Below, one piece after another: positions 1 through 59,886 of a DNA stretch of 59,886 nucleotides; the first letter of the stretch is position 1; every line of letters begins with the position of its first letter. The position numbers and the translations under genes were made by a program. Below the pieces are notes generated by a model. It saw only the letters and a program-made list of their open reading frames with translations, had not been told where the DNA came from and did not search any database. Source of the stretch: Paludibacteraceae bacterium (GTDB lineage: Bacteria > Bacteroidota > Bacteroidia > Bacteroidales > Paludibacteraceae); NCBI GenBank assembly GCA_017446455.1, contig JAFSQV010000010.1, forward strand, positions 1 through 59,886, written 5' to 3'.

Positions 1-163
1 GTGGTTTGTCGGGTTCTATCGTGTCCCGTTTGGCCCATAGTTCCGCGTACACATCTTGCACGCAGTCACGCGCCTCGTCACGGTTACGGAGTAAGTTGTA
101 TGCCAGTGCATACATCTTTCCGCTAAACGGCAAATATATTTGCGTAAACTGCTCGTGCGTCAT
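1..163 (-). CDS. ECF-type RNA polymerase sigma factor, N-terminal part (cut by window edge)
   Basis: Reading the reverse strand from ATG at 163 gives 54 residues beginning MTHEQFTQIYLPFSGK, followed by YALAYNLLRNRDEARD and VQDVYAELW. That is sigma region 2 of the extracytoplasmic-function family: core-binding helix, then the -10-recognition helix. The gene runs off the left edge, so region 4 and any anti-sigma partner are not visible. In Bacteroidota such genes often sit beside a FecR-type anti-sigma and SusC/D genes, but nothing here shows that. A canonical promoter lies about 135 bases upstream. Confidence 0.85.
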   Translation of the reverse strand, partial: MTHEQFTQIYLPFSGKMYALAYNLLRNRDEARDCVQDVYAELWAKRDTIEPDKP

Positions 164-297
164 TTGTACTAAAACTCTTCAACTTCAACCCTCAAATCAT
201 GCGCCATTTGACACCATTTGTAGAGCCTCTCTATATGTAATACGATTTTCCCGCCCAAATCTTACAACCGAACTGCATTTTTTTTCGAAAAACTGCA

Positions 298-329
298 CAA
301 AGGTACAATAATTTTTTGAGATATGCAAA
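298..329 (-). promoter_or_regulatory. Bacteroidota-type promoter for the ECF sigma gene
   Basis: On the minus strand TTTG (326-329) and TACCTTTG (298-305) are separated by 20 bases, matching the -33/-7 form. It points at the sigma gene starting at 163 and leaves a leader of roughly 130 bases. Confidence 0.75.
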
Positions 330-331
330 TT

Positions 332-366
332 AAAAAACCGACAGCGCCCTAACATGGAGCGCTGTC
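332..366 (-). terminator. Hairpin with T-run, terminator-like on the minus strand
   Basis: The arms GACAGCGC (340-347) and GCGCTGTC (359-366) pair perfectly over 8 bp with an 11-base loop. On the minus strand the stem is followed by GG and six T (332-337), the form of an intrinsic terminator. It lies directly after another minus-strand promoter (376-406) and immediately before the sigma-gene promoter, so it would end a very short transcript or isolate the sigma promoter from upstream reading. Confidence 0.6.
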
Positions 367-375
367 TTTCAGTTG

Positions 376-406
376 CAAAGTTACAACAAATTTTCCACAT
401 ACGCAA
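376..406 (-). promoter_or_regulatory. Second minus-strand promoter, facing a hairpin
   Basis: TAACTTTG (376-383) with TTGC about 19 bases upstream (403-406) fits the Bacteroidota form. Transcription would start near 369, at the foot of the hairpin at 340-366, with no gene between promoter and hairpin. Confidence 0.55.
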
Positions 407-422
407 GAAAAAACGAAAAAAG

Positions 423-770
423 TTCGGGGGAGTAGCCCCGAAGAGGAGACAGCAGGGCAAAAGCGGGCGATGGAATACGAAGAAAAAAAGCGGGATAAAA
501 TCCCGCATCAATAGACGAAACTCCCCTAAACAGCCATCACCGAAGGTAAATACCCACCGGAGGTATACACCCACCGGAGGTAAGCACAAAGGGACGCCCG
601 CCGCCTGCCTGCCCACCGAAGGTACGAACAACAGAAAAACAAACTCACCACCGGAGGTAAACACAACGACCGAAGGTAAACAGCCCGCTACGCCCCGCAT
701 GGGCTACACCCGCATTGAGCCCGAAGCGGGCGGGGCGGCGCGTTTGGATATTCCCGCATAAAATGCGGGG
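423..770. repeat. Gene-free stretch with mini-hairpins and SD-like direct repeats
   Basis: Hairpins: TTCGGGG/CCCCGAA (423-442); GCGGGA-TAAAA-TCCCGC (490-506); CCCGCA-TAAAA-TGCGGG (753-769). The last two share the loop TAAAA and are each followed by AATAGAC. Between them are six copies of CACCGRAGGTA or a one-base variant, starting at 538, 555, 572, 614, 649 and 668. Their spacings (17, 17, 42, 35, 19) are not multiples of three, which argues against a coding repeat. GC-rich arms at 683-689 and 725-731 could form a longer stem. I see no convincing gene from 164 to 1011. Confidence 0.6.
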
Positions 771-932
771 CTAATAGACAAAGGGCCGGACGCGAGGGGC
801 GAATATGGCGCAGCAGGGGAAACAGGAGAGGGAGCGCCAACGACGCGGTAAACCGCCTACACCGCGAGTCCCCAACACTACAAGCAAAAAAAAAGAGCAA
901 AAAGCAAAAAAGACGAAAAAATGCGCACGCGC

Positions 933-963
933 TTGCACATGTGAAAAATTTTTCGTAATTTTG
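933..963 (+). promoter_or_regulatory. Promoter of the nusB operon
   Basis: TTGC (933-936), 19 bases, TAATTTTG (956-963). Predicted start near 970. The short leader holds a 6-bp GCGCGC stem (979-984 with 991-996) before the nusB ATG at 1012. Confidence 0.7.
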
Positions 964-1011
964 CAGCCGAAATTGTTTGCGCGCAAGGGAGCGCGCCCAT
1001 ACACGTACATT

Positions 1012-1953
1012 ATGATTAATCGATCGATGGTTCGAACACGGGTGGTACAGACCCGGTTCGCCTACTACAAAGACAACGACAAGACGCTGGTTTCGGCACG
1101 GAAAGAGTTGCTGAAGAGTTTTGCCGACACGTATGATTTATATTTCCTGCTGTTGGACTTCGCCAATGAGTTGACGGCGTACGCGCAGCAGCAGTTAGAG
1201 GAGCAGATGACGCGCGCCCGCGCTACGCACGCTGACTGGACGCCGAACAGGCGGTTTACGAAGAACCGCTTGGCGCAGCAGTTGTTCGACAACCGCGCTT
1301 TACGTGCGCGGATAGCGGAGCAGCGCCTGAGTTGGGACAGCGGCATGCCTGCCGTAAGCGACATATACCGCCGGTTGACGGAGAGCGAGCAGTACCGCAG
1401 TTATATGGAGGCGGACAGCTGTAGCTATGAGGACGACAAGCGTATATGGCGGTTTATCTACCAGAACCTGATGCCGGGCAACGAGGCGCTGACGGAGGCG
1501 CTGGACGAGATGGAGCTGGTGCTGGACAAGAGCAACTGGACGACGGACGCCGACATCGTGCTGAGTTACGTAGTGAAGACCATCAAGCGCTTCACGCTCG
1601 AGAGCACGCCGGAGATGCCGCTGCTCGAGATGTTCGACAGTGAAGACGAGGTGGCGTTCGCGACAAAGCTGTTAGAGAAAGCGATAGAAGGACATGCGCA
1701 GTACGAGCAGCTGATCGACTCGCACCTGAAGGGCTGGGAAGCCGACCGTATCGCGTACATGGACCGCATCATCCTCGAGGTGGCGCTGGCGGAGATCATC
1801 GAGTTCCCGGACATCGCCATCACCGTCTCGCTCAACGAGTATATCGAGCTCGCGAAAGAGTATTCGGGCGACAAGAACTATATGTTCATCAACGGTATCC
1901 TCACCGAGATCATGCGGGACCTCAAAATATTCAAAGCTGAAACATTAAAATAA
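1012..1953 (+). CDS. nusB: Transcription antitermination protein NusB
   Basis: 313 residues starting MINRSMVRTRVVQTRF. NusB binds boxA RNA with ribosomal protein S10 and supports rRNA antitermination. The conserved NusB fold is in the C-terminal half, with WEADRIAYMDRIILEVALAE and VSLNEYIELAKEYSGDKN. The long N-terminal extension makes the protein about twice the length of the E. coli one, which is usual in Bacteroidota. The ATG at 1012 is chosen because it lies about 40 bases after the predicted transcription start; an upstream in-frame start at 805 would precede the promoter. It heads a plus-strand run continuing with yajC 7 bases later. Confidence 0.93.
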   Translation: MINRSMVRTRVVQTRFAYYKDNDKTLVSARKELLKSFADTYDLYFLLLDFANELTAYAQQQLEEQMTRARATHADWTPNRRFTKNRLAQQLFDNRALRARIAEQRLSWDSGMPAVSDIYRRLTESEQYRSYMEADSCSYEDDKRIWRFIYQNLMPGNEALTEALDEMELVLDKSNWTTDADIVLSYVVKTIKRFTLESTPEMPLLEMFDSEDEVAFATKLLEKAIEGHAQYEQLIDSHLKGWEADRIAYMDRIILEVALAEIIEFPDIAITVSLNEYIELAKEYSGDKNYMFINGILTEIMRDLKIFKAETLK

Positions 1954-1960
1954 ATACATT

Positions 1961-2293
1961 ATGACATTGAATTTGATTTTATTGCAGGCCGCAGAGGGCG
2001 CTGCGCAACAAGGTAGTCAGTGGAGTTTCTGGATCATGATGATCCTGATCTTCGTAGTGTTCTATTTCTTCATGATTCGTCCGCAGACGAAGAAGCAGAA
2101 AGAGCTGCAGAAGCAACGCGAGTCGATGAAGAAAGGCGACAAGGTAGTGACCGCCGGCGGTATCTACGGCGAGATCAAAGAGGTGCAGGACACGACGTTC
2201 ATCATCACCATCGCTAAGGACGTGACCATCAAGGTTAGCAAAGAGAGCGTGTTCGCTGACGCGAGCGATGCGGTTTCTGCGGAGCAGAAGTAA
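1961..2293 (+). CDS. yajC: Preprotein translocase subunit YajC
   Basis: 110 residues: a short N-terminal stretch, one transmembrane helix (about residues 22-41, WSFWIMMILIFVVFYFFMI), then the family signature RPQTKKQKE and a cytoplasmic domain with GDKVVTAGGIYGEI. YajC associates with SecDF and the SecYEG channel in the inner membrane. nusB-yajC followed by a YbbR protein is a common Bacteroidota order. Length and motifs are normal. Confidence 0.95.
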   Translation: MTLNLILLQAAEGAAQQGSQWSFWIMMILIFVVFYFFMIRPQTKKQKELQKQRESMKKGDKVVTAGGIYGEIKEVQDTTFIITIAKDVTIKVSKESVFADASDAVSAEQK

Positions 2294-2302
2294 TGGGTGA
2301 TA

Positions 2303-2372
2303 GTTGAGAGTTGAAAGTTGAAAGTTGAAAGAAGTTCGAAAGTCGAAAGTTGAAAGTTGAAACGTGAAACGG
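2303..2372 (+). repeat. 7-base tandem repeat spacer (GTTGAAA/GAAAGTT), ten units
   Basis: Ten consecutive 7-base units, from GTTGAGA at 2303 through several GTTGAAA and GAAAGTT to GAAACGG at 2372, fill the space between yajC and the next gene. The GTG start of that gene (2364-2366) lies inside the last two units, so the repeat forms the translation start region. Confidence 0.85.
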
Positions 2373-3275
2373 GATGTATTGACATTTCTGCTGTTCTTGT
2401 TTTTGGCGGCGTGCTTATGGTACGGCCATGCGATGAACTCCGTGCGTAACACGCGCGTCCCTGTGTTGATCCAATACACGGGTAAGCCGAGCGCTATCGC
2501 GTTAGACGAGCAGTTGCCGGACACAGTGATGATCGAGGTGCGCGACGCGGGTTCGCGTCTGAACAGTTACCATAAGGAGACGCTGCGTCTGACGATAGAC
2601 CTGCATCCGTATATCCACGGGGACCGCGGAACGATCCACGTGCCGTCGGATGCGCTGCGCCGCAGTATCAGTAACATTCTCCAGGGTACGAGCCGGTTGA
2701 TCGAGACGAACCCGGAGGAGATCAGTTGCACCTATTTCACGGAGCAGGAGAAGAGCGTGCCTATCGTCTCGCGCTGCGAGGTGCTGCCGGCGGCGGAGTA
2801 TCAGTTGGTAGAAACCCCTACCCTGAGCCGCACGCGGCTGAAGATCTTCGGCCAGGACAAGACGCTACAGCAGATAGACACGATCTATACGGAGGCACAG
2901 ACCTTCGAGCAGCTATGCGACACGTCGGTGCTGCGCATCGCGCTGGATATTCCGCGGGGCGTACGTGCCGAAGTGGACAGCCTCGACCTGACGGTCGTCA
3001 CCGAGCGCTTCACGGAGAAGAAATTCATCGTGCCGATACGCGTGACGGGTGTGCCGGAAGGTCGCCGCATTCGTCTCTTCCCACACGAGGTGGAAGTGAC
3101 GGTACGCGTAGGCATGGCGCATTTCAACGAGGTACAGCCGACGGACGTACACGCCACCTGCCACTACTCGCCTGAACGCGAGGATAAGTTAGACGTCGAA
3201 CTGAGTTATATGAACCCATTCATCACGGCCGCTTGGGTGTACCCGGGCGTCGTGGAATTCTTAATGGAACAATGA
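2364..3275 (+). CDS. YbbR-like domain protein
   Basis: 303 residues with a GTG start. One N-terminal membrane anchor (LTFLLFLFLAACLWYG, about residues 6-21) is followed by an extracytoplasmic region with YbbR-type beta modules, e.g. VPVLIQYTGKP near residue 30, VPIVSRCEVLP near 129 and VPIRVTGVPEG near 222. YbbR proteins regulate the diadenylate cyclase CdaA in Firmicutes; the role in Bacteroidota is unclear. In related genomes this gene is commonly followed by coaE; here a DegT aminotransferase follows with a 4-base ATGA overlap (3272-3275). Confidence 0.8.
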   Translation: MKRDVLTFLLFLFLAACLWYGHAMNSVRNTRVPVLIQYTGKPSAIALDEQLPDTVMIEVRDAGSRLNSYHKETLRLTIDLHPYIHGDRGTIHVPSDALRRSISNILQGTSRLIETNPEEISCTYFTEQEKSVPIVSRCEVLPAAEYQLVETPTLSRTRLKIFGQDKTLQQIDTIYTEAQTFEQLCDTSVLRIALDIPRGVRAEVDSLDLTVVTERFTEKKFIVPIRVTGVPEGRRIRLFPHEVEVTVRVGMAHFNEVQPTDVHATCHYSPEREDKLDVELSYMNPFITAAWVYPGVVEFLMEQ

Positions 3276-4408
3276 GAAAAATCCAAATGGTTGATCTGCA
3301 GACGCAGTATCAACGTATCAAAGCCGATATCGATGCCGGCATTCAAGAAGTCATCGAGTCCGCCGCATTCATCAAAGGACCAAAAGTGGCGGCTTTTCAG
3401 GAACACTTAGAGGCCTACACGGGTGCCAAACATGTGATACCCGTAGGTAATGGTACGGATGCGCTCCAGATAGCGCTGATGGGTCTGGGTCTGAAGCCCG
3501 GCGACGAAGTCATCACGCCGACCTTCACCTTCATCGCGACCGCGGAAGTGGTGGCGCTGCTGGGTCTGACGCCGGTAGTAGTGGATGTCGATTGGGAGAC
3601 GATGAACATGGACGTGGAGTCAGTCCGCCGCGCCATCACGCCGCGTACGAAAGCCATCGTGCCGGTGCACCTGTTCGGTCAATGCGCCGACATGCAGGCG
3701 CTGATGGAACTCGCGCGCGAGAAGCATATCTACGTGGTGGAGGACGCCTGCCAGGCTATCGGCGCACAGTTCACCTTCGCCAACGGCGAGACGAAGCAGG
3801 CCGGTACGATAGGCGACATAGGCTGCACGTCTTTCTTCCCCTCGAAGAACCTGGGTTGCTACGGCGACGGCGGCGCGATCTTCACCAACGACGATGCGCT
3901 GGCGGAGCGTATGCGGGCGATCGCCAACCACGGCTGCCACGTACGCTACCATCACGACGAGGTAGGCGTGAACAGTCGTCTGGACAGCATCCAGGCCGCT
4001 ATCCTCGATGCGAAGTTGCCGCACCTGAACGAGTATATCGCTGCGCGTCAACGCGCCGCGGCGTATTACGATAAAGCCTTTGCGGATTGCGAACAACTGC
4101 TTATTCCGGCGCATCAACCACATTCGACGCATGTATTCCACCAATACACACTGCGCGTAGTAGGCGCGGATAGAGATAAGCTGCGCGAGGGATTGGCCGC
4201 TGCCGGTATCCCGGCAATGATCTACTACCCCGTGCCGCTGCACCAGCAGAAAGCCTACCGCGACCCGCGCTATAAAGACGGCGACTTCCCCGTAGCAGAA
4301 CGCCTCGCAGCATGTGTACTGTCGCTGCCGATGCACACCGAACTCGACGAAGAACAGCTTGAGTACATTACTAGTAATGTCCTCAAATTGATGATTGATA
4401 ATTGCTAA
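3272..4408 (+). CDS. DegT/DnrJ/EryC1-family PLP aminotransferase
   Basis: 378 residues. The N-terminus MVDLQTQY, the PLP-handling GNGTDALQ, the EDACQAIGA motif and the lysine-bearing FFPSKNLGCYGDGG are diagnostic of the sugar aminotransferase branch (ArnB/WbpE/WecE-like), which makes amino sugars from nucleotide-linked keto sugars. The ATG at 3272 overlaps the ybbR stop. The C-terminal residues LMIDNC and the stop codon are encoded inside a 7-base repeat tract (4387-4421). No other sugar genes are adjacent, so the substrate cannot be given. Confidence 0.9.
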   Translation: MRKIQMVDLQTQYQRIKADIDAGIQEVIESAAFIKGPKVAAFQEHLEAYTGAKHVIPVGNGTDALQIALMGLGLKPGDEVITPTFTFIATAEVVALLGLTPVVVDVDWETMNMDVESVRRAITPRTKAIVPVHLFGQCADMQALMELAREKHIYVVEDACQAIGAQFTFANGETKQAGTIGDIGCTSFFPSKNLGCYGDGGAIFTNDDALAERMRAIANHGCHVRYHHDEVGVNSRLDSIQAAILDAKLPHLNEYIAARQRAAAYYDKAFADCEQLLIPAHQPHSTHVFHQYTLRVVGADRDKLREGLAAAGIPAMIYYPVPLHQQKAYRDPRYKDGDFPVAERLAACVLSLPMHTELDEEQLEYITSNVLKLMIDNC

Positions 4409-4421
4409 TTGATGATTTATG
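4387..4421 (+). repeat. 7-base tandem repeat (ATTGATG type) carrying the DegT stop and rpoN start
   Basis: Five units: ATTGATG, ATTGATA, ATTGCTA, ATTGATG, ATTTATG. The DegT stop TAA (4406-4408) spans units three and four, and the rpoN ATG (4419-4421) is the last three bases of unit five. Confidence 0.85.
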
Positions 4422-5927
4422 CAGACGATCGGACTCAATCAGAACTTGGTACAGACGATGAAGTTGTCGCCGACGCAGATACAGGTGATTCGTATGCTCG
4501 AGTTGCCGTCTATCGAGTTGGGTCAGCGTATCAATGAGGAGTTGCAGGAGAATCCGGCCCTGGAGGAAGGACGTGAGGAGAGGTTAGAGGATGAGAGGGT
4601 TAGAGGATTAGAGGAGGATGAGTTCGACGAGGGATACATGCTGGATGACGGATATGACGACGGACGGCAACGCGACCCGCTGCAGAACGAAGACTTCAAT
4701 TATGAGCAGTATGTGTCGGACGACGAGACGCCGAGTTATATGCTGCACCAGCAATACAGCGCGCCGGATGAAGACCGCCGTGAGGTGCCGATCATCGGCG
4801 GCAGCAGCCTGATAGAAGAACTGAAAGCGCAGATATACCTGACGAAGATGACCAAACCGCAGCGGCATATCGCCAAGTGGGTGTTGGGTAATATCGACGA
4901 CGACGGCTACCTGCGCCGCACGACGGAGCAGTTGGTGGACGACCTGAGTTTCCAAGAGCAGATAAGCATCACGGACGAAGAGATGGCGGACATCGTGCAT
5001 CAGATCAAACAGTTCGACCCGCCCGGCATCGCGAGCGCGAACCTGCAGGAATGCCTGCTCAAACAGTTAGAGGGCAAGAACCCGCAGACGGAGGCCGTAC
5101 AATTAGCATACACCATCATCGCCGACCATTTCGAGGCATTCTCGAAGCACCATTTCGATAAGATAAAGCAGAAAATCAACTGCACGGACGAGCAGTTCCA
5201 AGCGGCGGTCCAGGAGATCGTGCACCTCAATCAGAAACCCGCGAATGCGTTCACGGGTTCCGTCTATGAGACCCAGCGCGAGACCATCATCCCGGACTTC
5301 ACCATCGAGGAACGCGACGAGGAGTTGTTCGTAGTGCTCAACACGGGCGACATCCCCGAACTGCATGTGAGCCGCGAGTACAGCGAGATGTTAGCCGACT
5401 ACAGCAACATGCCGCAGACGCCGCAGAACAAACAGGCGGCGCAGTTCATCCGCAGCAAACTCGACGCGGCGCGCTACTTCATCGACGCCATCAAGCAACG
5501 CAACGAGACGCTGATGAAGACGATGACAGCCATTCTGAAATTCCAATACGACTTCTTCCTGGACGGCGAAGAGACGAGTCTGAAGCCGATGATCCTGCAG
5601 GACATCGCGGACCGCACGGGCTACGACGTGTCGACTATCTCGCGCGTAAGCAACAGCAAGTACGTGCAGACGCGGTTCGGCGTGTATCCGCTCAAGTATT
5701 TCTTCTCCGAGTCGATGACGAACGCCGAGGGCGACGAGGTTTCGACGCGCGAGATCAAGAAGATCATGCAGGAGGTGGTGGACGCGGAAGACAAGCGCAA
5801 CCCGCTGACGGACGAGCAGCTGGTGGACGCCATGGCGGAACACGGCTACCCGATTGCCCGCCGCACCGTCGCCAAATACCGCGACCTATTAGGCATCCCT
5901 GTTGCCCGACTTCGTAAGACCCTATGA
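4419..5927 (+). CDS. rpoN: RNA polymerase sigma-54 factor
   Basis: 502 residues. Region I: LNQNLVQTMKLSPTQIQVI with the usual Gln/Leu-rich pattern. An acidic linker follows (about 50-110), then the core-binding region (130-300, IAKWVLGNIDDDGYL) and the DNA-binding region with an HTH (DIADRTGYDVSTISRVSN). The RpoN box near the C-terminus reads ARRTVAKYRDLLGIP, close to the canonical ARRTVAKYRE. The acidic linker (about 4570-4620) contains a GTTAGAG/GATGAGA tandem repeat. No sigma-54 activator is visible nearby. The stop overlaps the next gene by 4 bases. Confidence 0.97.
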   Translation: MQTIGLNQNLVQTMKLSPTQIQVIRMLELPSIELGQRINEELQENPALEEGREERLEDERVRGLEEDEFDEGYMLDDGYDDGRQRDPLQNEDFNYEQYVSDDETPSYMLHQQYSAPDEDRREVPIIGGSSLIEELKAQIYLTKMTKPQRHIAKWVLGNIDDDGYLRRTTEQLVDDLSFQEQISITDEEMADIVHQIKQFDPPGIASANLQECLLKQLEGKNPQTEAVQLAYTIIADHFEAFSKHHFDKIKQKINCTDEQFQAAVQEIVHLNQKPANAFTGSVYETQRETIIPDFTIEERDEELFVVLNTGDIPELHVSREYSEMLADYSNMPQTPQNKQAAQFIRSKLDAARYFIDAIKQRNETLMKTMTAILKFQYDFFLDGEETSLKPMILQDIADRTGYDVSTISRVSNSKYVQTRFGVYPLKYFFSESMTNAEGDEVSTREIKKIMQEVVDAEDKRNPLTDEQLVDAMAEHGYPIARRTVAKYRDLLGIPVARLRKTL

Positions 5928-6562
5928 GACGACTGATCGACATAGTAGCCAAAACGCTGAGCATCATCCTCTACCCGCTCTTCGTGCCGACCTACGGGAT
6001 CGCGCTCTTCTGCTGGGCGTACCATACGCAGGTCAACCCGCTGAGTCCGGTATGGAGCATCATCGCGGTGGTGGGTACGTTTCTGCTGACCTGTCTCATT
6101 CCGCTGAGCGCTATATGGATTCGTATCAAGCGCGGCGTGATAGAAGACATCCAGATAGAGAACCCTGCACAGCGCACCGTGCCGTATCTATACGCGGCCT
6201 TAGGTTTTGGCTTCTGGGCGTACCTGATGATCGCCATCCTGCATGCGCCGCTCTATCTCGGTTTTATCGCCCTGGGCGCGATGGCGGCGATCGGTCTGAT
6301 CACACTCATCAACCGATGGTGGAAGATCAGCGCGCACCTCACGGGTATGGGAGGCCTCATCGGCGGACTGTTCGCCTACTGCTTAGGTATCGGTGCGCTG
6401 CCGACGGTAGGCACATTATGCCTGTGGTTCGGCCTGAGTCTCATCCTGATGTATGCGCGCCTGTACCTCAAGGCCCATACGCCCTCGCAAGTGGCGGCGG
6501 GTTGGCTGCTCGGCATGATCTGTACCTTCCTGCCCTATTGTATCTACGTCTATGCGCAATAA
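5924..6562 (+). CDS. PAP2-like integral membrane protein
   Basis: 212 residues with about six hydrophobic segments. The C-terminal ARLYLKAHTPSQVAAGWLLG resembles the last motif of type 2 phosphatidic acid phosphatases (SRxxxxxH...G), and KISAHLTGMGG occupies the place of the PSGH motif. The first signature (KxxxxxxRP) is not evident, although QRTVPYLY may be its remnant, so catalysis is uncertain. It overlaps rpoN by 4 and the next gene by 11 bases, implying translational coupling. Confidence 0.65.
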   Translation: MRRLIDIVAKTLSIILYPLFVPTYGIALFCWAYHTQVNPLSPVWSIIAVVGTFLLTCLIPLSAIWIRIKRGVIEDIQIENPAQRTVPYLYAALGFGFWAYLMIAILHAPLYLGFIALGAMAAIGLITLINRWWKISAHLTGMGGLIGGLFAYCLGIGALPTVGTLCLWFGLSLILMYARLYLKAHTPSQVAAGWLLGMICTFLPYCIYVYAQ

Positions 6563-7544
6563 GATCCGTACATATATGCTCGTTCTGGCGATGCTGATGT
6601 CCCTCGGGATGTCGGCGCAGCGGCTGAGTGAGCAGGCGCGTATCTCGCTGCTGACCTGCACGCCGGGCGAGGAGCTCTACGCGCGCTACGGACACACCGC
6701 AATCCGTGTGCTGGACGAACAGAACGATATTGATATCGTATTCAATTACGGCATCTTTGATTTCAACACAGACCATTTCTACTGGAAATTCGTACGCGGA
6801 GAAACCTGGTACGAGTTAGGCGCGGCGCCGATGTGGTGGTTTATGCGCGAGTATGACGAAGAGCAACGGCCGGTGTACGAACAGGTGCTGAACCTCACGG
6901 CGGAGCAGACTAATATCTTGTGGGACAAACTGGTGGAGAACTATCAGCCGGAAAACCGCAAATACCTCTATAACTTCGTGTTCGACAACTGCGCCACGCG
7001 GCCGTACTGGCTAATCGCCAAGGCCTTGGGCGACACCATCACGTCGGAGTACACGGGTTACACGGGTCAGACCTACCGCACGTTCATTCGTCATTATACG
7101 GGCGGGCTATCTTGGGCCAACGCGGGTATCAATCTGCTCTTCGGACCGAAAGCCGACCGGCCGATGGCGTCCGAAGACCGTTTGTTCCTGCCCGAAGAAC
7201 TGATGCGGTATCTGCAGCAGGCGCAGTTGAGCGACGGCACGCCGATCGTGGCGCAGGGCGAGATAGGACCGTTTGACATCGCTAAGACACCCTGGTACGC
7301 TTCGTGGCCGCTGGGCTTAGCGCTCTATTTTGTTTTTGTATGCCTCATGAGCCTCTACGACCGCCAACGCGGCCGCTGGTCATGGTGGGTAGAACTCGTA
7401 GCAGGTGTACCCTATGGGTTGCTGTTGCTGATCGTGGTCTTTCTGACCTTTTTCTCCTGTCACCCGCTCGTTGGTTTCGGGTGGCGATTGATCATTATTC
7501 CTTTGACACATCTATGCGCAAGACTTATCTATATAGTACGTTGA
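6552..7544 (+). CDS. DUF4105 family protein, signal peptide plus C-terminal membrane helices
   Basis: 330 residues: N-terminal signal (MLVLAMLMSLGMSAQ), then the DUF4105 core with ISLLTCTPGEELYARYGHTA, FNYGIFDFN and FVFDNCATRP. The Cys and His positions recall papain-like (NlpC-type) families, but the function is not established. Three hydrophobic segments follow near the C-terminus (about 250-325). It overlaps the genes on both sides by 11 and 31 bases. Confidence 0.75.
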   Translation: MRNKIRTYMLVLAMLMSLGMSAQRLSEQARISLLTCTPGEELYARYGHTAIRVLDEQNDIDIVFNYGIFDFNTDHFYWKFVRGETWYELGAAPMWWFMREYDEEQRPVYEQVLNLTAEQTNILWDKLVENYQPENRKYLYNFVFDNCATRPYWLIAKALGDTITSEYTGYTGQTYRTFIRHYTGGLSWANAGINLLFGPKADRPMASEDRLFLPEELMRYLQQAQLSDGTPIVAQGEIGPFDIAKTPWYASWPLGLALYFVFVCLMSLYDRQRGRWSWWVELVAGVPYGLLLLIVVFLTFFSCHPLVGFGWRLIIIPLTHLCARLIYIVR

Positions 7545-8974
7545 TACTCAGCCTGCTGGCTGTTTGTTCGTTCGCCGCGCCGCGTCTGACGGTGGTGGCG
7601 GTAGTGGACGGTTTGACAACCGAGAACCTGGCGATGCTTCGTCCGTATTGGCAGCAGGGCGGTTTACGCACGCTGAGCGAAGAAGCCTACCAGACGACGG
7701 TGGCTTTCCCGCAACTCGTATATGGCGGCAATGAGACGACGGCGACGCTCGTGACCGGCGAGACACCCGATCGGCATGGTTACACCATGGACACCTATTT
7801 CTCGCGCCGCGACCGCCGCATCCATGCGATGCTGAAGGACGAAGAGATGCACGGCATCGGCACGAGCATCCATATAGGCCCGAAGGCGCTGCTGACGCGC
7901 ACCATCACCGACCGCATGCGTATCCTCTATCCGGCGGCGAAGATATACGCTATCGGTATCCAACCCGAGACGACGGTGCTGCTGGCAGGACACGCAGCCA
8001 ACGCGTGCTGTTGGATTGACGCCGCATCGCATAAATGGGTAGCGACGGCGGCTTACACCGAAGGACTGCCGACGGCAGCGTACGACTATAACAACGGCGG
8101 ACGGTTCGACATCCTGGCGGCGCACCAGTGGACACCGCGGATGGATATCCCGATGTACAACCACCCTACGGAGCAGGAACGTAAGAAGAGTTTCTCGTAT
8201 GCCGTGAAGGATATACTGACCAAGTCGCCGGAAGCCAACACACTCGTCATCGAACTGGCGCTGGCGCTGCAGAAAGAACAGAAACTGGGCACGGACGCTA
8301 CGCCGGACTTGCTGATGCTGCAGTTCAACACGCTGAGCCCGCTCGCGCAGTCGGACGCTATCGAGAGCGCCGAGCAGGAAGATATGTACCTGCGTCTGAA
8401 CCAAGACCTCGGCTACCTGATGGAGCAGTTGGATAAACGTATCGGTCGGGCGAACTACCAAGTGCTGGTAGTAGGTCGTCCGGTGTTAGGCACGAGCGCG
8501 CAGACGCTCAGCGACCTGCATATGCCGGTGCAGCAGTTTAATGTGGACCGCGCGGCAGCACTGACGGGCACGTACCTGATGGCGCTGTATGGCCATGAGC
8601 GATGGGTGGACGGCAGCTACGGTCAGTCGCTATACCTCAACCGCACGCTCATCGAGCAGAAACGCCTGAGTCTGGAGACCATCCAGCGGCAGGTGGCGAA
8701 TTTCCTGATGGACTTCGAGGGCATCCAGATTGCGATGCCGGGACACGAGGCGATGCTGCACCCGCTCCTGGGTTCCACGCTCTGCAAGCGCCATACGGGC
8801 GATGTGGTGTTCGTCCTCCAACCCGGATGGCAACTCATGCAAGACGAGCGGCACGCTATCGACCGCGTTATCGACGACAAACCGAAAGTGCCGCTGATGC
8901 TCTGGAGCGGGACGTTAAGGCCGATGCCGCAAAATCAGCTCACGGCAACCGATGTGGCTGATTTGATATTTTAG
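7514..8974 (+). CDS. Alkaline-phosphatase-superfamily protein, secreted, possibly inactive
   Basis: 486 residues from the ATG at 7514. The N-terminus MRKTYLYSTLILSLLAVCSFA is a signal peptide. Residues 25-85 match phosphodiesterase/PafA-type phosphatases: VVAVVDGL (first metal-ligand Asp), then GNETTATLVTGETPDRHGY, which contains the nucleophile region and the TPDRHG turn. The late metal sites are poor: where a family member has TADHG this one has VVGRPVLG, and where an Asp-x-x-x-His pair is expected it has LQFNTLSP. It may therefore be a pseudoenzyme. The start overlaps DUF4105 by 31 bases. Confidence 0.7.
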   Translation: MRKTYLYSTLILSLLAVCSFAAPRLTVVAVVDGLTTENLAMLRPYWQQGGLRTLSEEAYQTTVAFPQLVYGGNETTATLVTGETPDRHGYTMDTYFSRRDRRIHAMLKDEEMHGIGTSIHIGPKALLTRTITDRMRILYPAAKIYAIGIQPETTVLLAGHAANACCWIDAASHKWVATAAYTEGLPTAAYDYNNGGRFDILAAHQWTPRMDIPMYNHPTEQERKKSFSYAVKDILTKSPEANTLVIELALALQKEQKLGTDATPDLLMLQFNTLSPLAQSDAIESAEQEDMYLRLNQDLGYLMEQLDKRIGRANYQVLVVGRPVLGTSAQTLSDLHMPVQQFNVDRAAALTGTYLMALYGHERWVDGSYGQSLYLNRTLIEQKRLSLETIQRQVANFLMDFEGIQIAMPGHEAMLHPLLGSTLCKRHTGDVVFVLQPGWQLMQDERHAIDRVIDDKPKVPLMLWSGTLRPMPQNQLTATDVADLIF

Positions 8975-9002
8975 ATTGAAGATTTAAGATTTTAGAATTA
9001 TG
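8973..9002 (+). repeat. 7-base repeat spacer (AGATTGA/AGATTTA) with stop and start codons
   Basis: Units AGATTGA, AGATTTA, AGATTTT and AGAATTA run from 8973 to 9000. The upstream stop TAG (8972-8974) overlaps the beginning and the next ATG (9000-9002) overlaps the end. The terminal ATTTTAGAATTATG recurs exactly before the gene starting at 17826. Confidence 0.8.
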
Positions 9003-9416
9003 ATATTTCACGAGATTAAAGTAAACTACTCTCGCCAGACGGGCGAGGACAACCCGGGTAAGGCGAAAGAGACCTACCTGGTGGACGGAGCAGTGAGTTT
9101 TGCAGACGCAGAGAACTGCCTGATGGAGGAGATCAAACCTTTCATCTTCGGCGACTGCGAGGTGATGAGTTGCAAACGCAGCCAGTATTTCGAGGTATTC
9201 CCGAACGAAGGCGGTGCGTTCTGGTACAAAGCCCGCGTAGAAATGATCACCATCGACGGCGAGAAAGAGACGCGTAAGAACGTCGCGGTACTCGTTCAGG
9301 CGAACCTGCTCGACGATGCGGTCTTTGCGCTCAAGCAAGTGCTGAAATCGTACGACTGCGAGCTGATCTCGATCGCCAAGACCCCAATCATGGATATCCT
9401 GCACGCTACCCACTGA
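9000..9416 (+). CDS. DUF4494 family protein
   Basis: 138 residues, soluble, no signal peptide. It resembles the Bacteroidota-specific DUF4494 family: AKETYLVDGAVSFADAE, WYKARVEMITIDGEKETRK and a C-terminal ELISIAKTPIMDIL. The function is unknown. Its stop overlaps the first base of the next ATG (9416). Confidence 0.75.
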   Translation: MIFHEIKVNYSRQTGEDNPGKAKETYLVDGAVSFADAENCLMEEIKPFIFGDCEVMSCKRSQYFEVFPNEGGAFWYKARVEMITIDGEKETRKNVAVLVQANLLDDAVFALKQVLKSYDCELISIAKTPIMDILHATH

Positions 9417-10234
9417 TGCCCCTACAGTTCGACATACGAGCTATCCTGAAGAGCAAGGCGCCGAAAGCGCGTGTACCGGAGTTTGTCATTCGGTACCTGG
9501 AGCGTATCGCGCATATCAAGCAGATGAATGCGTTCCTGCGCAAATACCCGGATCTCAAAGGCTACGAGTTCATCGACCGGGTCATCCACGAAGAGTTAGG
9601 ATGTACGGCGTCGATAGAAGGTCTTGAGAATATTCCTGCGGCGGACAAACCCGTCATCTTCGTATCCAATCACCCGCTCGGAGGACTGGACGGCATGATC
9701 ATCGCGCAGATGATTCATGAGCACCGCCCGAGGCCGCTGAAGGTGATCGTGAACGAGATGCTGATGTACATGGAGCCAATCAATGCGCTCTGGGCACCGG
9801 TGAACAAAATGGGACGACTGAGTCGCGAGCAAGTGGAGGCGCAACAGAAGATGTGGGAGTCCGAGACCGACGTGCTTACCTTTCCGGCAGGCGCATGCAG
9901 CCGCCTGCAGCGGATCAACGGGAAATGGCAGATATGCGATCTGGAATGGCAGAAGAATTTTGTGCAGCGCGCCAAAGAGTACCAGCGCGACATTGTGCCG
10001 ATCTACTTCGAAGGCAAGAACAGCAAGTTCTTCTACACCCTCGCGTACCTACGCAAGAAACTGCATATCAAACTGAACATCGAGATGCTGTACCTCGTGG
10101 ACGAGATGTACGGTGCGCATGGCAAGCACTTCCAAGTGCACGTGCTGCCACCCATCCCCTACACCACGTTCGATAATAGCAAAACGCCCAAGCAGTGGGC
10201 ACAGGAGGTAAAGGGCAAAGTGTATAGTGTATAG
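9416..10234 (+). CDS. glsA: PlsC-type O-acyltransferase (GlsA-like, aminoacyl lipid synthesis)
   Basis: 272 residues. The acyltransferase block is SNHPLGGLDGM (His-x5-Asp, a variant of the usual HX4D), with the downstream FPAGACSR block where PlsC enzymes have FPEG. It precedes a GNAT/hemolysin-like N-acyltransferase. In Bacteroides thetaiotaomicron such a pair (GlsB N-acylates glycine, GlsA adds the second acyl chain) makes glycine lipids, so this assignment rests on family and neighbour. The last residues VYSV and the stop are read from a 7-base repeat. Confidence 0.75.
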   Translation: MPLQFDIRAILKSKAPKARVPEFVIRYLERIAHIKQMNAFLRKYPDLKGYEFIDRVIHEELGCTASIEGLENIPAADKPVIFVSNHPLGGLDGMIIAQMIHEHRPRPLKVIVNEMLMYMEPINALWAPVNKMGRLSREQVEAQQKMWESETDVLTFPAGACSRLQRINGKWQICDLEWQKNFVQRAKEYQRDIVPIYFEGKNSKFFYTLAYLRKKLHIKLNIEMLYLVDEMYGAHGKHFQVHVLPPIPYTTFDNSKTPKQWAQEVKGKVYSV

Positions 10235-10275
10235 TGTAAAGTGTAAAGTGTAAAAATTAAAGTTTAAAGGATATG
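10220..10275 (+). repeat. 7-base repeat spacer (GTGTATA/GTGTAAA), eight units
   Basis: GTGTATA twice, GTGTAAA three times, AATTAAA, GTTTAAA, then GGATATG whose last three bases are the ATG of the next gene (10273-10275). The upstream stop TAG (10232-10234) lies within the second and third units. Confidence 0.85.
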
Positions 10276-11205
10276 AAACCAATCATACCAGCTGTTGAGA
10301 CAAGTCTGTTACTTAAGGAGTTAGAAGGTCACCTGCTTCGTCCGTCCAACAAGGCGGACAACCTCATCTATGACATCACGGCGCACGAGTGCCCGAACGT
10401 GATGCGTGAGATAGCACGTCTGCGCGAGATCAGTTACCGCGATGGCGGCGGCGCGACAGGCAACGAGATGGACATCGATGAAATGGACACGATGGCCAAA
10501 CCCTACCATCAACTCATCGTCTGGGACCCCGAGCACCAACAGATCGTAGGCGGCTACCGCTATCTCATCGGCACGGACGCCGAGATACGCGACGGCCAAC
10601 CGTTCATCACCTCGGCGCACCTGTTCCACTACTCCGAGCGCTTCATCCGCGAGTACCTGCCGAACACGATTGAGTTCGGGCGCGCGTTCGTGCAACCGAT
10701 GTACCAGCAACGCGAGATGGGCGTGAAGGCGCTCTTTGCGCTCGATAACATATGGGACGGCATCGGCGCAGTGATGCACGACCATCCCGAGGTACGATGG
10801 ATGATCGGAAAAGTAACTATCTATCCGGCGTATAACCTCGCGGCGCGCGACCTGATATACGCGTACCTCGACCGCTATCATCGCGGCGAAGAAGGGCTCT
10901 TTGAACCCTATAACCCGCTGCCGATAAAAGAACTGAGTGCCTCGCCGTTCACAGGCGACGACCCGCAAGAGAACTATAAGATCCTGCAACATGCGGTACG
11001 CGAACAGGGCACGGTCATCCCGCCGATGTTCTCTGCGTACCTCAACATCACCAACGACCTGCAGTTCTTCGGGAATGCCGTCAACGACGAGTTGGCGAAC
11101 GTGTACGAGACGGGTATCATGGTCGATCTCGAGACCGTCTATCCGGAGAAGAAAGAACGTTATATCACGCCGTATATCCAATGGCTGGAGTCGCAGAACA
11201 AATAA
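10273..11205 (+). CDS. glsB: GNAT-family N-acyltransferase (GlsB-like, hemolysin-related)
   Basis: 310 residues, cytosolic. The acyltransferase core includes REISYRDGGGATGNEMDIDE, HQQIVGGYRYLIG and TIEFGRAFVQPMYQ, typical of the OlsB/GlsB family that N-acylates ornithine or glycine with 3-hydroxyacyl-ACP. With the preceding O-acyltransferase it probably makes an amino-acid-containing membrane lipid. The order here (O-acyl then N-acyl) is the reverse of the biochemical order. The next gene starts 25 bases before this one ends. Confidence 0.78.
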   Translation: MKPIIPAVETSLLLKELEGHLLRPSNKADNLIYDITAHECPNVMREIARLREISYRDGGGATGNEMDIDEMDTMAKPYHQLIVWDPEHQQIVGGYRYLIGTDAEIRDGQPFITSAHLFHYSERFIREYLPNTIEFGRAFVQPMYQQREMGVKALFALDNIWDGIGAVMHDHPEVRWMIGKVTIYPAYNLAARDLIYAYLDRYHRGEEGLFEPYNPLPIKELSASPFTGDDPQENYKILQHAVREQGTVIPPMFSAYLNITNDLQFFGNAVNDELANVYETGIMVDLETVYPEKKERYITPYIQWLESQNK

Positions 11206-12506
11206 GGAGCGTGCGTGCGCACATACCCGCGGGCGTGACGCTCGTGTGCGTGAGTAAGTTTCATCCCGTCGAGGCGATTCGCGAGGCGTATGCAGCCGGA
11301 GAGCGACACTTCGGCGAGAGCCGCGTGCAGGAACTACAGAAGAAAGTGCCTGCCCTGCCCGCCGACATCCACTGGCATTTCATCGGGCACCTGCAAACCA
11401 ACAAAGTGCGGGATCTGCTGAAGTTACGGCCGTACCTTATTCAGTCGGTGGACTCCGAGCGCCTGCTGCAAGCCATCAACGACGAAGCGGCCAAGCAAGG
11501 GTTTGTGCAAGACGTGCTGCTGGAGGTGCACGTAGCGAAAGAAGAGAGCAAAACAGGATTGACTCCTTCGGAGATTGAAGATTTAAGATTGCATATTGCA
11601 GATTTTCAGCACGTACGTGTTCGCGGTCTAATGACCATGGCCACCAACACCGACGAGGAAGTAGAGATACGGCGGTGCTTTAGCGAGGCGAAAGCGGTTC
11701 TGAGTAATCTGAGTATTCTGAATAGTCTGAGTAATCCGGTTTTGTCGATGGGGATGAGCGATGACTATCGCATTGCGATAGCGTGCGGTTCGACGATGGT
11801 GCGGATAGGCTCAACGATCTTTGGTGAGCGGTCGCGGAAGTTGCCGAAGGCGGTCTTTTTTGATCAGGACGGCGTGCTGTTTAACTCCATGCCGTACCAT
11901 GCGGCGTCTTGGGAATGGGCGATGCAGAAGCACGGGTTGCCGTTCACCAAGAACCAGACCTATCGCAATGAAGGTCGTACGGGTGCGTCGGTTATCAACG
12001 AGGCACATCGGCTGGTGCATGGCATGGATGCGTCGCCGGAGTTGATAGAAGCCGTATATGCCGATAAGTCGCAGCATTTCAATGAGTTAACAGGCGGCAA
12101 GCTGCCCGAACTGATACCGGGTATTCGCGAGGTATTGGCTTATCTCAAGAGCCGCGGCGTACAGTGCTGGGTGGTGACCGGTTCGGGTCAACGTTCGCTA
12201 CTCGATAACCTTCGCAATACCTTCCCCGACACTTTTACCGGCGTCATCTCGGCTTTCGACGTGCAGCATGGTAAACCCCATCCCGAACCGTATTTGAAGG
12301 CTTGGGAGCGTTGCGGTTTTGCGAAAAACGAATGTATGGTGGTAGAAAATGCACCGCTGGGTGTGCGGGCCGGCAAAGCGGCTGAACTCTTTACGGCTGC
12401 GGTCAACACCGGTATTCTGCCCGATGAGGCGCTGTGGGAAGAACACGCGGATGTGGTTTTCCCGAACATGCAGGCGCTGCTCGCGTGGTTACAGCAGTGT
12501 CAGTAA
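11181..12506 (+). CDS. Fusion of PLP-homeostasis protein (YggS/PLPBP) and a HAD phosphatase
   Basis: 441 residues in one open frame. Residues 1-217 are a complete YggS: the PLP lysine in VCVSKFHP (K26), FGESRVQEL, WHFIGHLQTNK, VRGLMTMA, and the usual end GSTMVRIGSTIFGER. Residues 224-441 are a HAD-IA (beta-phosphoglucomutase-like) phosphatase: FFDQDGVLFNS (D228, D230), VVTGSGQ, HGKPHPEPY and VVENAPLGVRAG. No stop separates them. A TTG at 11841 could be an internal start but has no visible ribosome site. PLPBP normally stands alone. The HAD part could act on PLP or a related phosphate, but that is inference. Two in-frame tandem repeats lie in the YggS half. The 3' end overlaps the convergent yjjG by 18 bases. 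Confidence 0.85.
   Translation: MAGVAEQIRSVRAHIPAGVTLVCVSKFHPVEAIREAYAAGERHFGESRVQELQKKVPALPADIHWHFIGHLQTNKVRDLLKLRPYLIQSVDSERLLQAINDEAAKQGFVQDVLLEVHVAKEESKTGLTPSEIEDLRLHIADFQHVRVRGLMTMATNTDEEVEIRRCFSEAKAVLSNLSILNSLSNPVLSMGMSDDYRIAIACGSTMVRIGSTIFGERSRKLPKAVFFDQDGVLFNSMPYHAASWEWAMQKHGLPFTKNQTYRNEGRTGASVINEAHRLVHGMDASPELIEAVYADKSQHFNELTGGKLPELIPGIREVLAYLKSRGVQCWVVTGSGQRSLLDNLRNTFPDTFTGVISAFDVQHGKPHPEPYLKAWERCGFAKNECMVVENAPLGVRAGKAAELFTAAVNTGILPDEALWEEHADVVFPNMQALLAWLQQCQ
11572..11606 (+). repeat. In-frame 7-base repeat inside the YggS domain
   Basis: AGATTGA, AGATTTA, AGATTGC, ATATTGC, AGATTTT. The first two units are identical to those of the spacer at 8973. It encodes part of EIEDLRLHIADF, so the frame is kept. 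Confidence 0.75.
11700..11738 (+). repeat. In-frame 9-base repeat inside the YggS domain
   Basis: Four units of about CTGAGTAAT/CTGAGTATT encode SNLSILNSLSNP. The same 9-mer type occurs in yjjG, dnaX and a small lipoprotein. Confidence 0.75.
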
Positions 12507-13178
12507 TTGAGGAAGCGAGGAAATCACCTTTAATCCTTCCTGCTCTTCATCCTTAATTCCTTCTCCTCGTCTGTCAAAGAAGACCGCATCGAGGCCGGCT
12601 TTCTGTGCGCCGAGGATGTCGGTCGTCATACTGTCGCCGACCATCAGCACGTCTTGCGGCATGAGGTCGCAGCGGCGCAGGGCTTCCTCGTAAAACCGCA
12701 CGTCGGGTTTGTCATAGCTGATATCCATGGAGATATACGTGTCTTCGAAGAGGTGCAACACGCCGGCTTGCTCCAAGCGGCTACGCTGCAGGTGACCGAA
12801 ACTGTTGCTGGCGGCAAAGAGCCGATAACCTTTCGCATGCAAGGCTTCCAAGGTCTCTTTCGCTCCAGGCACCAAGGTGTGCGTCATTCCCCACGCCGCA
12901 CGGAAAGCATGCTTGAACGGATCGACGGTCTCGGGCGAATAGCCTGCGCGCTCACAGAACTCCTGCGGATAGAGTTCCATCACTTCCGCAACCGTATGCA
13001 GCCCGTGCTTCGCCTCGGAGAAGAGTCGACCGGAGATAGAAAAGAAGAGCTCGAAGAGGGCGTCGGTATTCGGAGTACTCGGATCAATTACCGCCAAGGC
13101 GGCATCAAAAGCTTCCCGACAACAGGGGATGTAGTCGAGAATGGTGTCGTCTATGTCAATAAAAATAGCCTTGTACAT
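12489..13178 (-). CDS. yjjG: YjjG-type HAD pyrimidine nucleotidase
   Basis: 229 residues. HAD motif I is FIDIDDTILDY (D8, D10), motif II is ASNSF, the lysine lies in SYDKPDVRFY, and motif IV is MVGDSMTTDILGA. This pattern matches YjjG/YfnB-type 5'-nucleotidases that remove non-canonical pyrimidine nucleotides. The C-terminal tail GIKDEEQEGLK is coded by AGGA-rich short repeats, and IDPSTPNTD (about 13063-13085) by the 9-mer type also seen in dnaX. No own promoter is visible; it follows tRNA-Pro on the same strand. Confidence 0.8.
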   Translation of the reverse strand: MYKAIFIDIDDTILDYIPCCREAFDAALAVIDPSTPNTDALFELFFSISGRLFSEAKHGLHTVAEVMELYPQEFCERAGYSPETVDPFKHAFRAAWGMTHTLVPGAKETLEALHAKGYRLFAASNSFGHLQRSRLEQAGVLHLFEDTYISMDISYDKPDVRFYEEALRRCDLMPQDVLMVGDSMTTDILGAQKAGLDAVFFDRRGEGIKDEEQEGLKVISSLPQLLTLL

Positions 13179-13189
13179 CAGTTAATTAC

Positions 13190-13211
13190 AAAAAAAGAGC
13201 CCATACGGCTC
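13190..13211 (-). terminator. Intrinsic terminator after tRNA-Pro
   Basis: On the minus strand GAGCC-GTATG-GGCTC (13197-13211) is followed by a run of seven T (13190-13196). It lies between the tRNA and yjjG, just before the yjjG start at 13178. A further G/C-rich stem lies at about 13230-13250. Confidence 0.75.
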
Positions 13212-13252
13212 GTCTCCTTTAGAGATTCGGGAGTCCTTGCGGACCCCCGATG

Positions 13253-13327
13253 TCGGGTAGGCGAGATTCGAACTCACGACCTCCTGCTCCCAAAGCAGGC
13301 ATTCTAACCGGGCTGAACTACTACCCG
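13253..13327 (-). tRNA. tRNA-Pro (anticodon TGG)
   Basis: The acceptor arms CGGGTAG and CTACCCG pair over 7 bp. The anticodon stem CCTGC/GCAGG holds the loop TTTGGGA, giving anticodon TGG with G37, as expected for proline. The T arm has GTTCGAATC. The discriminator is A and no CCA is encoded. Confidence 0.95.
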
Positions 13328-13354
13328 CAGCGCCTTCGTTCTCAAAAGCGGGTG

Positions 13355-13386
13355 CAAAGGTACTGCTTTTTTTTGAATTGTGCAAA
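13355..13386 (-). promoter_or_regulatory. Promoter of tRNA-Pro
   Basis: TTTG (13383-13386) and TACCTTTG (13355-13362) on the minus strand, 20 bases apart, about 28 bases before the mature tRNA 5' end. Confidence 0.75.
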
Positions 13387-13403
13387 TAAATTTGCGTTTT
13401 TTG

Positions 13404-14876
13404 TTATAAAACGACTTCTTCTCCGTGTTCCGGTACCTCTATATTCTTAAATCCCGCTTCGTGTAAGTGCTCCTTATAGGCCGTCGCGGCTTCTTCGGCG
13501 CCGTGCACGACGAACACGCGCTTCACGTCATTAACCTGCAAGCTACGGGTGAGGTAGTCGATCATCTCCTGGTAGTCGCCGTGGCCGGAAAAACTCTCTA
13601 TCTTGGTGATCTGCGCCTTAATACGTCGGTCGAGACCGAAGATGGATATCCACTGCAGTCCCGGTTGTTGGATGCGCGCGCCGAGCGTGGTGGGTTCGCA
13701 ATAGCCGACGATGAGGATCGTGCAGCGCGGGTCGGAGATATGATTCGCCACGTGGTGCTTGATACGTCCTGCCTCCAACATGCCGCTCGCGGAGATGATG
13801 ATACACGGTTCTTCTTTGTGGTTCAGCATCTTCGACTCGTTGATGTCGGTGATGTAGCGCAGGGTGTTGAAGCCGAAGGGATCGGGATCGAAGCGCAAGG
13901 TGTCTTGTACCTCGTCGCTCAGTTCGTCCGGGTACATGCGGAAGATCTGGGTGGCGTTCGTACTCATCGGGCTATCCACGTACACGGGGATGTGCGGCAG
14001 GCGCCCGTCGTTATAGAGTTGGTTCAGCACATAGACAATCTCTTGCGTACGGCCGACGGAGAAAGACGGGATGAGCAACTGGCCTTTGCGATAGACGCAG
14101 GTGTCCTCCACGATGCCGAGCAGCTGCTCTTCGGTAGCTTCCGGCGCGTCGTGCAGGCGATCGCCATACGTGGACTCGCAAATCAGATAGTCGCACTGCG
14201 GGAAGAGTTGCGGCGACGGCAGGATGTGACTCTTCGGTCGACCGATATCACCCGTGTACGTCAACCTTTTCCACCGCTTAGCCCCTTTTCCGTCAAGGGT
14301 TTCCCCCGTTCCGTCGGGGGACACCGTCTCATATACCTCGAGGCTACAAATCGCGCCTCCGAGCATGTGGCCGGAGTTAGTGAAAGTCAACAGCACATCG
14401 TCAAAGAGCCGGAAGCGGCGGTCGTAGCCGTAAGTGACGAAATGCTTCATCGCGCGGTTGACGTCCTGCTGGTTGTATAGCGGTTCGACTTTGTATTTCT
14501 TGCCTTTCTCCTTATGGGGGTTCTGGCGGTCGATCTTCTTGTTGTAGGTCCGCACGTCTTGTTCCTGAATGAAAGCGGTGTCGGCGAGCATGAGTGCACA
14601 CAGGTCACGCGTCGCGGGCGTGCAGTATATATCACCCTTGAAGCCCATCTTCACGATATACGGGATCAGTCCCGAATGGTCAATATGCGCATGGCTGAGC
14701 ACTACGCAGTCGAGTTTCGCAGGGTCAAAACCGAGGTCTCTGTTCGCCGCGTCGGTCTCCATTCCTTTACCTTGATACATGCCGCAGTCGAGCAGTATCG
14801 TGTGTCCTGAATCAGTAGTGATGAGGTGCTTGCTTCCGGTCACTTCCCGCGTGGCCCCTAAGAATTGAACTTTCAT
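13404..14876 (-). CDS. MBL-fold beta-CASP RNA-processing exonuclease-like protein
   Basis: 490 residues. Metallo-beta-lactamase motifs: LSHAHIDHSG (HxHxDH), SGHMLGGA and TYTGDIGR. The beta-CASP part has ICESTYGDRLH, PSFSVGRTQE and IISASGMLEAGRIKHH, and the C-terminal SFSGHGDY and VHGAEE. This group (CPSF73/YsdF-like) hydrolyses RNA in the cytosol. Before TYTGDIGR about 20 residues (SPDGTGETLDGKGAK) come from a small twin-hairpin insert. The start lies at a divergent promoter. Confidence 0.88.
   Translation of the reverse strand: MKVQFLGATREVTGSKHLITTDSGHTILLDCGMYQGKGMETDAANRDLGFDPAKLDCVVLSHAHIDHSGLIPYIVKMGFKGDIYCTPATRDLCALMLADTAFIQEQDVRTYNKKIDRQNPHKEKGKKYKVEPLYNQQDVNRAMKHFVTYGYDRRFRLFDDVLLTFTNSGHMLGGAICSLEVYETVSPDGTGETLDGKGAKRWKRLTYTGDIGRPKSHILPSPQLFPQCDYLICESTYGDRLHDAPEATEEQLLGIVEDTCVYRKGQLLIPSFSVGRTQEIVYVLNQLYNDGRLPHIPVYVDSPMSTNATQIFRMYPDELSDEVQDTLRFDPDPFGFNTLRYITDINESKMLNHKEEPCIIISASGMLEAGRIKHHVANHISDPRCTILIVGYCEPTTLGARIQQPGLQWISIFGLDRRIKAQITKIESFSGHGDYQEMIDYLTRSLQVNDVKRVFVVHGAEEAATAYKEHLHEAGFKNIEVPEHGEEVVL
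14283..14320. repeat. Twin mini-hairpin insert inside the beta-CASP gene
   Basis: CCCTT-TTCCGTC-AAGGG (14283-14299) is followed by CCCCC-GTTCCGT-CGGGGG (14303-14320). Both loops contain TTCCGT. It is read through in frame between two conserved beta-lactamase-fold motifs. Confidence 0.6.
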
Positions 14877-14895
14877 GGTTTTTCGAATTATGCTG

Positions 14896-14927
14896 CAAAT
14901 TTACAACTTTTTTTGCATATATCAAAA
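14896..14927 (-). promoter_or_regulatory. Promoter of the beta-CASP gene
   Basis: On the minus strand TTTG (14924-14927), 20 bases, TAAATTTG (14896-14903). It overlaps the divergent plus-strand promoter by 16 bases. Confidence 0.7.
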
Positions 14928-14943
14928 TATTTTTGTACTTTTG
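14912..14943 (+). promoter_or_regulatory. Promoter of the DPP5-like peptidase operon
   Basis: TTTG (14912-14915), 20 bases, TACTTTTG (14936-14943), with the ATATATC spacer common in this genome. It overlaps the divergent promoter. Confidence 0.75.
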
Positions 14944-14963
14944 CAGCGCAAAAGTTTGTGAAC

Positions 14964-17081
14964 ATGAAAAAATTAGCGATTTTTATTATGGCAGCAGTGG
15001 CTTTAGTAGGTGTAAGTTGCCAAAAGGCAGAAGAAGGTAAGGCTCCTATCACGAAGCCGCAAATCACCATTGAGGGCGGTCGGTTGACACCCGAAGGACT
15101 CTGGGCGATGGGACGTATCGGTGCGGTACAAAGCGATATCGAGACGGGTTGGTTGGCCTACACCGTGAGTTATTATAGCGTGGAGGAAAACCGCTCGACG
15201 ACTTGGATTCGTATATGCGACCCGTACGCAAAAGAAGGCGAGTTAGACGTGTTTGATGAGTTCGTCGGCTATGAACCGGCATGGTTCGGCGCCAGCGGTT
15301 GGCTCGCGTTTATGCGCGGCGGACAGTTATACCTGCGTCGCGACAAAGAGGAAGTGAAAGTGGAAGGCGCGGACGATATCGAAGGCTTCCTACTCTCCCC
15401 GATGCGCGATAAGATCATTCTTATTAAGCAGATAAAAACCGTTCCTTCGACCGTCGATAAATATCCGGATCTGCCGCTCGCGACCGGGCATATGCACGAG
15501 GATTTGATGTATAAGCACTGGGACGAGTGGACAGAGACCGCTCCGCAGCCTTTCGTATGCCCGCTGGAGATCACGTATTACGGCGAGGGCGAACGCATCA
15601 AGACGGCTAAAGTCGGTGAAGGCGTGAACATCCTCGAGGGCACGGCTTTCGAGAGTCCGATGAAGCCCTTCGGCGGCATCGAGCAGTTGGCATGGAATCC
15701 CAACAACGAAGAGATCGCCTACACCTGCCGCAAGAAGACGGGTCTGGAGTACGCCGTAAGCACGAACAGCGATATTTTCCTTTATAACGTGAACACGCGC
15801 GAGGAGCGTAATATCACCGAGGACAATAAGGGCTACGACACGAATCCGAGTTATTCGCCGAATGGCGAGTGGATCGCGTGGTCGTCCATGGAGCGCGACG
15901 GCTACGAGAGTGACCAGAACCGCCTGATGGTGATGAACCTGAAGACCGGCGAGAAACGCTTCATCAGTCATTACTTAGACACCAACGTGGATGAGTTTGC
16001 TTGGTACAACGACTCCGTGCTGCTCGGCACCGCCGTCATTCAGGGCACTATTCACCTCTGGGCAATGGGACTCGAAGGCTGGTGCGCGAAGATGACCGAA
16101 GGGCAGTTTGACGTGAGTCTGGCTGATGTCACGGATCACTATGCTTACCTGCTGAGACACTCGATGCGCGAGGCAAACGAGATATGTGTGCTCGATGTAG
16201 CGAAGGCGCTGGCGAAAGTGGACGGCTATATTGAGTTGACCCAACTGACGCACGAGAACGATAATATCTACGACCAGATCGAGCGCTCGACAGTAGTGCC
16301 GCGCTGGCAGAAGACGACGGACGGCAAGCACATGCTGACCTGGATCATCTATCCGCCGCATTTCGACCCGAACAAGAAATATCCGACCATCCTGTATTGC
16401 GAGGGCGGTCCGCAAAGTCCGGTTTCGCAGTTCTGGTCCTTCCGATGGAACTTCATGATGATGTCTGCGGGTGATTATATCATCGTAGCGCCGAACAGAC
16501 GCGGCCTGCCGGGCTTTGGCAAAGAGTGGAACGAAGAGATCAGCGGCGACTACAGCGGCCAATGTATGCGCGACTATTTCACCGCCATTGATGAGTTCTG
16601 CAAAGAGCCGTACGTGGACAAAGACCACCTCGGCTGCGTCGGTGCGTCCTTCGGCGGATTCAGCGTCTATTGGATCGCCGGTCACCACGAGGGTCGCTTC
16701 AAAGCCTTCATCGCGCACGACGGTATCTTTAACCTCGAGATGCAGTACCTGGAGACCGAAGAGAAATGGTTTGCCAACTGGGACCTCGGCGGCGCGTATT
16801 GGGACAAAGACAACAAGATCGCACAACGCACGTACGCCAACAGCCCGCATAAGTTCGTCGATAAGTGGGATACTCCGATACTATGTATCCACGGCGAGAA
16901 AGACTACCGTATCTTAGCGAACCAGGCGATGGCAGCTTACGACGCGGCGAAGATGCGCGGCGTGCCGGCGGAGTTACTGATCTTCCCGGATGAGAACCAC
17001 TGGGTACTCAAGCCGCAGAACGGAATACTGTGGCAGCGCGAGTTCCGCGGGTGGCTCGATAGATGGCTCAAAACAGAATAA
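14964..17081 (+). CDS. dpp5: S9-family peptidase, dipeptidyl-peptidase 5-like lipoprotein
   Basis: 705 residues from ATG 14964, which follows the promoter; an earlier in-frame start would precede it. The N-terminus MKKLAIFIMAAVALVGVSC is a lipoprotein signal. A beta-propeller (about 40-420) precedes the alpha/beta hydrolase domain with nucleophile GASFGGFSVYW, acid GEKDYRI and base DENHWV. NRRGLPGFG and YANSPHKFVDKWDTPIL are DPP5-like. DPP5 removes dipeptides after hydrophobic residues in the periplasm of Porphyromonas. It is transcribed with the thioesterase (3-base gap). Confidence 0.85.
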   Translation: MKKLAIFIMAAVALVGVSCQKAEEGKAPITKPQITIEGGRLTPEGLWAMGRIGAVQSDIETGWLAYTVSYYSVEENRSTTWIRICDPYAKEGELDVFDEFVGYEPAWFGASGWLAFMRGGQLYLRRDKEEVKVEGADDIEGFLLSPMRDKIILIKQIKTVPSTVDKYPDLPLATGHMHEDLMYKHWDEWTETAPQPFVCPLEITYYGEGERIKTAKVGEGVNILEGTAFESPMKPFGGIEQLAWNPNNEEIAYTCRKKTGLEYAVSTNSDIFLYNVNTREERNITEDNKGYDTNPSYSPNGEWIAWSSMERDGYESDQNRLMVMNLKTGEKRFISHYLDTNVDEFAWYNDSVLLGTAVIQGTIHLWAMGLEGWCAKMTEGQFDVSLADVTDHYAYLLRHSMREANEICVLDVAKALAKVDGYIELTQLTHENDNIYDQIERSTVVPRWQKTTDGKHMLTWIIYPPHFDPNKKYPTILYCEGGPQSPVSQFWSFRWNFMMMSAGDYIIVAPNRRGLPGFGKEWNEEISGDYSGQCMRDYFTAIDEFCKEPYVDKDHLGCVGASFGGFSVYWIAGHHEGRFKAFIAHDGIFNLEMQYLETEEKWFANWDLGGAYWDKDNKIAQRTYANSPHKFVDKWDTPILCIHGEKDYRILANQAMAAYDAAKMRGVPAELLIFPDENHWVLKPQNGILWQREFRGWLDRWLKTE

Positions 17082-17084
17082 AAC

Positions 17085-17798
17085 ATGAAATATAATTATT
17101 CATACGAAATGAAGTACCAGGAGTCGGACGCGCACAAGAAAACGCGTCTGTACCACCTGGAGGAATACTTATTGGAAGTTGCCGGAAAGGCAGCCGATGA
17201 GTTGGGCTACGGTATCGCGGCCATGCACCCGAGAGGCTTAGGATGGATCTTGACGCGTCTGTCGCTGGAGGTGTATGAGTTGCCGAGACACAACGATATC
17301 GTGCGCTTTGAGACTTGGATTGAGTCGAATGCACACATGCTCAGCACGCGTGATTTCCGGCTCTATTTGGGCGACCGGCTGATCGGACAATGTAAGTCGG
17401 TGTGGGCGGTGTTGGACCTGGAGAAACGCGAACTGGTGAATATCTTCGACGAGCCGATCTTCAAAGACTGCGTAGACGGCGAGGTGATTGACTTGCCGCG
17501 CGTGCGGATGACGACCATCCCCGAACCGACATGCATCGTGCCGCATAAGATCGTCTATTCAGATATCGACTACAACGGCCACTGCAACAGTTGCCGCTAT
17601 TTGCAAGCCATGCTTGACGCGTACCTACCCGACTACTACGGCAAGAAAGTGCGCCTCGACATCAGTTACAGCAAAGAAGCTATGCTCGGCGAGTTGATGC
17701 AGATTCATTACCTTGTCTCCGAGGACGGCGTGCAGTATCAAATGAAGAACGAAGCGGGAGAGACGAGCAGCTCAGCAAAGCTGAGCATTGGTGATTGA
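17085..17798 (+). CDS. Acyl-ACP thioesterase (FatA/B family)
   Basis: 237 residues with two hot-dog domains. The second contains the catalytic-type motif DYNGHCNSCRYLQAMLD (Asn-His pair), the first WILTRLSLEV and ETWIES. These enzymes release free fatty acids from acyl carrier protein in the cytosol. The first ATG follows the peptidase stop by 3 bases. Its C-terminal residues are followed by a 7-base repeat spacer containing its stop. Confidence 0.88.
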   Translation: MKYNYSYEMKYQESDAHKKTRLYHLEEYLLEVAGKAADELGYGIAAMHPRGLGWILTRLSLEVYELPRHNDIVRFETWIESNAHMLSTRDFRLYLGDRLIGQCKSVWAVLDLEKRELVNIFDEPIFKDCVDGEVIDLPRVRMTTIPEPTCIVPHKIVYSDIDYNGHCNSCRYLQAMLDAYLPDYYGKKVRLDISYSKEAMLGELMQIHYLVSEDGVQYQMKNEAGETSSSAKLSIGD

Positions 17799-17828
17799 TG
17801 ATTGATGATTTGAAATTTTAGAATTATG
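17794..17828 (+). repeat. 7-base repeat spacer with stop and start codons
   Basis: ATTGATG, ATTGATG, ATTTGAA, ATTTTAG, AATTATG. The thioesterase stop TGA (17796-17798) is in the first unit and the next ATG (17826-17828) ends the last. Confidence 0.8.
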
Positions 17829-18311
17829 GAGATACAAGAAACTTCGACATTATTGAAACGTCCGGCAGAGTTAGAAGCAGACGTAGTGCGCTTCCAGAAC
17901 CAGAAAGATAAATGGATTGCCTTCGTAGGCCTGAAGGACGGTCGTCCGTACGAGATCTTCACGGGGCTGGCCGACGATGAAATGGGAATTGCGCTGCCGA
18001 AGAGCGTAGTGAAAGGAAAGATCCTGAAAGTTGTTCAACCGGACGGCACAAAGCGCTATGACTTCCAGTTCGTCAACACCCGCGGGTTTAAGACGACTGT
18101 CGAAGGACTGAGTTATAAGTTCGACCGCGAGTTCTGGAACTACGCCCGTCTGATCTCCGGCGTGCTGCGCTACGGCATGCCGATCGACCAGGTAGTGCAC
18201 ATGATCAGCGGTCTGCAAATGGACAACGACTCGATCAACTCTTGGACGACCGGTGTGGCGCGCGTGCTTAAGCGCTACGTGCCCGGAGCAGAGATCTCTG
18301 AAGACGAATAA
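17826..18311 (+). CDS. Stand-alone NrdJ (class II ribonucleotide reductase) C-terminal-domain protein
   Basis: 161 residues. KRPAELEADVVRFQNQKDKW, AFVGLKDGRPYEIFTGLADD, KTTVEGLSYKF and WNYARLISGVLRYGMPI match the region near the C-terminus of Bacteroidota B12-dependent ribonucleotide reductase, ending with SINSWTTGVARVLKRYVPG. The catalytic barrel and the terminal cysteine-rich zinc segment are absent, and no RNR gene is nearby. The start is fixed by the ATG ending a repeat spacer. The role is unknown; a regulator or accessory of RNR is possible. Confidence 0.7.
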   Translation: MEIQETSTLLKRPAELEADVVRFQNQKDKWIAFVGLKDGRPYEIFTGLADDEMGIALPKSVVKGKILKVVQPDGTKRYDFQFVNTRGFKTTVEGLSYKFDREFWNYARLISGVLRYGMPIDQVVHMISGLQMDNDSINSWTTGVARVLKRYVPGAEISEDE

Positions 18312-18315
18312 AAGA

Positions 18316-18342
18316 AAAAGCCGGCGTTGGCCGGCTTTTCTT
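18316..18342. terminator. Bidirectional terminator between convergent genes
   Basis: AAAAGCCGGC-GTTG-GCCGGCTTTT: a perfect 10-bp stem with A and T runs on the two sides, placed between the stops of the plus-strand gene (18311) and RNase G (18344). Confidence 0.9.
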
Positions 18343-18343
18343 T

Positions 18344-19870
18344 TTACTTTTCTGCAATAAATCGTGTTTCGAGCATTCCTAAGGATTGATTCTCAACCAC
18401 TTTGATACCATACTTACGTCTCCACTGACCGGCTAATGAGCGCCAGAAACCACGCGTGACGTAGGAATAGATGTAGGGGTGAAGATGTAACTGCAGCCCC
18501 TTTCCGTGTTGTAGGTACTCCTGTTCGCATTGCTCTGCGAGTTGGTCGGTAAAGAGTATCGATGCTTGGATCTTACCCTTGCCGCCGCAGGTCGGACAGG
18601 TTTCTTCCACCTGCACTTCCACTGCCGGACGCACGCGTTGACGCGTGATCTGCATCAGGCCGAACTTACTGAGCGGCAAGACATTATGCTTCGCTCGGTC
18701 GCGTTCCATGAGTTTGCGTACAAAGTCATAGAGTTGCTGCTGATGACCTTTGTCGTCCATATCGATGAAATCGACGATGATGATACCGCCGATGTCGCGC
18801 AGGCGCAACTGATGTACCAACTCCTCTGCTGCCAGCATGTTAAACTGGAAGGCATTCTCCTCTTGGTCCTCGTAGATCTTCTTGCTGCCGGAATTGACAT
18901 CAATGGAGAACAGTGCTTCGGTCTTGTCGATGATGAGGTATCCTCCATGCTTAAAACCGACCGTTCTGCCGAGTCCCGTCTTCATCTGGCGGGTGATGTC
19001 GAAATGGTCAAAGATAGGCTGCGTGCCGTCGTAAAACTTCACGATCTTCGCGCTCTCGGGTGCGATGAGTTCCAAATACTGCCGTACTTCGTTGTAAATC
19101 TCGCGGTCATTGATTTGGATGGTGGTGAAGTCGGGACTGAGGACATCGCGGATGATACCGAGCGTACGTCCCATCTCTTCGCTAACCAGACTGACGGGTT
19201 CTTTCTGCTGCAGGGTCTTGATGGTCTCTTGCCACCGCTCCACGAGCAACCGTAACTCATTGTCCAGTTCTGCCACGCGCTTGTCTTCGGCTACAGTACG
19301 AACGATGATGCCAAACCCTTGCGGTTTGATAGAGAGCATCAGTTGTTTGAGACGCTGGCGTTCTGCCTCGCGTTTAATCTTCTGACTGACCATAACACCG
19401 TCAGAGAAGGGGATGAGGACGATATTACGTCCTGCGATAGAGATCTCGGCAGTAAGGCGCGGGCCCTTGGTGTTGATCGGCTCCTTGGAGACCTGCACCA
19501 GAATAGGGTCACCTACCTTCAGTACCTCTGCGATCTGCCCTTCTTTGCCTACCTCGGGTTGCCGCGGAGTCTTTTGAATCAAAGGCACGCGACGTCTATC
19601 TGAGACGGCTTTGGTGACATAGGTCTGCAGCGTTCGAAACTGAGAACCTAAATCCAGATAATGCAGAAAAGCTTCTTTTTCGTGACCTACATCCACAAAG
19701 ACTGCGTTGAGCGCCGGCATCACTTTTTTGACGCGCCCGTAGTAGATATTTCCTACGGCGAAGTTGTCCTGGTCGCGTTTCTCACGCGCCACTTCTTGCA
19801 AGCGGTCATCCTCTGTCAGCGCGATCGAAATCTCTTGCGGCTGTACGTCCACAATTAATTCGCTTTTCAT
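18344..19870 (-). CDS. rng: Ribonuclease G/E family endoribonuclease
   Basis: 508 residues. An S1-type RNA-binding region lies at about 38-110 (IYYGRVKKVMPALNAVFVDV). The catalytic DNase-I-like domain has FSIDVNSG and IVDFIDMDD, the two metal-binding Asp motifs, and the Zn-link CPTCGGKG sits near residue 436. The length fits RNase G, without the RNase E scaffold tail. RNase G/E cleaves single-stranded AU-rich RNA in rRNA maturation and mRNA decay. Directly upstream is a terminator (19895-19949), so it has either read-through or a promoter I do not recognise. Confidence 0.93.
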   Translation of the reverse strand: MKSELIVDVQPQEISIALTEDDRLQEVAREKRDQDNFAVGNIYYGRVKKVMPALNAVFVDVGHEKEAFLHYLDLGSQFRTLQTYVTKAVSDRRRVPLIQKTPRQPEVGKEGQIAEVLKVGDPILVQVSKEPINTKGPRLTAEISIAGRNIVLIPFSDGVMVSQKIKREAERQRLKQLMLSIKPQGFGIIVRTVAEDKRVAELDNELRLLVERWQETIKTLQQKEPVSLVSEEMGRTLGIIRDVLSPDFTTIQINDREIYNEVRQYLELIAPESAKIVKFYDGTQPIFDHFDITRQMKTGLGRTVGFKHGGYLIIDKTEALFSIDVNSGSKKIYEDQEENAFQFNMLAAEELVHQLRLRDIGGIIIVDFIDMDDKGHQQQLYDFVRKLMERDRAKHNVLPLSKFGLMQITRQRVRPAVEVQVEETCPTCGGKGKIQASILFTDQLAEQCEQEYLQHGKGLQLHLHPYIYSYVTRGFWRSLAGQWRRKYGIKVVENQSLGMLETRFIAEK

Positions 19871-19894
19871 ACTTGAAAGGATTAAATCAATAAA

Positions 19895-19949
19895 TAAAAA
19901 AGCCTTGTGGCAACGCGTCTACACTTAGACACGTCTAAGGCCACAAAGC
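19895..19949 (-). terminator. Terminator after the HU/small ribosomal protein operon
   Basis: On the minus strand GCTTTGTGGC (19940-19949) pairs with GCCACAAGGC (19902-19911), with an inner TTAGAC/GTCTAA stem, followed by six T. Confidence 0.7.
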
Positions 19950-19964
19950 TACATGCACCGTCAT

Positions 19965-20054
19965 TTACTTATGCTTATGACGATTCTTACGTAAGCGTTT
20001 TTTGCGCTTATGCGTAGACATCTTATGTCTCTTATGCTTCTTTCCGTTCGGCAT
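19965..20054 (-). CDS. 29-residue AURKAIP1/COX24 (mS38/bS22-like) basic ribosomal protein
   Basis: Reverse-strand ATG at 20054 gives 29 residues starting MPNGKKHKRHKM and ending RLRKNRHKHK, then TAA. The Lys/Arg/His-only composition and the THKRKKRLRKNRHK core match the tiny AURKAIP1/COX24-domain proteins of Bacteroidota, related to mitochondrial mS38 and mycobacterial bS22 at the small-subunit decoding region. It lies 49 bases downstream of HU on the same strand and is followed by a terminator. It is too short for most gene callers. Confidence 0.85.
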   Translation of the reverse strand: MPNGKKHKRHKMSTHKRKKRLRKNRHKHK

Positions 20055-20103
20055 AATGAATAAAATTTAAACTGTTAGTATATATTTTTTCTTATTTTTC
20101 AAT

Positions 20104-20379
20104 TTATGCACGCATGTCTTTAGCGAACCCCTTCGCAGGCTTGAACGAAGCAACGCGGTGAGGCGGAACCGGCACAGACTTGCTGGCATTGATATTACGG
20201 GCGATTTTCGCCCTACGCAACTTAATCTGGAATGTGCCGAAGCCACGGAGATATACATTCTCTCCGCCAACCAAAGTCTTCTTCACGCTATCCATGTAGG
20301 CTTCCACAATAGCTGTGATCGTCGTCTTGTCGTACCCCGTAGCGATAGAAATGTCGTTAATGAGTTCAGCTTTAGTCAT
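20104..20379 (-). CDS. hup: HU-family nucleoid DNA-binding protein
   Basis: 91 residues, the standard HU length. MTKAELINDISIATGYDKTT is the dimer helix pair; GFGTFQIKLRRAKIARNI is the signature region with the DNA-wrapping beta arm; FKPAKGFAKDM is the C-terminus. The arm tip has PVPPH. HU bends DNA as a homodimer. The mS38-like gene is immediately downstream. Confidence 0.95.
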   Translation of the reverse strand: MTKAELINDISIATGYDKTTITAIVEAYMDSVKKTLVGGENVYLRGFGTFQIKLRRAKIARNINASKSVPVPPHRVASFKPAKGFAKDMRA

Positions 20380-20426
20380 AACTATATAGGTGCTTTAGTT
20401 TCTCCTTGTAATGTCGAAAAATCGTG

Positions 20427-20456
20427 CAAAGGTACTGAAAATAAATGAAATACGAA
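20427..20456 (-). promoter_or_regulatory. Promoter of hup (weak upstream element)
   Basis: TACCTTTG on the minus strand at 20427-20434. The upstream element is only TTTTCG at about 20453, so the -33 match is poor. Confidence 0.5.
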
Positions 20457-20474
20457 AATTTTTCTTAAAAAAAA

Positions 20475-20505
20475 TTGCAAAAATTGTTATTTTTTTGTAC
20501 TTTTG
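20475..20505 (+). promoter_or_regulatory. Promoter of mutY
   Basis: TTGC (20475-20478), 19 bases, TACTTTTG (20498-20505). Predicted start near 20512, which favours the ATG at 20548 over the upstream TTG at 20536. Confidence 0.7.
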
Positions 20506-20547
20506 TACCCGATTTGGCTTTTTTAGGTCCAGAAATTGTTGAAAACT

Positions 20548-21537
20548 ATGTCCAACTCCTTATTACATAGGCACTTATACGAATGGTACGAGACGAACCG
20601 CCGTGCCCTTCCATGGCGTGAGACGGAGGATCCGTACGCGATCTGGCTAAGCGAGATCATCCTGCAGCAGACACGGGTGTTACAGGGTTTGGACTACTGG
20701 CGTCGGTTTATGGCGCGCTGGCCGAATGTGGAGGCCTTGGCGGCCGCTGACGAAGCCGATGTGCTGCGCGAGTGGCAGGGGTTGGGCTATTACTCGCGGG
20801 CCCGCAACTTGCATAAGGCGGCGCAGTTGATCGTGGAGCGCGGATGGGTGCCTTTTCCAAAGACTTTCGATGAGATTCGGGCACTGCCCGGTGTAGGAGA
20901 CTATACCGCAGGGGCAATCGCTTCTTTTGCGTACGACCTGCCCTACCCCGCGATGGACGGCAACGTATATCGGGTGGTGGCGCGGTTGTTGGACATCGAC
21001 GAAGCCTTTGACACTTCCGCTGGTAAGAAACTGTTTCACAAGCAGATAGAGACGCTTCTCGACCGCGAGCACCCGCGGCTTTTCAACTCCGCTATTATGG
21101 AGTTCGGGGCCTTGTATTGTACGCCGTCTTTAGGCGACAACTGCGCGCACTGCCCGCTGCAGGCACACTGCGCCGCCTACGCGCATGGTACGGCGGAGTT
21201 ACTGCCTGTCCGCAAGCCCCGTCCAAAAGTAAGGGACAGGTGGTTCACCTACCACGTCTATACGGATGGCGAACATACCATCATCCAACGCCGCGAAGCT
21301 AAGGATATCTGGTACCATTTATACGAATTTCCATGTACTGAGGGCCAAACGGATGATAAGTATCCGTTTACGCACGTGCTCTCGCATCAGAAACTGCATG
21401 CACGGTTTATGGTGCATCGCGTACAAAAAATGCCGGAAATCCCCGGCACTATCGTCATTCGTTGGGACGAACTCAATGAGTATGCGCTTTCTCGATTAAC
21501 GCTGCGAGCGCTTGATACACTTCGGCATAAGGCGTAG
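20548..21537 (+). CDS. mutY: A/G-specific adenine glycosylase MutY
   Basis: 329 residues from ATG 20548. Catalytic Glu is in SEIILQQTRV, the HhH is LPGVGDYTAGAI, and the catalytic Asp is in AMDGNVYRVVARLL. The [4Fe-4S] ligands are C-x7-C-x2-C-x5-C (CTPSLGDNCAHC...), one residue longer in the first gap than the usual x6. The C-terminal NUDIX-like domain (about 225-329) recognises 8-oxoG. Its last 65 bases overlap the convergent DUF2520 gene, so the two messages are complementary at their 3' ends. Confidence 0.94.
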   Translation: MSNSLLHRHLYEWYETNRRALPWRETEDPYAIWLSEIILQQTRVLQGLDYWRRFMARWPNVEALAAADEADVLREWQGLGYYSRARNLHKAAQLIVERGWVPFPKTFDEIRALPGVGDYTAGAIASFAYDLPYPAMDGNVYRVVARLLDIDEAFDTSAGKKLFHKQIETLLDREHPRLFNSAIMEFGALYCTPSLGDNCAHCPLQAHCAAYAHGTAELLPVRKPRPKVRDRWFTYHVYTDGEHTIIQRREAKDIWYHLYEFPCTEGQTDDKYPFTHVLSHQKLHARFMVHRVQKMPEIPGTIVIRWDELNEYALSRLTLRALDTLRHKA

Positions 21538-22249
21538 CCTTCAGTATTTCCAAATGATGATTCATCACTTCATGGTCTCCGCGCTTGGCGGGGCCTGTCT
21601 GTGCATCTTTCGGTTTGAGAGAATGTACCTTTGCCGCTGTCTGGTCGATAAGCGGTAAGAGCGCTTCGAAAGGTATCTGCGTGTCTTTGAGTACTTCCGC
21701 GGCGATGCGGTACATGAGGTTCGAGTAGTTATTGGCAAAGATACCGGCGATATGCAACCGCTCGCGGTCGTGCTGGTTCGCCTCGTAGATGCGACTCGTC
21801 AGGCACTGCGCCAGCGAGTAGATGGCGGCGATGTCGTCGATATTACGACCCTCGATGATACAAGGGATTCCGCTCCAGTCTTCAATCAGTACTTCGCGGC
21901 TGAAACTCTGGAAGAAATATAGTACGCCTGCGTGCGGTTTGTCTTCGCCGAACACCTCGATAGGCATCGAACCCGAGGTATGAAGATGCAGCGCCTTCGG
22001 CGCATAGACTTTGGAAATCACCTCGCGCAGTGCGTGATCGGCTATCGCATAGATATATACGTCGGCCTGCGGGATTTCCGGTCTCATCGCTTCGCTCTCG
22101 CCTCTTAGCACTCCGCCTTCAGCTTTCGGCGCTTCGCGCTTCGCCGTCAGCGGACGCCCATGGATCAACTCCGCATGGATACCTTTGCTCTCCAGCGCGT
22201 GATGCAGATTCGTCCCCACACTCCCCGCTCCGATAATAACAATTTTCAT
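21473..22249 (-). CDS. Rossmann-fold DUF2520 protein (ProC-like oxidoreductase fold)
   Basis: 258 residues from ATG 22249, which follows the promoter; a longer frame extends upstream but precedes it. KIVIIGAGSVGTNL is a dinucleotide-binding motif, and HLHTSGSMPIEVF, QSFSR and ANNYSNLMYRIA are typical of the DUF2520 family. The reaction is unknown. About 25 residues (LTAKREAPKAEGGVLRGESE) between the first fold elements and DVYIYAIADHAL are coded by a repetitive GCTTCGC-rich stretch (22075-22160) that family members lack. Confidence 0.8.
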   Translation of the reverse strand: MKIVIIGAGSVGTNLHHALESKGIHAELIHGRPLTAKREAPKAEGGVLRGESEAMRPEIPQADVYIYAIADHALREVISKVYAPKALHLHTSGSMPIEVFGEDKPHAGVLYFFQSFSREVLIEDWSGIPCIIEGRNIDDIAAIYSLAQCLTSRIYEANQHDRERLHIAGIFANNYSNLMYRIAAEVLKDTQIPFEALLPLIDQTAAKVHSLKPKDAQTGPAKRGDHEVMNHHLEILKATPYAEVYQALAALIEKAHTH

Positions 22250-22270
22250 ATCGTTCAACTTTTGCGACTG

Positions 22271-22302
22271 CAAAAGTACTGCTTTTTTCTGACATACGCA
22301 AA
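22271..22302 (-). promoter_or_regulatory. Promoter of the DUF2520 gene
   Basis: TTTG (22299-22302), 20 bases, TACTTTTG (22271-22278) on the minus strand. Confidence 0.75.
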
Positions 22303-22364
22303 TAAATCGAGGATTTCTACCTTTTATTAATTCGTTTCCTAAGTGTAACGTTTGTCGTTTACGC

Positions 22365-22528
22365 GGGATATTATCCCGCATGAGGTCTCTTTTATGGCTG
22401 TTAGAGGTAGTTGCCTCCTTTCCACGGGGTCTCCACGTGGTCCCAAAGGGTGCTCAATGGGTGCTGAAAGGGTGATCAAAGGCTGCTCAGCCCAAGATCA
22501 CCCCAACGTCATTCCAATATGCTCCCGA
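22365..22528. repeat. 11-base-period tandem array with flanking hairpins
   Basis: From about 22430 to 22528, nine contiguous 11-base units keep phase: TCTCCACGTGG, TCCCAAAGGGT, GCTCAATGGGT, GCTGAAAGGGT, GATCAAAGGCT, GCTCAGCCCAA, GATCACCCCAA, CGTCATTCCAA, TATGCTCCCGA. A hairpin GCGGGA-TATTA-TCCCGC (about 22365-22381) lies at the left. No credible gene is seen from 22303 to 22573. A related array lies at 48753-48862. Confidence 0.8.
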
Positions 22529-22573
22529 AGAACTATTCCTTTGCGACTTCGTGCCTGTACGTGCACTCGCCCT

Positions 22574-22933
22574 TTACGGTTTGATTTCCTCGCCGCGCTT
22601 TAACATTTCATTTACCTCATGCCGTACGTAGTCGCACAACCGCCCGTAAGCCGGCTTGCCCCATTTCTTCGCTCGGTACAAGGTCTCGTCATATTTCGCT
22701 TGCCATGCCGCACGCCGCTCCGGATCACGTAAGATAGCCTTACTCTCCGCGACATAATTGCTAAACTGCTTTGCCGTAGGATGCGCAGCACGCCTCTTCT
22801 TCTCTGCCTTACTCAATTCCGGCTTGTGACATACTGCCGCCCACGTCCCGTTTCCCGGAATATGCCGCGCATAGAAATCCTTATCCACATGCCCTTTCAT
22901 GTCATCCACCAACCCCGTCCACTGTACTTTCAT
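22574..22933 (-). CDS. Small basic hypothetical protein
   Basis: 119 residues, no signal or membrane segment, strongly basic and rich in Lys, Arg and Trp. The N-terminus MKVQWTGLVDDMKGHVDKDF and the stretch KPELSKAEKKRRAAHPTAKQF resemble a Bacteroidota-wide group of uncharacterised short proteins, possibly nucleic-acid binding. A good promoter precedes it. I cannot give a function. Confidence 0.6.
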   Translation of the reverse strand: MKVQWTGLVDDMKGHVDKDFYARHIPGNGTWAAVCHKPELSKAEKKRRAAHPTAKQFSNYVAESKAILRDPERRAAWQAKYDETLYRAKKWGKPAYGRLCDYVRHEVNEMLKRGEEIKP

Positions 22934-22974
22934 AGTATTTGATGCGTTAAATAGTTACTTTGCAAAATCGAGTG

Positions 22975-23006
22975 CAAATATACAACAAAAAAATGACATT
23001 TCCAAA
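22975..23006 (-). promoter_or_regulatory. Promoter of the 119-residue gene, embedded in a terminator
   Basis: TTTG (23003-23006), 20 bases, TATATTTG (22975-22982) on the minus strand. The -33 box sits at the base of the 3' arm of the terminator of the preceding gene. Confidence 0.75.
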
Positions 23007-23029
23007 TTATTGTCTTCGGAAATGTCATT
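22985..23029 (-). terminator. Intrinsic terminator of the BspA-like gene
   Basis: A perfect 12-bp inverted repeat, AATGACATTTCC (minus strand, from 23029) and GGAAATGTCATT (to 22992), is followed by a T run. Confidence 0.85.
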
Positions 23030-23074
23030 AATATTCATTTTTCTTCTATTTCAGGTCAATATCATTGACCGCCC

Positions 23075-24457
23075 TCACTTCAATTCTTGCCCACTCGGGG
23101 AATACATTTTTTCTCCACGCTCAATAAAAACTTGTCCATCACGAAGCATCTTTACGCATTGTCCTTTGTCGCTTTGCACATTGTCTTTTAACCCCTCGGA
23201 TTCACTCGAAAGCGTCTCAAAGGAACCCATCTCTTCGTCAATAATATCTGTTCCGTTCAGGCTCTGGCGGACGAAATAATAGGTCGTGTTCGCAGCGAGA
23301 CCTGTAATCGTAAACGAGTAATACTCTGCGAATTGCATTGATTCTTCTTCGTCCTCTTCATTCAAAGCCGGTACACGTGCTGGTGCTTGATTTCCCGCCA
23401 AGTCAATACCTATCAAATGTCCGTTTGCATCAAAGGTAAGTGTCATATACCGCTGTGTATGCGCCTCGTCCGTATAAAGCGTCCAGACATAGCCCGTTGC
23501 AGAGAAATTTTGCACCCATGACACTTGCACATTATCCAAACCGGTTACTACAGGCGGCTCTATAGAAACAATGTTGCCAAACAATTTCCATCCTTCGGCT
23601 TGCTGATAAGCGGCAATACTCTGCATAGGGACACGCAACTCTGATTCACCAAGATGGGAACCTGCGGCTGATTGTAATGGGAAGTAAGGCGGCGTTACTG
23701 TGCGGCAAGTTAATGTTATCGGTTTAGAAAATGCAATTATTGGCGAATTAAATGTATTTACTCGGTTGCCCAACACGATTTCTTCTGCTTCGAACAAAGA
23801 ACATGCTCCATACTCAAACATCGTTACACTATCTTGAAATACTGCGCGCTGAATACTACCGGTAATCATTGCTCCATTTTCCATTGTTTTTAAGGTTAAT
23901 GGCATCGTGATGTCTTTTAAATTTCTTAACAATGTAAAAGCAGACATACCTACGGATTGCGGACCTTCCGGCACTATAAATACGGAGTCAGGCTTCGCAG
24001 AAGGATAAGCAGTTAGACATTTCATATCCTTGGTATACATAACACCATTTACTGTTGTATAATACGGATTTTCTTCGTCCACAATAATTTCTTCTATTCC
24101 TGAATTGTAATTAAATGCCAATGATGGAGCAGAACGAATGGTTTTCGGGAGTATTACCTTTTTTACATTTTTCACACAGGCAAAAGAATTGTTGTCAATA
24201 CCAGTAACCATGTAAGAATTACCATTATATTCTACCGTGTCCGGTATACGAATACTATCACATAGAATGTTTGGATAATTAACCACGGTACTATCCCAAC
24301 GACCAGGATTAACGTCAGGCGCTACTGCCACTTCCTTTGTGTTGATAATACGATACCTTAGTTCGACACCGTCAGCATTCGTGGCTCTAAAGTACTCAGC
24401 CGCCTGCATACTAACCGTGCAAGCAAGAATGATAAAAAGAAAGATAGATTTTTTCAT
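23075..24457 (-). CDS. Secreted BspA-type leucine-rich-repeat protein
   Basis: 460 residues with signal peptide MKKSIFLFIILACTVSMQA. Residues about 75-290 are LRR_5/BspA-like: IRIPDTVEYNGNSYMVTGID, VKKVILPKTIRSAPS, LKDITMPLTLKTMENGA and RVPMQSIAAYQQAEGWKLFG. A fibronectin-like segment follows (about 310-420). The C-terminus KMLRDGQVFIERGEKMY is of the RDGQ type seen at the end of many secreted Bacteroidota proteins and in the 972-residue pectinesterase here. Base composition is clearly more AT-rich than the flanking core genes. Likely surface or secreted adhesin-like; no enzyme domain seen. Confidence 0.8.
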   Translation of the reverse strand: MKKSIFLFIILACTVSMQAAEYFRATNADGVELRYRIINTKEVAVAPDVNPGRWDSTVVNYPNILCDSIRIPDTVEYNGNSYMVTGIDNNSFACVKNVKKVILPKTIRSAPSLAFNYNSGIEEIIVDEENPYYTTVNGVMYTKDMKCLTAYPSAKPDSVFIVPEGPQSVGMSAFTLLRNLKDITMPLTLKTMENGAMITGSIQRAVFQDSVTMFEYGACSLFEAEEIVLGNRVNTFNSPIIAFSKPITLTCRTVTPPYFPLQSAAGSHLGESELRVPMQSIAAYQQAEGWKLFGNIVSIEPPVVTGLDNVQVSWVQNFSATGYVWTLYTDEAHTQRYMTLTFDANGHLIGIDLAGNQAPARVPALNEEDEEESMQFAEYYSFTITGLAANTTYYFVRQSLNGTDIIDEEMGSFETLSSESEGLKDNVQSDKGQCVKMLRDGQVFIERGEKMYSPSGQELK

Positions 24458-24484
24458 TATAATTTAATATTTAACTATTATACA

Positions 24485-24556
24485 CAAAAAAATGGACGTT
24501 CCTTATCCCCTTCGAGGCTGTAGGAAATGCCCATTAAGTCGATAAGTCACGTCCAT
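24485..24556 (-). terminator. Structured terminator hairpin or leader RNA
   Basis: On the minus strand ATGGACGT (24549-24556) pairs with ACGTCCAT (24492-24499), followed by seven T. An inner pair CTTATC/GATAAG (24541-24546 with 24502-24507) extends it. A further GTCCAT copy lies at about 24561-24568. It lies between the PDDEXK gene and the BspA-like gene; no canonical promoter is visible after it, so it may be an attenuating leader of the latter. Confidence 0.55.
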
Positions 24557-24651
24557 TGTATATGGACGCTTGCTGACTTATTTTGACTTAATTCTGAAAT
24601 TTCATACATTTCGAAGGGTCAAATAAATCGCAAACGCGAAATTCAATATGT

Positions 24652-24703
24652 CCTTGCTGTTTTACGTCGGCAAGCGACGTCCTTGCTTTTTTACGCTGTC
24701 AAA
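24652..24703. repeat. ~50-base dispersed repeat, copy 1
   Basis: CTTGCTGTTTTACG, GGCAAGCGACG, TTGCTTTTTTACGC and GTCAA occur in the same order and spacing at 47861-47910. Both copies lie just downstream of minus-strand accessory genes (PDDEXK nuclease here, kinase/small-protein pair there). It contains the inverted pair CGTCGG/GCGACG. Confidence 0.7.
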
Positions 24704-24720
24704 GCCAGCGGTTATTGAGG

Positions 24721-25773
24721 CTATTTCAACATTCCTTTAACCATTTTCCGCAGTTCTTCCTTGTTGGGCAAGAATAATTCGTACTTAGAGACAAACAGAT
24801 TGCTATCCATGCCGTATGTGGCATATTCTACCATCAGTTCGTCTTTATAGTGCGACAAAATAATACCTATCGGCGGATTATCTCCTTCGACATTCTCTTC
24901 TTTTGCAAAATAGCCGAGGTACATATTCATCTGCCCGATGTCTTGGTGCTTTACCGCCCCTTTTTTAAGGTCAATCAAGACGAAACACTTTAGAACTCGG
25001 TGGTAGAATACAAGATCCACACGGTAACGAACATTATTAATGGTCATCGTGTATTGCCTCTTGACAAACGTAAACCCCTTTCCAAGTTCCAGCAGGAACA
25101 TCTGCATGTTGTCAATCAGTTTCTTTTCTAGTTGGCTCTCCTTAAACTTGTCAGGTAGACCTAAGAATTCAAGTGTATAGGTTGCCTTTACAACATCCTC
25201 CGGAGATTGTACCTGCTGCCCTTTCTCTGCCAATGCGAGGACACCTGCTTTGTCTTTGCTCAGTGCGAGACGCATAAACAAACCGCTTTCTTTTTGACGA
25301 TGCAGATAATCCACAGACCAATTTTCTGCGATACATTCCTTGGTGTAGAACTCTCGTTCCAAGTCATCATCAATCGTTATCAGTTCGCAGATATGTGACC
25401 ACGTCAATTTGTCAGAAGTCTGAAAATTTGGAAGAGATTTGTCAGATGTCTGACATTTTGGGAACATCAAGTAGAACTTGCGCATATTGTTCAGATTCGG
25501 ACGACTATATCCGCGTCCGACTTTTGCCCGAAGTATTCTGGCAAGGTTAGAAAGCATAGCCGTTCCGTACTTTGCGCGCTTGTTACCATCCTGCTCAAAC
25601 TCAACGATATGACGGCCAATTCTCCAATATGTCGTTTTGATCGTCTCGCTGATGCTAATAGCCAATGCTCTTCTGCCTTCCTCAATTTCTTGTACAATCT
25701 TGTCAGCAAGCAAGGAAAGTTCTGCATCAGGCGGCACAACTGGATAATCTATCTTTGCAAGTTCGGTATTCAT
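24721..25773 (-). CDS. DUF1016 / PD-(D/E)XK nuclease-domain protein (YhcG-like)
   Basis: 350 residues. The N-terminal DUF1016 helical domain (about 20-170) has TYWRIGRHIVEFEQ, RGYSRPNLNNMRKFY and WSHICELI. The C-terminal nuclease domain has YRVDLVFYHR and FVLIDLKKG, the D...D-x-K active site, with Asp where YhcG usually has Glu. A 30-base duplication codes QTSDK twice. YhcG-type proteins are common in mobile and defence regions and often travel alone. It is AT-rich relative to core genes, consistent with transfer. Confidence 0.85.
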   Translation of the reverse strand: MNTELAKIDYPVVPPDAELSLLADKIVQEIEEGRRALAISISETIKTTYWRIGRHIVEFEQDGNKRAKYGTAMLSNLARILRAKVGRGYSRPNLNNMRKFYLMFPKCQTSDKSLPNFQTSDKLTWSHICELITIDDDLEREFYTKECIAENWSVDYLHRQKESGLFMRLALSKDKAGVLALAEKGQQVQSPEDVVKATYTLEFLGLPDKFKESQLEKKLIDNMQMFLLELGKGFTFVKRQYTMTINNVRYRVDLVFYHRVLKCFVLIDLKKGAVKHQDIGQMNMYLGYFAKEENVEGDNPPIGIILSHYKDELMVEYATYGMDSNLFVSKYELFLPNKEELRKMVKGMLK

Positions 25774-25825
25774 ATTTTGTATTATATCTTTGCTCGCTAT
25801 ATCTTGTTGTTTTGATTTTGCGGTG

Positions 25826-25857
25826 CAAAATTACACAAAAAAAATGACATATGCAAA
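25826..25857 (-). promoter_or_regulatory. Promoter of the DUF1016 gene
   Basis: TTTG (25854-25857), 20 bases, TAATTTTG (25826-25833) on the minus strand. Confidence 0.75.
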
Positions 25858-25902
25858 TTTACATACCTTTTAAAGGCAAAATGTGTTAAAAAACATAATT
25901 TA

Positions 25903-25934
25903 TTTGCGTATATCGGAAAAATGTTGTATCTTTG
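25903..25934 (+). promoter_or_regulatory. Promoter of the Crp/Fnr gene
   Basis: TTTG (25903-25906), 20 bases, TATCTTTG (25927-25934). Start predicted near 25941, so the ATG at 25963 is used. Confidence 0.8.
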
Positions 25935-25962
25935 CAGAGATTTTCGGATGGATCGAGGAAGC

Positions 25963-26661
25963 ATGAAACATAACGATGAGCAATTTGCCCCTTTGTGGGA
26001 GTTGAACGAACTATGGGAGACGCTGACGGAAGAAGAGAGAACTTACGCAGCGGAACATGCCGAAGTTGTGTACTACGAGAAGAATGAACTCATTCATTCG
26101 GACGGCGACGAGTCGTTGTATATGTGGATGCTGCTGCGCGGCAAAGTACGTATCTTCAAGGAAGGTATCGGTCAACGCCAGCAGATCATCCGTTTGCTCA
26201 AGCCTTACGATATCTTCGGCTATCGCGCTTGTATCGCGGAAGAGGCGTATAACTCCAGCGCGAGTGCGGTCGAGAGTTGTGCAGTCTATCGCATGCCTAA
26301 AGAGTGCTTCTCGCACTTGGTTCGCCAGAACGGCTCCTTCTGCTACCAGGTGATGCTGATGATGGCGAAGGACCTGGCGTTCTCGGAGATTCAGACGGTC
26401 AACCTAACGCAGAAACATATTCGCGGACGTTTGGCAGAGAGCCTGCTATTGCTACTCAAGAACTACGGCTACGAAGAGGACGGACATACCTTAGCGATGC
26501 TGTTGCCGCGCGAGGACCTGGCGAACATGAGCAATATGACGACCAGCAACGCTATCCGCACCCTCAGTCAGTTTGCGCAAGAAGGACTGCTCGCCATCGA
26601 CGGGCGGCATATACAGATACTTGACGAGAAATCCTTAGAAAAAATATCGCGACTCGGTTGA
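25963..26661 (+). CDS. Crp/Fnr-family transcription regulator
   Basis: 232 residues. The cyclic-nucleotide-binding-like beta barrel spans about 15-125 (LYMWMLLRGKVRIFKEG, LLKPYDIFGYRA), followed by a long dimer helix (NLTQKHIRGRLAESLLLLL) and a winged HTH (LPREDLANMSNMTTSNAIRTL). There is no N-terminal cysteine set as in Fnr and no clear cAMP-binding Arg-Ser pair, so the effector is unknown. It is monocistronic, with its own terminator overlapping the stop. Confidence 0.88.
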   Translation: MKHNDEQFAPLWELNELWETLTEEERTYAAEHAEVVYYEKNELIHSDGDESLYMWMLLRGKVRIFKEGIGQRQQIIRLLKPYDIFGYRACIAEEAYNSSASAVESCAVYRMPKECFSHLVRQNGSFCYQVMLMMAKDLAFSEIQTVNLTQKHIRGRLAESLLLLLKNYGYEEDGHTLAMLLPREDLANMSNMTTSNAIRTLSQFAQEGLLAIDGRHIQILDEKSLEKISRLG

Positions 26662-26676
26662 GCCGCGATTTTTTTA
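26646..26676. terminator. Bidirectional terminator overlapping two stop codons
   Basis: ATCGCG (26646-26651) pairs with CGCGAT (26664-26669), with an inner CTC/GAG stem, followed by seven T. The Crp/Fnr stop (26659-26661) is in the loop region and the M23 stop (26674-26676) in the T run. Confidence 0.8.
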
Positions 26677-27657
26677 GTCCATCGTATTTCCCATATTCGA
26701 CGAGATCTGAAGCATCTTGTCGTATTCCTCCGGCGTAAGATCGTAGAAATAGAAGTTACGCGGGTCGATAGGCTTGCCTAAGTAATGTACTTCGTAGTGG
26801 AGGTGCGGGCCGGTGGACTTACCGGTGTTACCAACGAGGGCAATGACGTCGCCTCGCTTCACTTTCTGCCCTACCCGTACAAAACGCTTGGAGCAGTGGG
26901 CATAGCGCGTGCTATAGTTAAAGCCATGGTCGATCTCCACCGTCTCACCGTAGCCTTGACGCCAACCCGAATAGACGACTGTTCCGTTTCCTGTAGCGAA
27001 GATATCCGTACCTACAGGCGCCGAGAAGTCCATGCCTTCGTGGAAACGGCGGATGTGATAGACGGGGTCGATACGCCAGCCGTAGCCGGAAGCCATGCGC
27101 TTGAGTTCTTTGTTAAGCACGGGCTGGATAGCCGGAATATTCTCCATACGAACCTCTTGGTTCTTCGCCAGCTGCAACACCTCATCGTATGAGCGCGCCT
27201 GGACGTAGAGTTCTTTCTCGAGGATATCCACCTTACGCTGGATATCCGCCGCCAGCTGGGTGTTAGTCATATGGGCGATCGAGTCGTAGTACGAGATCTG
27301 ATGGGTCGCTCCCATACGCGCACTCAACGGGATAGGTTCTGCACCCAGAATCGCCCGATAAAGGTTGTCATCGCGCTGCGCAAGGTCGGTGAGAACGATC
27401 TGCATTTGGTCCAACTGCTGGTCCATGACTTCTATCTGCGCCGAGAGGTTGCGATTATACTGCATGAGCGAGGCCTCGCGCGGCGAAGGGAAGAAATACA
27501 GGAAGGTGTAGAAGAAAATCACACCCAGGCATATACCGCCGATGACATATCCGCCGGAGCGGCGAAGCCAATAGCGGAAACCATGCTCAATACGCTCGAG
27601 TTGCAGCGTCTCCGGGTTAATACGATAATGACGATTCTTTAACTTACTATTTGTCAT
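26674..27657 (-). CDS. M23 (LytM-type) peptidoglycan endopeptidase, inner-membrane anchored
   Basis: 327 residues. One transmembrane helix (about 36-55, GGYVIGGICLGVIFFYTFLYF), a coiled-coil region (65-165) and a C-terminal LytM domain. The zinc motifs are HEGMDFSA (HxxxD) and HLHYEV (HxH). These proteins cut peptide crosslinks in cell-wall growth or division. Last gene of the long minus-strand train, 3 bases after YgiQ. Confidence 0.9.
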   Translation of the reverse strand: MTNSKLKNRHYRINPETLQLERIEHGFRYWLRRSGGYVIGGICLGVIFFYTFLYFFPSPREASLMQYNRNLSAQIEVMDQQLDQMQIVLTDLAQRDDNLYRAILGAEPIPLSARMGATHQISYYDSIAHMTNTQLAADIQRKVDILEKELYVQARSYDEVLQLAKNQEVRMENIPAIQPVLNKELKRMASGYGWRIDPVYHIRRFHEGMDFSAPVGTDIFATGNGTVVYSGWRQGYGETVEIDHGFNYSTRYAHCSKRFVRVGQKVKRGDVIALVGNTGKSTGPHLHYEVHYLGKPIDPRNFYFYDLTPEEYDKMLQISSNMGNTMD

Positions 27658-27660
27658 GGA

Positions 27661-29346
27661 TCATTTATGATTTTTGTACCAGAAAAAATACTGGTTTTGT
27701 TGTTTTTTCTCTTCAGGTGTACGCGCTACGTATATAGGTTCGCGCGTGTAAGGGTTGATGCCGGTATAGAACATCGTCGTCGAGAGCGTCATAGGCGTCG
27801 GCGTGAAGTCCTGGACCTGTTCCGGCCGATAATGCATCCGCTTCGTCTCGTCCGCCAGCACCTGCATGTCGCGCTTGGTGCATCCGGGGTGCGAGGAGAT
27901 GAAGTACGGAATGAGTTGTTGGTTGAGGCCCGCCTCTTTGTTGATGCGCAGGAAGAGATCTCTAAAGCGCAGGTAGTTGTTCCAACTCGGCTTGCGCATC
28001 ACCTTCAGCACGGCGTCCGAACAATGCTCCGGCGCCACTTTCAGTCGTCCCGACACATGGCGTGTGATCAACTGACGGGCATACTCGTCGTTCATCAGGT
28101 CATAGCGGATACCCGAGCCCACAAAGGCATGCTTCACATACGGCAGTTTATCCACCGTGCGGTAGATGTCGAGTAGCGGTCCGAAGTCCTGATTGAGGTT
28201 CTTGCATATAGCCGGCTGGAGACACGAAGCCCGCGCACACTTCTCGCAAAGCGACATGTCCTTGCCGTGCATCGCGTACATATTCGCCGACGGACCGCCG
28301 AGGTCGCTTATCACGCCGTGCCAGTCCGGTAACTGACTCAGTTTCTCAATCTGCCGCAAGATAGATGCCTTCGAGCGGGAGACGATCTGCTTGCCCTGGT
28401 GCGCCGAGATCGTGCAGAACGAGCAGCCACCGAAACAACCGCGGTGCATACACACCGACCACTTGATCATTTCGTACGCCGGGATATGCTTGTCCTTGTA
28501 TTTGGGGTGCGGCGTGTAGGTAAACGGCAGGTCGTAGATGGCATCGAGTTGCTCCGTCGTCATCGGCGGGTAAGAGGGGTTGACCACCACCCATTGATTG
28601 CCGACAGGCTGCACGAGCGTCGTCTGGTGAATCTTATTCGACTCTATCTCCATAAGGCGGAAGTTCTCCGCGTGCTTGCGCTTGTCGCGCAGCGCATCTT
28701 CGTGCGAGGACAGCATGATAGCGTCAGAAGGTATCTCCGACTTATCGGACGTCAGGTACGCCGTCTGCGGGATATCATGCACGCAACCTCTGTTCGCTAT
28801 CTCCGTCATCGCTTGTTCGCCCATACCATAGACGAGCATGTCTGCGCCGCTATCGACGAGGATGGACGGCATCAGTTTGTCCTGCCAGTAGTCATAATGC
28901 GTCAAGCGGCGCATCGAGGCTTCGATGCCGCCGATGATGATCGGCACATCCGGATAGAGTTGCTTAAGGATCTTGCAATAGGTGATGGTGCAATAGTCGG
29001 GCCGCGCACCGGCACGTCCTTCGGGCGTATACGCGTCGTCCGAACGTCTGCGCTTGGCGGCCGTGTAGTGGTTCACCATCGAGTCCATACTTCCCGCCGA
29101 CACCGCAAAATAGATACGGGGCTTTCCGAATTTCTTGAAGTCACGGAAGTCGCCGTGCACGTCCGGTTGCGGCACTATCGCTATGCGATAGCCGGCTGCC
29201 TCCAATACTCTACCCAACACCGCCGCACCGAAAGACGGATGGTCGATATACGCGTCGCCGGTGAAGAAGACGATGTCCACTTCATCCCAGCCGCGCAAGT
29301 CCGTCTCTTTGCGGGTAGTAGGTAAGTATTTCAGCAGGTCAGCCAT
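27661..29346 (-). CDS. YgiQ-family radical SAM protein
   Basis: 561 residues. The N-terminal UPF0313 region has DIVFFTGDAYIDHPSFG, and GGIEASMRRLTHYDYW is strongly conserved. The radical SAM cluster is C-x3-C-x2-C in GCFGGCSFCTISAHQG. The C-terminal part has VAPEHCSDAVLKVMRKPS and YFISSHPGC. The reaction is not established for this family. The first base overlaps the dnaX stop (29346). Confidence 0.9.
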   Translation of the reverse strand: MADLLKYLPTTRKETDLRGWDEVDIVFFTGDAYIDHPSFGAAVLGRVLEAAGYRIAIVPQPDVHGDFRDFKKFGKPRIYFAVSAGSMDSMVNHYTAAKRRRSDDAYTPEGRAGARPDYCTITYCKILKQLYPDVPIIIGGIEASMRRLTHYDYWQDKLMPSILVDSGADMLVYGMGEQAMTEIANRGCVHDIPQTAYLTSDKSEIPSDAIMLSSHEDALRDKRKHAENFRLMEIESNKIHQTTLVQPVGNQWVVVNPSYPPMTTEQLDAIYDLPFTYTPHPKYKDKHIPAYEMIKWSVCMHRGCFGGCSFCTISAHQGKQIVSRSKASILRQIEKLSQLPDWHGVISDLGGPSANMYAMHGKDMSLCEKCARASCLQPAICKNLNQDFGPLLDIYRTVDKLPYVKHAFVGSGIRYDLMNDEYARQLITRHVSGRLKVAPEHCSDAVLKVMRKPSWNNYLRFRDLFLRINKEAGLNQQLIPYFISSHPGCTKRDMQVLADETKRMHYRPEQVQDFTPTPMTLSTTMFYTGINPYTREPIYVARTPEEKKQQNQYFFWYKNHK

Positions 29347-31043
29347 TAGTCTATCTGCAGGTCGAGTTTCTCTTTTAGTTGGGCAAGCGCAGGGTTCTGC
29401 TCTACCATCAGTTTATATTTCTCTTCGGCGGTAAAAGCCAACTGCTCTTGGTTGAACTCCGCCTGCACAAGTTGTATCTCCAGGTGGTCATTATGCAGGG
29501 CTGCACGTAACTGCCGCAAGAGCGTGGGTAAGGCCTTTTTCATTTCCGTCATTTGCCACGGGTTCGGCATCTGGATCTCCGCCGTCAAGTCGTTGACCAT
29601 TAGCGGCATGTAGTTCTCTATCAACTGCTTGAGACGCGTTTCCTCCTTGTGCGAGTCAGCCAGACCAACCCACGCGTCTCGGAGTTGGTCAACTGTAAAA
29701 GGGCGATTCTGCTCCTCTTGTTTGGGTTGCTCTGCAGAGGCAGCTTCCGGCTGTACCGGAGCAGGTTCGGGTTTCTTCGGTCCCAAGCCAATACTTATTT
29801 TCGGCATCTTAGGAATAGACGGCGCGGCAGCCTGCGGTTGAGGAGCCGGAGCAGGAGCCGGAGCAGGAGCCGGGGTCGGCTGGCTCGCAGGGGCTGCCTT
29901 CTGAGGAGCCGGAGTAGTCTGAGGATTCGGAGTACTCGGAATAGTCTGATTCAGACCCAGTTGGCAAAGTTTGACAAGAGCGAGTTCGACGGTCAGGCGC
30001 TTGTTACGCGCCGTGCGGTAGTTGATATCGCAGGTGTTGAGGATATCGAGCGCCATGAAGATCCACATCGGATGGCACCGCTGTGCCTGTTGACCGTAGC
30101 GTGCACGCATCGACTCACCGGTCTCGAGCAGCGGCAGTGTCTGCGGGTCTTTGCTCACCAGTACATCGCGCAGGTGTTGCGCAAAACCCGTCACAAAATG
30201 ACCGGCATCGAAGCCATGGTTAAGAATGTCGTTGAAGATCAGCAAGGTCCGCGCCACATTATGCTGCAGCGCGCTGTCCACCAACTGGAAATAATAGTCG
30301 GCGCTGAGCACATTCAGTACTTCGATCGTGCGCTCGTACGTGATCTCTTTGCCGCAGAACGCGACGAGTTGATCGAAGATCGAGAGCGCGTCGCGCATAC
30401 CTCCGTCGGCTTTCTGCGCCACCACATTCAGCGCTTCTTCACTCACCGTGATACCTTCGTTCGCCGCCACTTTTTGCAGGTACGCAATGGTATCCGGAAT
30501 GGTGATACGGTTGAAGTCATAGACTTGGCAACGACTGAGAATCGTCGGCAGCACTTTGTGCTTCTCCGTCGTCGCGAGGATGAAGATGGCGTACGAGGGC
30601 GGTTCTTCGAGTGTCTTGAGCAGGGCGTTGAACGCACCGGCAGAGAGCATATGTACCTCGTCGATGATATAAACGGAGTACTTACCTATCTGCGGCGGGA
30701 TACGCACTTGGTCGATGAGGTTTCGGATGTCATCTACGGAGTTGTTCGATGCCGCATCGAGTTCGTGAATATTAAACGACCGCTGCTCGTTAAAGGCCTT
30801 ACACGACTCGCATTCGTTGCATGCATCAAACCCGTTCTGAGGGTTCGAACAGTTGATGGTCTTTGCGAAGATACGCGCGCAGGTGGTTTTTCCCACACCT
30901 CGCGGTCCGCAAAACAGATACGCATGCGCCAAGTGGTTCGTACGAATGGCGTTCTGCAAAGTCTGCGTCAACGCTTGCTGACCCACCACCGACTCAAAGG
31001 TCTGCGGGCGGTACTTACGCGCCGAAACAATGTAATTTTCCAT
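29346..31043 (-). CDS. dnaX: DNA polymerase III subunit gamma/tau
   Basis: 565 residues. Walker A is CGPRGVGKTTCARI, with zinc cysteines in INCSNPQNGFDACNECESC, DEVHMLS and the sensor motif TTEKHKVLPTILSRC. A Pro/Ala-rich linker (about 360-430, APAPAPAPAPQPQ) is coded by 9- and 12-base tandem repeats, and a C-terminal tau-like region follows. It is the clamp-loader ATPase, essential. The start lies 29 bases inside the upstream phosphopantetheinyl transferase gene. Confidence 0.95.
   Translation of the reverse strand: MENYIVSARKYRPQTFESVVGQQALTQTLQNAIRTNHLAHAYLFCGPRGVGKTTCARIFAKTINCSNPQNGFDACNECESCKAFNEQRSFNIHELDAASNNSVDDIRNLIDQVRIPPQIGKYSVYIIDEVHMLSAGAFNALLKTLEEPPSYAIFILATTEKHKVLPTILSRCQVYDFNRITIPDTIAYLQKVAANEGITVSEEALNVVAQKADGGMRDALSIFDQLVAFCGKEITYERTIEVLNVLSADYYFQLVDSALQHNVARTLLIFNDILNHGFDAGHFVTGFAQHLRDVLVSKDPQTLPLLETGESMRARYGQQAQRCHPMWIFMALDILNTCDINYRTARNKRLTVELALVKLCQLGLNQTIPSTPNPQTTPAPQKAAPASQPTPAPAPAPAPAPQPQAAAPSIPKMPKISIGLGPKKPEPAPVQPEAASAEQPKQEEQNRPFTVDQLRDAWVGLADSHKEETRLKQLIENYMPLMVNDLTAEIQMPNPWQMTEMKKALPTLLRQLRAALHNDHLEIQLVQAEFNQEQLAFTAEEKYKLMVEQNPALAQLKEKLDLQID
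29909..29953 (-). repeat. 9-base tandem repeat in the dnaX linker
   Basis: On the minus strand units CAGACTATT, CCGAGTACT, CCGAATCCT, CAGACTACT encode QTIPSTPNPQTT. The same 9-mer type occurs at 11700, 13063 and 50615. Confidence 0.75.
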
Positions 31044-31584
31044 ATGCTATGCTGTATATATAATTCTCTTTTTCAAAAGTCGATATTTCGAGATCTCGAG
31101 ATTTCGATATGATATGCTGTAGTTGTTCAAACGATTGTATCCCTATTCCTTGCGCTTTGACAACCGCTTCTTTGCACGTCCATAGCCGTATGAATTTCCG
31201 GTCGTCCATTCCTACTCTCTCTTCTTCATTCATCGTTCGGGCGATGAGGTCCGTATCCGCATGCCGTATCGTTTCGATGTCAATGCCTATAGGTTGGTCG
31301 TCTACCGCGATGGCGATGCCTTGCTTGCAATGACTGATACTGAAATAAGGACCGTTCTCCCAATAGGGTTTGCCGTGCTCGTTGTATTGCCATTCGGTAT
31401 CCCGATATTCCGGTATCCCGACCAGTTTATAAAGCATCAGCCACGATTTCAAACAGCAATACTGCCCGAAGGTATGCTTGTATCTCAGTGCCTGCTCGCG
31501 ACGTTGAGCGGATACCAGAGGTAGCATGCGCTGCACCTCCGTCTCCGTGCACTCCTCCATATGATCAAAGATCTCTACCTTCAT
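31015..31584 (-). CDS. 4'-phosphopantetheinyl transferase superfamily protein
   Basis: 189 residues, Sfp/AcpT-like. PYFSISHCKQGIAIAV, the magnesium motif IGIDIE and WTCKEAVVKAQG are the family signatures. It attaches the phosphopantetheine arm of CoA to carrier proteins. Two short palindromic or repeat tracts occur in frame, at about 31080-31112 (ISKSRDLEIS) and 31395-31425 (VGIPEYRDTEW). It overlaps the RND pump gene by 4 bases and dnaX by 29. Confidence 0.88.
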   Translation of the reverse strand: MKVEIFDHMEECTETEVQRMLPLVSAQRREQALRYKHTFGQYCCLKSWLMLYKLVGIPEYRDTEWQYNEHGKPYWENGPYFSISHCKQGIAIAVDDQPIGIDIETIRHADTDLIARTMNEEERVGMDDRKFIRLWTCKEAVVKAQGIGIQSFEQLQHIISKSRDLEISTFEKENYIYSIAYGKLHCFGA

Positions 31585-34500
31585 TCGCTCACTCCCTCAT
31601 CCCTCTTTGCATATACTTTCCAATAGACGACGGGCAGGATGGTGACTGTCAGCGGCAGTGTGAACAGCGTTCCAAAGCATATTACCACACCCATCGGCAT
31701 CCAGAGACTCGTCGCGGCAATGATCATCGGCAGCACACCGAGGGCCGTAGTAGCCGAAGTCAGGAACACCGGTCGCATACGTCGCAAACCCGCCTGGAAA
31801 GCGGCTTCTTTATACGTCAGGTGCTTGTATTTGCGCGCGTCTTCGGCGTACTCGTACATCATGATGGCGTTGCGGACGATGATACCTATCAGACTGACGA
31901 CACCCAACACCGCGGTGATAGAGATATCCAGGTTGAAGATCCATAGACCGAGCATCGAGCCGAAAAGACAGAGGATGGCGCTGGAGAGGGTGAGCAGTGC
32001 CAAGCCAATCTTGCCGAAATGGTACAACAGCAGGGCTAACATCACCGCAAGGGCGGCAACAATGGACCATAGTATCTGAGGAATCATCATGTTGTTGATT
32101 TCCGTAAGGCCTCCATAAGCGATCGACACGCCTTCGGGCAAATCCGTGAGGTTGCTTTCCACCCAGTTCTTCACCTTTCGCTCGGCATCGACCTGACTCG
32201 TCGCACCTCGGAGGTCGGCGCCTACCGTCATCGTTCGCACGGCGTTACGGCGTTCGAGTAAAGTATGGTGCCAATTGGGTTCGATAGTCGCTACTTGACG
32301 CAGAGGAACCCAGACGCCTGGCAAAGCTGTCGGCACTTGTATCGCACCGAGTTCGTCGGCGTTGAGGGTGTTGATACCGGCAGTATAGAGCACTACCGGC
32401 ACCGCGTAGGACTCCTCGTAGAGCGTCGTGATCGTCGCGCCTTGCGTAGCCTCCATCAGGTAGAGCGAGAGCATCGTCTCGGTGATGCCGAGTCGGGTTG
32501 CTTCGTCGGCCTTGAGCACGATACGCGTGGATGCCGCTACGTTGTTATAATCGCAGTGCACCCACTGCAGTTCGGGTTGCGCGAGCATGAATTGCTGAAT
32601 ACTGTCCGCAATCGGTTTCATCGCCTCCCAGTTTTCGCCTTTCACGCGCACCTCGAGCGGATTCTTCACCGCTTGATAGTCGAGTTGTTTGAACCGCGCA
32701 TAGGCATTCGGGAAATAGTTCTCGTACTTGCCGTTATAGGCTTTGAGCACTTGGCTTGTTGCCTTACTGGACTTGGTATTGACCACTAGCTGCGCGTAGT
32801 TCGTAGCCGGCGTCTGCGGTGTGTATGTAGCATGGAAGCGCGGGGAAGACTGACCGATGAACGCCGTCACACTCGTCACACGCGGGTCTTGGCGTAAGAT
32901 GTTTGCCAGGGAGTCCGCCACCGACGCACTCTCTTCGAGTGTCGCACCGTCACGCAGGTGTATCTCAACCGCAAAGAACTCCCGCTCGGCTTTAGGCAAT
33001 AGCTGGAGGTTAAGATGCATCAACAGGATCACACCCACTAAAGTCGCGCCGCCTAAGAGGCACCAGGCGATGACCGGATGGTCGAAACAGCGCTGTAAGA
33101 TATGTCGGTAAGCGCCCTGCAACCACGTGAAGAACTTCGTCTGCACGCGCTCCACAAGATTCATTTCTTCGGGTTTGCGCTCGCGAATGAAGCGGAAAGA
33201 CAGGAACGGCGTCACCCACGAAGCATAGAAGATACTTGCCACCAGCGCAAAGAGTACCGCCCAAGGGAAGAGCTGAACGAACTCACCCAGCGGACCGGTG
33301 ATGAGACGCGTCATAGGGAAGAACATGCCGCAAATCGCCATCGTCGCGAGCGACATCGGCACGAAGAGCATACTCGTGCTCACGACGGCGGAGTACCAGC
33401 GCGAATGACGACGCGCCAAGAGGTTCGTATAGCCGTCTATGACGATGACGGAGTCGTCAACAATCATTCCCAAAACGAAGATCAGTGCCGCCAGCGTCAC
33501 CGTGTTCAGTTCGATACCCGTGACATACATCAGGCCTATACAGATCGCCGTGCAGACGGGCAGTCCCGTCGCCGCTACAAGAGCGGTGCGTAGCGGGAAG
33601 AGCAACAGCATCACCGCAATCACCACAAGGATAGAGATCACGATGTCGCGCAAGAACGAGAGCACGGAGTCGTTGACTACCTTCGGTTGGTCGGTGATAC
33701 GATGGAATTGAATATCGGGCGGTAGCAAAGCCGCAGCTTGCGCTAACTGCTTGTCCACCTCGTCGCCGAAAGCAACGATGTTATTGCCCGGCACCATTTC
33801 CATATTCAGGATAAGACAGGACGCTCCGTTGAACTCCACGTAGTTCTTCGGCGCCTGATAGCGGCGCTCTATGGCCGCAATATCTTTGAGACGGATGGTA
33901 GCCCCCGTCACAGGGTCGGACCACACGATCTGCTCCTGTATCTCATACTCGGACATATAGGGAATCACCACTTGCAGCGCCCCGTGTGCATCGCTCTCTC
34001 CGCCGACGGTCCTCAGTCCTTGCAGCGCCATCTGGGCCTGCAGCGCGGACGGATTGATACCATAGCGGGACAGTTGTTCGGGGTCGATAGTGATGGCGAT
34101 CTCTTCGGTCTGCTGACCCATGATACGCAGTTTTCCCATTTCGGGGATAGTACGTAAGTGCGAGCATACCTGTTTGGCGTACTGCTCGAGTTCGCGCGGA
34201 CTGCGCTCGGGACTCTCCACGGCGATGAGCAGGGACGAGGTATTGCCGAAATCATCGATGACAAGGGTCTGTAGCACGCCCGTAGGCAATTGGGTCTTTT
34301 GCAGGAGCGGCAGTCCCGCGCGGATCTTCGCCCAGGCAGCCTCGTTATTGACAGCCGTCATACGCAGCATCACGTAGATATACGCGAGGCCGTCTTGACT
34401 CTGGCTGAAGGTCAGTTTCTTATCAACGAATTCGAAGGAGTTGATATAATCCTCGAGGGGAATCGTCACCTGCTGCTCCACCTCTTCGGCCGTCGCGCCG

Positions 34501-34664
34501 GGATAGTAGGCAACTACCAGTCCTTGGCGGATGGTGAATTGCGGAAACTCGTCCTTGTTCATCTGCGGCAAGGACCAGATACCGAACGCCATCAGTACCA
34601 TGAATAAGGCCATCACCAGTCCGTGACGCCGCATCGCTCCTTCTATGTGTGCACTAATCTTCAA
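31581..34664 (-). CDS. RND-family efflux transporter permease (AcrB/MexB-like)
   Basis: 1027 residues. Twelve transmembrane segments with two large periplasmic loops are expected: TM1 at about 14-32, and the TM4 motif LGMIVDDSVIVIDGY with the proton-relay Asp pair. NMEMVPGNNIVAFGDEVDKQL and the C-terminal VVSLIGIIVRNAIMMYEYAEDARK fit the HAE family. Substrate unknown. The adaptor is upstream, but no outer-membrane channel gene is seen, so a separately encoded TolC-type protein is presumed. Confidence 0.9.
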   Translation of the reverse strand: MKISAHIEGAMRRHGLVMALFMVLMAFGIWSLPQMNKDEFPQFTIRQGLVVAYYPGATAEEVEQQVTIPLEDYINSFEFVDKKLTFSQSQDGLAYIYVMLRMTAVNNEAAWAKIRAGLPLLQKTQLPTGVLQTLVIDDFGNTSSLLIAVESPERSPRELEQYAKQVCSHLRTIPEMGKLRIMGQQTEEIAITIDPEQLSRYGINPSALQAQMALQGLRTVGGESDAHGALQVVIPYMSEYEIQEQIVWSDPVTGATIRLKDIAAIERRYQAPKNYVEFNGASCLILNMEMVPGNNIVAFGDEVDKQLAQAAALLPPDIQFHRITDQPKVVNDSVLSFLRDIVISILVVIAVMLLLFPLRTALVAATGLPVCTAICIGLMYVTGIELNTVTLAALIFVLGMIVDDSVIVIDGYTNLLARRHSRWYSAVVSTSMLFVPMSLATMAICGMFFPMTRLITGPLGEFVQLFPWAVLFALVASIFYASWVTPFLSFRFIRERKPEEMNLVERVQTKFFTWLQGAYRHILQRCFDHPVIAWCLLGGATLVGVILLMHLNLQLLPKAEREFFAVEIHLRDGATLEESASVADSLANILRQDPRVTSVTAFIGQSSPRFHATYTPQTPATNYAQLVVNTKSSKATSQVLKAYNGKYENYFPNAYARFKQLDYQAVKNPLEVRVKGENWEAMKPIADSIQQFMLAQPELQWVHCDYNNVAASTRIVLKADEATRLGITETMLSLYLMEATQGATITTLYEESYAVPVVLYTAGINTLNADELGAIQVPTALPGVWVPLRQVATIEPNWHHTLLERRNAVRTMTVGADLRGATSQVDAERKVKNWVESNLTDLPEGVSIAYGGLTEINNMMIPQILWSIVAALAVMLALLLYHFGKIGLALLTLSSAILCLFGSMLGLWIFNLDISITAVLGVVSLIGIIVRNAIMMYEYAEDARKYKHLTYKEAAFQAGLRRMRPVFLTSATTALGVLPMIIAATSLWMPMGVVICFGTLFTLPLTVTILPVVYWKVYAKRDEGVSE

Positions 34665-35691
34665 TAATCTTGCAGTCTTTATAGAGTTTCTGATATCCCT
34701 CGGTGATGAGGGTGTCGCCGGCTTGCAGGCCGCTCTTCACACGCACGCCGTCAGCCTGGTAGCCGTCGATGGTGATTGTACGACGCTCTGCAGTGCCATT
34801 CTCTGCGACCCACACGGTGTGTCCGTCGGGAGTGAGTAAGATACACTGCGCCGGAATGACGATATCGTTATTGGTCTGTTGAATTGGGTCGTCGGATAGT
34901 TGCACTATTTGTACTTTCGCTACCATGCCCGTCATCAGAACGTCTGTGCCGCCTGTGATATGCGCGACGACATCATAGGTATGTGTGAGGGTATTGGCAG
35001 CGACACTCTTCTCGCTGATGGTGACAGGAAAGACGGCGTTCACAGCCGCACATTCCACTTCGCCCTTCGTGCCGAGTTCGCGAATCTCTGCTTCGGGTAC
35101 GGTAAAGCGTACGTTAAAGCCCGAGATATCGAGAATCGAACAGATCTTCGTTCCGGGTATCACCGTCTGACCTTTCTCTATCGTCAGTCCGTTCACTACA
35201 CCGTCACAGGGCGCGGTGAGCGAGCACTCCTCCAGGCGTTTCTTCGCCGCCGCATAGAGGGATTTGGCTTGGGCCAACTGGCTTTGCACTTCTACCATCT
35301 TCTGGTCCGACACCACCCCTTTGGCATGTACCTTGCTCACACGGTCATAGCCGTCCTGGGCATGCTGAAGGGCAGCCTTCGCGCCTTGCAGGGCATTGAG
35401 GGCTTGGGTATTATCGACAGCCAGCAGCACTTGTCCTTTGCGGACACGCTCGCCGTTCTTCACATTGATAGCTGTCACACGACCGGCGGTCTCCATACTC
35501 AGCGGCGTCTCGTGCGTCGGTTCAATCACCCCTACGTAGCGCGAGGTAGCACTACCGGCTAGCGGCGCTACGACGGTTGTCTTCACTTTGATCGGCGCTT
35601 GCGTAAACTCCTGATGGTGCACCTTAGAGGTACAAGCCATCAGTCCGCAGAGCGCGAGCGCCATCCATCCTATTTTATACGTTTTCACCAT
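34654..35691 (-). CDS. RND efflux periplasmic adaptor (membrane fusion protein), lipoprotein
   Basis: 345 residues from ATG 35691, which overlaps the MATE gene end. MVKTYKIGWMALALCGLMAC is a lipoprotein signal with cleavage before Cys. The lipoyl/hairpin region is INVKNGERVRKGQVLLAVD, a coiled hairpin spans about 95-150, and beta-barrel and MP domains follow. An alternative ATG 18 bases upstream is less likely because the signal then starts late. It overlaps the pump gene by 11 bases. Confidence 0.88.
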   Translation of the reverse strand: MVKTYKIGWMALALCGLMACTSKVHHQEFTQAPIKVKTTVVAPLAGSATSRYVGVIEPTHETPLSMETAGRVTAINVKNGERVRKGQVLLAVDNTQALNALQGAKAALQHAQDGYDRVSKVHAKGVVSDQKMVEVQSQLAQAKSLYAAAKKRLEECSLTAPCDGVVNGLTIEKGQTVIPGTKICSILDISGFNVRFTVPEAEIRELGTKGEVECAAVNAVFPVTISEKSVAANTLTHTYDVVAHITGGTDVLMTGMVAKVQIVQLSDDPIQQTNNDIVIPAQCILLTPDGHTVWVAENGTAERRTITIDGYQADGVRVKSGLQAGDTLITEGYQKLYKDCKIIED

Positions 35692-36994
35692 AGTTCTTTT
35701 TCCATTCAACGGTCAGGTACGCCACACGGGCGATAAGGTGCGCGAAATACGCGATGTACAGCGCTTGCGCTCCCAACCACGTGAAGGTCGTTATATATCC
35801 TATTACGAATGCCAAGGCGGCCCAAATCATTGCATTTCGTATCTGAACACCGGCGGTAGCTCCCACAAACACACCGTCCCACATAAACGCCAGTGCACTC
35901 ACTATCGGCATGGCTATCAGCCAGCCCATGTACGGCTTGGCAGCCGTTATCACCTCGCAGTCCGAGGTCATTGTGGCGATAAACGTATCGCCGAAGACGG
36001 CATATACCGCCGTAAAGATCAACCCTACTCCGATGCTCCAGTTAAAGAGCAGACGGACTATTTTCCCTAAATCCTGACTCCTGTATCCTGCCTCCTGTAT
36101 CTTCCCGAACTCCTTCCCTACCAGCGCTTCGCCGGCATAGGCAAAGCCGTCCACGAAGTAGGAGAAGAACATAAAGAACTTCATCAGTATACTGCTCACG
36201 GCCAATTCCGTGTCTCCGTATCGGCTGGCGAGGGAGGTGTAGCCCACATATACGACCATGAAGCAGAGCGAGCGGATGAACAGGTTGCCGTTCAGACTCA
36301 TCATTCGCTTGAGTTCCGGCCACTTCATCGCAGCGAGTATCTCGCGCGTGCCGATATGAATGATGCCGTACTTGAGCACCAGGATCGCGACGGCGAGGAA
36401 CAGTCCGCTATACTGCGCGACGAGTGTGCCGTAGGCAACACCTACCACTCCGTAGCCGGCATGCACCGCCAGGTAGTAACTGGCACCCATATTGACGGCG
36501 TTCACCAGGATATCCGTCGCCATTGGACTCTTCGTATCCTGCATGCCGATGAACCAACCCTTGAAAGTAAAGAGCATCAGCGTAGCGGGCGCTGCCCAGA
36601 TACGCACGTAGAAGTACTCGCGCGCGATGGAAGCCGCTTCGGTGGAGCAAGGCACGACGGCTAAGACGGCATTGACGAAGAACCACTGTATCGCCCACAC
36701 AAAGAGGGTCGCGAGCAGCGCCAGAGTAAGACTCTGCACGAGGATCTTACGGCATTCGTCTTTTCGTCCCGCCCCGTAGGCTTGGGCCGCGAGGCCGGAA
36801 GTGCCGATACGCAGGAATCCGAAGTTCCAATAGAGTAAGTCAAAGAGCATGGTACCGATCGCGATACCTCCGATAGCCGCGGCATCACTCAGGTGCCCCA
36901 CTATCGCTGTGTCCACGATGCCGACGAGCGGTATCGTGATGTTCGCAAAGATACTTGGCACCGCGAGACGTACTATTTCGCGGTTCAGGCTCAC
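35675..36994 (-). CDS. MATE-family multidrug/Na+ efflux transporter
   Basis: 439 residues, about twelve hydrophobic helices. IVRLAVPSIFANITIPLVGIVD and GHLSDAAAIGGIAIGTMLFD are typical MATE N-terminal features (DinF-like branch). KIQEAGYRSQDLGKI (about residue 300), between helices, is coded by a 7-base tandem repeat of four TCCTGNN units (36072-36099). It overlaps both neighbours (4 and 17 bases). Confidence 0.88.
   Translation of the reverse strand: MSLNREIVRLAVPSIFANITIPLVGIVDTAIVGHLSDAAAIGGIAIGTMLFDLLYWNFGFLRIGTSGLAAQAYGAGRKDECRKILVQSLTLALLATLFVWAIQWFFVNAVLAVVPCSTEAASIAREYFYVRIWAAPATLMLFTFKGWFIGMQDTKSPMATDILVNAVNMGASYYLAVHAGYGVVGVAYGTLVAQYSGLFLAVAILVLKYGIIHIGTREILAAMKWPELKRMMSLNGNLFIRSLCFMVVYVGYTSLASRYGDTELAVSSILMKFFMFFSYFVDGFAYAGEALVGKEFGKIQEAGYRSQDLGKIVRLLFNWSIGVGLIFTAVYAVFGDTFIATMTSDCEVITAAKPYMGWLIAMPIVSALAFMWDGVFVGATAGVQIRNAMIWAALAFVIGYITTFTWLGAQALYIAYFAHLIARVAYLTVEWKKNYGENV
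36072..36099 (-). repeat. In-frame 7-base repeat inside the MATE gene
   Basis: Plus-strand view: TCCTGAC, TCCTGTA, TCCTGCC, TCCTGTA. It falls in a loop between predicted membrane helices and leaves the frame open. Confidence 0.8.
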
Positions 36995-38655
36995 AAGAAC
37001 AATAAGATCATTAGTTGTCCCGTGAGTACCCGCAGGAACATCGTCAGCGGGTAAACGGTGGAATACGCTACGGCAGCACGGTCATTGACCGAGCTCTGCG
37101 AGGTAGCATAGGCCAGTGCCGGCGGGTCAGTCGTCGAACCGGCGATGAGTCCCATGAGCGTGAAATAGTCCAGCTTGAGCCACAGACGCGCGATGACACC
37201 TATCAGGAGCAAAGGCACCATCGTGATGATCACGCCGTAGCCGATCCATACATAGCCGCCGTCCAGCAAGGTCGGGATAAAACTCTTGCCCGCGCCGAAA
37301 CCGACAGCCGCGAGGAAGAGCGCGATACCTATCTCGCGGATCATGAGGTTGGCGGAAGTGGTGGTATAGGTTACCAAATGCCATTTTGTGCCAAATGCAC
37401 CCATCAGGATTGCTACAATCAGCGATCCGCCGGCGATACCTAACTTGAACGGCTGACTCAGACCCGGTAGCGCAAACGGAATAGAACCGAGTGTCACACC
37501 CAGCACGATGCCGAAGAAGAGCGATGCCAGATTCGGTGCATCCAGTTTCTTGGACGAGTTACCGAATACCCGGGACACTTTCTCCACGGCCTCTTGCTCG
37601 CCTACCACCGTCAGGCGGTCACCCATCTGCAAGATCAGATCCGGCGTTGCCAGCAACTCGATACCCGCACGGCGGATACGTGTGATGGTAATCTGGTAAG
37701 CCGCACGGACTTTCAGGTCGCCGATACGTTTGCCGTTGATCTTCGGCTTGGTAACCACAATGTGTTTGTTTACCAGATGCACATCTTTCTCTTTCTCCTC
37801 CCAGGCCACCTCGGTCCGTTCGCCGAGAAGCATGATGGTACGCTCGTTCTTGGCGTCTCCTACGAAACGCACCCTGTCGCCTACATGCAGAATCGTGTCA
37901 GCTTCCGGCATGAACTCGTTGCCGTGTGTGTCCAGCAGACGGCTTACCACGATATTCACATGCGTCAGCAGTTTCAAATCGCGCACACGGATGCCTTCTA
38001 CCTGCTGGTTCGTCAGCTTCATGTCGTAGTGCTCTACCTGCTGCACTTCGCCTTTCTCGGCCTGCACCTGCTCTTCCTCCTTGTCCATCTTGATTCGGAA
38101 GACCCAGCGGATGACCATCATCGCAAACAGGATACCTACCACGCCTAACGGGTACGCCATGGCATAGCCGGAAGCGATGTCGGGATTTGAGACACCCGTC
38201 AGGTCCTGATACGCCTGTTGGGCGGCACCCAGACCCGGAGTGTTCGTCACAGCGCCGAAAAGCACACCGGTCATCGTTGCGATATCTACACCGCTCAGGA
38301 TGTGAATCACATACGCCGTAGCGCACCCCAGGAGCACGATACTCGCCGCTAACATGTTCAAACTCAGACCGCCTTTGCCGAACGAGGAGAAGAAACCGGG
38401 ACCTACCTGCAAACCAATCGAATAGACGAACAGAATGAGGCCGAGGTCTTTCGCAAACGACTCCATCAACGGGTCCAGCGTCATACCGAAATGACTGCAC
38501 GCAATCGCGCAGAACAAAATCCACGTGATGCCGAGGGTTATCCCCTTGAACTTCAGTTTCGCGCCCAAGAAGATACCCGCGGCGATCGCGATGGCAAGCA
38601 CAAAAATGGAATGTGCTATGCCTGTACCAAAAAATAAACTACTAAACCAATCCAA
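36991..38655 (-). CDS. AspT/YidE/YbjL-type putative transporter with two RCK_C domains
   Basis: 554 residues. N-terminal helices, the duplication motif LGLILFVYSIGLQVGPGFF, two TrkA-C/RCK_C regulatory domains (about 205-290 and 295-375), then the second membrane half (AAVGFGAGKSFIPTL, GSTTDPPALAYA). The family exchanges small carboxylates in the inner membrane; the substrate of YidE-type members is unknown. It overlaps the MATE gene by 4 bases and follows the pectinesterase by 18. Confidence 0.88.
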   Translation of the reverse strand: MDWFSSLFFGTGIAHSIFVLAIAIAAGIFLGAKLKFKGITLGITWILFCAIACSHFGMTLDPLMESFAKDLGLILFVYSIGLQVGPGFFSSFGKGGLSLNMLAASIVLLGCATAYVIHILSGVDIATMTGVLFGAVTNTPGLGAAQQAYQDLTGVSNPDIASGYAMAYPLGVVGILFAMMVIRWVFRIKMDKEEEQVQAEKGEVQQVEHYDMKLTNQQVEGIRVRDLKLLTHVNIVVSRLLDTHGNEFMPEADTILHVGDRVRFVGDAKNERTIMLLGERTEVAWEEKEKDVHLVNKHIVVTKPKINGKRIGDLKVRAAYQITITRIRRAGIELLATPDLILQMGDRLTVVGEQEAVEKVSRVFGNSSKKLDAPNLASLFFGIVLGVTLGSIPFALPGLSQPFKLGIAGGSLIVAILMGAFGTKWHLVTYTTTSANLMIREIGIALFLAAVGFGAGKSFIPTLLDGGYVWIGYGVIITMVPLLLIGVIARLWLKLDYFTLMGLIAGSTTDPPALAYATSQSSVNDRAAVAYSTVYPLTMFLRVLTGQLMILLFL

Positions 38656-38673
38656 AATATATATAATTTAAAA

Positions 38674-41592
38674 TTAGAGTTGCGCACCTAACATGTTATA
38701 CGCCTTGCCGTCGCGGACGATGACTACTTGTCCGTCGCGGAAGATCTTTTGTACTTTCTGAGCCTCAGCAGCGGTGTTCTCTACACCTTGTCCGGGATCT
38801 CCGGCTACTTTACCGAAACCACCGCGGGCGTTTGCCTTGCGGATCGTTGCTCCGGGAAGCATAACCTCTGCATTCAGTTCTTTTCCTGTTACAATCGAAC
38901 AAGACCCATCATCTAATAACTCTACCAGATAGATACCTGTTTCTTCGTAACCTTCTGTCTCTACAACAGCCTGCTTTGCATCCGCCTCAGCGGTGCTAGC
39001 CCAAGCGCCGAGGGTGTAGCCCATCGTATAGGTAGCGGCGTCGTCTGCTGTGAGGATGGTCTCCATCGGCTTCTCGTCATTGCCGAGCGCGAAGGTGATG
39101 TTATTGCTTGCCGGCGAAACGACGTTGCCGTCCTTATCCATGGAGTTGAACTCACCGAGTTTCTCCGGCAATTTGTTCATCGCACCCACGTGCCAGCGCT
39201 TGATTTGGTCTTTCGGCGCCGAAGCATCTTTGTAGAAGTTCAGCGCACCGTTCGAGTCATCGAGGACGGTATTGAGGAAGACGCATTTCGGCGCGTTGTT
39301 CCAACTACGGCCGAAACTCATAACTGGTAGCGTGCCTGCGATGTTCTCGGAATACTTCACGCGGCAGGACTCGAAGACATAGCCCTTGTCGCTCGCATCC
39401 GCGTTGCTGGCAGTGATGGCATTCGCACCGCCGCCGCTCGCATTTCGTTGCTCGCCGACGAGGACGTTGTTTTTGAAATAGACGCTACCATCGCCGCAGA
39501 TAAAGTCCACAGTTCCGTGAATCTCGCAGTCCTCGAAATATTTGAGTCCGCCGACCTTGTTGCTATAGTAGGTATCCTGATTCGAAAGCAACTTGACGTT
39601 CTTGCAGATTGTCTGCGTGCCTTTGTCTTGCAGACACACGCCGCGACCGTTATTGGTGGCAGCCAGCGCAGCGAAATAGTCCATGTTATTCCACAGCGTC
39701 AAGTCCTGCAGATAGGTGTTGGTCGCCGTGATGAGGAGCGTAGCAGTTGTCGAGATACCCTCTTTGCGATAGTCCGGTGTATTCTTGATAATCGTCCCTT
39801 CCATCGACTGTCCGATGATGGAGATATTATTCTTGCTAATGGTGGTCAGGCATGTCTCGCCGAGGTCATAGATACCGTTCGGCAGGAAGATCTTCTCGCC
39901 TGCTGCCATCGATTCGAGTGCTAAGATCAAACCCGCACCGTCGTTCGGAGCGATCTCATAGTAGCCGTACTCGTCTTTCTTCGGCAATTCGGCGATGTTA
40001 TAAACCTTCAGCGAGTGGATATAATCCGTACCCGTGAAATGGAATGTCAGGGTCGTTGCTTCTCCGGTATATTGGATGCTCTGCAACTCGCCGTCCGGCG
40101 TCACCTCTTTCTCTGTGGTCAGTTTGCCTACGACGTTTCCTGCGGCGTCACGCAGCTCGGTGTCGCCGGTGTGCGAGTATTTGCATACACCTACTACGAG
40201 CAGTGCATTGCCGGCAACTTTCACGCCGAGCGTGTTGCCATTACCGAAAGTCCAGCCGTGTTGCGCATCTTTGTAACTGCCTCCATTGAAGACGAGCACT
40301 TCGTGATCCTCAGGATAGAAGGATTTCTGACGGAGGTCATAATTGAAGATCTTGCCCATCGCTGCCTCTTCTATCTCGGTGGCTACCGCATAGAGACTGA
40401 GGTCTTCGTTGACAGCCGTGCCTTCCGCCACTTTGAGCGAGGTAGGCGTTGTGCCGTCAAACCAGCCGCGGAACGCGCAGCCTGCAGGCACCGTCACGTC
40501 TGACGCACTATATTTATATACGAGTGCCGAACTGCCGTCGATGATCTCGCTGCCGATGAGTGTCTTGCCATCGGTGTCGAAATAGCGTACTTCTACCTGT
40601 GGCACGAAGTCGCATGCTTCAGCGAACATATACGGCATATATCCGTTCACGGTGAAACTCAGTTCAGCCGCTTCCTCAACGTTATACAGCCATGTGACGT
40701 ATTTCGTGTAGCCGTTCCCTACTCCGCTGTTGTCACAACCCACCTTGTTGTCAATGGTCGTGAGGTCGGCGCCGTTCTTCTTGACGATGATGCTTTTACC
40801 GTATGTACATCCACCCAGCGTGAATTTCACCGGACCGTCAACTTGTACGATGATGGTTCCGCCTTGGAGTCCGTGTTGCGTATCTTTGAAGACGAGATCG
40901 CTCAGCGTCACATTAGCCGGTTTTTCTGCAGGCTCCACCCATGTCGGTTCTTCCGAACGGAAGTCCACTTTGAAGTTCGTGAACGTACGTACTTCCTCTT
41001 CGCCGTCGATGGTACCGTTGATCTGTACATCACTCAGGCAGAAGAGTTTGCCACTGTCAAAGCCCGACACGTAGAATCGCAGACTGACGGTCTGCCCGGC
41101 TGTAGCGGTAATCTCATGTACGTGATGCAGAGCCGGCGAACCGGTAGTGTTGTTATCACGCAGCAGGTCGTCTTTCAACACCTCTACCGGAGTTGCCTCT
41201 ACGCCATCCACAGTATAAGACCAGTGATAGGAGGCATTATCCGTACCTTGCTTGATAGCATCGTACTCCACGCTTGTGAGGGTAAAAGTAACACCTTTCT
41301 TCATCTTCACGGAGTATTCAATCATAGCGGATTCTACCACACCGGGTTTCTTGGCGGAGGGATTGAAAGTCGCCATCGTCTCACCGGGATTAGCGGAAAA
41401 ATTATTACGCGAGCCTTCTGTCAGCCCCGTACCTACTTTGCGTTTGTTCTCTTTTATACCGTCCGCGGCGTCCGAGGTTACCACGGCATTGTCCGTACCG
41501 TCCGCCCATTTGATAGTAGCGGGCACGTTGTCAAAGGACCAGGCGTTGATGCTCAACAAAGCACCTAACGCGAAAAGAATTGTCTTTTTCAT
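38674..41592 (-). CDS. Large secreted CE8 pectinesterase with N-terminal beta modules
   Basis: 972 residues, signal peptide MKKTILFALGALLSINAWS. About 30-520 holds repeated beta-sandwich/carbohydrate-binding-like modules (VFKDTQHGLQGGTI and VFNGGSYKDAQHGW are similar). About 560-850 is the CE8 pectin methylesterase helix: SNQDTYYSNKVGG, GTVDFICGDG (catalytic Asp) and FGRSWNN (conserved Arg-x-Trp). The C-terminal KIFRDGQVVIVRDGKAYN matches the tail of the BspA-like protein at 23075. De-esterifies pectin outside the cell. Its start overlaps the upstream pectinesterase by 4 bases. Confidence 0.88.
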   Translation of the reverse strand: MKKTILFALGALLSINAWSFDNVPATIKWADGTDNAVVTSDAADGIKENKRKVGTGLTEGSRNNFSANPGETMATFNPSAKKPGVVESAMIEYSVKMKKGVTFTLTSVEYDAIKQGTDNASYHWSYTVDGVEATPVEVLKDDLLRDNNTTGSPALHHVHEITATAGQTVSLRFYVSGFDSGKLFCLSDVQINGTIDGEEEVRTFTNFKVDFRSEEPTWVEPAEKPANVTLSDLVFKDTQHGLQGGTIIVQVDGPVKFTLGGCTYGKSIIVKKNGADLTTIDNKVGCDNSGVGNGYTKYVTWLYNVEEAAELSFTVNGYMPYMFAEACDFVPQVEVRYFDTDGKTLIGSEIIDGSSALVYKYSASDVTVPAGCAFRGWFDGTTPTSLKVAEGTAVNEDLSLYAVATEIEEAAMGKIFNYDLRQKSFYPEDHEVLVFNGGSYKDAQHGWTFGNGNTLGVKVAGNALLVVGVCKYSHTGDTELRDAAGNVVGKLTTEKEVTPDGELQSIQYTGEATTLTFHFTGTDYIHSLKVYNIAELPKKDEYGYYEIAPNDGAGLILALESMAAGEKIFLPNGIYDLGETCLTTISKNNISIIGQSMEGTIIKNTPDYRKEGISTTATLLITATNTYLQDLTLWNNMDYFAALAATNNGRGVCLQDKGTQTICKNVKLLSNQDTYYSNKVGGLKYFEDCEIHGTVDFICGDGSVYFKNNVLVGEQRNASGGGANAITASNADASDKGYVFESCRVKYSENIAGTLPVMSFGRSWNNAPKCVFLNTVLDDSNGALNFYKDASAPKDQIKRWHVGAMNKLPEKLGEFNSMDKDGNVVSPASNNITFALGNDEKPMETILTADDAATYTMGYTLGAWASTAEADAKQAVVETEGYEETGIYLVELLDDGSCSIVTGKELNAEVMLPGATIRKANARGGFGKVAGDPGQGVENTAAEAQKVQKIFRDGQVVIVRDGKAYNMLGAQL

Positions 41593-43097
41593 TGTTTATA
41601 AGTATTTGTTTGTATGATTTTCGGTATTTCTTGTGCCCACGGACCGAGGACGGCGTCGAGCGTATAGGCCTTCGCCTCTTTGGCCGTGAGAATGGTGTTC
41701 ATCGGACGTTCCTGCGTGCGGAAATGGAAGACCACCTCGTGCTTCTTAGGCGAGATAATCCTTCCTTTCACATCCCGGGTCTTGTATTCCCCGAAGCGGG
41801 CGGGCACGACGCGCATGCCGGGCAGCGTCCAGCGTTGGTTGTTCTTGCCGTCCGTCAGGCTAAACTCGCCGGCGCTGAAGTCGAGCGTCGTACGCAGGAA
41901 CGCACATTTTGGATAGTTGTTCCAACTGCGGCCGAGACTCACGATCGGGCATTCGCTCTTTATCGTGCAACGCTCGAACACATAGCCCTTGTCCGTCTCT
42001 GCGGCATTGCTCGCGGTGATATAATCCGCACCTTCATTACCCTGCCCTCGCCGTTCACAGTACAGCAGGCAGCGGAGGAAATAGACATTTCCGTTTCCGC
42101 AGATATAATCGACCGTGCCGTGGATCTCGCAGTCCTCGAAGTATTTCAGTCCGCCGACCTTGTCGCTATAGTACGTGTCCTGGTGCGAGAGCAGGCGCAC
42201 ATGTTTGCATACGGTTTTCGTGCCTTGGTCCCATAGACAGACGGCGCGACCGTTGTTGTTGGCGTAGTAGTCGAGCGCATTCTCTATCGTCAGGTTGCTC
42301 AGCACGGTGCCCTCGACATCGTCGGCGATGCGCAGCGTCGCGGTCTTACTGATGGACTCCAGCCGGTAGTCCGGCGCATTGCGGATGATCGTACCCTCCA
42401 TCGACTCGCCGATGATGCTTATCCCGTCGGCTTCGATCGCCGTGAGCGTCAGTCCGCCGAGGTCGTAGATGCCGTTCGGCAGGTAGATGGTCTTATGTCC
42501 GCTCGCATTCGCGTCCGCCAGCGCGCGCAAGAAAAAACGGGCGTTGTCCGAGAGCGTGTCGATATTCACCTCCTGGATATACGCCTTCTCTTCCCCTTTG
42601 TCCGCGTCACAGGGGGATGGCACGAAGGTCTCGCCCTCCACAAATTCGATGCGCTGCAGCACCGCCTCCATGTTCAGCAGGCGGGTGATGAAGATATTGT
42701 TCTGCTCCGCCGTGAGCGGGATACACTGCGTACCCGACTTGCGGATCTCGCAGGTCACGCCGATGCGCGTCTCTTCCATCGGTGTGTCCCCACTCCAGGT
42801 ATGTACCTGCAGCGAGGCGCGGTTGATACCGCTGCGCGGACCGAAGGTCAACTTCAGCACACCCGCCACCGGGGCTTTGGTGAACCAGCACCAACCGGAG
42901 CTGTTCAGCTTGATACCTTTCAAGCCGTTCTTCACTCCCTCGGCATCATTGACGATGCCGCCGAACCGCAGTCCGCGGTCCGGGTTGTTCTGCGGCGGTG
43001 CGTCCGTGTAGTCCCAGAGCAGGTCATTCTCCCCTGCCCACAGGACCACACTCAGCATCACCGCCGATAGGATGGTAAAGAAACGTTCTTTCAACAT
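41589..43097 (-). CDS. Second secreted CE8 pectinesterase
   Basis: 502 residues, signal peptide MLKERFFTILSAVMLSVVLWA. One N-terminal beta module, then CE8 at about 180-450 with HQDTYYSDKVGG, GTVDYICGNG and LGRSWNN. LKYFEDCEIHGTVD is shared with the neighbour, showing gene duplication; the C-terminal tail motif is missing. The first codons (Met-Leu-Lys) lie in a CTTTCAA-type 7-base repeat at 43088-43120. Confidence 0.88.
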   Translation of the reverse strand: MLKERFFTILSAVMLSVVLWAGENDLLWDYTDAPPQNNPDRGLRFGGIVNDAEGVKNGLKGIKLNSSGWCWFTKAPVAGVLKLTFGPRSGINRASLQVHTWSGDTPMEETRIGVTCEIRKSGTQCIPLTAEQNNIFITRLLNMEAVLQRIEFVEGETFVPSPCDADKGEEKAYIQEVNIDTLSDNARFFLRALADANASGHKTIYLPNGIYDLGGLTLTAIEADGISIIGESMEGTIIRNAPDYRLESISKTATLRIADDVEGTVLSNLTIENALDYYANNNGRAVCLWDQGTKTVCKHVRLLSHQDTYYSDKVGGLKYFEDCEIHGTVDYICGNGNVYFLRCLLYCERRGQGNEGADYITASNAAETDKGYVFERCTIKSECPIVSLGRSWNNYPKCAFLRTTLDFSAGEFSLTDGKNNQRWTLPGMRVVPARFGEYKTRDVKGRIISPKKHEVVFHFRTQERPMNTILTAKEAKAYTLDAVLGPWAQEIPKIIQTNTYKQ

Positions 43098-43120
43098 TAA
43101 ACGTTAAACTTTCAACTTTA
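43088..43120 (-). repeat. 7-base repeat spacer (CTTTCAA) over the pectinesterase start
   Basis: CTTTCAA, CATTAAA, CGTTAAA, CTTTCAA, CTTTA; the start codon complement (43095-43097) is inside the second unit. It is the complement of the repeat at 2303. Confidence 0.75.
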
Positions 43121-43396
43121 TCACGCGTTTTTGCGGCGCTCGAGTTGGGACTCGAGGGCATTGAGGCAAGCGTCGAGTGCTTCCTCGAAGCTGTCGGCGG
43201 TCTTCTCTGCGAAGAGGCCGGCGATGCGCACTTTTACTTCTTTGTTAGCGTTCGTCTGCGGCTTGATGACCGACATGCGGATCTCCACTTTGTCGTCGCC
43301 GTTGAGGTGGCGCTCAAAACGATTCATTTTCTTCTCAATAAACTGCTCCAGTTTCTCCGCCATTTCAAAATTGACGGCATTGATCGTTACGTTCAT
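43121..43396 (-). CDS. hpf: Ribosome hibernation-promoting factor, short form (HPF/YfiA)
   Basis: 91 residues from ATG 43396, downstream of the promoter. MNVTINAVNFEMAEKLEQFIEK, RFERHLNGDDKVEI, and the basic tail with SFEEALDACLNALESQLERRK fit the short HPF fold that binds the 30S decoding site during stationary phase. The longer upstream frame precedes the promoter and is not used. Confidence 0.9.
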   Translation of the reverse strand: MNVTINAVNFEMAEKLEQFIEKKMNRFERHLNGDDKVEIRMSVIKPQTNANKEVKVRIAGLFAEKTADSFEEALDACLNALESQLERRKNA

Positions 43397-43442
43397 ACTA
43401 CAAATATTTAAAAGGTTAAACGATAATATCTCTTTGCGGGTG

Positions 43443-43473
43443 CAAAAGTACAAAAAAAAAATGACATACACAA
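43443..43473 (-). promoter_or_regulatory. Promoter of hpf
   Basis: ACAA complement (TTGT, 43470-43473), 19 bases, TACTTTTG (43443-43450) on the minus strand. Confidence 0.65.
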
Positions 43474-43516
43474 GTGTGTATGTATTTTTCATGCATTTTT
43501 ATGGTATATTTTATGC

Positions 43517-44431
43517 CTACCGCCACATGCCAAGACAGCGGCAAGGGGTCTTCTTCGGGTGTGACGCAGAAGCATCGTAAGGAGCGATCGCGTAGGAGAT
43601 TTTGATGCCTACGTCAAAGAGCGCCAGCTGATTCACTAGTTTTTGTCCTTGGCGATTAGCTTCTATAACTGGTGTTAAAATGCGCTGGAGCGGAAAGCCG
43701 TCCCGCGTATCCGTGAGCATAATCATACTGATAGCGTCGCTCTGCGCGGGCGAATACTTGCTTAAACAATAATCGCCGTACACACCAACCATAATATACG
43801 AGTTGTGCGTGCGGGAGTTTTTGTTAATAGGTATCTTATAACTCAGTTCAGCCGTTGCCCACCACTGCACTCTCGGCAGCGCCAGTTGCCCTTCGTTAAC
43901 CATCGAGAAATTGCGCGAAGCGGCCAGCGGATAGGACTCTTCCACAAGGTTGTCGTAATCGGGGTAATAGACCGAAAGCGCCGCATTTTCCACGCTCTGT
44001 TTCCAACTGTTGGTCAGCGGGAAGACGGCTTTCGCACCTACCAGAAACAGGACATTCTTCGCCGACAGCGCCACTTGTACCGGCACTCCGACCGACCACG
44101 TCGTGTAGCGCTCGCTGAGGTTACCGATCAGGTAATCCACATCCATCTTTTGCTCCTCTACATCAATCGTCGAATAGTGGTCTTCGTAGTTGATTTTTCT
44201 AAATCCCGCTTGATGATAGTCGCACGAGAGACCGATACGAAAACCGATCACGTAAGGCGAGAGGTAGTTGTAATAGAGTTGCGCGCCGCCGTTCAGTCCC
44301 AATTGCGACTGTACATACACCGGTTGGGACGACCAACCGGCCACACCGCCGTGCACACCTATCTCAAACAGGTGTTCTGCATGCGCCATAAGCGGGAAAA
44401 GCAGTACTATGGATAGCATCAGGCGTCTCAT
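43517..44431 (-). CDS. Outer-membrane beta-barrel-like protein of unknown function
   Basis: 304 residues from ATG 44431, with signal MRRLMLSIVLLFPLMAHA. Alternating hydrophobic/polar strands (GVHGGVAGWSS, GGAQLYYNYL, IGFRIGLSCDYHQ) and an aromatic-rich pattern suggest a small barrel (OmpW/PorT-like class). The last strand may be FDVGIKISYAI, but a Cys/basic tail follows. It starts by ATGA overlap at the end of the large secreted protein, so the two are translationally coupled and may act together. Confidence 0.65.
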   Translation of the reverse strand: MRRLMLSIVLLFPLMAHAEHLFEIGVHGGVAGWSSQPVYVQSQLGLNGGAQLYYNYLSPYVIGFRIGLSCDYHQAGFRKINYEDHYSTIDVEEQKMDVDYLIGNLSERYTTWSVGVPVQVALSAKNVLFLVGAKAVFPLTNSWKQSVENAALSVYYPDYDNLVEESYPLAASRNFSMVNEGQLALPRVQWWATAELSYKIPINKNSRTHNSYIMVGVYGDYCLSKYSPAQSDAISMIMLTDTRDGFPLQRILTPVIEANRQGQKLVNQLALFDVGIKISYAIAPYDASASHPKKTPCRCLGMWR

Positions 44432-47400
44432 GGTACAAACTTCTTTTCTGTCCATACTTGATCGCCCTGCTCGTAGCGATAGAGATAGATGCCGTGCGTC
44501 ACTTGGTTTTCCCGAACAGGCACACCACGGCTGTCATAGATAAACACGTGTACCGGCTGTTCTTCCTGTACTGCTGTGTTGATTTCCAGAATATTGGAGC
44601 ACACCTCCTCGTCGCCGTCAAGCGTAAGTATCACTTGGAATGTACCGTGCAGTTCGTCAAACTCCGAATAGTCGTCTTCGTTCGCGCCGGGGATTGGTTC
44701 GCCGTTCTTGTACCACTGATATCTAAGTACCGTGCGGTTCGGGAACAGTTCGCGCACTTTCATATTATCGACAAGTAGCACCCAATTATATTTATTCACA
44801 ATAATCGGATAACATTCCGGCTCAGGCGGTGTCGGCGGATCCGGTGGTGTTGGCGGCACAGGCGGCTCACAATACTCTATTTCTACGTGTAGCACATAAT
44901 AAACACTATCGAAGCCGCAGCTGCTTCGGAGTGTGTCACGCAGGGTGTCTGCCAAAGCGAATGACTTTTTGCGCCAAGTGATTTGCGGTAGAGTGTCGCA
45001 GACAGTTGTGTCCGTCCTCACCGTACCCGGTGTCATGCAAAGGCGGATCTCGATGTCATCCAGCGCAAAATCATTACCGTTTCCATTGGTCACATTGTTG
45101 TATATAGACAGACGGATGGCATTCACGCCTATAGGGACGGTGAAGTTCATACCGACAAGGTGCCACGCGGATGAGTATTGCCAATCGGTTTTAGCCGGTA
45201 GATTCTCGTCAAAAGGAATCTCTTTGGTGTTCTTTTCCGCTAAGGTCTCGCCTGTTTGCGGATTCGTCAACACGAACTTCAGACAAGGCGCAATGACAGG
45301 ACCACGGTTGCGCGTGTACCAATCGTATTGGAACCATGTGAACACATTCGCTACGTAAGCACTGAAAGTCAGTTCTATACCTTCGCATAAACCACTGATT
45401 TCCGTTTGGTAGAACTGCTGGTTGCCTCCACTGCCGTCTATCTCCATAAAATAGCCGCGCGAGTAATCGTTCGGATAGGTATGGTCATCCTGAATGTACC
45501 ATTGGGAGCGATAAGTGGATTGGTCTGCGCCGGGCAAAGACCATCCGGTGGTATCTCCGTTACAATAGCCTGATTTGGTGACAATATATTTGCCGGAACC
45601 CATACTATGGAAAACATCACTGGTTACATGGTCGTAACTCATACCCATCACGGGTGTTTCACGTACCCGTGTATCGCCTGGGTCATTGCCACCGAAATCC
45701 TCGCGGAAGAGCAACAATCCATCCGTACAAAGTTCTTCCATGGGCGGTTCCGGCGGCTCACAGGTGTTCACTTTCAGCAGGAACGGCTCGCTCATTGCAC
45801 GGCAATTGAGGCTCTCAATATTACCCTCTCCGGAAACGGCTACCCGGTACCAACCGGAATCGGTTTTCTGAACAGCCGACACAGAGAGTACATTTGTTGT
45901 CTCACTCAACTCTGTCCATGTGAGACTATCCATTGAGTGCCACCATTTATACGCCAATGGCTCGGCAAACGTACCGTCGTTCGTGAAGTCGGCAGTTAAT
46001 GTCGTTGCTGTATTCTTGCATACTTCCGGTTCACCTTCTATCGTTACCGGCGGCGCACACAGACGAATCTCGATGTCGTCGAGTGCGAAGTCATTACCTG
46101 TCGTACCCGTCGCGTTGTTGTAAATAGTCAATTGGATTTTGTCTAGTCCGCTCGGCACAGTGAAATTCATACCCACCAAGTGCCACTCAGCGGACTGTTT
46201 CCAGCACGTATTATCTCCGGTATAGGAATCATCGTATGGGATGTCTCCGGTATCGTATGTCGCCAATTCGGCTCCTGTATCGGGATTGGTCAACACGAAT
46301 TTCAATCGCGGATAAGAGTATCTTCCGGGACTGCCTACATACATGCCCCAAGTCATAACATTTGCTACATAAGCCGAGAAGGTCAACTTCGCACCTTCAC
46401 ACAACCCGTCGATAGTTGTCGAATAAAACGCTGCATGATCCCCAGCGCCGTCTATTTCCAGCAAATAGCCGCGTGTCAGGTCTCCAAAATGCGTGTGGTC
46501 ATCTTGTAAGTGCCATTGAGAAGTACCATTACCATTGCAATATCCTTGTTTCGTCACCAAATATTTTCCCGCCCCCATACTGCCAAACGCGTCAGTAGTT
46601 GCCTGCTCATAACTCATGCCCGAAACCGGATCTTGACCTACTCTCGGATCCTCCGGGTCATTCCCACCGAAGTCCTCGCGGAAAAGCAATGTGCCTTCCA
46701 TACATAGATCATCCGACGGCGGTTCACATTCTTTGACATTCAACAAGAACGGCTCGCTCATTGCACGGCAGTTGAGGCTCTCAATATTACCCTCTCCGGA
46801 AACGGCTACCCTATACCAGCCGGAATCGGTTTTCTGAGCAGCCGACACAGAGAGTACATTTGTGGTCTCACTCAACTCTGTCCATGTGAGACTATCCATT
46901 GAGTGCCACCATTTATACGCCAATGGCTCGGCAAACGTACCGTCGTTCGTGAAGTCGGCAGTTAATGTCGTTGCTGTATTCTCGCATACTTCCGGTTCAC
47001 CTTCTATCGTTACCGGCGGCGCACACAGACGAATCTCGATGTCGTCGAGTGCGAAGTCATTACCATTGTTAGACGTGCAGGCATTCTTGATAGTCAGCTT
47101 GACAGCCGTTTTGCCCGAAGGTACCTCAAAATTCGTACCTACAAGATGCCATTGTGCGGAATGGCGCCATTCAAGAGATACCGCCTCGTCTTGGTAACTC
47201 CTGTCCACAGGAATAGGGCCGGTATTATAAGGCGGCGCCAACGCTATACCTGTCTCTGGATCTTGAAGAATAAAGCTCAACTCCGGATCTCCGGTGTTAC
47301 CACTCTGGTCATAAGAAAAAGAGATGGTTATATTCGCTACGTACGCAGAAAAAGTCAATGTGCTGCCTTCGCATAAACCGTCTATGACCGCCTCATACAA

Positions 47401-47769
47401 AGTAACATTATCGACACTGCCATCTATCTCAAGCAAGTAGCCCCGCGTGTAGTCATTCGGGTAGGTGTGGTCATCCATCTTAAACCAGTGCGAGTAGTTG
47501 TACCCGGCTGTCGAGTTGCGATAACCTGTTTTAGTCAATAGGTACCGTCCGCTTCCCATGCCCACACATGGAGACCACCCGCCCATGCATGAAGCGGTGT
47601 CATAAATCTGCGTGTACGCACTTGTCATACCTATCACGGGATTCGTACCGGCCACAGGGTCATTCACATCATTCCCGCCAAAATCCTCCCGAAAGAGCAA
47701 TGTGCCTTCCATACATAGATCCTCCTGCGCATACAGCCCCGCACCAACGCCCAATAGCATCAGCGCCAC
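44428..47769 (-). CDS. Large secreted protein with three repeated EDFGGND/Ig-like modules
   Basis: 1113 residues. The start is a GTG at 47769 (VALMLLGVGAGLYAQ signal), uncertain: no ATG precedes it in frame after the nearby TACATTTG (47808-47815, minus). Three modules begin with LFREDFGGND, carry HLVGTNFEVPSG or HLVGMNFTVPSG and end with GNDFALDDIEIRLC. The first two are each followed by an Ig-like domain (AQKTDSGWYRVAV or VQKTDSGWYRVAV). A Pro-rich linker and a C-terminal GIYLYRYEQGDQVWTEKKFV, resembling type-A T9SS tails, end the protein. Likely surface-displayed and ligand-binding. Confidence 0.75.
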   Translation of the reverse strand: MALMLLGVGAGLYAQEDLCMEGTLLFREDFGGNDVNDPVAGTNPVIGMTSAYTQIYDTASCMGGWSPCVGMGSGRYLLTKTGYRNSTAGYNYSHWFKMDDHTYPNDYTRGYLLEIDGSVDNVTLYEAVIDGLCEGSTLTFSAYVANITISFSYDQSGNTGDPELSFILQDPETGIALAPPYNTGPIPVDRSYQDEAVSLEWRHSAQWHLVGTNFEVPSGKTAVKLTIKNACTSNNGNDFALDDIEIRLCAPPVTIEGEPEVCENTATTLTADFTNDGTFAEPLAYKWWHSMDSLTWTELSETTNVLSVSAAQKTDSGWYRVAVSGEGNIESLNCRAMSEPFLLNVKECEPPSDDLCMEGTLLFREDFGGNDPEDPRVGQDPVSGMSYEQATTDAFGSMGAGKYLVTKQGYCNGNGTSQWHLQDDHTHFGDLTRGYLLEIDGAGDHAAFYSTTIDGLCEGAKLTFSAYVANVMTWGMYVGSPGRYSYPRLKFVLTNPDTGAELATYDTGDIPYDDSYTGDNTCWKQSAEWHLVGMNFTVPSGLDKIQLTIYNNATGTTGNDFALDDIEIRLCAPPVTIEGEPEVCKNTATTLTADFTNDGTFAEPLAYKWWHSMDSLTWTELSETTNVLSVSAVQKTDSGWYRVAVSGEGNIESLNCRAMSEPFLLKVNTCEPPEPPMEELCTDGLLLFREDFGGNDPGDTRVRETPVMGMSYDHVTSDVFHSMGSGKYIVTKSGYCNGDTTGWSLPGADQSTYRSQWYIQDDHTYPNDYSRGYFMEIDGSGGNQQFYQTEISGLCEGIELTFSAYVANVFTWFQYDWYTRNRGPVIAPCLKFVLTNPQTGETLAEKNTKEIPFDENLPAKTDWQYSSAWHLVGMNFTVPIGVNAIRLSIYNNVTNGNGNDFALDDIEIRLCMTPGTVRTDTTVCDTLPQITWRKKSFALADTLRDTLRSSCGFDSVYYVLHVEIEYCEPPVPPTPPDPPTPPEPECYPIIVNKYNWVLLVDNMKVRELFPNRTVLRYQWYKNGEPIPGANEDDYSEFDELHGTFQVILTLDGDEEVCSNILEINTAVQEEQPVHVFIYDSRGVPVRENQVTHGIYLYRYEQGDQVWTEKKFVP
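45781..46098 (-). repeat. 318-base near-identical direct repeat, copy 2
   Basis: Nearly identical to 46747-47064, offset 966 bases (322 codons). Covers the Ig-like domain and the end of the preceding module. Confidence 0.85.
46747..47064 (-). repeat. 318-base near-identical direct repeat, copy 1
   Basis: Partner of 45781-46098 within the same gene. Neighbouring parts of the modules are much more diverged, which suggests recent gene conversion or duplication. Confidence 0.85.
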
Positions 47770-47860
47770 AAGTAGCTTTCTATGTGAAAATCGAGCTAGA
47801 ATAAAGCAAATGTATTTATGTTTTCAGCGCTCCCTCACGCCTTTTACTATGTCTTTTCCC

Positions 47861-47910
47861 CCTTGCTGTTTTACGCCGGCAAGCGACGATTGCTTTTTTA
47901 CGCAGTCAAG
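47861..47910. repeat. ~50-base dispersed repeat, copy 2
   Basis: Same order of CTTGCTGTTTTACG, GGCAAGCGACG, TTGCTTTTTTACGC and GTCAAG as 24652-24703, with a few differences. It lies just after the stop of the 50-codon gene. Confidence 0.7.
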
Positions 47911-47929
47911 GAGACCCTGACTGGAGGGG

Positions 47930-48082
47930 TTAAATCGCTACTGTGAACGGGTCGACTTGCTTTACTACACCGTTCTCACTAAAGATGAGCGGCTGGTTGT
48001 CACGACGATGTTGCTCAACAACACGACGATGCGTTATTTGCAATCCTTGGTTAATCTTGGATTCTAATTCTCTTTCGCTCAT
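47930..48082 (-). CDS. 50-residue partner of the zeta-type kinase (antitoxin-like)
   Basis: Reverse-strand ATG at 48082 gives 50 residues from MSERELESKI through QITHRRVVEQHRRDNQPLIF to VKQVDPFTVAI, then TAA. The ATG overlaps the kinase stop (ATGA, 48079-48082). The pattern (helix with HRR..EQ, then PLIFSENGVVKQVDP) is of the type found in short proteins next to COG4185 kinases in Bacteroidota. A neutralising role is inferred from arrangement only. Confidence 0.75.
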   Translation of the reverse strand: MSERELESKINQGLQITHRRVVEQHRRDNQPLIFSENGVVKQVDPFTVAI

Positions 48083-48657
48083 ATCTTTTGTATTAATTGG
48101 TTCCACATTTCAGATTCTATCACATCAATAGCATCCGTTTGAGTTTTCTTTCTTGCAACTAATTGCGCCGGTGTTCTCATATTATTGTACACTAACACAC
48201 TGTCGCAAATAGGCATATACAGGTTTATCAAGTTATAGATGCCGCGTGTGAAACGGCGACGGATATCTTCTTCCGGAATGCCGTGCCCGCCGTTCATTAC
48301 GCGCTGTGCCACACGGGCTATCGCTTGCTCTTCGTTCTCCAAGAAGAAAAAGATCAGGTGTACCTTATATCCTATAGTTTGTGCACGGCGCACAAGATGC
48401 ACATAAGAGCGGGTTGAAAGTGTCGTTTCTATAGCGAAATCCACTTTCTGCGGCAATAACTCGTCTATACGTTGGAGCATTATTCGTCCCGCCTGAAAGG
48501 AAACAGTCGCCGGCGCAAAGGGCGACAAACCACGCGCTATCTCGTCTGCATTTACAAAGTTCGGGCAATGCAACACTTCTGGTAACAAGTTATAAGCGGC
48601 TGTAGTCTTTCCTGCACCGTTCGGACCTGCGATAATGTAAAAATTAGGATGTTGCAT
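48079..48657 (-). CDS. Zeta-toxin-like / COG4185 P-loop kinase
   Basis: 192 residues. Walker A is AGPNGAGKTTAA, with NADEIARGLSPF (zeta-type substrate loop), FAIETTLSTRSY and the LID-like arginines RVAQRV and RRRFTRGIYNL. Zeta toxins phosphorylate UDP-N-acetylglucosamine; COG4185 members are often proposed toxins, but the substrate is not proven. Its own strong promoter and overlap with a tiny downstream gene suggest a two-gene unit. Confidence 0.85.
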   Translation of the reverse strand: MQHPNFYIIAGPNGAGKTTAAYNLLPEVLHCPNFVNADEIARGLSPFAPATVSFQAGRIMLQRIDELLPQKVDFAIETTLSTRSYVHLVRRAQTIGYKVHLIFFFLENEEQAIARVAQRVMNGGHGIPEEDIRRRFTRGIYNLINLYMPICDSVLVYNNMRTPAQLVARKKTQTDAIDVIESEMWNQLIQKI

Positions 48658-48682
48658 CTTCCTTTCTTAACCTTTGCGGCTG

Positions 48683-48713
48683 CAAAGGTACAAAGATTTT
48701 TTGATATATGCAA
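48683..48713 (-). promoter_or_regulatory. Promoter of the kinase/small-protein pair
   Basis: TTGC (48710-48713), 19 bases, TACCTTTG (48683-48690) on the minus strand. The 11-base array begins 40 bases upstream. Confidence 0.75.
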
Positions 48714-48752
48714 GAATTTAATACAAAATTATTCAATTATGATGCTTTCAGG

Positions 48753-48862
48753 GGGTGCAGCGAGGGTGTAGTCGGGGTGCAAAATACCCTGAAAGATCCC
48801 CGAAAACCTCGCACTTACCGCGTACTTATGACGCACTTATCTCGCACTTATCACGCACTAAA
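48753..48862. repeat. 11-base-period tandem array, ten units
   Basis: Ten in-phase units: GGGTGCAGCGA, GGGTGTAGTCG, GGGTGCAAAAT, ACCCTGAAAGA, TCCCCGAAAAC, CTCGCACTTAC, CGCGTACTTAT, GACGCACTTAT, CTCGCACTTAT, CACGCACTAAA. The first three share GGGTG with the array at 22430-22528; the last five share CGCACTTA. A 98-codon frame runs across it but reflects the repeat. Confidence 0.8.
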
Positions 48863-49197
48863 TTTTGCATGTTATTTCATTGGTATTATATACACAGTAT
48901 ATAATACTATAGAGATAATAAAAAATCAGGAAAAGAAGGAAGAAAGCACAAAAAAAGCGTCGCACAACTTTTGCTCGAGAAAACTTCCTGAGAATAGGAT
49001 TTGAGGCCTGCTTGTCCCTCTGTAATCCGGCCACCTCATCGCTACCACTCTCGTGGGTCTCGGCGTAGAGTACCGGCACGCCATTAGTGAAGCATTTGCA
49101 CTCGGTTAGTTGTTATTTGTTGAGTTTTCCGGTTCCTATGCGTTGTACGACACTTATGTTAAGCTGTTAAACTGTTAAGCCATTAAATTGTAAGTTA
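48863..49197. other. Gene-free stretch, possible coding remnant
   Basis: AT-rich to about 48990, then a GC-richer 100 bases. On the minus strand this reads QLTECKCFTNGVPVLYAETH and GSDEVAGLQRDKQASNP, without a plausible start (an in-frame TAA just upstream, GTG at 49079) and ending in a hydrophobic low-complexity run. It could be a decayed gene piece or a dispersed repeat. No promoter or RNA is recognised. Short TGTTAA repeats occur at 49156-49197. Confidence 0.35.
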
Positions 49198-50562
49198 TTA
49201 CCGCCGCCAGCCCAGGGTCAGGACGATGCGGTGGGTGGCGGTATTGAGATCGTAGGGTTTGTCGACGGCATTCTCATGGGCGTAGAGCTGCATGCGCTGC
49301 CAGCGGTATTGGTAGGCCGCTTGGACGACGAAATATTGTCCTCGATAGCCGATGCCTCCGGAGACGTATTGCGACCACCTGACGCGCTGGAAATAGACGT
49401 CCTGGCGGTGCAGCGTCGGATCCACATGCACCACGTTGTTCGAACGCGAGAAAGCGCTCTCGAAGGCATAGCCGGCGTTGATATACAGTCCCGGCACAGG
49501 GATGATTTCAAGGCCCGTGCGCAGGCTGTGATTATCGAGGGCATTCACCTGATGACGATAGTCATACTGGAACGCGATGAGGGCGTAATAGTTCACCTGG
49601 AAGGCCACCGAAGTACTGAGGTGCAGCGGCTGATGATAGTCATTGAACTCATTGTTCGTGATCCAACTGGTATTACGCACCGAGTCCGTCAGGGCTTGAA
49701 GGTCACCGTCGGTACTGCGGCGCAGTTTGCCCACAGACGGTGTCTCGAGGCCAAAGCCCAGGCGCAACCAAGCGGTCGGGCGATAGATGAGTCCCGCCGA
49801 GAGAGCGGCTCCTGCGCCGGTGAAGAGCAGCGAAGTCCAGTTATTGTTATACCACGCTTTCTGCTGCGCGTTATAGATATCGAAGGTCTCGTCGTACTCC
49901 GCTTCGCCGGCAAAGGAGAAGGAATGGATGCGCAGCCCGAGGCCTACGTACCACTTATGCGCGATATTCATCGCCCAATCGAAGGTATAGTTATTCACAT
50001 AGCCCCACTCGCGCAAAGTCATCGCGTTCGTCGCGTTCATACGCTCCGTACAATAAGGGATTCCGAGGTCCACACCGGTGGATGCAAACAGTTCACCGAG
50101 CGAAGGAATTCCCTCGAGACCCTGGACATTATAGAGGCGGTTGTACGACTGCACGCGGTGGTACGAGAAGAGGAAGTTATGCGCCTGCACACCTACCCCG
50201 TCGACTGCGCCCGTCGGCACATGGATGACGATAGAGGCCTGCGGCGCCATGAAGAGGTTCGTTCGGCCTCCGAGGTTCGTGCCGCGCTGGTAGGTATTGT
50301 CGATCGCATCGTCGAGCGTGAGCATCACCTCATGATGGCGATACAAGCCCAGTCCGGCAGGGTTGTCGAGCGCCGCCGAAGGATCACCGCCTATCGCCGA
50401 CATCGCACCGCCCATGCCCACATAACGCGCCGTACCCATGATCGACCGCTCGCCGAGACGCTGAGCGTCTTGGGCAAAGGAAAGTGAAAGGTAAAAGGTG
50501 AAAGGTGAAAGGAGCACCATCCACAATCCGATTATTCTATATATATACCTTTCAATTTTCAT
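49198..50562 (-). CDS. OMPP1/FadL-like (PorV-related) outer-membrane protein
   Basis: 454 residues. A long signal region (about 1-31) contains SPFTFYLSLSFAQ. The mature start IMGTARYVGMGGAMSAIGGDPSAALDNPAGLGLY is typical of FadL/PorV-type barrels of Bacteroidota. Many amphipathic strands follow, ending HRIVLTLGWRR. The signal-peptide residues PFTFYLSLSF are read from a 7-base repeat (50481-50512). Last gene of the lrp-trpS-lipoprotein operon. Confidence 0.8.
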   Translation of the reverse strand: MKIERYIYRIIGLWMVLLSPFTFYLSLSFAQDAQRLGERSIMGTARYVGMGGAMSAIGGDPSAALDNPAGLGLYRHHEVMLTLDDAIDNTYQRGTNLGGRTNLFMAPQASIVIHVPTGAVDGVGVQAHNFLFSYHRVQSYNRLYNVQGLEGIPSLGELFASTGVDLGIPYCTERMNATNAMTLREWGYVNNYTFDWAMNIAHKWYVGLGLRIHSFSFAGEAEYDETFDIYNAQQKAWYNNNWTSLLFTGAGAALSAGLIYRPTAWLRLGFGLETPSVGKLRRSTDGDLQALTDSVRNTSWITNNEFNDYHQPLHLSTSVAFQVNYYALIAFQYDYRHQVNALDNHSLRTGLEIIPVPGLYINAGYAFESAFSRSNNVVHVDPTLHRQDVYFQRVRWSQYVSGGIGYRGQYFVVQAAYQYRWQRMQLYAHENAVDKPYDLNTATHRIVLTLGWRR

Positions 50563-50580
50563 TTTTCACTTTTCATTTCT
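50481..50580 (-). repeat. 7-base repeats at the lipoprotein/porin junction and in the signal peptide
   Basis: Two tracts: 50481-50512 (AAAGTGA/AAGGTGA units, coding signal-peptide residues) and about 50546-50580 (minus strand AGAAATG, AAAAGTG, AAAAATG, AAAATTG), which holds the lipoprotein stop and the porin ATG (50560-50562). Confidence 0.75.
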
Positions 50581-50812
50581 TGATACGGATGGTTACGGTG
50601 GTGTCTTGGACGTTGAGGTACTCGATACTCTGAGTAGTCGGAGTATTCGGAGTAGTCTGATTAACATGCGTCACCGGAATACTCGGAGTAGGCAGATCGC
50701 CCTTCTCTACCTCAGGCGAATAGTAGGCATCGTCGATGGGAATGCTATTCGCAGTCGAGCAGGCCGCGAAAGCCGCGGCTACCAAAAGTAATATGAGCGT
50801 TTTTTTCGACAT
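50573..50812 (-). CDS. Small lipoprotein
   Basis: 79 residues from ATG 50812. MSKKTLILLLVAAAFAAC is a lipoprotein signal. The rest is short and Thr/Pro-rich (LPTPSIPVTHVNQTTPNTP), coded largely by 9-base repeats, then TTVTIRIKK. An upstream in-frame ATG (50836) would precede the signal and lies in another repeat. No known domain. Between trpS and the porin-like gene on the same strand. Confidence 0.7.
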   Translation of the reverse strand: MSKKTLILLLVAAAFAACSTANSIPIDDAYYSPEVEKGDLPTPSIPVTHVNQTTPNTPTTQSIEYLNVQDTTVTIRIKK

Positions 50813-50845
50813 ATCGGTATATCGATATTCCGGCATTCCGACCGA

Positions 50846-51835
50846 TTAGATTTTGCGGAAACCGATGATCTCGCGGACCTCTTCGATAGTTTTCTCTGCA
50901 CGGGCAGAGGCTTTCTCTGCTCCGTCGCGCATGACACGCTCGAGGAAAGCATCGTCGGACGAGTACGCAAGGATGCGTTCACGTATCGGCGCCAGCAGTT
51001 TATTGGCATCCGCCGCCATTTGCTTCTTCATATCGCCGTAGCGGATCTCCATACGGTTATAGAGGTCGTTGTAGTACTCCGTCGCCTCGGGTCCGCAGAG
51101 CAGTTCGCAGAGCGTGAAGAGGTTTTGAATGACCTCCGGTTTCTCTTGGTTGAGTTGGGTCGGTCCTTGGTCCGTCACCGCCCGCATGATCTTCTTGGTG
51201 ACCGTCTTCTCGTCATCGCACAGATAGAGGCAGTTGCCTTCGGATTTGCCCATCTTTCCGGTACCGTCAAGACCCGGCACTTTGACTGCTTTATCGGCAA
51301 AATGGAAAGAGGCGGGTTCTTTGAAATACTCGACGTTATAGATTCTATTGAATCTACGGGCGAAGAGTCGCGCCATTTCCATGTTCTGCTCCTGGTCTTT
51401 TCCGACGGGCACTTTGTCGGCCTTGTGCATCAGGATATCCGCCGCCATAAGACAGGGATAAGTGAGCAGTCCGGCATTGACATTATCGGGTTGTTTGCGC
51501 ACTTTCTCTTTGAAGGACGTGACACGCTCAAGTTCGCCCAGATAGGCGTTCATATTGAGGTACAGATAGAGCTCGAGTACCTGCTTCACATCGGACTGCA
51601 CATAGATCGGCGCCTTCTCGGGGTCGATGCCGCAGGCGAGGTATTCGCTGAGGATGGTCTTGACGGAATTTCGGATGTTCTCCGGCGTCGGATGGGTCGT
51701 AAGCGAATGCCAGTCGGCGATAAAGAACATGCAGTCGTACTCGTCTTGCATCTTCACAAAACTCTTCACCGCCCCGAAATAGTTTCCGAGGTGCAAGTTT
51801 CCCGTAGGGCGTATTCCACTAATGACGCGTTCCAT
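50846..51835 (-). CDS. trpS: Tryptophan--tRNA ligase
   Basis: 329 residues, class I synthetase. The HIGH-like motif is GNLHLGNYFGA and the KMSKS-like motif is GKMGKSEGN; FIADWHSLT and PCLMAADILMHKADKVPVG are typical. Start two bases after the lrp stop, so the two are co-transcribed. Confidence 0.96.
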   Translation of the reverse strand: MERVISGIRPTGNLHLGNYFGAVKSFVKMQDEYDCMFFIADWHSLTTHPTPENIRNSVKTILSEYLACGIDPEKAPIYVQSDVKQVLELYLYLNMNAYLGELERVTSFKEKVRKQPDNVNAGLLTYPCLMAADILMHKADKVPVGKDQEQNMEMARLFARRFNRIYNVEYFKEPASFHFADKAVKVPGLDGTGKMGKSEGNCLYLCDDEKTVTKKIMRAVTDQGPTQLNQEKPEVIQNLFTLCELLCGPEATEYYNDLYNRMEIRYGDMKKQMAADANKLLAPIRERILAYSSDDAFLERVMRDGAEKASARAEKTIEEVREIIGFRKI

Positions 51836-51837
51836 AA

Positions 51838-52296
51838 TTAAATCTCTACAGGTATTTGACGATAGATCGGTTGCGCGAGCGCCGTAAGAGTAGTCGTATT
51901 CGCCACACCCGGGATCTCCTGGATCTTGGTATTCAGGATGGAGAGCAGGTGCTCGTTGTCATGCGCATAGACTTTGATGAGCAGGCCGAAAGCGCCCAGC
52001 GTATATTGCGCTTCTACCACCTCCGGGATCTTATCCAGCGCCGCGATGACCTGGTTGTACATCGAGGCTTTCTCCATCGTGATACCAATATAAACGCAGA
52101 GCTGATAGCCCAGCATCTTCGGCTGCACATGGTAACTGGAACCGGTGATGACACCGTTGTCGAACATCTTCTGCACGCGCTGATGTACCGCGGCGCGACT
52201 CACTCCACACTGCTCCGCTACATCCTTGAACGGGATACGGGCACTCTTCGTAATAATCTTAAGAATTTTGCGATCTAACTCGTCAATTTTTTCCAT
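51838..52296 (-). CDS. Lrp/AsnC-family transcription regulator
   Basis: 152 residues from ATG 52296, just after the promoter. The N-terminal HTH is LDRKILKIITKSARIPFKDVAEQCGVS and the C-terminal RAM (effector-binding) domain includes VYIGITMEKASMYNQV. Since it is transcribed with trpS, an amino-acid-linked response is plausible; the ligand is unknown. Confidence 0.9.
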   Translation of the reverse strand: MEKIDELDRKILKIITKSARIPFKDVAEQCGVSRAAVHQRVQKMFDNGVITGSSYHVQPKMLGYQLCVYIGITMEKASMYNQVIAALDKIPEVVEAQYTLGAFGLLIKVYAHDNEHLLSILNTKIQEIPGVANTTTLTALAQPIYRQIPVEI

Positions 52297-52325
52297 TATT
52301 TTGATAAAATGATTAAATTCGAGTG

Positions 52326-52357
52326 CAAAGATACAGTATTTTTTGGATATATGCAAA
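52326..52357 (-). promoter_or_regulatory. Promoter of lrp-trpS operon
   Basis: TTTG (52354-52357), 20 bases, TATCTTTG (52326-52333), minus strand, overlapping the divergent methyltransferase promoter. Confidence 0.75.
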
Positions 52358-52373
52358 TTTTTTTGTACTTTTG
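52342..52373 (+). promoter_or_regulatory. Promoter of the O-methyltransferase gene
   Basis: TTTG (52342-52345), 20 bases, TACTTTTG (52366-52373). Start near 52380, so the ATG at 52393 is used. Confidence 0.75.
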
Positions 52374-52392
52374 CCGCAAATTTTGTAACATT

Positions 52393-53034
52393 ATGACACT
52401 TGACGAGTATATTTCCGGTCATTCGAGTCCTGAAAACGCCGTTTTGGAGGCCATCACGCGCGACACGTACGTTCATGTTTTGAACCCGCACATGCTGAGC
52501 GGACACGTGCAGGGTCGCGTGCTGAGTATGATCAGTCACATGATCCGTCCGAAGCGGATCTTGGAGTTAGGTACGTTCACGGGATACTCCGCGCTGTGCC
52601 TGGCGGAAGGACTCGCCGAAGGCGGAAAACTGGTGACCATCGAGCATAATGACGAACTGGAAGAGACGATTAGACGCAACATCTCCCGTTCTCCGTTGGG
52701 TGAAAAAATCGAACTCGTCATCGGCGATGCGAAAGAAATTCTTTCAACTTTAAACTTTCAACTTTCAACTTTATTCGACCTCGTCTTTATCGATGCCGAT
52801 AAGCGGGAGTACTGCGCATATTTAGATTTAGTGTACCCGCTCGTGCCGGTAGGCGGGTTTATACTGGCGGACAACACGCTTTGGGACGGGCATATCATCG
52901 ATCCCGCATACGACAAAGACAAGCAGACCTTGGGTCTGAGAGCATTCAACGACCAATTAAAAGAGGACGACCGCTTTGAGCAAGTCATCCTCCCTTTACG
53001 CGACGGACTGACGATGATTCGTAAAATCAAGTAG
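52393..53034 (+). CDS. Class I SAM-dependent O-methyltransferase (COMT-like)
   Basis: 213 residues. Motif I is ILELGTFTGYSALCLAEGL, TIEHNDEL is the acidic ribose-binding turn, and DLVFIDADK carries metal/catechol-type residues. ADNTLWDG and AFNDQL follow, typical of the divalent-cation-dependent family (PF01596). Ten residues before DLVFIDADK (STLNFQLSTL) come from a 7-base repeat. Substrate unknown. Confidence 0.9.
   Translation: MTLDEYISGHSSPENAVLEAITRDTYVHVLNPHMLSGHVQGRVLSMISHMIRPKRILELGTFTGYSALCLAEGLAEGGKLVTIEHNDELEETIRRNISRSPLGEKIELVIGDAKEILSTLNFQLSTLFDLVFIDADKREYCAYLDLVYPLVPVGGFILADNTLWDGHIIDPAYDKDKQTLGLRAFNDQLKEDDRFEQVILPLRDGLTMIRKIK
52741..52773 (+). repeat. In-frame 7-base repeat inside the methyltransferase gene
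   Basis: CTTTCAA, CTTTAAA, CTTTCAA, CTTTCAA, CTTTA: the same repeat, complementary strand, as the spacer at 2303. It encodes STLNFQLSTL directly before conserved DLVFIDADK. Confidence 0.85.
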
Positions 53035-53053
53035 TCAGTTGTCCGTTTTCAGT

Positions 53054-54301
53054 TTACTGCAGACAGTTATCGAGTGCCGTCTTCAGGGCCTGTTTATCCA
53101 AGTGCTGGCCGATGAAGACGAGTTTTTGCATGCGGTCGCCGTATTGGTCGTCCCAGTCTTTGCGCAGTTGGGCATCATCCGCCATGAGTTGCATGAGTTC
53201 TTCTTTGGGCATCGTGGCGAACCACTCACCGGCTTTGCGCAGGTTAAACTGCCTGCCTGCCTGCTCGAAGAGATAGCACATGTCGTATTCTTCAGCGAAA
53301 TAGCACATTCCTTTGCAACGCAGCACGTTCTTCGGCCAGTGCGCCGCGACGAACTCATCGAAGAGCCCGAGGTCGAAAGGTTTCCGCGCGTAATATACAT
53401 AGGTGTCAATACCGAATTCCGCAAGGTGGTCATGTCCTTTGTGATCATGGTCATGGTCATGATGATGGTGATGATGTTCATGCTCGTCATGCTCATCATG
53501 CTCGTGTTCATGCTCATCTTCATCATCAACGTCGTCATCGTCATCGTCATGATGATCGTGATGGCGGGCATCCTCTACTTCCTGAATCCAGGTCGCTGAA
53601 GTCGCCGTGCGGTCGAAGTCAAAGAGCTGGGTATTGAGCAGTTTGTCGAGGTCCACGTCGCAGTAGTTCGTCTCGATGATCTCCGCCTTCGGCTGGATAG
53701 CCCGGATGATGGATTTGATATGTTCCAACTCCTCGGGAGCCACTTCTGCAGCCTTGTTGAGCAGGATGATGTTACAGAACTCTATCTGCTCGATGACCAA
53801 CGCCTCCAGGTCTTCCTCTTTAGGCACATAATGCGCCAAGGCATCGCCCCCATTGAACTCATCCCTCAGACGCAGCGCGTCCACTACGGCGCATATACAA
53901 TCCAAAACGGGCAGTCCGTCTTGGGCAAACTGCGGCACCATCTGTGCATAACTGCAGAGTGTTTGGGCGATCGGTGCGGGTTCGCAAATTCCCGAAGCCT
54001 CGATGACGATGTAGTCGTAGGCTTTTTGTGCGGCGAGGTCGTGTAATTGCGAAACAAGATCCATTTTCAGCGAGCAGCATATACAGCCGTTTTGCAGCGC
54101 CACAAGACTGTCGTCGCTCTGGCTTACCACCCCGCCCTGTTGGATCAACGAAGCATCGATATTCACTTCGCCGATATCATTGACAATGACCGCGAAACGG
54201 ATACCTTTCGTATTCGTCAGAATGCGGTTCAAAAGCGTGGTCTTACCGCTCCCGAGGTAGCCCGTGAGCAGCAAGACCGGTATTTTATTAATCGTTAACA
54301 T
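53054..54301 (-). CDS. COG0523 (CobW-type) GTPase metallochaperone with His/Asp-rich loop
   Basis: 415 residues. GTPase P-loop is TGYLGSGKTTLLN, the metal motif GCICCSL (CxCC), EASGICEP, and LLNKAA as the NKxD-like site. Between the GTPase and C-terminal domains, about 50 residues are almost only His, Asp and Glu, a probable zinc-binding loop, coded by CATGAT-type simple repeats at about 53430-53575. The C-terminal CobW_C domain has LRCKGMCYF. Likely moves zinc or a related metal to client enzymes. Overlaps DUF2723 by 14 bases. Confidence 0.9.
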   Translation of the reverse strand: MLTINKIPVLLLTGYLGSGKTTLLNRILTNTKGIRFAVIVNDIGEVNIDASLIQQGGVVSQSDDSLVALQNGCICCSLKMDLVSQLHDLAAQKAYDYIVIEASGICEPAPIAQTLCSYAQMVPQFAQDGLPVLDCICAVVDALRLRDEFNGGDALAHYVPKEEDLEALVIEQIEFCNIILLNKAAEVAPEELEHIKSIIRAIQPKAEIIETNYCDVDLDKLLNTQLFDFDRTATSATWIQEVEDARHHDHHDDDDDDVDDEDEHEHEHDEHDEHEHHHHHHDHDHDHKGHDHLAEFGIDTYVYYARKPFDLGLFDEFVAAHWPKNVLRCKGMCYFAEEYDMCYLFEQAGRQFNLRKAGEWFATMPKEELMQLMADDAQLRKDWDDQYGDRMQKLVFIGQHLDKQALKTALDNCLQ

Positions 54302-57300
54302 AAGCAGCGTAATCCGAATAATATTTATCTACAAATTCCGACTGCCCGAAGCGTTCGCAGGTCTGGAGCACATAGCTCAAGATAGCTGCTTCACGACCGG
54401 TAGTCGATTCCATTACTTGACGTTGGCGGCGGTCGAGGGACTGCGCAAAGCGCAGGTACTCCACACACGTCTTGGCTACTTCATCCATGATGGCGAGCGC
54501 TTTCTCGTCCTGATGCAGGAGGAAATACATCTGTGCCATGGAGGCGGAGGTGTAGTCGTACGGGATATTATACCCCGGCAGTTGTTCTTCGGAGAAATCG
54601 AGCACCTCAAGGGCTTTGTCGCGCTGCCCCTCACGGATGAGTTCTTCCGCCAATTGGGCGAACATCATACGGTGCGTGCGGCACATGCGCATGAGGTTTT
54701 CGTCGATATAGATGCCCGGGATATTCATGTTGCCGTAAGCGAACTTGTGCAGCATGTTATCGTACATCTTCTCCGTGTTCACGCGGGGTTGTCCGTCACG
54801 ACTGCGAGTCGGCGTGATCTGATAGGTGAGTCCCGTCAGTTCCATATACGGCTCGAGACCCAGGTAATAGTCATTACCTACGGTAGCGCAGAAATAGATG
54901 GGTCGCTCCCATTTATTGGTCGAGAGCATTTCCATGATCATCATCTGCGAGCGGGTATACATACGCTTCTTCTGGAACATGATCTGCTCGCCGTCAGGGG
55001 TCTCTACATAGAGTTGGTCGGACGGCAAATAGTTATCCCCTTCGCGCGTCTTGGTACGCGGGTCATCCGAACGGAGGAAGTTAAACGCTTTCTCCACGGA
55101 GACAGGTTGTCCCAGACGGTTGTCAACGCGCGCTATCTCATTCGCTCCGGGCATGTAATCCTTGTATTCCCAGGAAATCGGCAGTGCCTTCGAGTCGTAG
55201 TACGGGCGCTTCATCTGCGCGATGTACCAGTCGGTCTGGAGGTACGAGAGGTTGCATACGCGGATGTCCGTGCCGACCTCTTCCACCTCCTGGTTGTACC
55301 ATAAGGGGAAGGTATCATTATCGCCGTTGGAGAACAGGATAGCTTGCGTCTCGCAGGACTTGAGGTAGTTGGCTCCGAAGTCCCGGCAGGAGTAGCGTTG
55401 CGAACGATCATGGTCGTCCCAGTTCTGCTGCGCCATGAGTGCCGGAACACCTAAGCAGAGCAAGGAAACAGCGAGGGCTACGCAGGTCTTACCCGTTTCG
55501 CTCTTCAGCGCACTATTGATCCAGTCGATGAGCGCCAACACACCGAGACCGATCCAGATACAGAAGGCATAGAACGAGCCTGCGTAGGCATAGTCACGCT
55601 CACGAGGCTGATACGGCGTCTGGTTGAGGTAGAGCACGATCGCAAGGCCGGTGAGGAAGAAGAGCAGGAAGGTCAACGTGAAGTTCTTCCATCCTTCGCC
55701 TTCGCCCTTAACGTTGCGCTTTCCACACTGCCAAACGATACCGATGATACCGAGCAGCAACGGCAGGAAATAATAGACGTTATGTCCCTTGTTTTCCTTG
55801 AGTTCGGTCGGCAGCAGGTCTTGGTCACCGAGCATGGCGTTGTCGATAAACGGAATACCGGAGATCCAGTTTCCTTTGGTGATGTCGCCGTAGGATTGCA
55901 GGTCGTTCTGACGGCCGACGAAGTTCCACATGAAGTAGCGCCAGTACATGAAGTTCACCTGATAGCGGAAGAAGAACCGGAGGTTTTCTCCGAAGGTCGG
56001 ACAGTAGTCCGTTTTCTGCTGTCCGCAGTACTCATAACGGACACGTTTGCCCTTGACGTTCGCCCATTCCTTGTATGCCTGCACATGGCTTCCCTGCGAA
56101 GAATACATACGCGGGAAGAGCATGCAGAACTGCTTCATATACTGATAGTCCGTCTTATAGCCGGTGATCACATAATGGTCTTTCTCGCCTTCCACTTTCG
56201 GCGCGGGCGCATACTGCGCATGTCCTTTCTTCTCCACCGGCACGCACATGTTTCCTTCGATACGCAACTCGACGGGAGCGTTGTATGTCTGGCCGTAGAA
56301 GAGCGGACGATCGCCGTACTGCTCGCGGTTGAGGTAGTACTTGAGCGAGAACACATTATCGGGACTGTTCTGGTCCATCGGGGTGTCGGCATTCGAGCGA
56401 ATGACGAGCGCAGCGTACGAACTATAACCAATCAGGATGACGGTCAGCATCAGTACGCCCGTATTGAGCCAGCGCCAGAGATTTTTGCCTTTTGCCTCTT
56501 CGTACTCGGCATCCGAACGTTTCTTCGTGTAAAGAATCGCCCAGACGAGGAGCCCGACTGTCAGGACAAGACATACCCACATACCCGTGTTGAACGGACA
56601 TCCGAAGCCGTTCACAAAGAGCAGTTCGAACCATCCGATAAGTGTCGGGAAACCCGGTATGATGCCGTACAGAATGACCAGCAAGACCAGACAGGAAGCC
56701 AAGAAAGCATAGATGAGGCCCTTCCACGAGAACGCATAACGACGGAAGTAATAGACGAGTCCGATAGCCGGTATGGTCAAGAGGTTCAAGAGGTGGACGC
56801 CGATACTCAGGCCCATTAGATAGGCGATGAGGATGAGCCACTTGTCCGAGCCTTCTTCGTCCGCCTGCTCGTCCCACTTGAGGATGAGCCAGAAGACGAC
56901 CGCTGTAAACAGCGAGGACGAAGCATATACTTCGCCTTCTACGGCAGAGAACCAGAAAGTGTCACTGAAGGTGTACGCGAGGGCACCTATGGTGCCGGCG
57001 CCCAACAATGCTATACCTTTCCATAACTCATCGGGTTGCACGAGTTTCTTCGCGAGCGCCGTGATCGTCCAGAAAAGGAAGAGGATGGTGAACGCGCTTG
57101 CCAGTGCCGAGAGGGCATTGACGCACATCGCCACATGCGCCGTGTCGGACGCAAAGAGCGAGAAGAAATGGCCCATGAGCATGAAGAACGGTGCGCCGGG
57201 CGGGTGTCCAACGTCCAGTTTCCAGGCGCTGGAGATGAACTCACCGCAATCCCAGAAAGAAGCGGTAGGTTCCATCGTCAGGAGGTACGTCGCTGCAGCG

Positions 57301-57353
57301 ATCGCAAACACAATCCACCCGCAGAGCGTATTCCATAATTTGAAATGTTTCAT
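54288..57353 (-). CDS. DUF2723 integral membrane protein (GT117-like)
   Basis: 1021 residues from ATG 57353, after the promoter. About ten to twelve membrane helices lie in the first 650 residues, with TMEPTASFWDCGEFIS and KLDVGHPPGAPFFML near the start as in GT-C glycosyltransferases (TMEM260-like, O-mannosylation-type). The remaining 370 residues are soluble, periplasmic, with tetratricopeptide-like helices near the C-terminus. Function in Bacteroidota is not settled; protein O-glycosylation is a good guess. Confidence 0.85.
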   Translation of the reverse strand: MKHFKLWNTLCGWIVFAIAAATYLLTMEPTASFWDCGEFISSAWKLDVGHPPGAPFFMLMGHFFSLFASDTAHVAMCVNALSALASAFTILFLFWTITALAKKLVQPDELWKGIALLGAGTIGALAYTFSDTFWFSAVEGEVYASSSLFTAVVFWLILKWDEQADEEGSDKWLILIAYLMGLSIGVHLLNLLTIPAIGLVYYFRRYAFSWKGLIYAFLASCLVLLVILYGIIPGFPTLIGWFELLFVNGFGCPFNTGMWVCLVLTVGLLVWAILYTKKRSDAEYEEAKGKNLWRWLNTGVLMLTVILIGYSSYAALVIRSNADTPMDQNSPDNVFSLKYYLNREQYGDRPLFYGQTYNAPVELRIEGNMCVPVEKKGHAQYAPAPKVEGEKDHYVITGYKTDYQYMKQFCMLFPRMYSSQGSHVQAYKEWANVKGKRVRYEYCGQQKTDYCPTFGENLRFFFRYQVNFMYWRYFMWNFVGRQNDLQSYGDITKGNWISGIPFIDNAMLGDQDLLPTELKENKGHNVYYFLPLLLGIIGIVWQCGKRNVKGEGEGWKNFTLTFLLFFLTGLAIVLYLNQTPYQPRERDYAYAGSFYAFCIWIGLGVLALIDWINSALKSETGKTCVALAVSLLCLGVPALMAQQNWDDHDRSQRYSCRDFGANYLKSCETQAILFSNGDNDTFPLWYNQEVEEVGTDIRVCNLSYLQTDWYIAQMKRPYYDSKALPISWEYKDYMPGANEIARVDNRLGQPVSVEKAFNFLRSDDPRTKTREGDNYLPSDQLYVETPDGEQIMFQKKRMYTRSQMMIMEMLSTNKWERPIYFCATVGNDYYLGLEPYMELTGLTYQITPTRSRDGQPRVNTEKMYDNMLHKFAYGNMNIPGIYIDENLMRMCRTHRMMFAQLAEELIREGQRDKALEVLDFSEEQLPGYNIPYDYTSASMAQMYFLLHQDEKALAIMDEVAKTCVEYLRFAQSLDRRQRQVMESTTGREAAILSYVLQTCERFGQSEFVDKYYSDYAAYVND

Positions 57354-57401
57354 TTTATCGTTGTTTTTTGTTATCAAGCCATATTTAGGCAAAATCGGCC
57401 G

Positions 57402-57432
57402 CAAAGATACAACAAAAAATGGAAAGTAGAAA
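57402..57432 (-). promoter_or_regulatory. Promoter of DUF2723-CobW operon (weak -33)
   Basis: TATCTTTG on the minus strand (57402-57409). The upstream region is a GAAAGTA/GAAAGTG 7-base repeat (57421-57448) giving only TTTC at the -33 place. Confidence 0.5.
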
Positions 57433-57490
57433 GTGAAAAGTGAAAAAATTACGCATACATGTACTTTTTATCAAAAATGTACGCACGCAC

Positions 57491-57521
57491 TTGCACATAT
57501 GAAAAAAATGTTGTATCTTTG
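57491..57521 (+). promoter_or_regulatory. Promoter of the nucleotide-sugar locus
   Basis: TTGC (57491-57494), 19 bases, TATCTTTG (57514-57521). Confidence 0.75.
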
Positions 57522-57563
57522 CGGGCTTTTTGGAATTTAGACTAAAAAACATATATTACAAAC

Positions 57564-58319
57564 ATGATTAACGTTGGAATTATCGGATGTGGTTTCGTAG
57601 GAGGAGCCCTCAAAAATTGGTTGGAGAACAACAACCCCGAATGTAAATTATTTATCAGCGACCCGTACAAGGGTTACAACGATGACCTGAGTGGCATCGA
57701 TGTGGCGTTCTTGCAAATTCACGTGCCGACGGAAGAAGACGGCACGCAGGACTTGCGTCTGATGAAAGAGTTGATTAAGAACCTGCCGGACGTGCCGGTA
57801 TTTGTTCGCACGACCATTCTGCCGGGTACGAGTGAAATGTTGTCGAAAGAGACCGGACACCATGTGTATTACATGCCGGAGTTCTTGACCGAGCGCACAT
57901 TCATCGAGGACTTCAACAAGCAGACCATGGTCTTCACCGGAGCACAGGAACTGCTGACGAAGATCTTCGTAGGTAAGAAATTCACCGTCATGAGTCCGCT
58001 CGAGGCAGAGTTGACCAAGTACATGCACAACGTTTTCGGCGCATACAAAGTGACGTATTTCAATGCCTGCAAGGAATACTGCGAGAAGATGGGTGCGGAC
58101 TGGCGCAAGGTACATACCGGTGTACTGCTGTCCGGCTACATCAACGACACGCACACTTACGTTCCCGGTCCGGACGGCAAATACGGCTACGGCGGCAAGT
58201 GCTTCCCGAAAGACGTGAATGCGTTCGCAGAGATGACCAAAGGTACCTCTTTAGGTACTCTTCTTGAACACCTCCATGAACTGAATGTTCATTTTAGAGG
58301 TGTAGAAGAGCACATTTAA
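57564..58319 (+). CDS. Short UDP-glucose/GDP-mannose dehydrogenase-like protein lacking the C-terminal domain
   Basis: 251 residues. NAD-binding [42 protein letters not shown] and the catalytic-cysteine loop [15 protein letters not shown] are all present. The usual C-terminal UDP-binding domain (about 110 residues) is missing and the protein ends soon after the Cys loop. It is directly followed by a full-length dehydrogenase, so it may be a specialised partner or act on another substrate. Confidence 0.8.
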
Positions 58320-58345
58320 GATTTCAAAATTCAAATTTTAGATTT

Positions 58346-59584
58346 ATGCGCATTGCAGTTGCAGGAACGGGGTATGTAGGTCTCAGCATCGCTACCCTAC
58401 TGGCCCAACACCATGAAGTGACGGCGGTCGATATTGTCCCCGAGAAGGTAGATATGATCAACCGTCGGCAGTCCCCTATTCAGGACGAGTATATCGAGAA
58501 ATTCTTTGCGGAGAAGGACTTGCACCTCACCGCGACCTTGGATGCCGAGACGGCATACAAAGAGGCGGAGTATGTGGTGATCGCCGCGCCGACGAACTAC
58601 GACAGTCGTCGTAATTATTTCGACACCTCGGCGGTGGAGAGCATCATCGAGACGGTGCTGCGCGTGAACCCAAGCGCAATTATGGTCATCAAATCGACTA
58701 TCCCTGTGGGTTACACCAAATCTGTGCGCGAGAAATACCACTGCGAGCATATTCTCTTCTCGCCGGAGTTTCTGCGCGAGAGCAAAGCCCTCGAGGACAA
58801 CCTGTACCCCAGCCGCATCATCGTCGGCACGGATAGGACGGACAAGCAGCAGTTAGCCGCAGCCGAGACCTTTGCGAACCTGCTCAAAGAAGGCGCCATC
58901 AAGCAAGACATAGAAGTGCGAATCATGGGCCTGACAGAAGCCGAGGCCGTGAAGTTGTTCGCCAACACCTACCTGGCGCTACGCGTGAGTTTCTTCAATG
59001 AGTTGGATACCTACGCCGAGATGAAAGGACTGAACACGCAGTCTATCATCGACGGCGTATGTCTCGACCCGCGTATCGGCACACACTACAATAATCCTTC
59101 GTTCGGCTACGGCGGTTACTGTCTGCCCAAAGACACGAAGCAGCTACTGGCGAACTACCAGGATGTGCCGGAGAACCTCATCGGCGCAATCGTGGAGTCC
59201 AACCGCACGCGTAAGGACTTCATCGCCGACCGTGTGTTGGCCAAAGCCGGGTATTACGACTACTACCAGAAGGGCGATTTCGATGCGTCGCAGGAGCATG
59301 ACTGCACGATTGGCGTATACCGCCTGACGATGAAGTCGAACAGCGACAATTTCCGCCAGTCGTCTATCCAAGGTATCATGAAGCGTGTGAAGGCGAAAGG
59401 TGCGCAAGTCATCATCTATGAGCCGACCTTAGAGAACGGCACGACCTTCTTCGGAAGCGAAGTGGTGAACGACCTCGAGCAATTCAAACTTCGCAGCCAA
59501 GCCATCATCGCCAACCGCTATGACAGCTGTCTGGATGACGTGAAGGAAAAAGTATACACACGCGATATTTTCAAACGGGACTAA
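58346..59584 (+). CDS. ugd: Nucleotide-sugar dehydrogenase (UDP-glucose 6-dehydrogenase-like)
   Basis: 412 residues. N-terminal Rossmann [65 protein letters not shown] and the catalytic loop [13 protein letters not shown]. The C-terminal substrate domain is present ([10 protein letters not shown]). It oxidises the C6 hydroxyl of a UDP sugar to a uronate for capsule or LPS. The spacer before it is an AGATTTA-type repeat, and the next gene starts immediately after its stop. Confidence 0.92.
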
Positions 59585-59886
59585 TTGGCTGAGAAAGTAG
59601 AACATATCGGGAAGCGCGAGATAGCGTGGAGCTACGCCGGCACGTTTTTCATGATCGGCGCGGGAGTCATTCTACTGCCGTTCATCCTGCACGAGATGCC
59701 CCGAGAGACGGTCGGTATCTGGAATATCTTCCAGACTATCACCGGTTTGGTTATGTTGCTGGATTTCGGTTTCCGTCCGTCCTTCGCGCGTAACATCAGT
59801 TATATCTTCTCCGGCGTGAAGACGCTGCAGAAAGAAGGTGTGGCGCATGCAGCGACGGATGCCGAGGTGGACTACGGTTTGCTGAA
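59585..59886 (+). CDS. Polysaccharide flippase (Wzx/O-antigen transporter-like), N-terminal part
   Basis: Open frame from TTG at 59585, directly after the ugd stop, to the window end (about 100 residues). IAWSYAGTFFMIGAGVILLPFIL is a first helix; VGIWNIFQTITGLVMLLDFGFRPSFARNISYIFSG matches the beginning of Wzx-type flippases (DFGF..S..R motif). The start codon is not certain. With the dehydrogenases it marks a polysaccharide locus continuing to the right. Confidence 0.75.
   Translation, partial: MAEKVEHIGKREIAWSYAGTFFMIGAGVILLPFILHEMPRETVGIWNIFQTITGLVMLLDFGFRPSFARNISYIFSGVKTLQKEGVAHAATDAEVDYGLL

Follow-up and report, generated by a model that had tools for sequence, protein, structure and literature searches.

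Seven-base tandem arrays in gene spacers and protein loops of a Paludibacteraceae genus

Why are some gene spacers in a Paludibacteraceae genome built from 7-base tandem repeats whose unit differs from one junction to the next, and do these tracts serve the genes that they separate? The question was raised by a 59,886-nucleotide stretch of DNA, here called the window, which is contig C33 of a 1.84 Mb genome (100 contigs, 80% complete; hereafter the source genome). The window has a GC content of 52.6%, and the nearest named relatives of the source genome are rumen Bacteroidales and Paludibacteraceae assemblies. An earlier note had described eight gene junctions with 7-base repeats. Their outline was recognisable at all eight, and Tandem Repeats Finder (TRF, minimum score 30), run on the window, returned period-7 rows at seven of them (2298-2362, 4387-4421, 8960-9004, 10208-10269, 17787-17810, 43088-43120 and 50550-50578); none was listed at 58319-58348. 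The description of the repeats as perfect or near-perfect was too generous, as five of the seven TRF rows had 71-82% matches. Beyond the eight, further arrays were found at 11572-11604 and 52741-52772, both in genes, and at 50480-50512 and 57415-57446. The sites in the window were as follows.

2302-2371, plus strand: GTTGAAA-type array between the YajC gene (1961-2293) and the YbbR-like gene (GTG start at 2364)
4387-4421, plus strand: ATTGATR array spanning the end of a DegT-type aminotransferase gene (3287-4408) and the ATG of the next gene (4419)
8973-9002, plus strand: AGATTNA array between a phosphodiesterase-like gene (7514-8974) and a DUF4494 gene (9000-9416)
10219-10275, plus strand: GTGTAWA array between an acyltransferase gene (9416-10234, stop inside the array) and a GNAT gene (10273-11205)
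11572-11604, plus strand: AGATTGA array inside a YggS-HAD fusion gene (11181/11211-12506), matched to the related genome G163
17787-17828, plus strand: ATTGATG array and AATTTTAGAATTATG between an acyl-ACP thioesterase gene (17085-17798) and a TSCPD-domain gene (17826-18311)
43088-43120, minus strand: heptamer tract between an S30AE-domain gene (43121-43492) and a pectinesterase-like gene (41589-43097), both on the minus strand
50480-50512, minus strand: GAAAGGT array in the first codons of the minus-strand gene starting at 50562
50550-50578, minus strand: TTTCAYT array containing the stop of 50573-50836 and the start of 49198-50562, both on the minus strand
52741-52772, plus strand: CTTTCAA array inside an O-methyltransferase gene (52309-53034)
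58319-58348, plus strand: weak period-7 tract between UDP-sugar dehydrogenase-like genes (57564-58319 and 58346-59584), with no TRF row

As had been claimed, stop and/or start codons lie inside the tracts, for example the GTG at 2364, 4406-4408 together with 4419, 10232-10234, 43095-43097 and 50560-50562; the ATG of the pectinesterase-like gene falls within the tract at 43088-43120. The identical stretch reported before two genes was also present: ATTTTAGAATTATG occurs exactly twice in the window, at 8989 and 17815. By eye, KRDVL or KKDIL follows the GTG start of the YbbR-like gene in four relatives. The gene starting at 4419 is presumably sigma-54 (RpoN-like). Scanning viral contigs with the DUF4494 protein turned up no relative.

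Strength and extent of the period-7 signal

Gene starts and spacers were taken from a home-made gene caller, by which 88% of the bases in the first sample were coding. Its starts were wrong at least at 2433 and 50439, and in several relatives at the position matching 2433, so that distances from array to start are blurred. The source genome was sampled as 40 stretches plus the window (about 0.65 of 1.84 Mb), 20 of the stretches (L031-L050) coming from contigs picked for repeat matches and L051-L070 being picked by contig number. As the first 452 kb represented contigs chosen by repeat matches, 194 kb of other contigs were added as an unselected sample. Relatives were represented by 71 loci, all around one operon (that of the rpoN-like gene) and with near relatives included, which makes their arrays partly non-independent.

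In the spacers of the first 452 kb, 22 lag-7 arrays were observed compared to 0.14 in 50 dinucleotide shuffles, which bears out the 7-base periodicity. Lags of 5, 6, 8 and 10 gave no arrays in the same spacers, lag 9 gave three and lag 11 gave nine. The same-direction spacers of the relatives contained 62 arrays of period 7 versus 13 of period 8 and eight of period 11; spacers have an excess of 7-base units relative to other unit lengths. The tracts are real, and the original observation stands for the most part. Arrays of a second class, of period 11 and in many cases GC-rich, were seen at 48810-48859 and 22444-22489 of the window as well as in the source genome and the relatives' loci; these occur in all kinds of spacer and are nearly absent from genes.

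The unselected 194 kb of the source genome had nine arrays in 14.0 kb of same-direction spacers and four in 162 kb of coding DNA, while its divergent and convergent spacers (6.1 kb) had no array. In the relatives' 71 loci there were 62 arrays in 84.8 kb of same-direction spacers, 55 in 1,225 kb of coding DNA, two in 22.8 kb of divergent and one in 9.1 kb of convergent spacers. Per 100 kb, this amounts to 64 arrays (source genome, unselected, nine arrays) and 73 arrays (relatives, 62 arrays) in same-direction spacers, 2.5 versus 4.5 in coding DNA and 0 versus 9 in divergent spacers. The per-base density in same-direction spacers was 11 to 26 times that in coding DNA. When 20-kb stretches of 20 other genomes of the family were surveyed, 17 had no arrays and the remaining three had four, two and one; a 50-kb stretch of E. 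coli also had no period-7 arrays. The feature thus belongs mainly to this genus, and a few other members of the family have it as outliers. Arrays were likewise missing from two stretches, with 50-53% GC, of a related genus.

At a lower threshold, 246 arrays were collected: 115 in same-direction spacers, 116 in predicted genes, six in divergent spacers, three in convergent spacers and six at stretch ends. They comprise 93 canonical units, and the commonest of these were found both in genes and in spacers, so the unit is not set by the translation context.

Arrays in genes, turnover and unit repertoires

The arrays within predicted genes, nearly half of the 246, were mostly far from gene starts. 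At a higher threshold there were 79 coding arrays, 17 of them no more than 60 nt from a gene end (seven at the start, 10 at the stop). The remainder, deeper in genes, read without in-frame stops and encoded peptides such as LSTFNFQ. The array in the O-methyltransferase gene codes for LSTLNFQLST ahead of FDLVFIDADK, and its site in G163 is occupied by unrelated sequence of similar length. An alignment of 56 YggS-HAD fusion sequences, that of the window among them, contained 24 arrays of many different units, and 23 of these fell within three poorly conserved blocks; the window's own array (11572-11604), in a loop that carries other units in relatives, was below the threshold of this count. The 15-column conservation means of the array blocks were 0.06 to 0.36, with one edge block at 0.53, and most other blocks in the part examined had values of 0.57 to 0.85; one further block of low conservation (0.35) had no array. 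Such a placement in poorly conserved loops cannot have to do with translation starts.

Alignment of orthologous sites was carried out for three pairs of genomes, with aligned identities of 92.4% (source genome and G163), 86.4% (source genome and G171) and 90.4% (G172 and G166). The YajC/YbbR junction has GTTGAAA units in the source genome, GTGTAAA-type units in G163 and ATTGATT-type units in G171. At the 4387 junction, the ATTGATR array is common to the source genome and G171, and G163 has a GTTAAAN-type tract. The unit was kept in G163 at the 8973 junction, where the array is 14 bases longer, and at the 10220 junction, where it is 14 bases shorter; at these two sites of the window, unit number thus changes between close relatives, in line with the earlier note. 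At the 17787-17828 junction G163 carries a shorter GTGAATTA tract. The 43088-43120 tract is absent in G163 and replaced by other units in G171, the arrays at 50480-50512 and 50550-50578 are unchanged in G163, and the 58319-58348 tract is absent in both G163 and G066. When all arrays with a recognised orthologous site were counted by a single rule, the same unit was kept in 4/9 cases from the source genome to G163 and 6/10 in the reverse direction, in 2/4 from the source genome to G171 and 1/7 in reverse, and in 6/14 from G172 to G166 and 7/12 in reverse; these counts omit arrays for which no such site was found (eight of the source genome and six of G163; four and three for the source genome and G171; 19 of G172 and 11 of G166). 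One junction had arrays, with many different units, in 13 of 63 relatives, and six of the ten junctions examined had one array or none.

Non-coding indels of at least 5 bases were multiples of 7 in 8/22 cases between the source genome and G163, and in 2/13 and 3/16 cases in the other two comparisons. A clean spectrum of 7n indels was therefore rejected, since the modest signal of the first pair was not seen in the other two. In G163 and G166, a short repeat around GGTCTAACAG occupies sites at which the compared genome has heptamer arrays (opposite own_C52:12179 and G172_C39:35986); it was also seen in the G066 spacer at window position 50440. At one intragenic place (G172_C39:36857), an ACCAACG array of period 7 in G172 corresponds, by eye, to a period-8 tract, ACCNTCAA, on contig C35 of G166. 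Two other spacers of the window also drew attention. The tRNA-like spacer at 13179-13403 lies, by eye, on the opposite strand in the source genome and G163 relative to G171, G196 and G066, as if this tRNA-bearing spacer had been inverted between these genomes. The conserved spacer at 19871-20103 contains a very basic small minus-strand reading frame (MPNGKKHKRHKMSTHKRKKRLRKNRHKHK, by eye), reminiscent of the AURKAIP1/COX24-type small proteins of Bacteroidetes.

Individual units were searched for in 178 genomes of the genus, one genome per species. Three copies of ACCAACG with at most one mismatch gave 60 matches in G075, 55 in G172 and seven in its relative G166; the unit was present in 18 of the 178 genomes and absent from 160, the source genome included, and its mirror control was zero in the rows of the table. 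These matches are overlapping windows, so that the arrays are fewer, but they are spread across many contigs. For TTACTGA, searched in 21 genomes, G171 had 28 matches, G196 had 10, G163 and G100 had one each, and the other 17, including the source genome, had none. GTTGAAA was widespread (89 of 178 genomes); since this unit equals its own mirror image, the search had no valid mirror control. AGTCAAT, which was searched solely as a mirror control, had 11 matches in G145 and at most one in any other of the 178 genomes. All nine matches of GGTGTAA in the source genome and all 10 in G163 (overlapping windows, representing approximately six places in each) were on the forward strand of their contigs, even though the orientation of contigs ought to be arbitrary.

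Among the 71 loci, 16 of 283 pairs of arrays within a species had a common unit versus 266 of 12,261 pairs between species (permutation p 0.0015). This sharing of units inside genomes fits spread by copying, as the earlier note had suggested. Pairwise comparison of the flanks of 87 arrays of the source genome revealed no common flank. A larger mobile element was rejected, as the flank matches (not each inspected) resembled neighbouring arrays or promoter-like divergent spacers. A miniature element of REPIN or MITE type fits no better, given these flanks and the varying array ends. Defined array ends were also considered, since some boundaries appeared by eye to be shared (GTTGAAAGAAG, GGACTAACGAC), but the full list had mixed ends. 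The order of variants common to unrelated arrays is only suggestive, given the few variable positions.

Stops, starts and possible explanations

Among spacers of 15-300 nt, an array was present in 103/716 same-direction, 2/102 divergent (p 1e-4) and 3/50 convergent spacers; the last, tried as a neutral yardstick, were dropped as such at p 0.13. Within equal spacer-length classes, the contrast between same-direction and divergent spacers was not significant (p 0.37, 0.053 and 0.30). For the 115 same-direction spacer arrays, the distance from stop to array peaked at -2 and the distance from array to start was broad; the constant position relative to the ATG claimed earlier was not confirmed. In spacers of at least 60 nt (n=48), the array was closer to the stop in 35 and to the start in 13. 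The strand richer in stop codons was the sense strand in 22:4 arrays touching the stop, 18:3 arrays 1-9 nt after it and 10:10 arrays at least 10 nt away. Near the stop, a mean of 2.25 to 2.89 frames were closed in the sense orientation versus 0.79 to 1.32 in the antisense orientation. Arrays overrunning the stop were richer in sense stops by 26:0, in part by definition. This pattern fits either the survival of the stop-bearing orientation beside stops or the seeding of arrays from the stop codon. Near starts, A-rich sense arrays were preferred (11:3, p 0.057).

The arrays could be kept as an unstructured, A/T-rich landing zone for ribosomes in a lineage that lacks Shine-Dalgarno pairing. The premise is supported: Shine-Dalgarno sequences were present at 11.6% of 465 ATG starts of the source genome versus 11.0% at 30 nt upstream, compared to 51% versus 11% in the E. 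coli stretch (n=37), and the lack of an excess agrees with published abstracts on Bacteroidia. Starts with an array were also A/T-richer in -20..-1 (0.80 versus 0.60-0.72) and less structured on average, with a mean folding energy over -30..+20 of -3.16 kcal/mol (n=87) against array-free values of -5.93 (gap of at least 25, 400 sampled), -3.84 (gap 0-24, n=309) and -5.39 (overlap, 400 sampled). GATTTTAGAWTTATG, with at most one mismatch, ended at a predicted gene start in 14 of 22 places in five genomes, so a preference for positions before starts may play some part. When orthologues with and without an array were paired by junction, however, structure differed at one of three usable junctions (p 0.0012) and did not differ at the other two (p 0.25 and 0.51); a fourth (p 0.68) was unusable on account of wrong starts, 34 of 61 sequences being usable after correction and two of them having an array. 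Predicted genes contain nearly half of the arrays, spacer arrays adjoin the stop rather than the start (35 of 48 nearer the stop in spacers of at least 60 nt), related genomes carry a different array or none at the same start, and the GC-rich stretches of the other genus have no arrays. The start-region role put forward in the earlier note is partly supported, but not as a general cause. A benefit at translation starts is possible; it does not explain the whole, and we regard the landing zone as an unlikely reason for the arrays.

The bias towards sense stops near the upstream gene (22:4 and 18:3, against 10:10 farther away) and the larger number of frames closed in sense would also be expected of insurance, that is, of arrays selected to close all three frames and so keep readthrough from reaching the next gene. 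An equal bias would, however, arise if arrays were seeded from the stop codon itself, the 26:0 count of overrunning arrays is partly definitional, only 103 of 716 same-direction spacers have an array, and arrays in genes and genome-specific units are left unexplained, which makes such insurance very unlikely. If the arrays were multivalent sites bound by a protein on RNA or DNA, and the unit it prefers shifted from species to species, this would account for the many dispersed places at which a genome carries one unit and for the sense bias near genes; the idea was proposed for TAACTGA repeats, with S1, Csp and Csr proteins named as candidates (MacGregor 2015, PMC4679880, in the part available). 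It sits poorly with 93 canonical units in 246 arrays, nearly half of them in genes, and with units that differ at one junction between related species, and we give it little probability. An assembly artefact of metagenome bins might be suspected because repeats pose problems for assemblers, most of the named relatives bear the label of a metagenome assembly or an uncultured isolate, and the source genome is in 100 contigs. Against this, the same unit and length were recovered in the separate assemblies of the source genome and G163 (50487, 50550 and 57430), the arrays are short, and the single-contig family genome L221 has two in 20 kb; an artefact is extremely improbable.

The observed period, sites, turnover between genomes, genome-specific repertoires and orientation pattern are what an explanation has to cover. 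The one that we favour, at a confidence barely above even, is a fast, lineage-specific process in which arrays arise in 7-base steps, spread between genome places, settle in weakly constrained sites and are edited by selection. Slippage would expand the tandem arrays in steps of seven bases, and template switching between arrays would copy their sequence from one place to another. The arrays would settle in short same-operon spacers and non-conserved protein loops, where constraint is presumably weak, and near-neutrality would be the default on which selection then acts. Beside an upstream stop, survival would mostly be limited to arrays oriented with stop codons in the reading strand, and three stop-bearing units would close every frame because 7 is not a multiple of 3. 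In genes only stop-free phases would survive, and A/T-rich units near start codons would be tolerated or mildly favoured. The presence of one unit at many scattered places is more than slippage alone explains, and pure neutrality fails to predict the 11:3 preference for A-rich sense arrays, the junction with p 0.0012 and the start-linked GATTTTAGAWTTATG (14/22). In a bolder version, the genus would possess enzymes that actively write heptamer arrays into tolerant sites or copy them there, with a species-dependent repertoire and with spacers and loops being continually rewritten; this is in our view distinctly unlikely.

The favoured process separates the site from its content: a junction or loop persists as a slot whose heptamer array is exchanged, often at 5 to 8% divergence of the flanks. 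It makes testable why a step of 7 is favoured in bacteria, how a short unit reaches many genome places although no mobile element is visible, and how enzymes gain new coding sequence via loops. It also advises caution, in that pre-start spacer sequence in such lineages should not be taken for regulatory motifs.

Comparison with known repeat systems

Searches of a literature with few subscription papers listed no report of heptamer arrays in this genus; Paludibacter is mentioned by MacGregor. In the accessible text of that work, TAACTGA heptamer direct repeats are mostly intergenic, near the start codons of a genome poor in Shine-Dalgarno sites, and occur in five Bacteroidetes including Paludibacter propionicigenes, in some with other heptamers alongside; two close Cyanothece strains differ by indels in 7-nt steps (MacGregor 2015, PMC4679880). 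The present arrays are likewise heptamer direct repeats and lie mostly between genes. As far as that text describes it, however, the TAACTGA system has one dominant unit with near variants rarely repeated, whereas here there are many units, which differ at one site between relatives. Three copies of TAACTGA with at most one mismatch were found in 23 of the 178 genomes, with at most three matches in each and none in the source genome.

Heptanucleotides are the most abundant class of simple sequence repeat in most repeat-rich prokaryotic genomes, and slippage tied to a 7-nt polymerase contact has been proposed (Mrazek 2007, as summarised in MacGregor 2015, PMC4679880). The excess of unit length 7 is shared with the present arrays; site-wise change of unit and per-genome repertoires are absent from MacGregor's summary. 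The GGGNATC quadruplex repeats of Xanthomonas and Nostoc, in the part of the report available, are G-rich, (Rehm 2015, PMC4692102), whereas the present arrays are A/T-rich, with the unit conserved in about half of them between close genomes. The G fraction of the spacer arrays was 0.21, and there was no GGGNATC-type unit among the 60 most frequent units listed. The location of GGGNATC repeats between aligned genes and their rarity in divergent spacers are common to both (here 103/716 versus 2/102, with length classes not significant).

The archaeal Borg tandem repeats, like the arrays described here, are fast-evolving, A-enriched and genome-specific, with recent independent arrays in spacers and genes (Schoelmerich 2023, PMC9879509). 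Those studied, in the portion of the paper at hand, were perfect, formed regions of at least 50 nt and in genes always had a unit length divisible by three (Schoelmerich 2023, PMC9879509). Unlike them, the present units have seven bases in genes too (79 arrays), are imperfect or mixed, and one unit recurs at many sites of a genome. The TAACTGA, GGGNATC and Borg repeats are known relatives of the present arrays, each differing from them in at least one defining feature.
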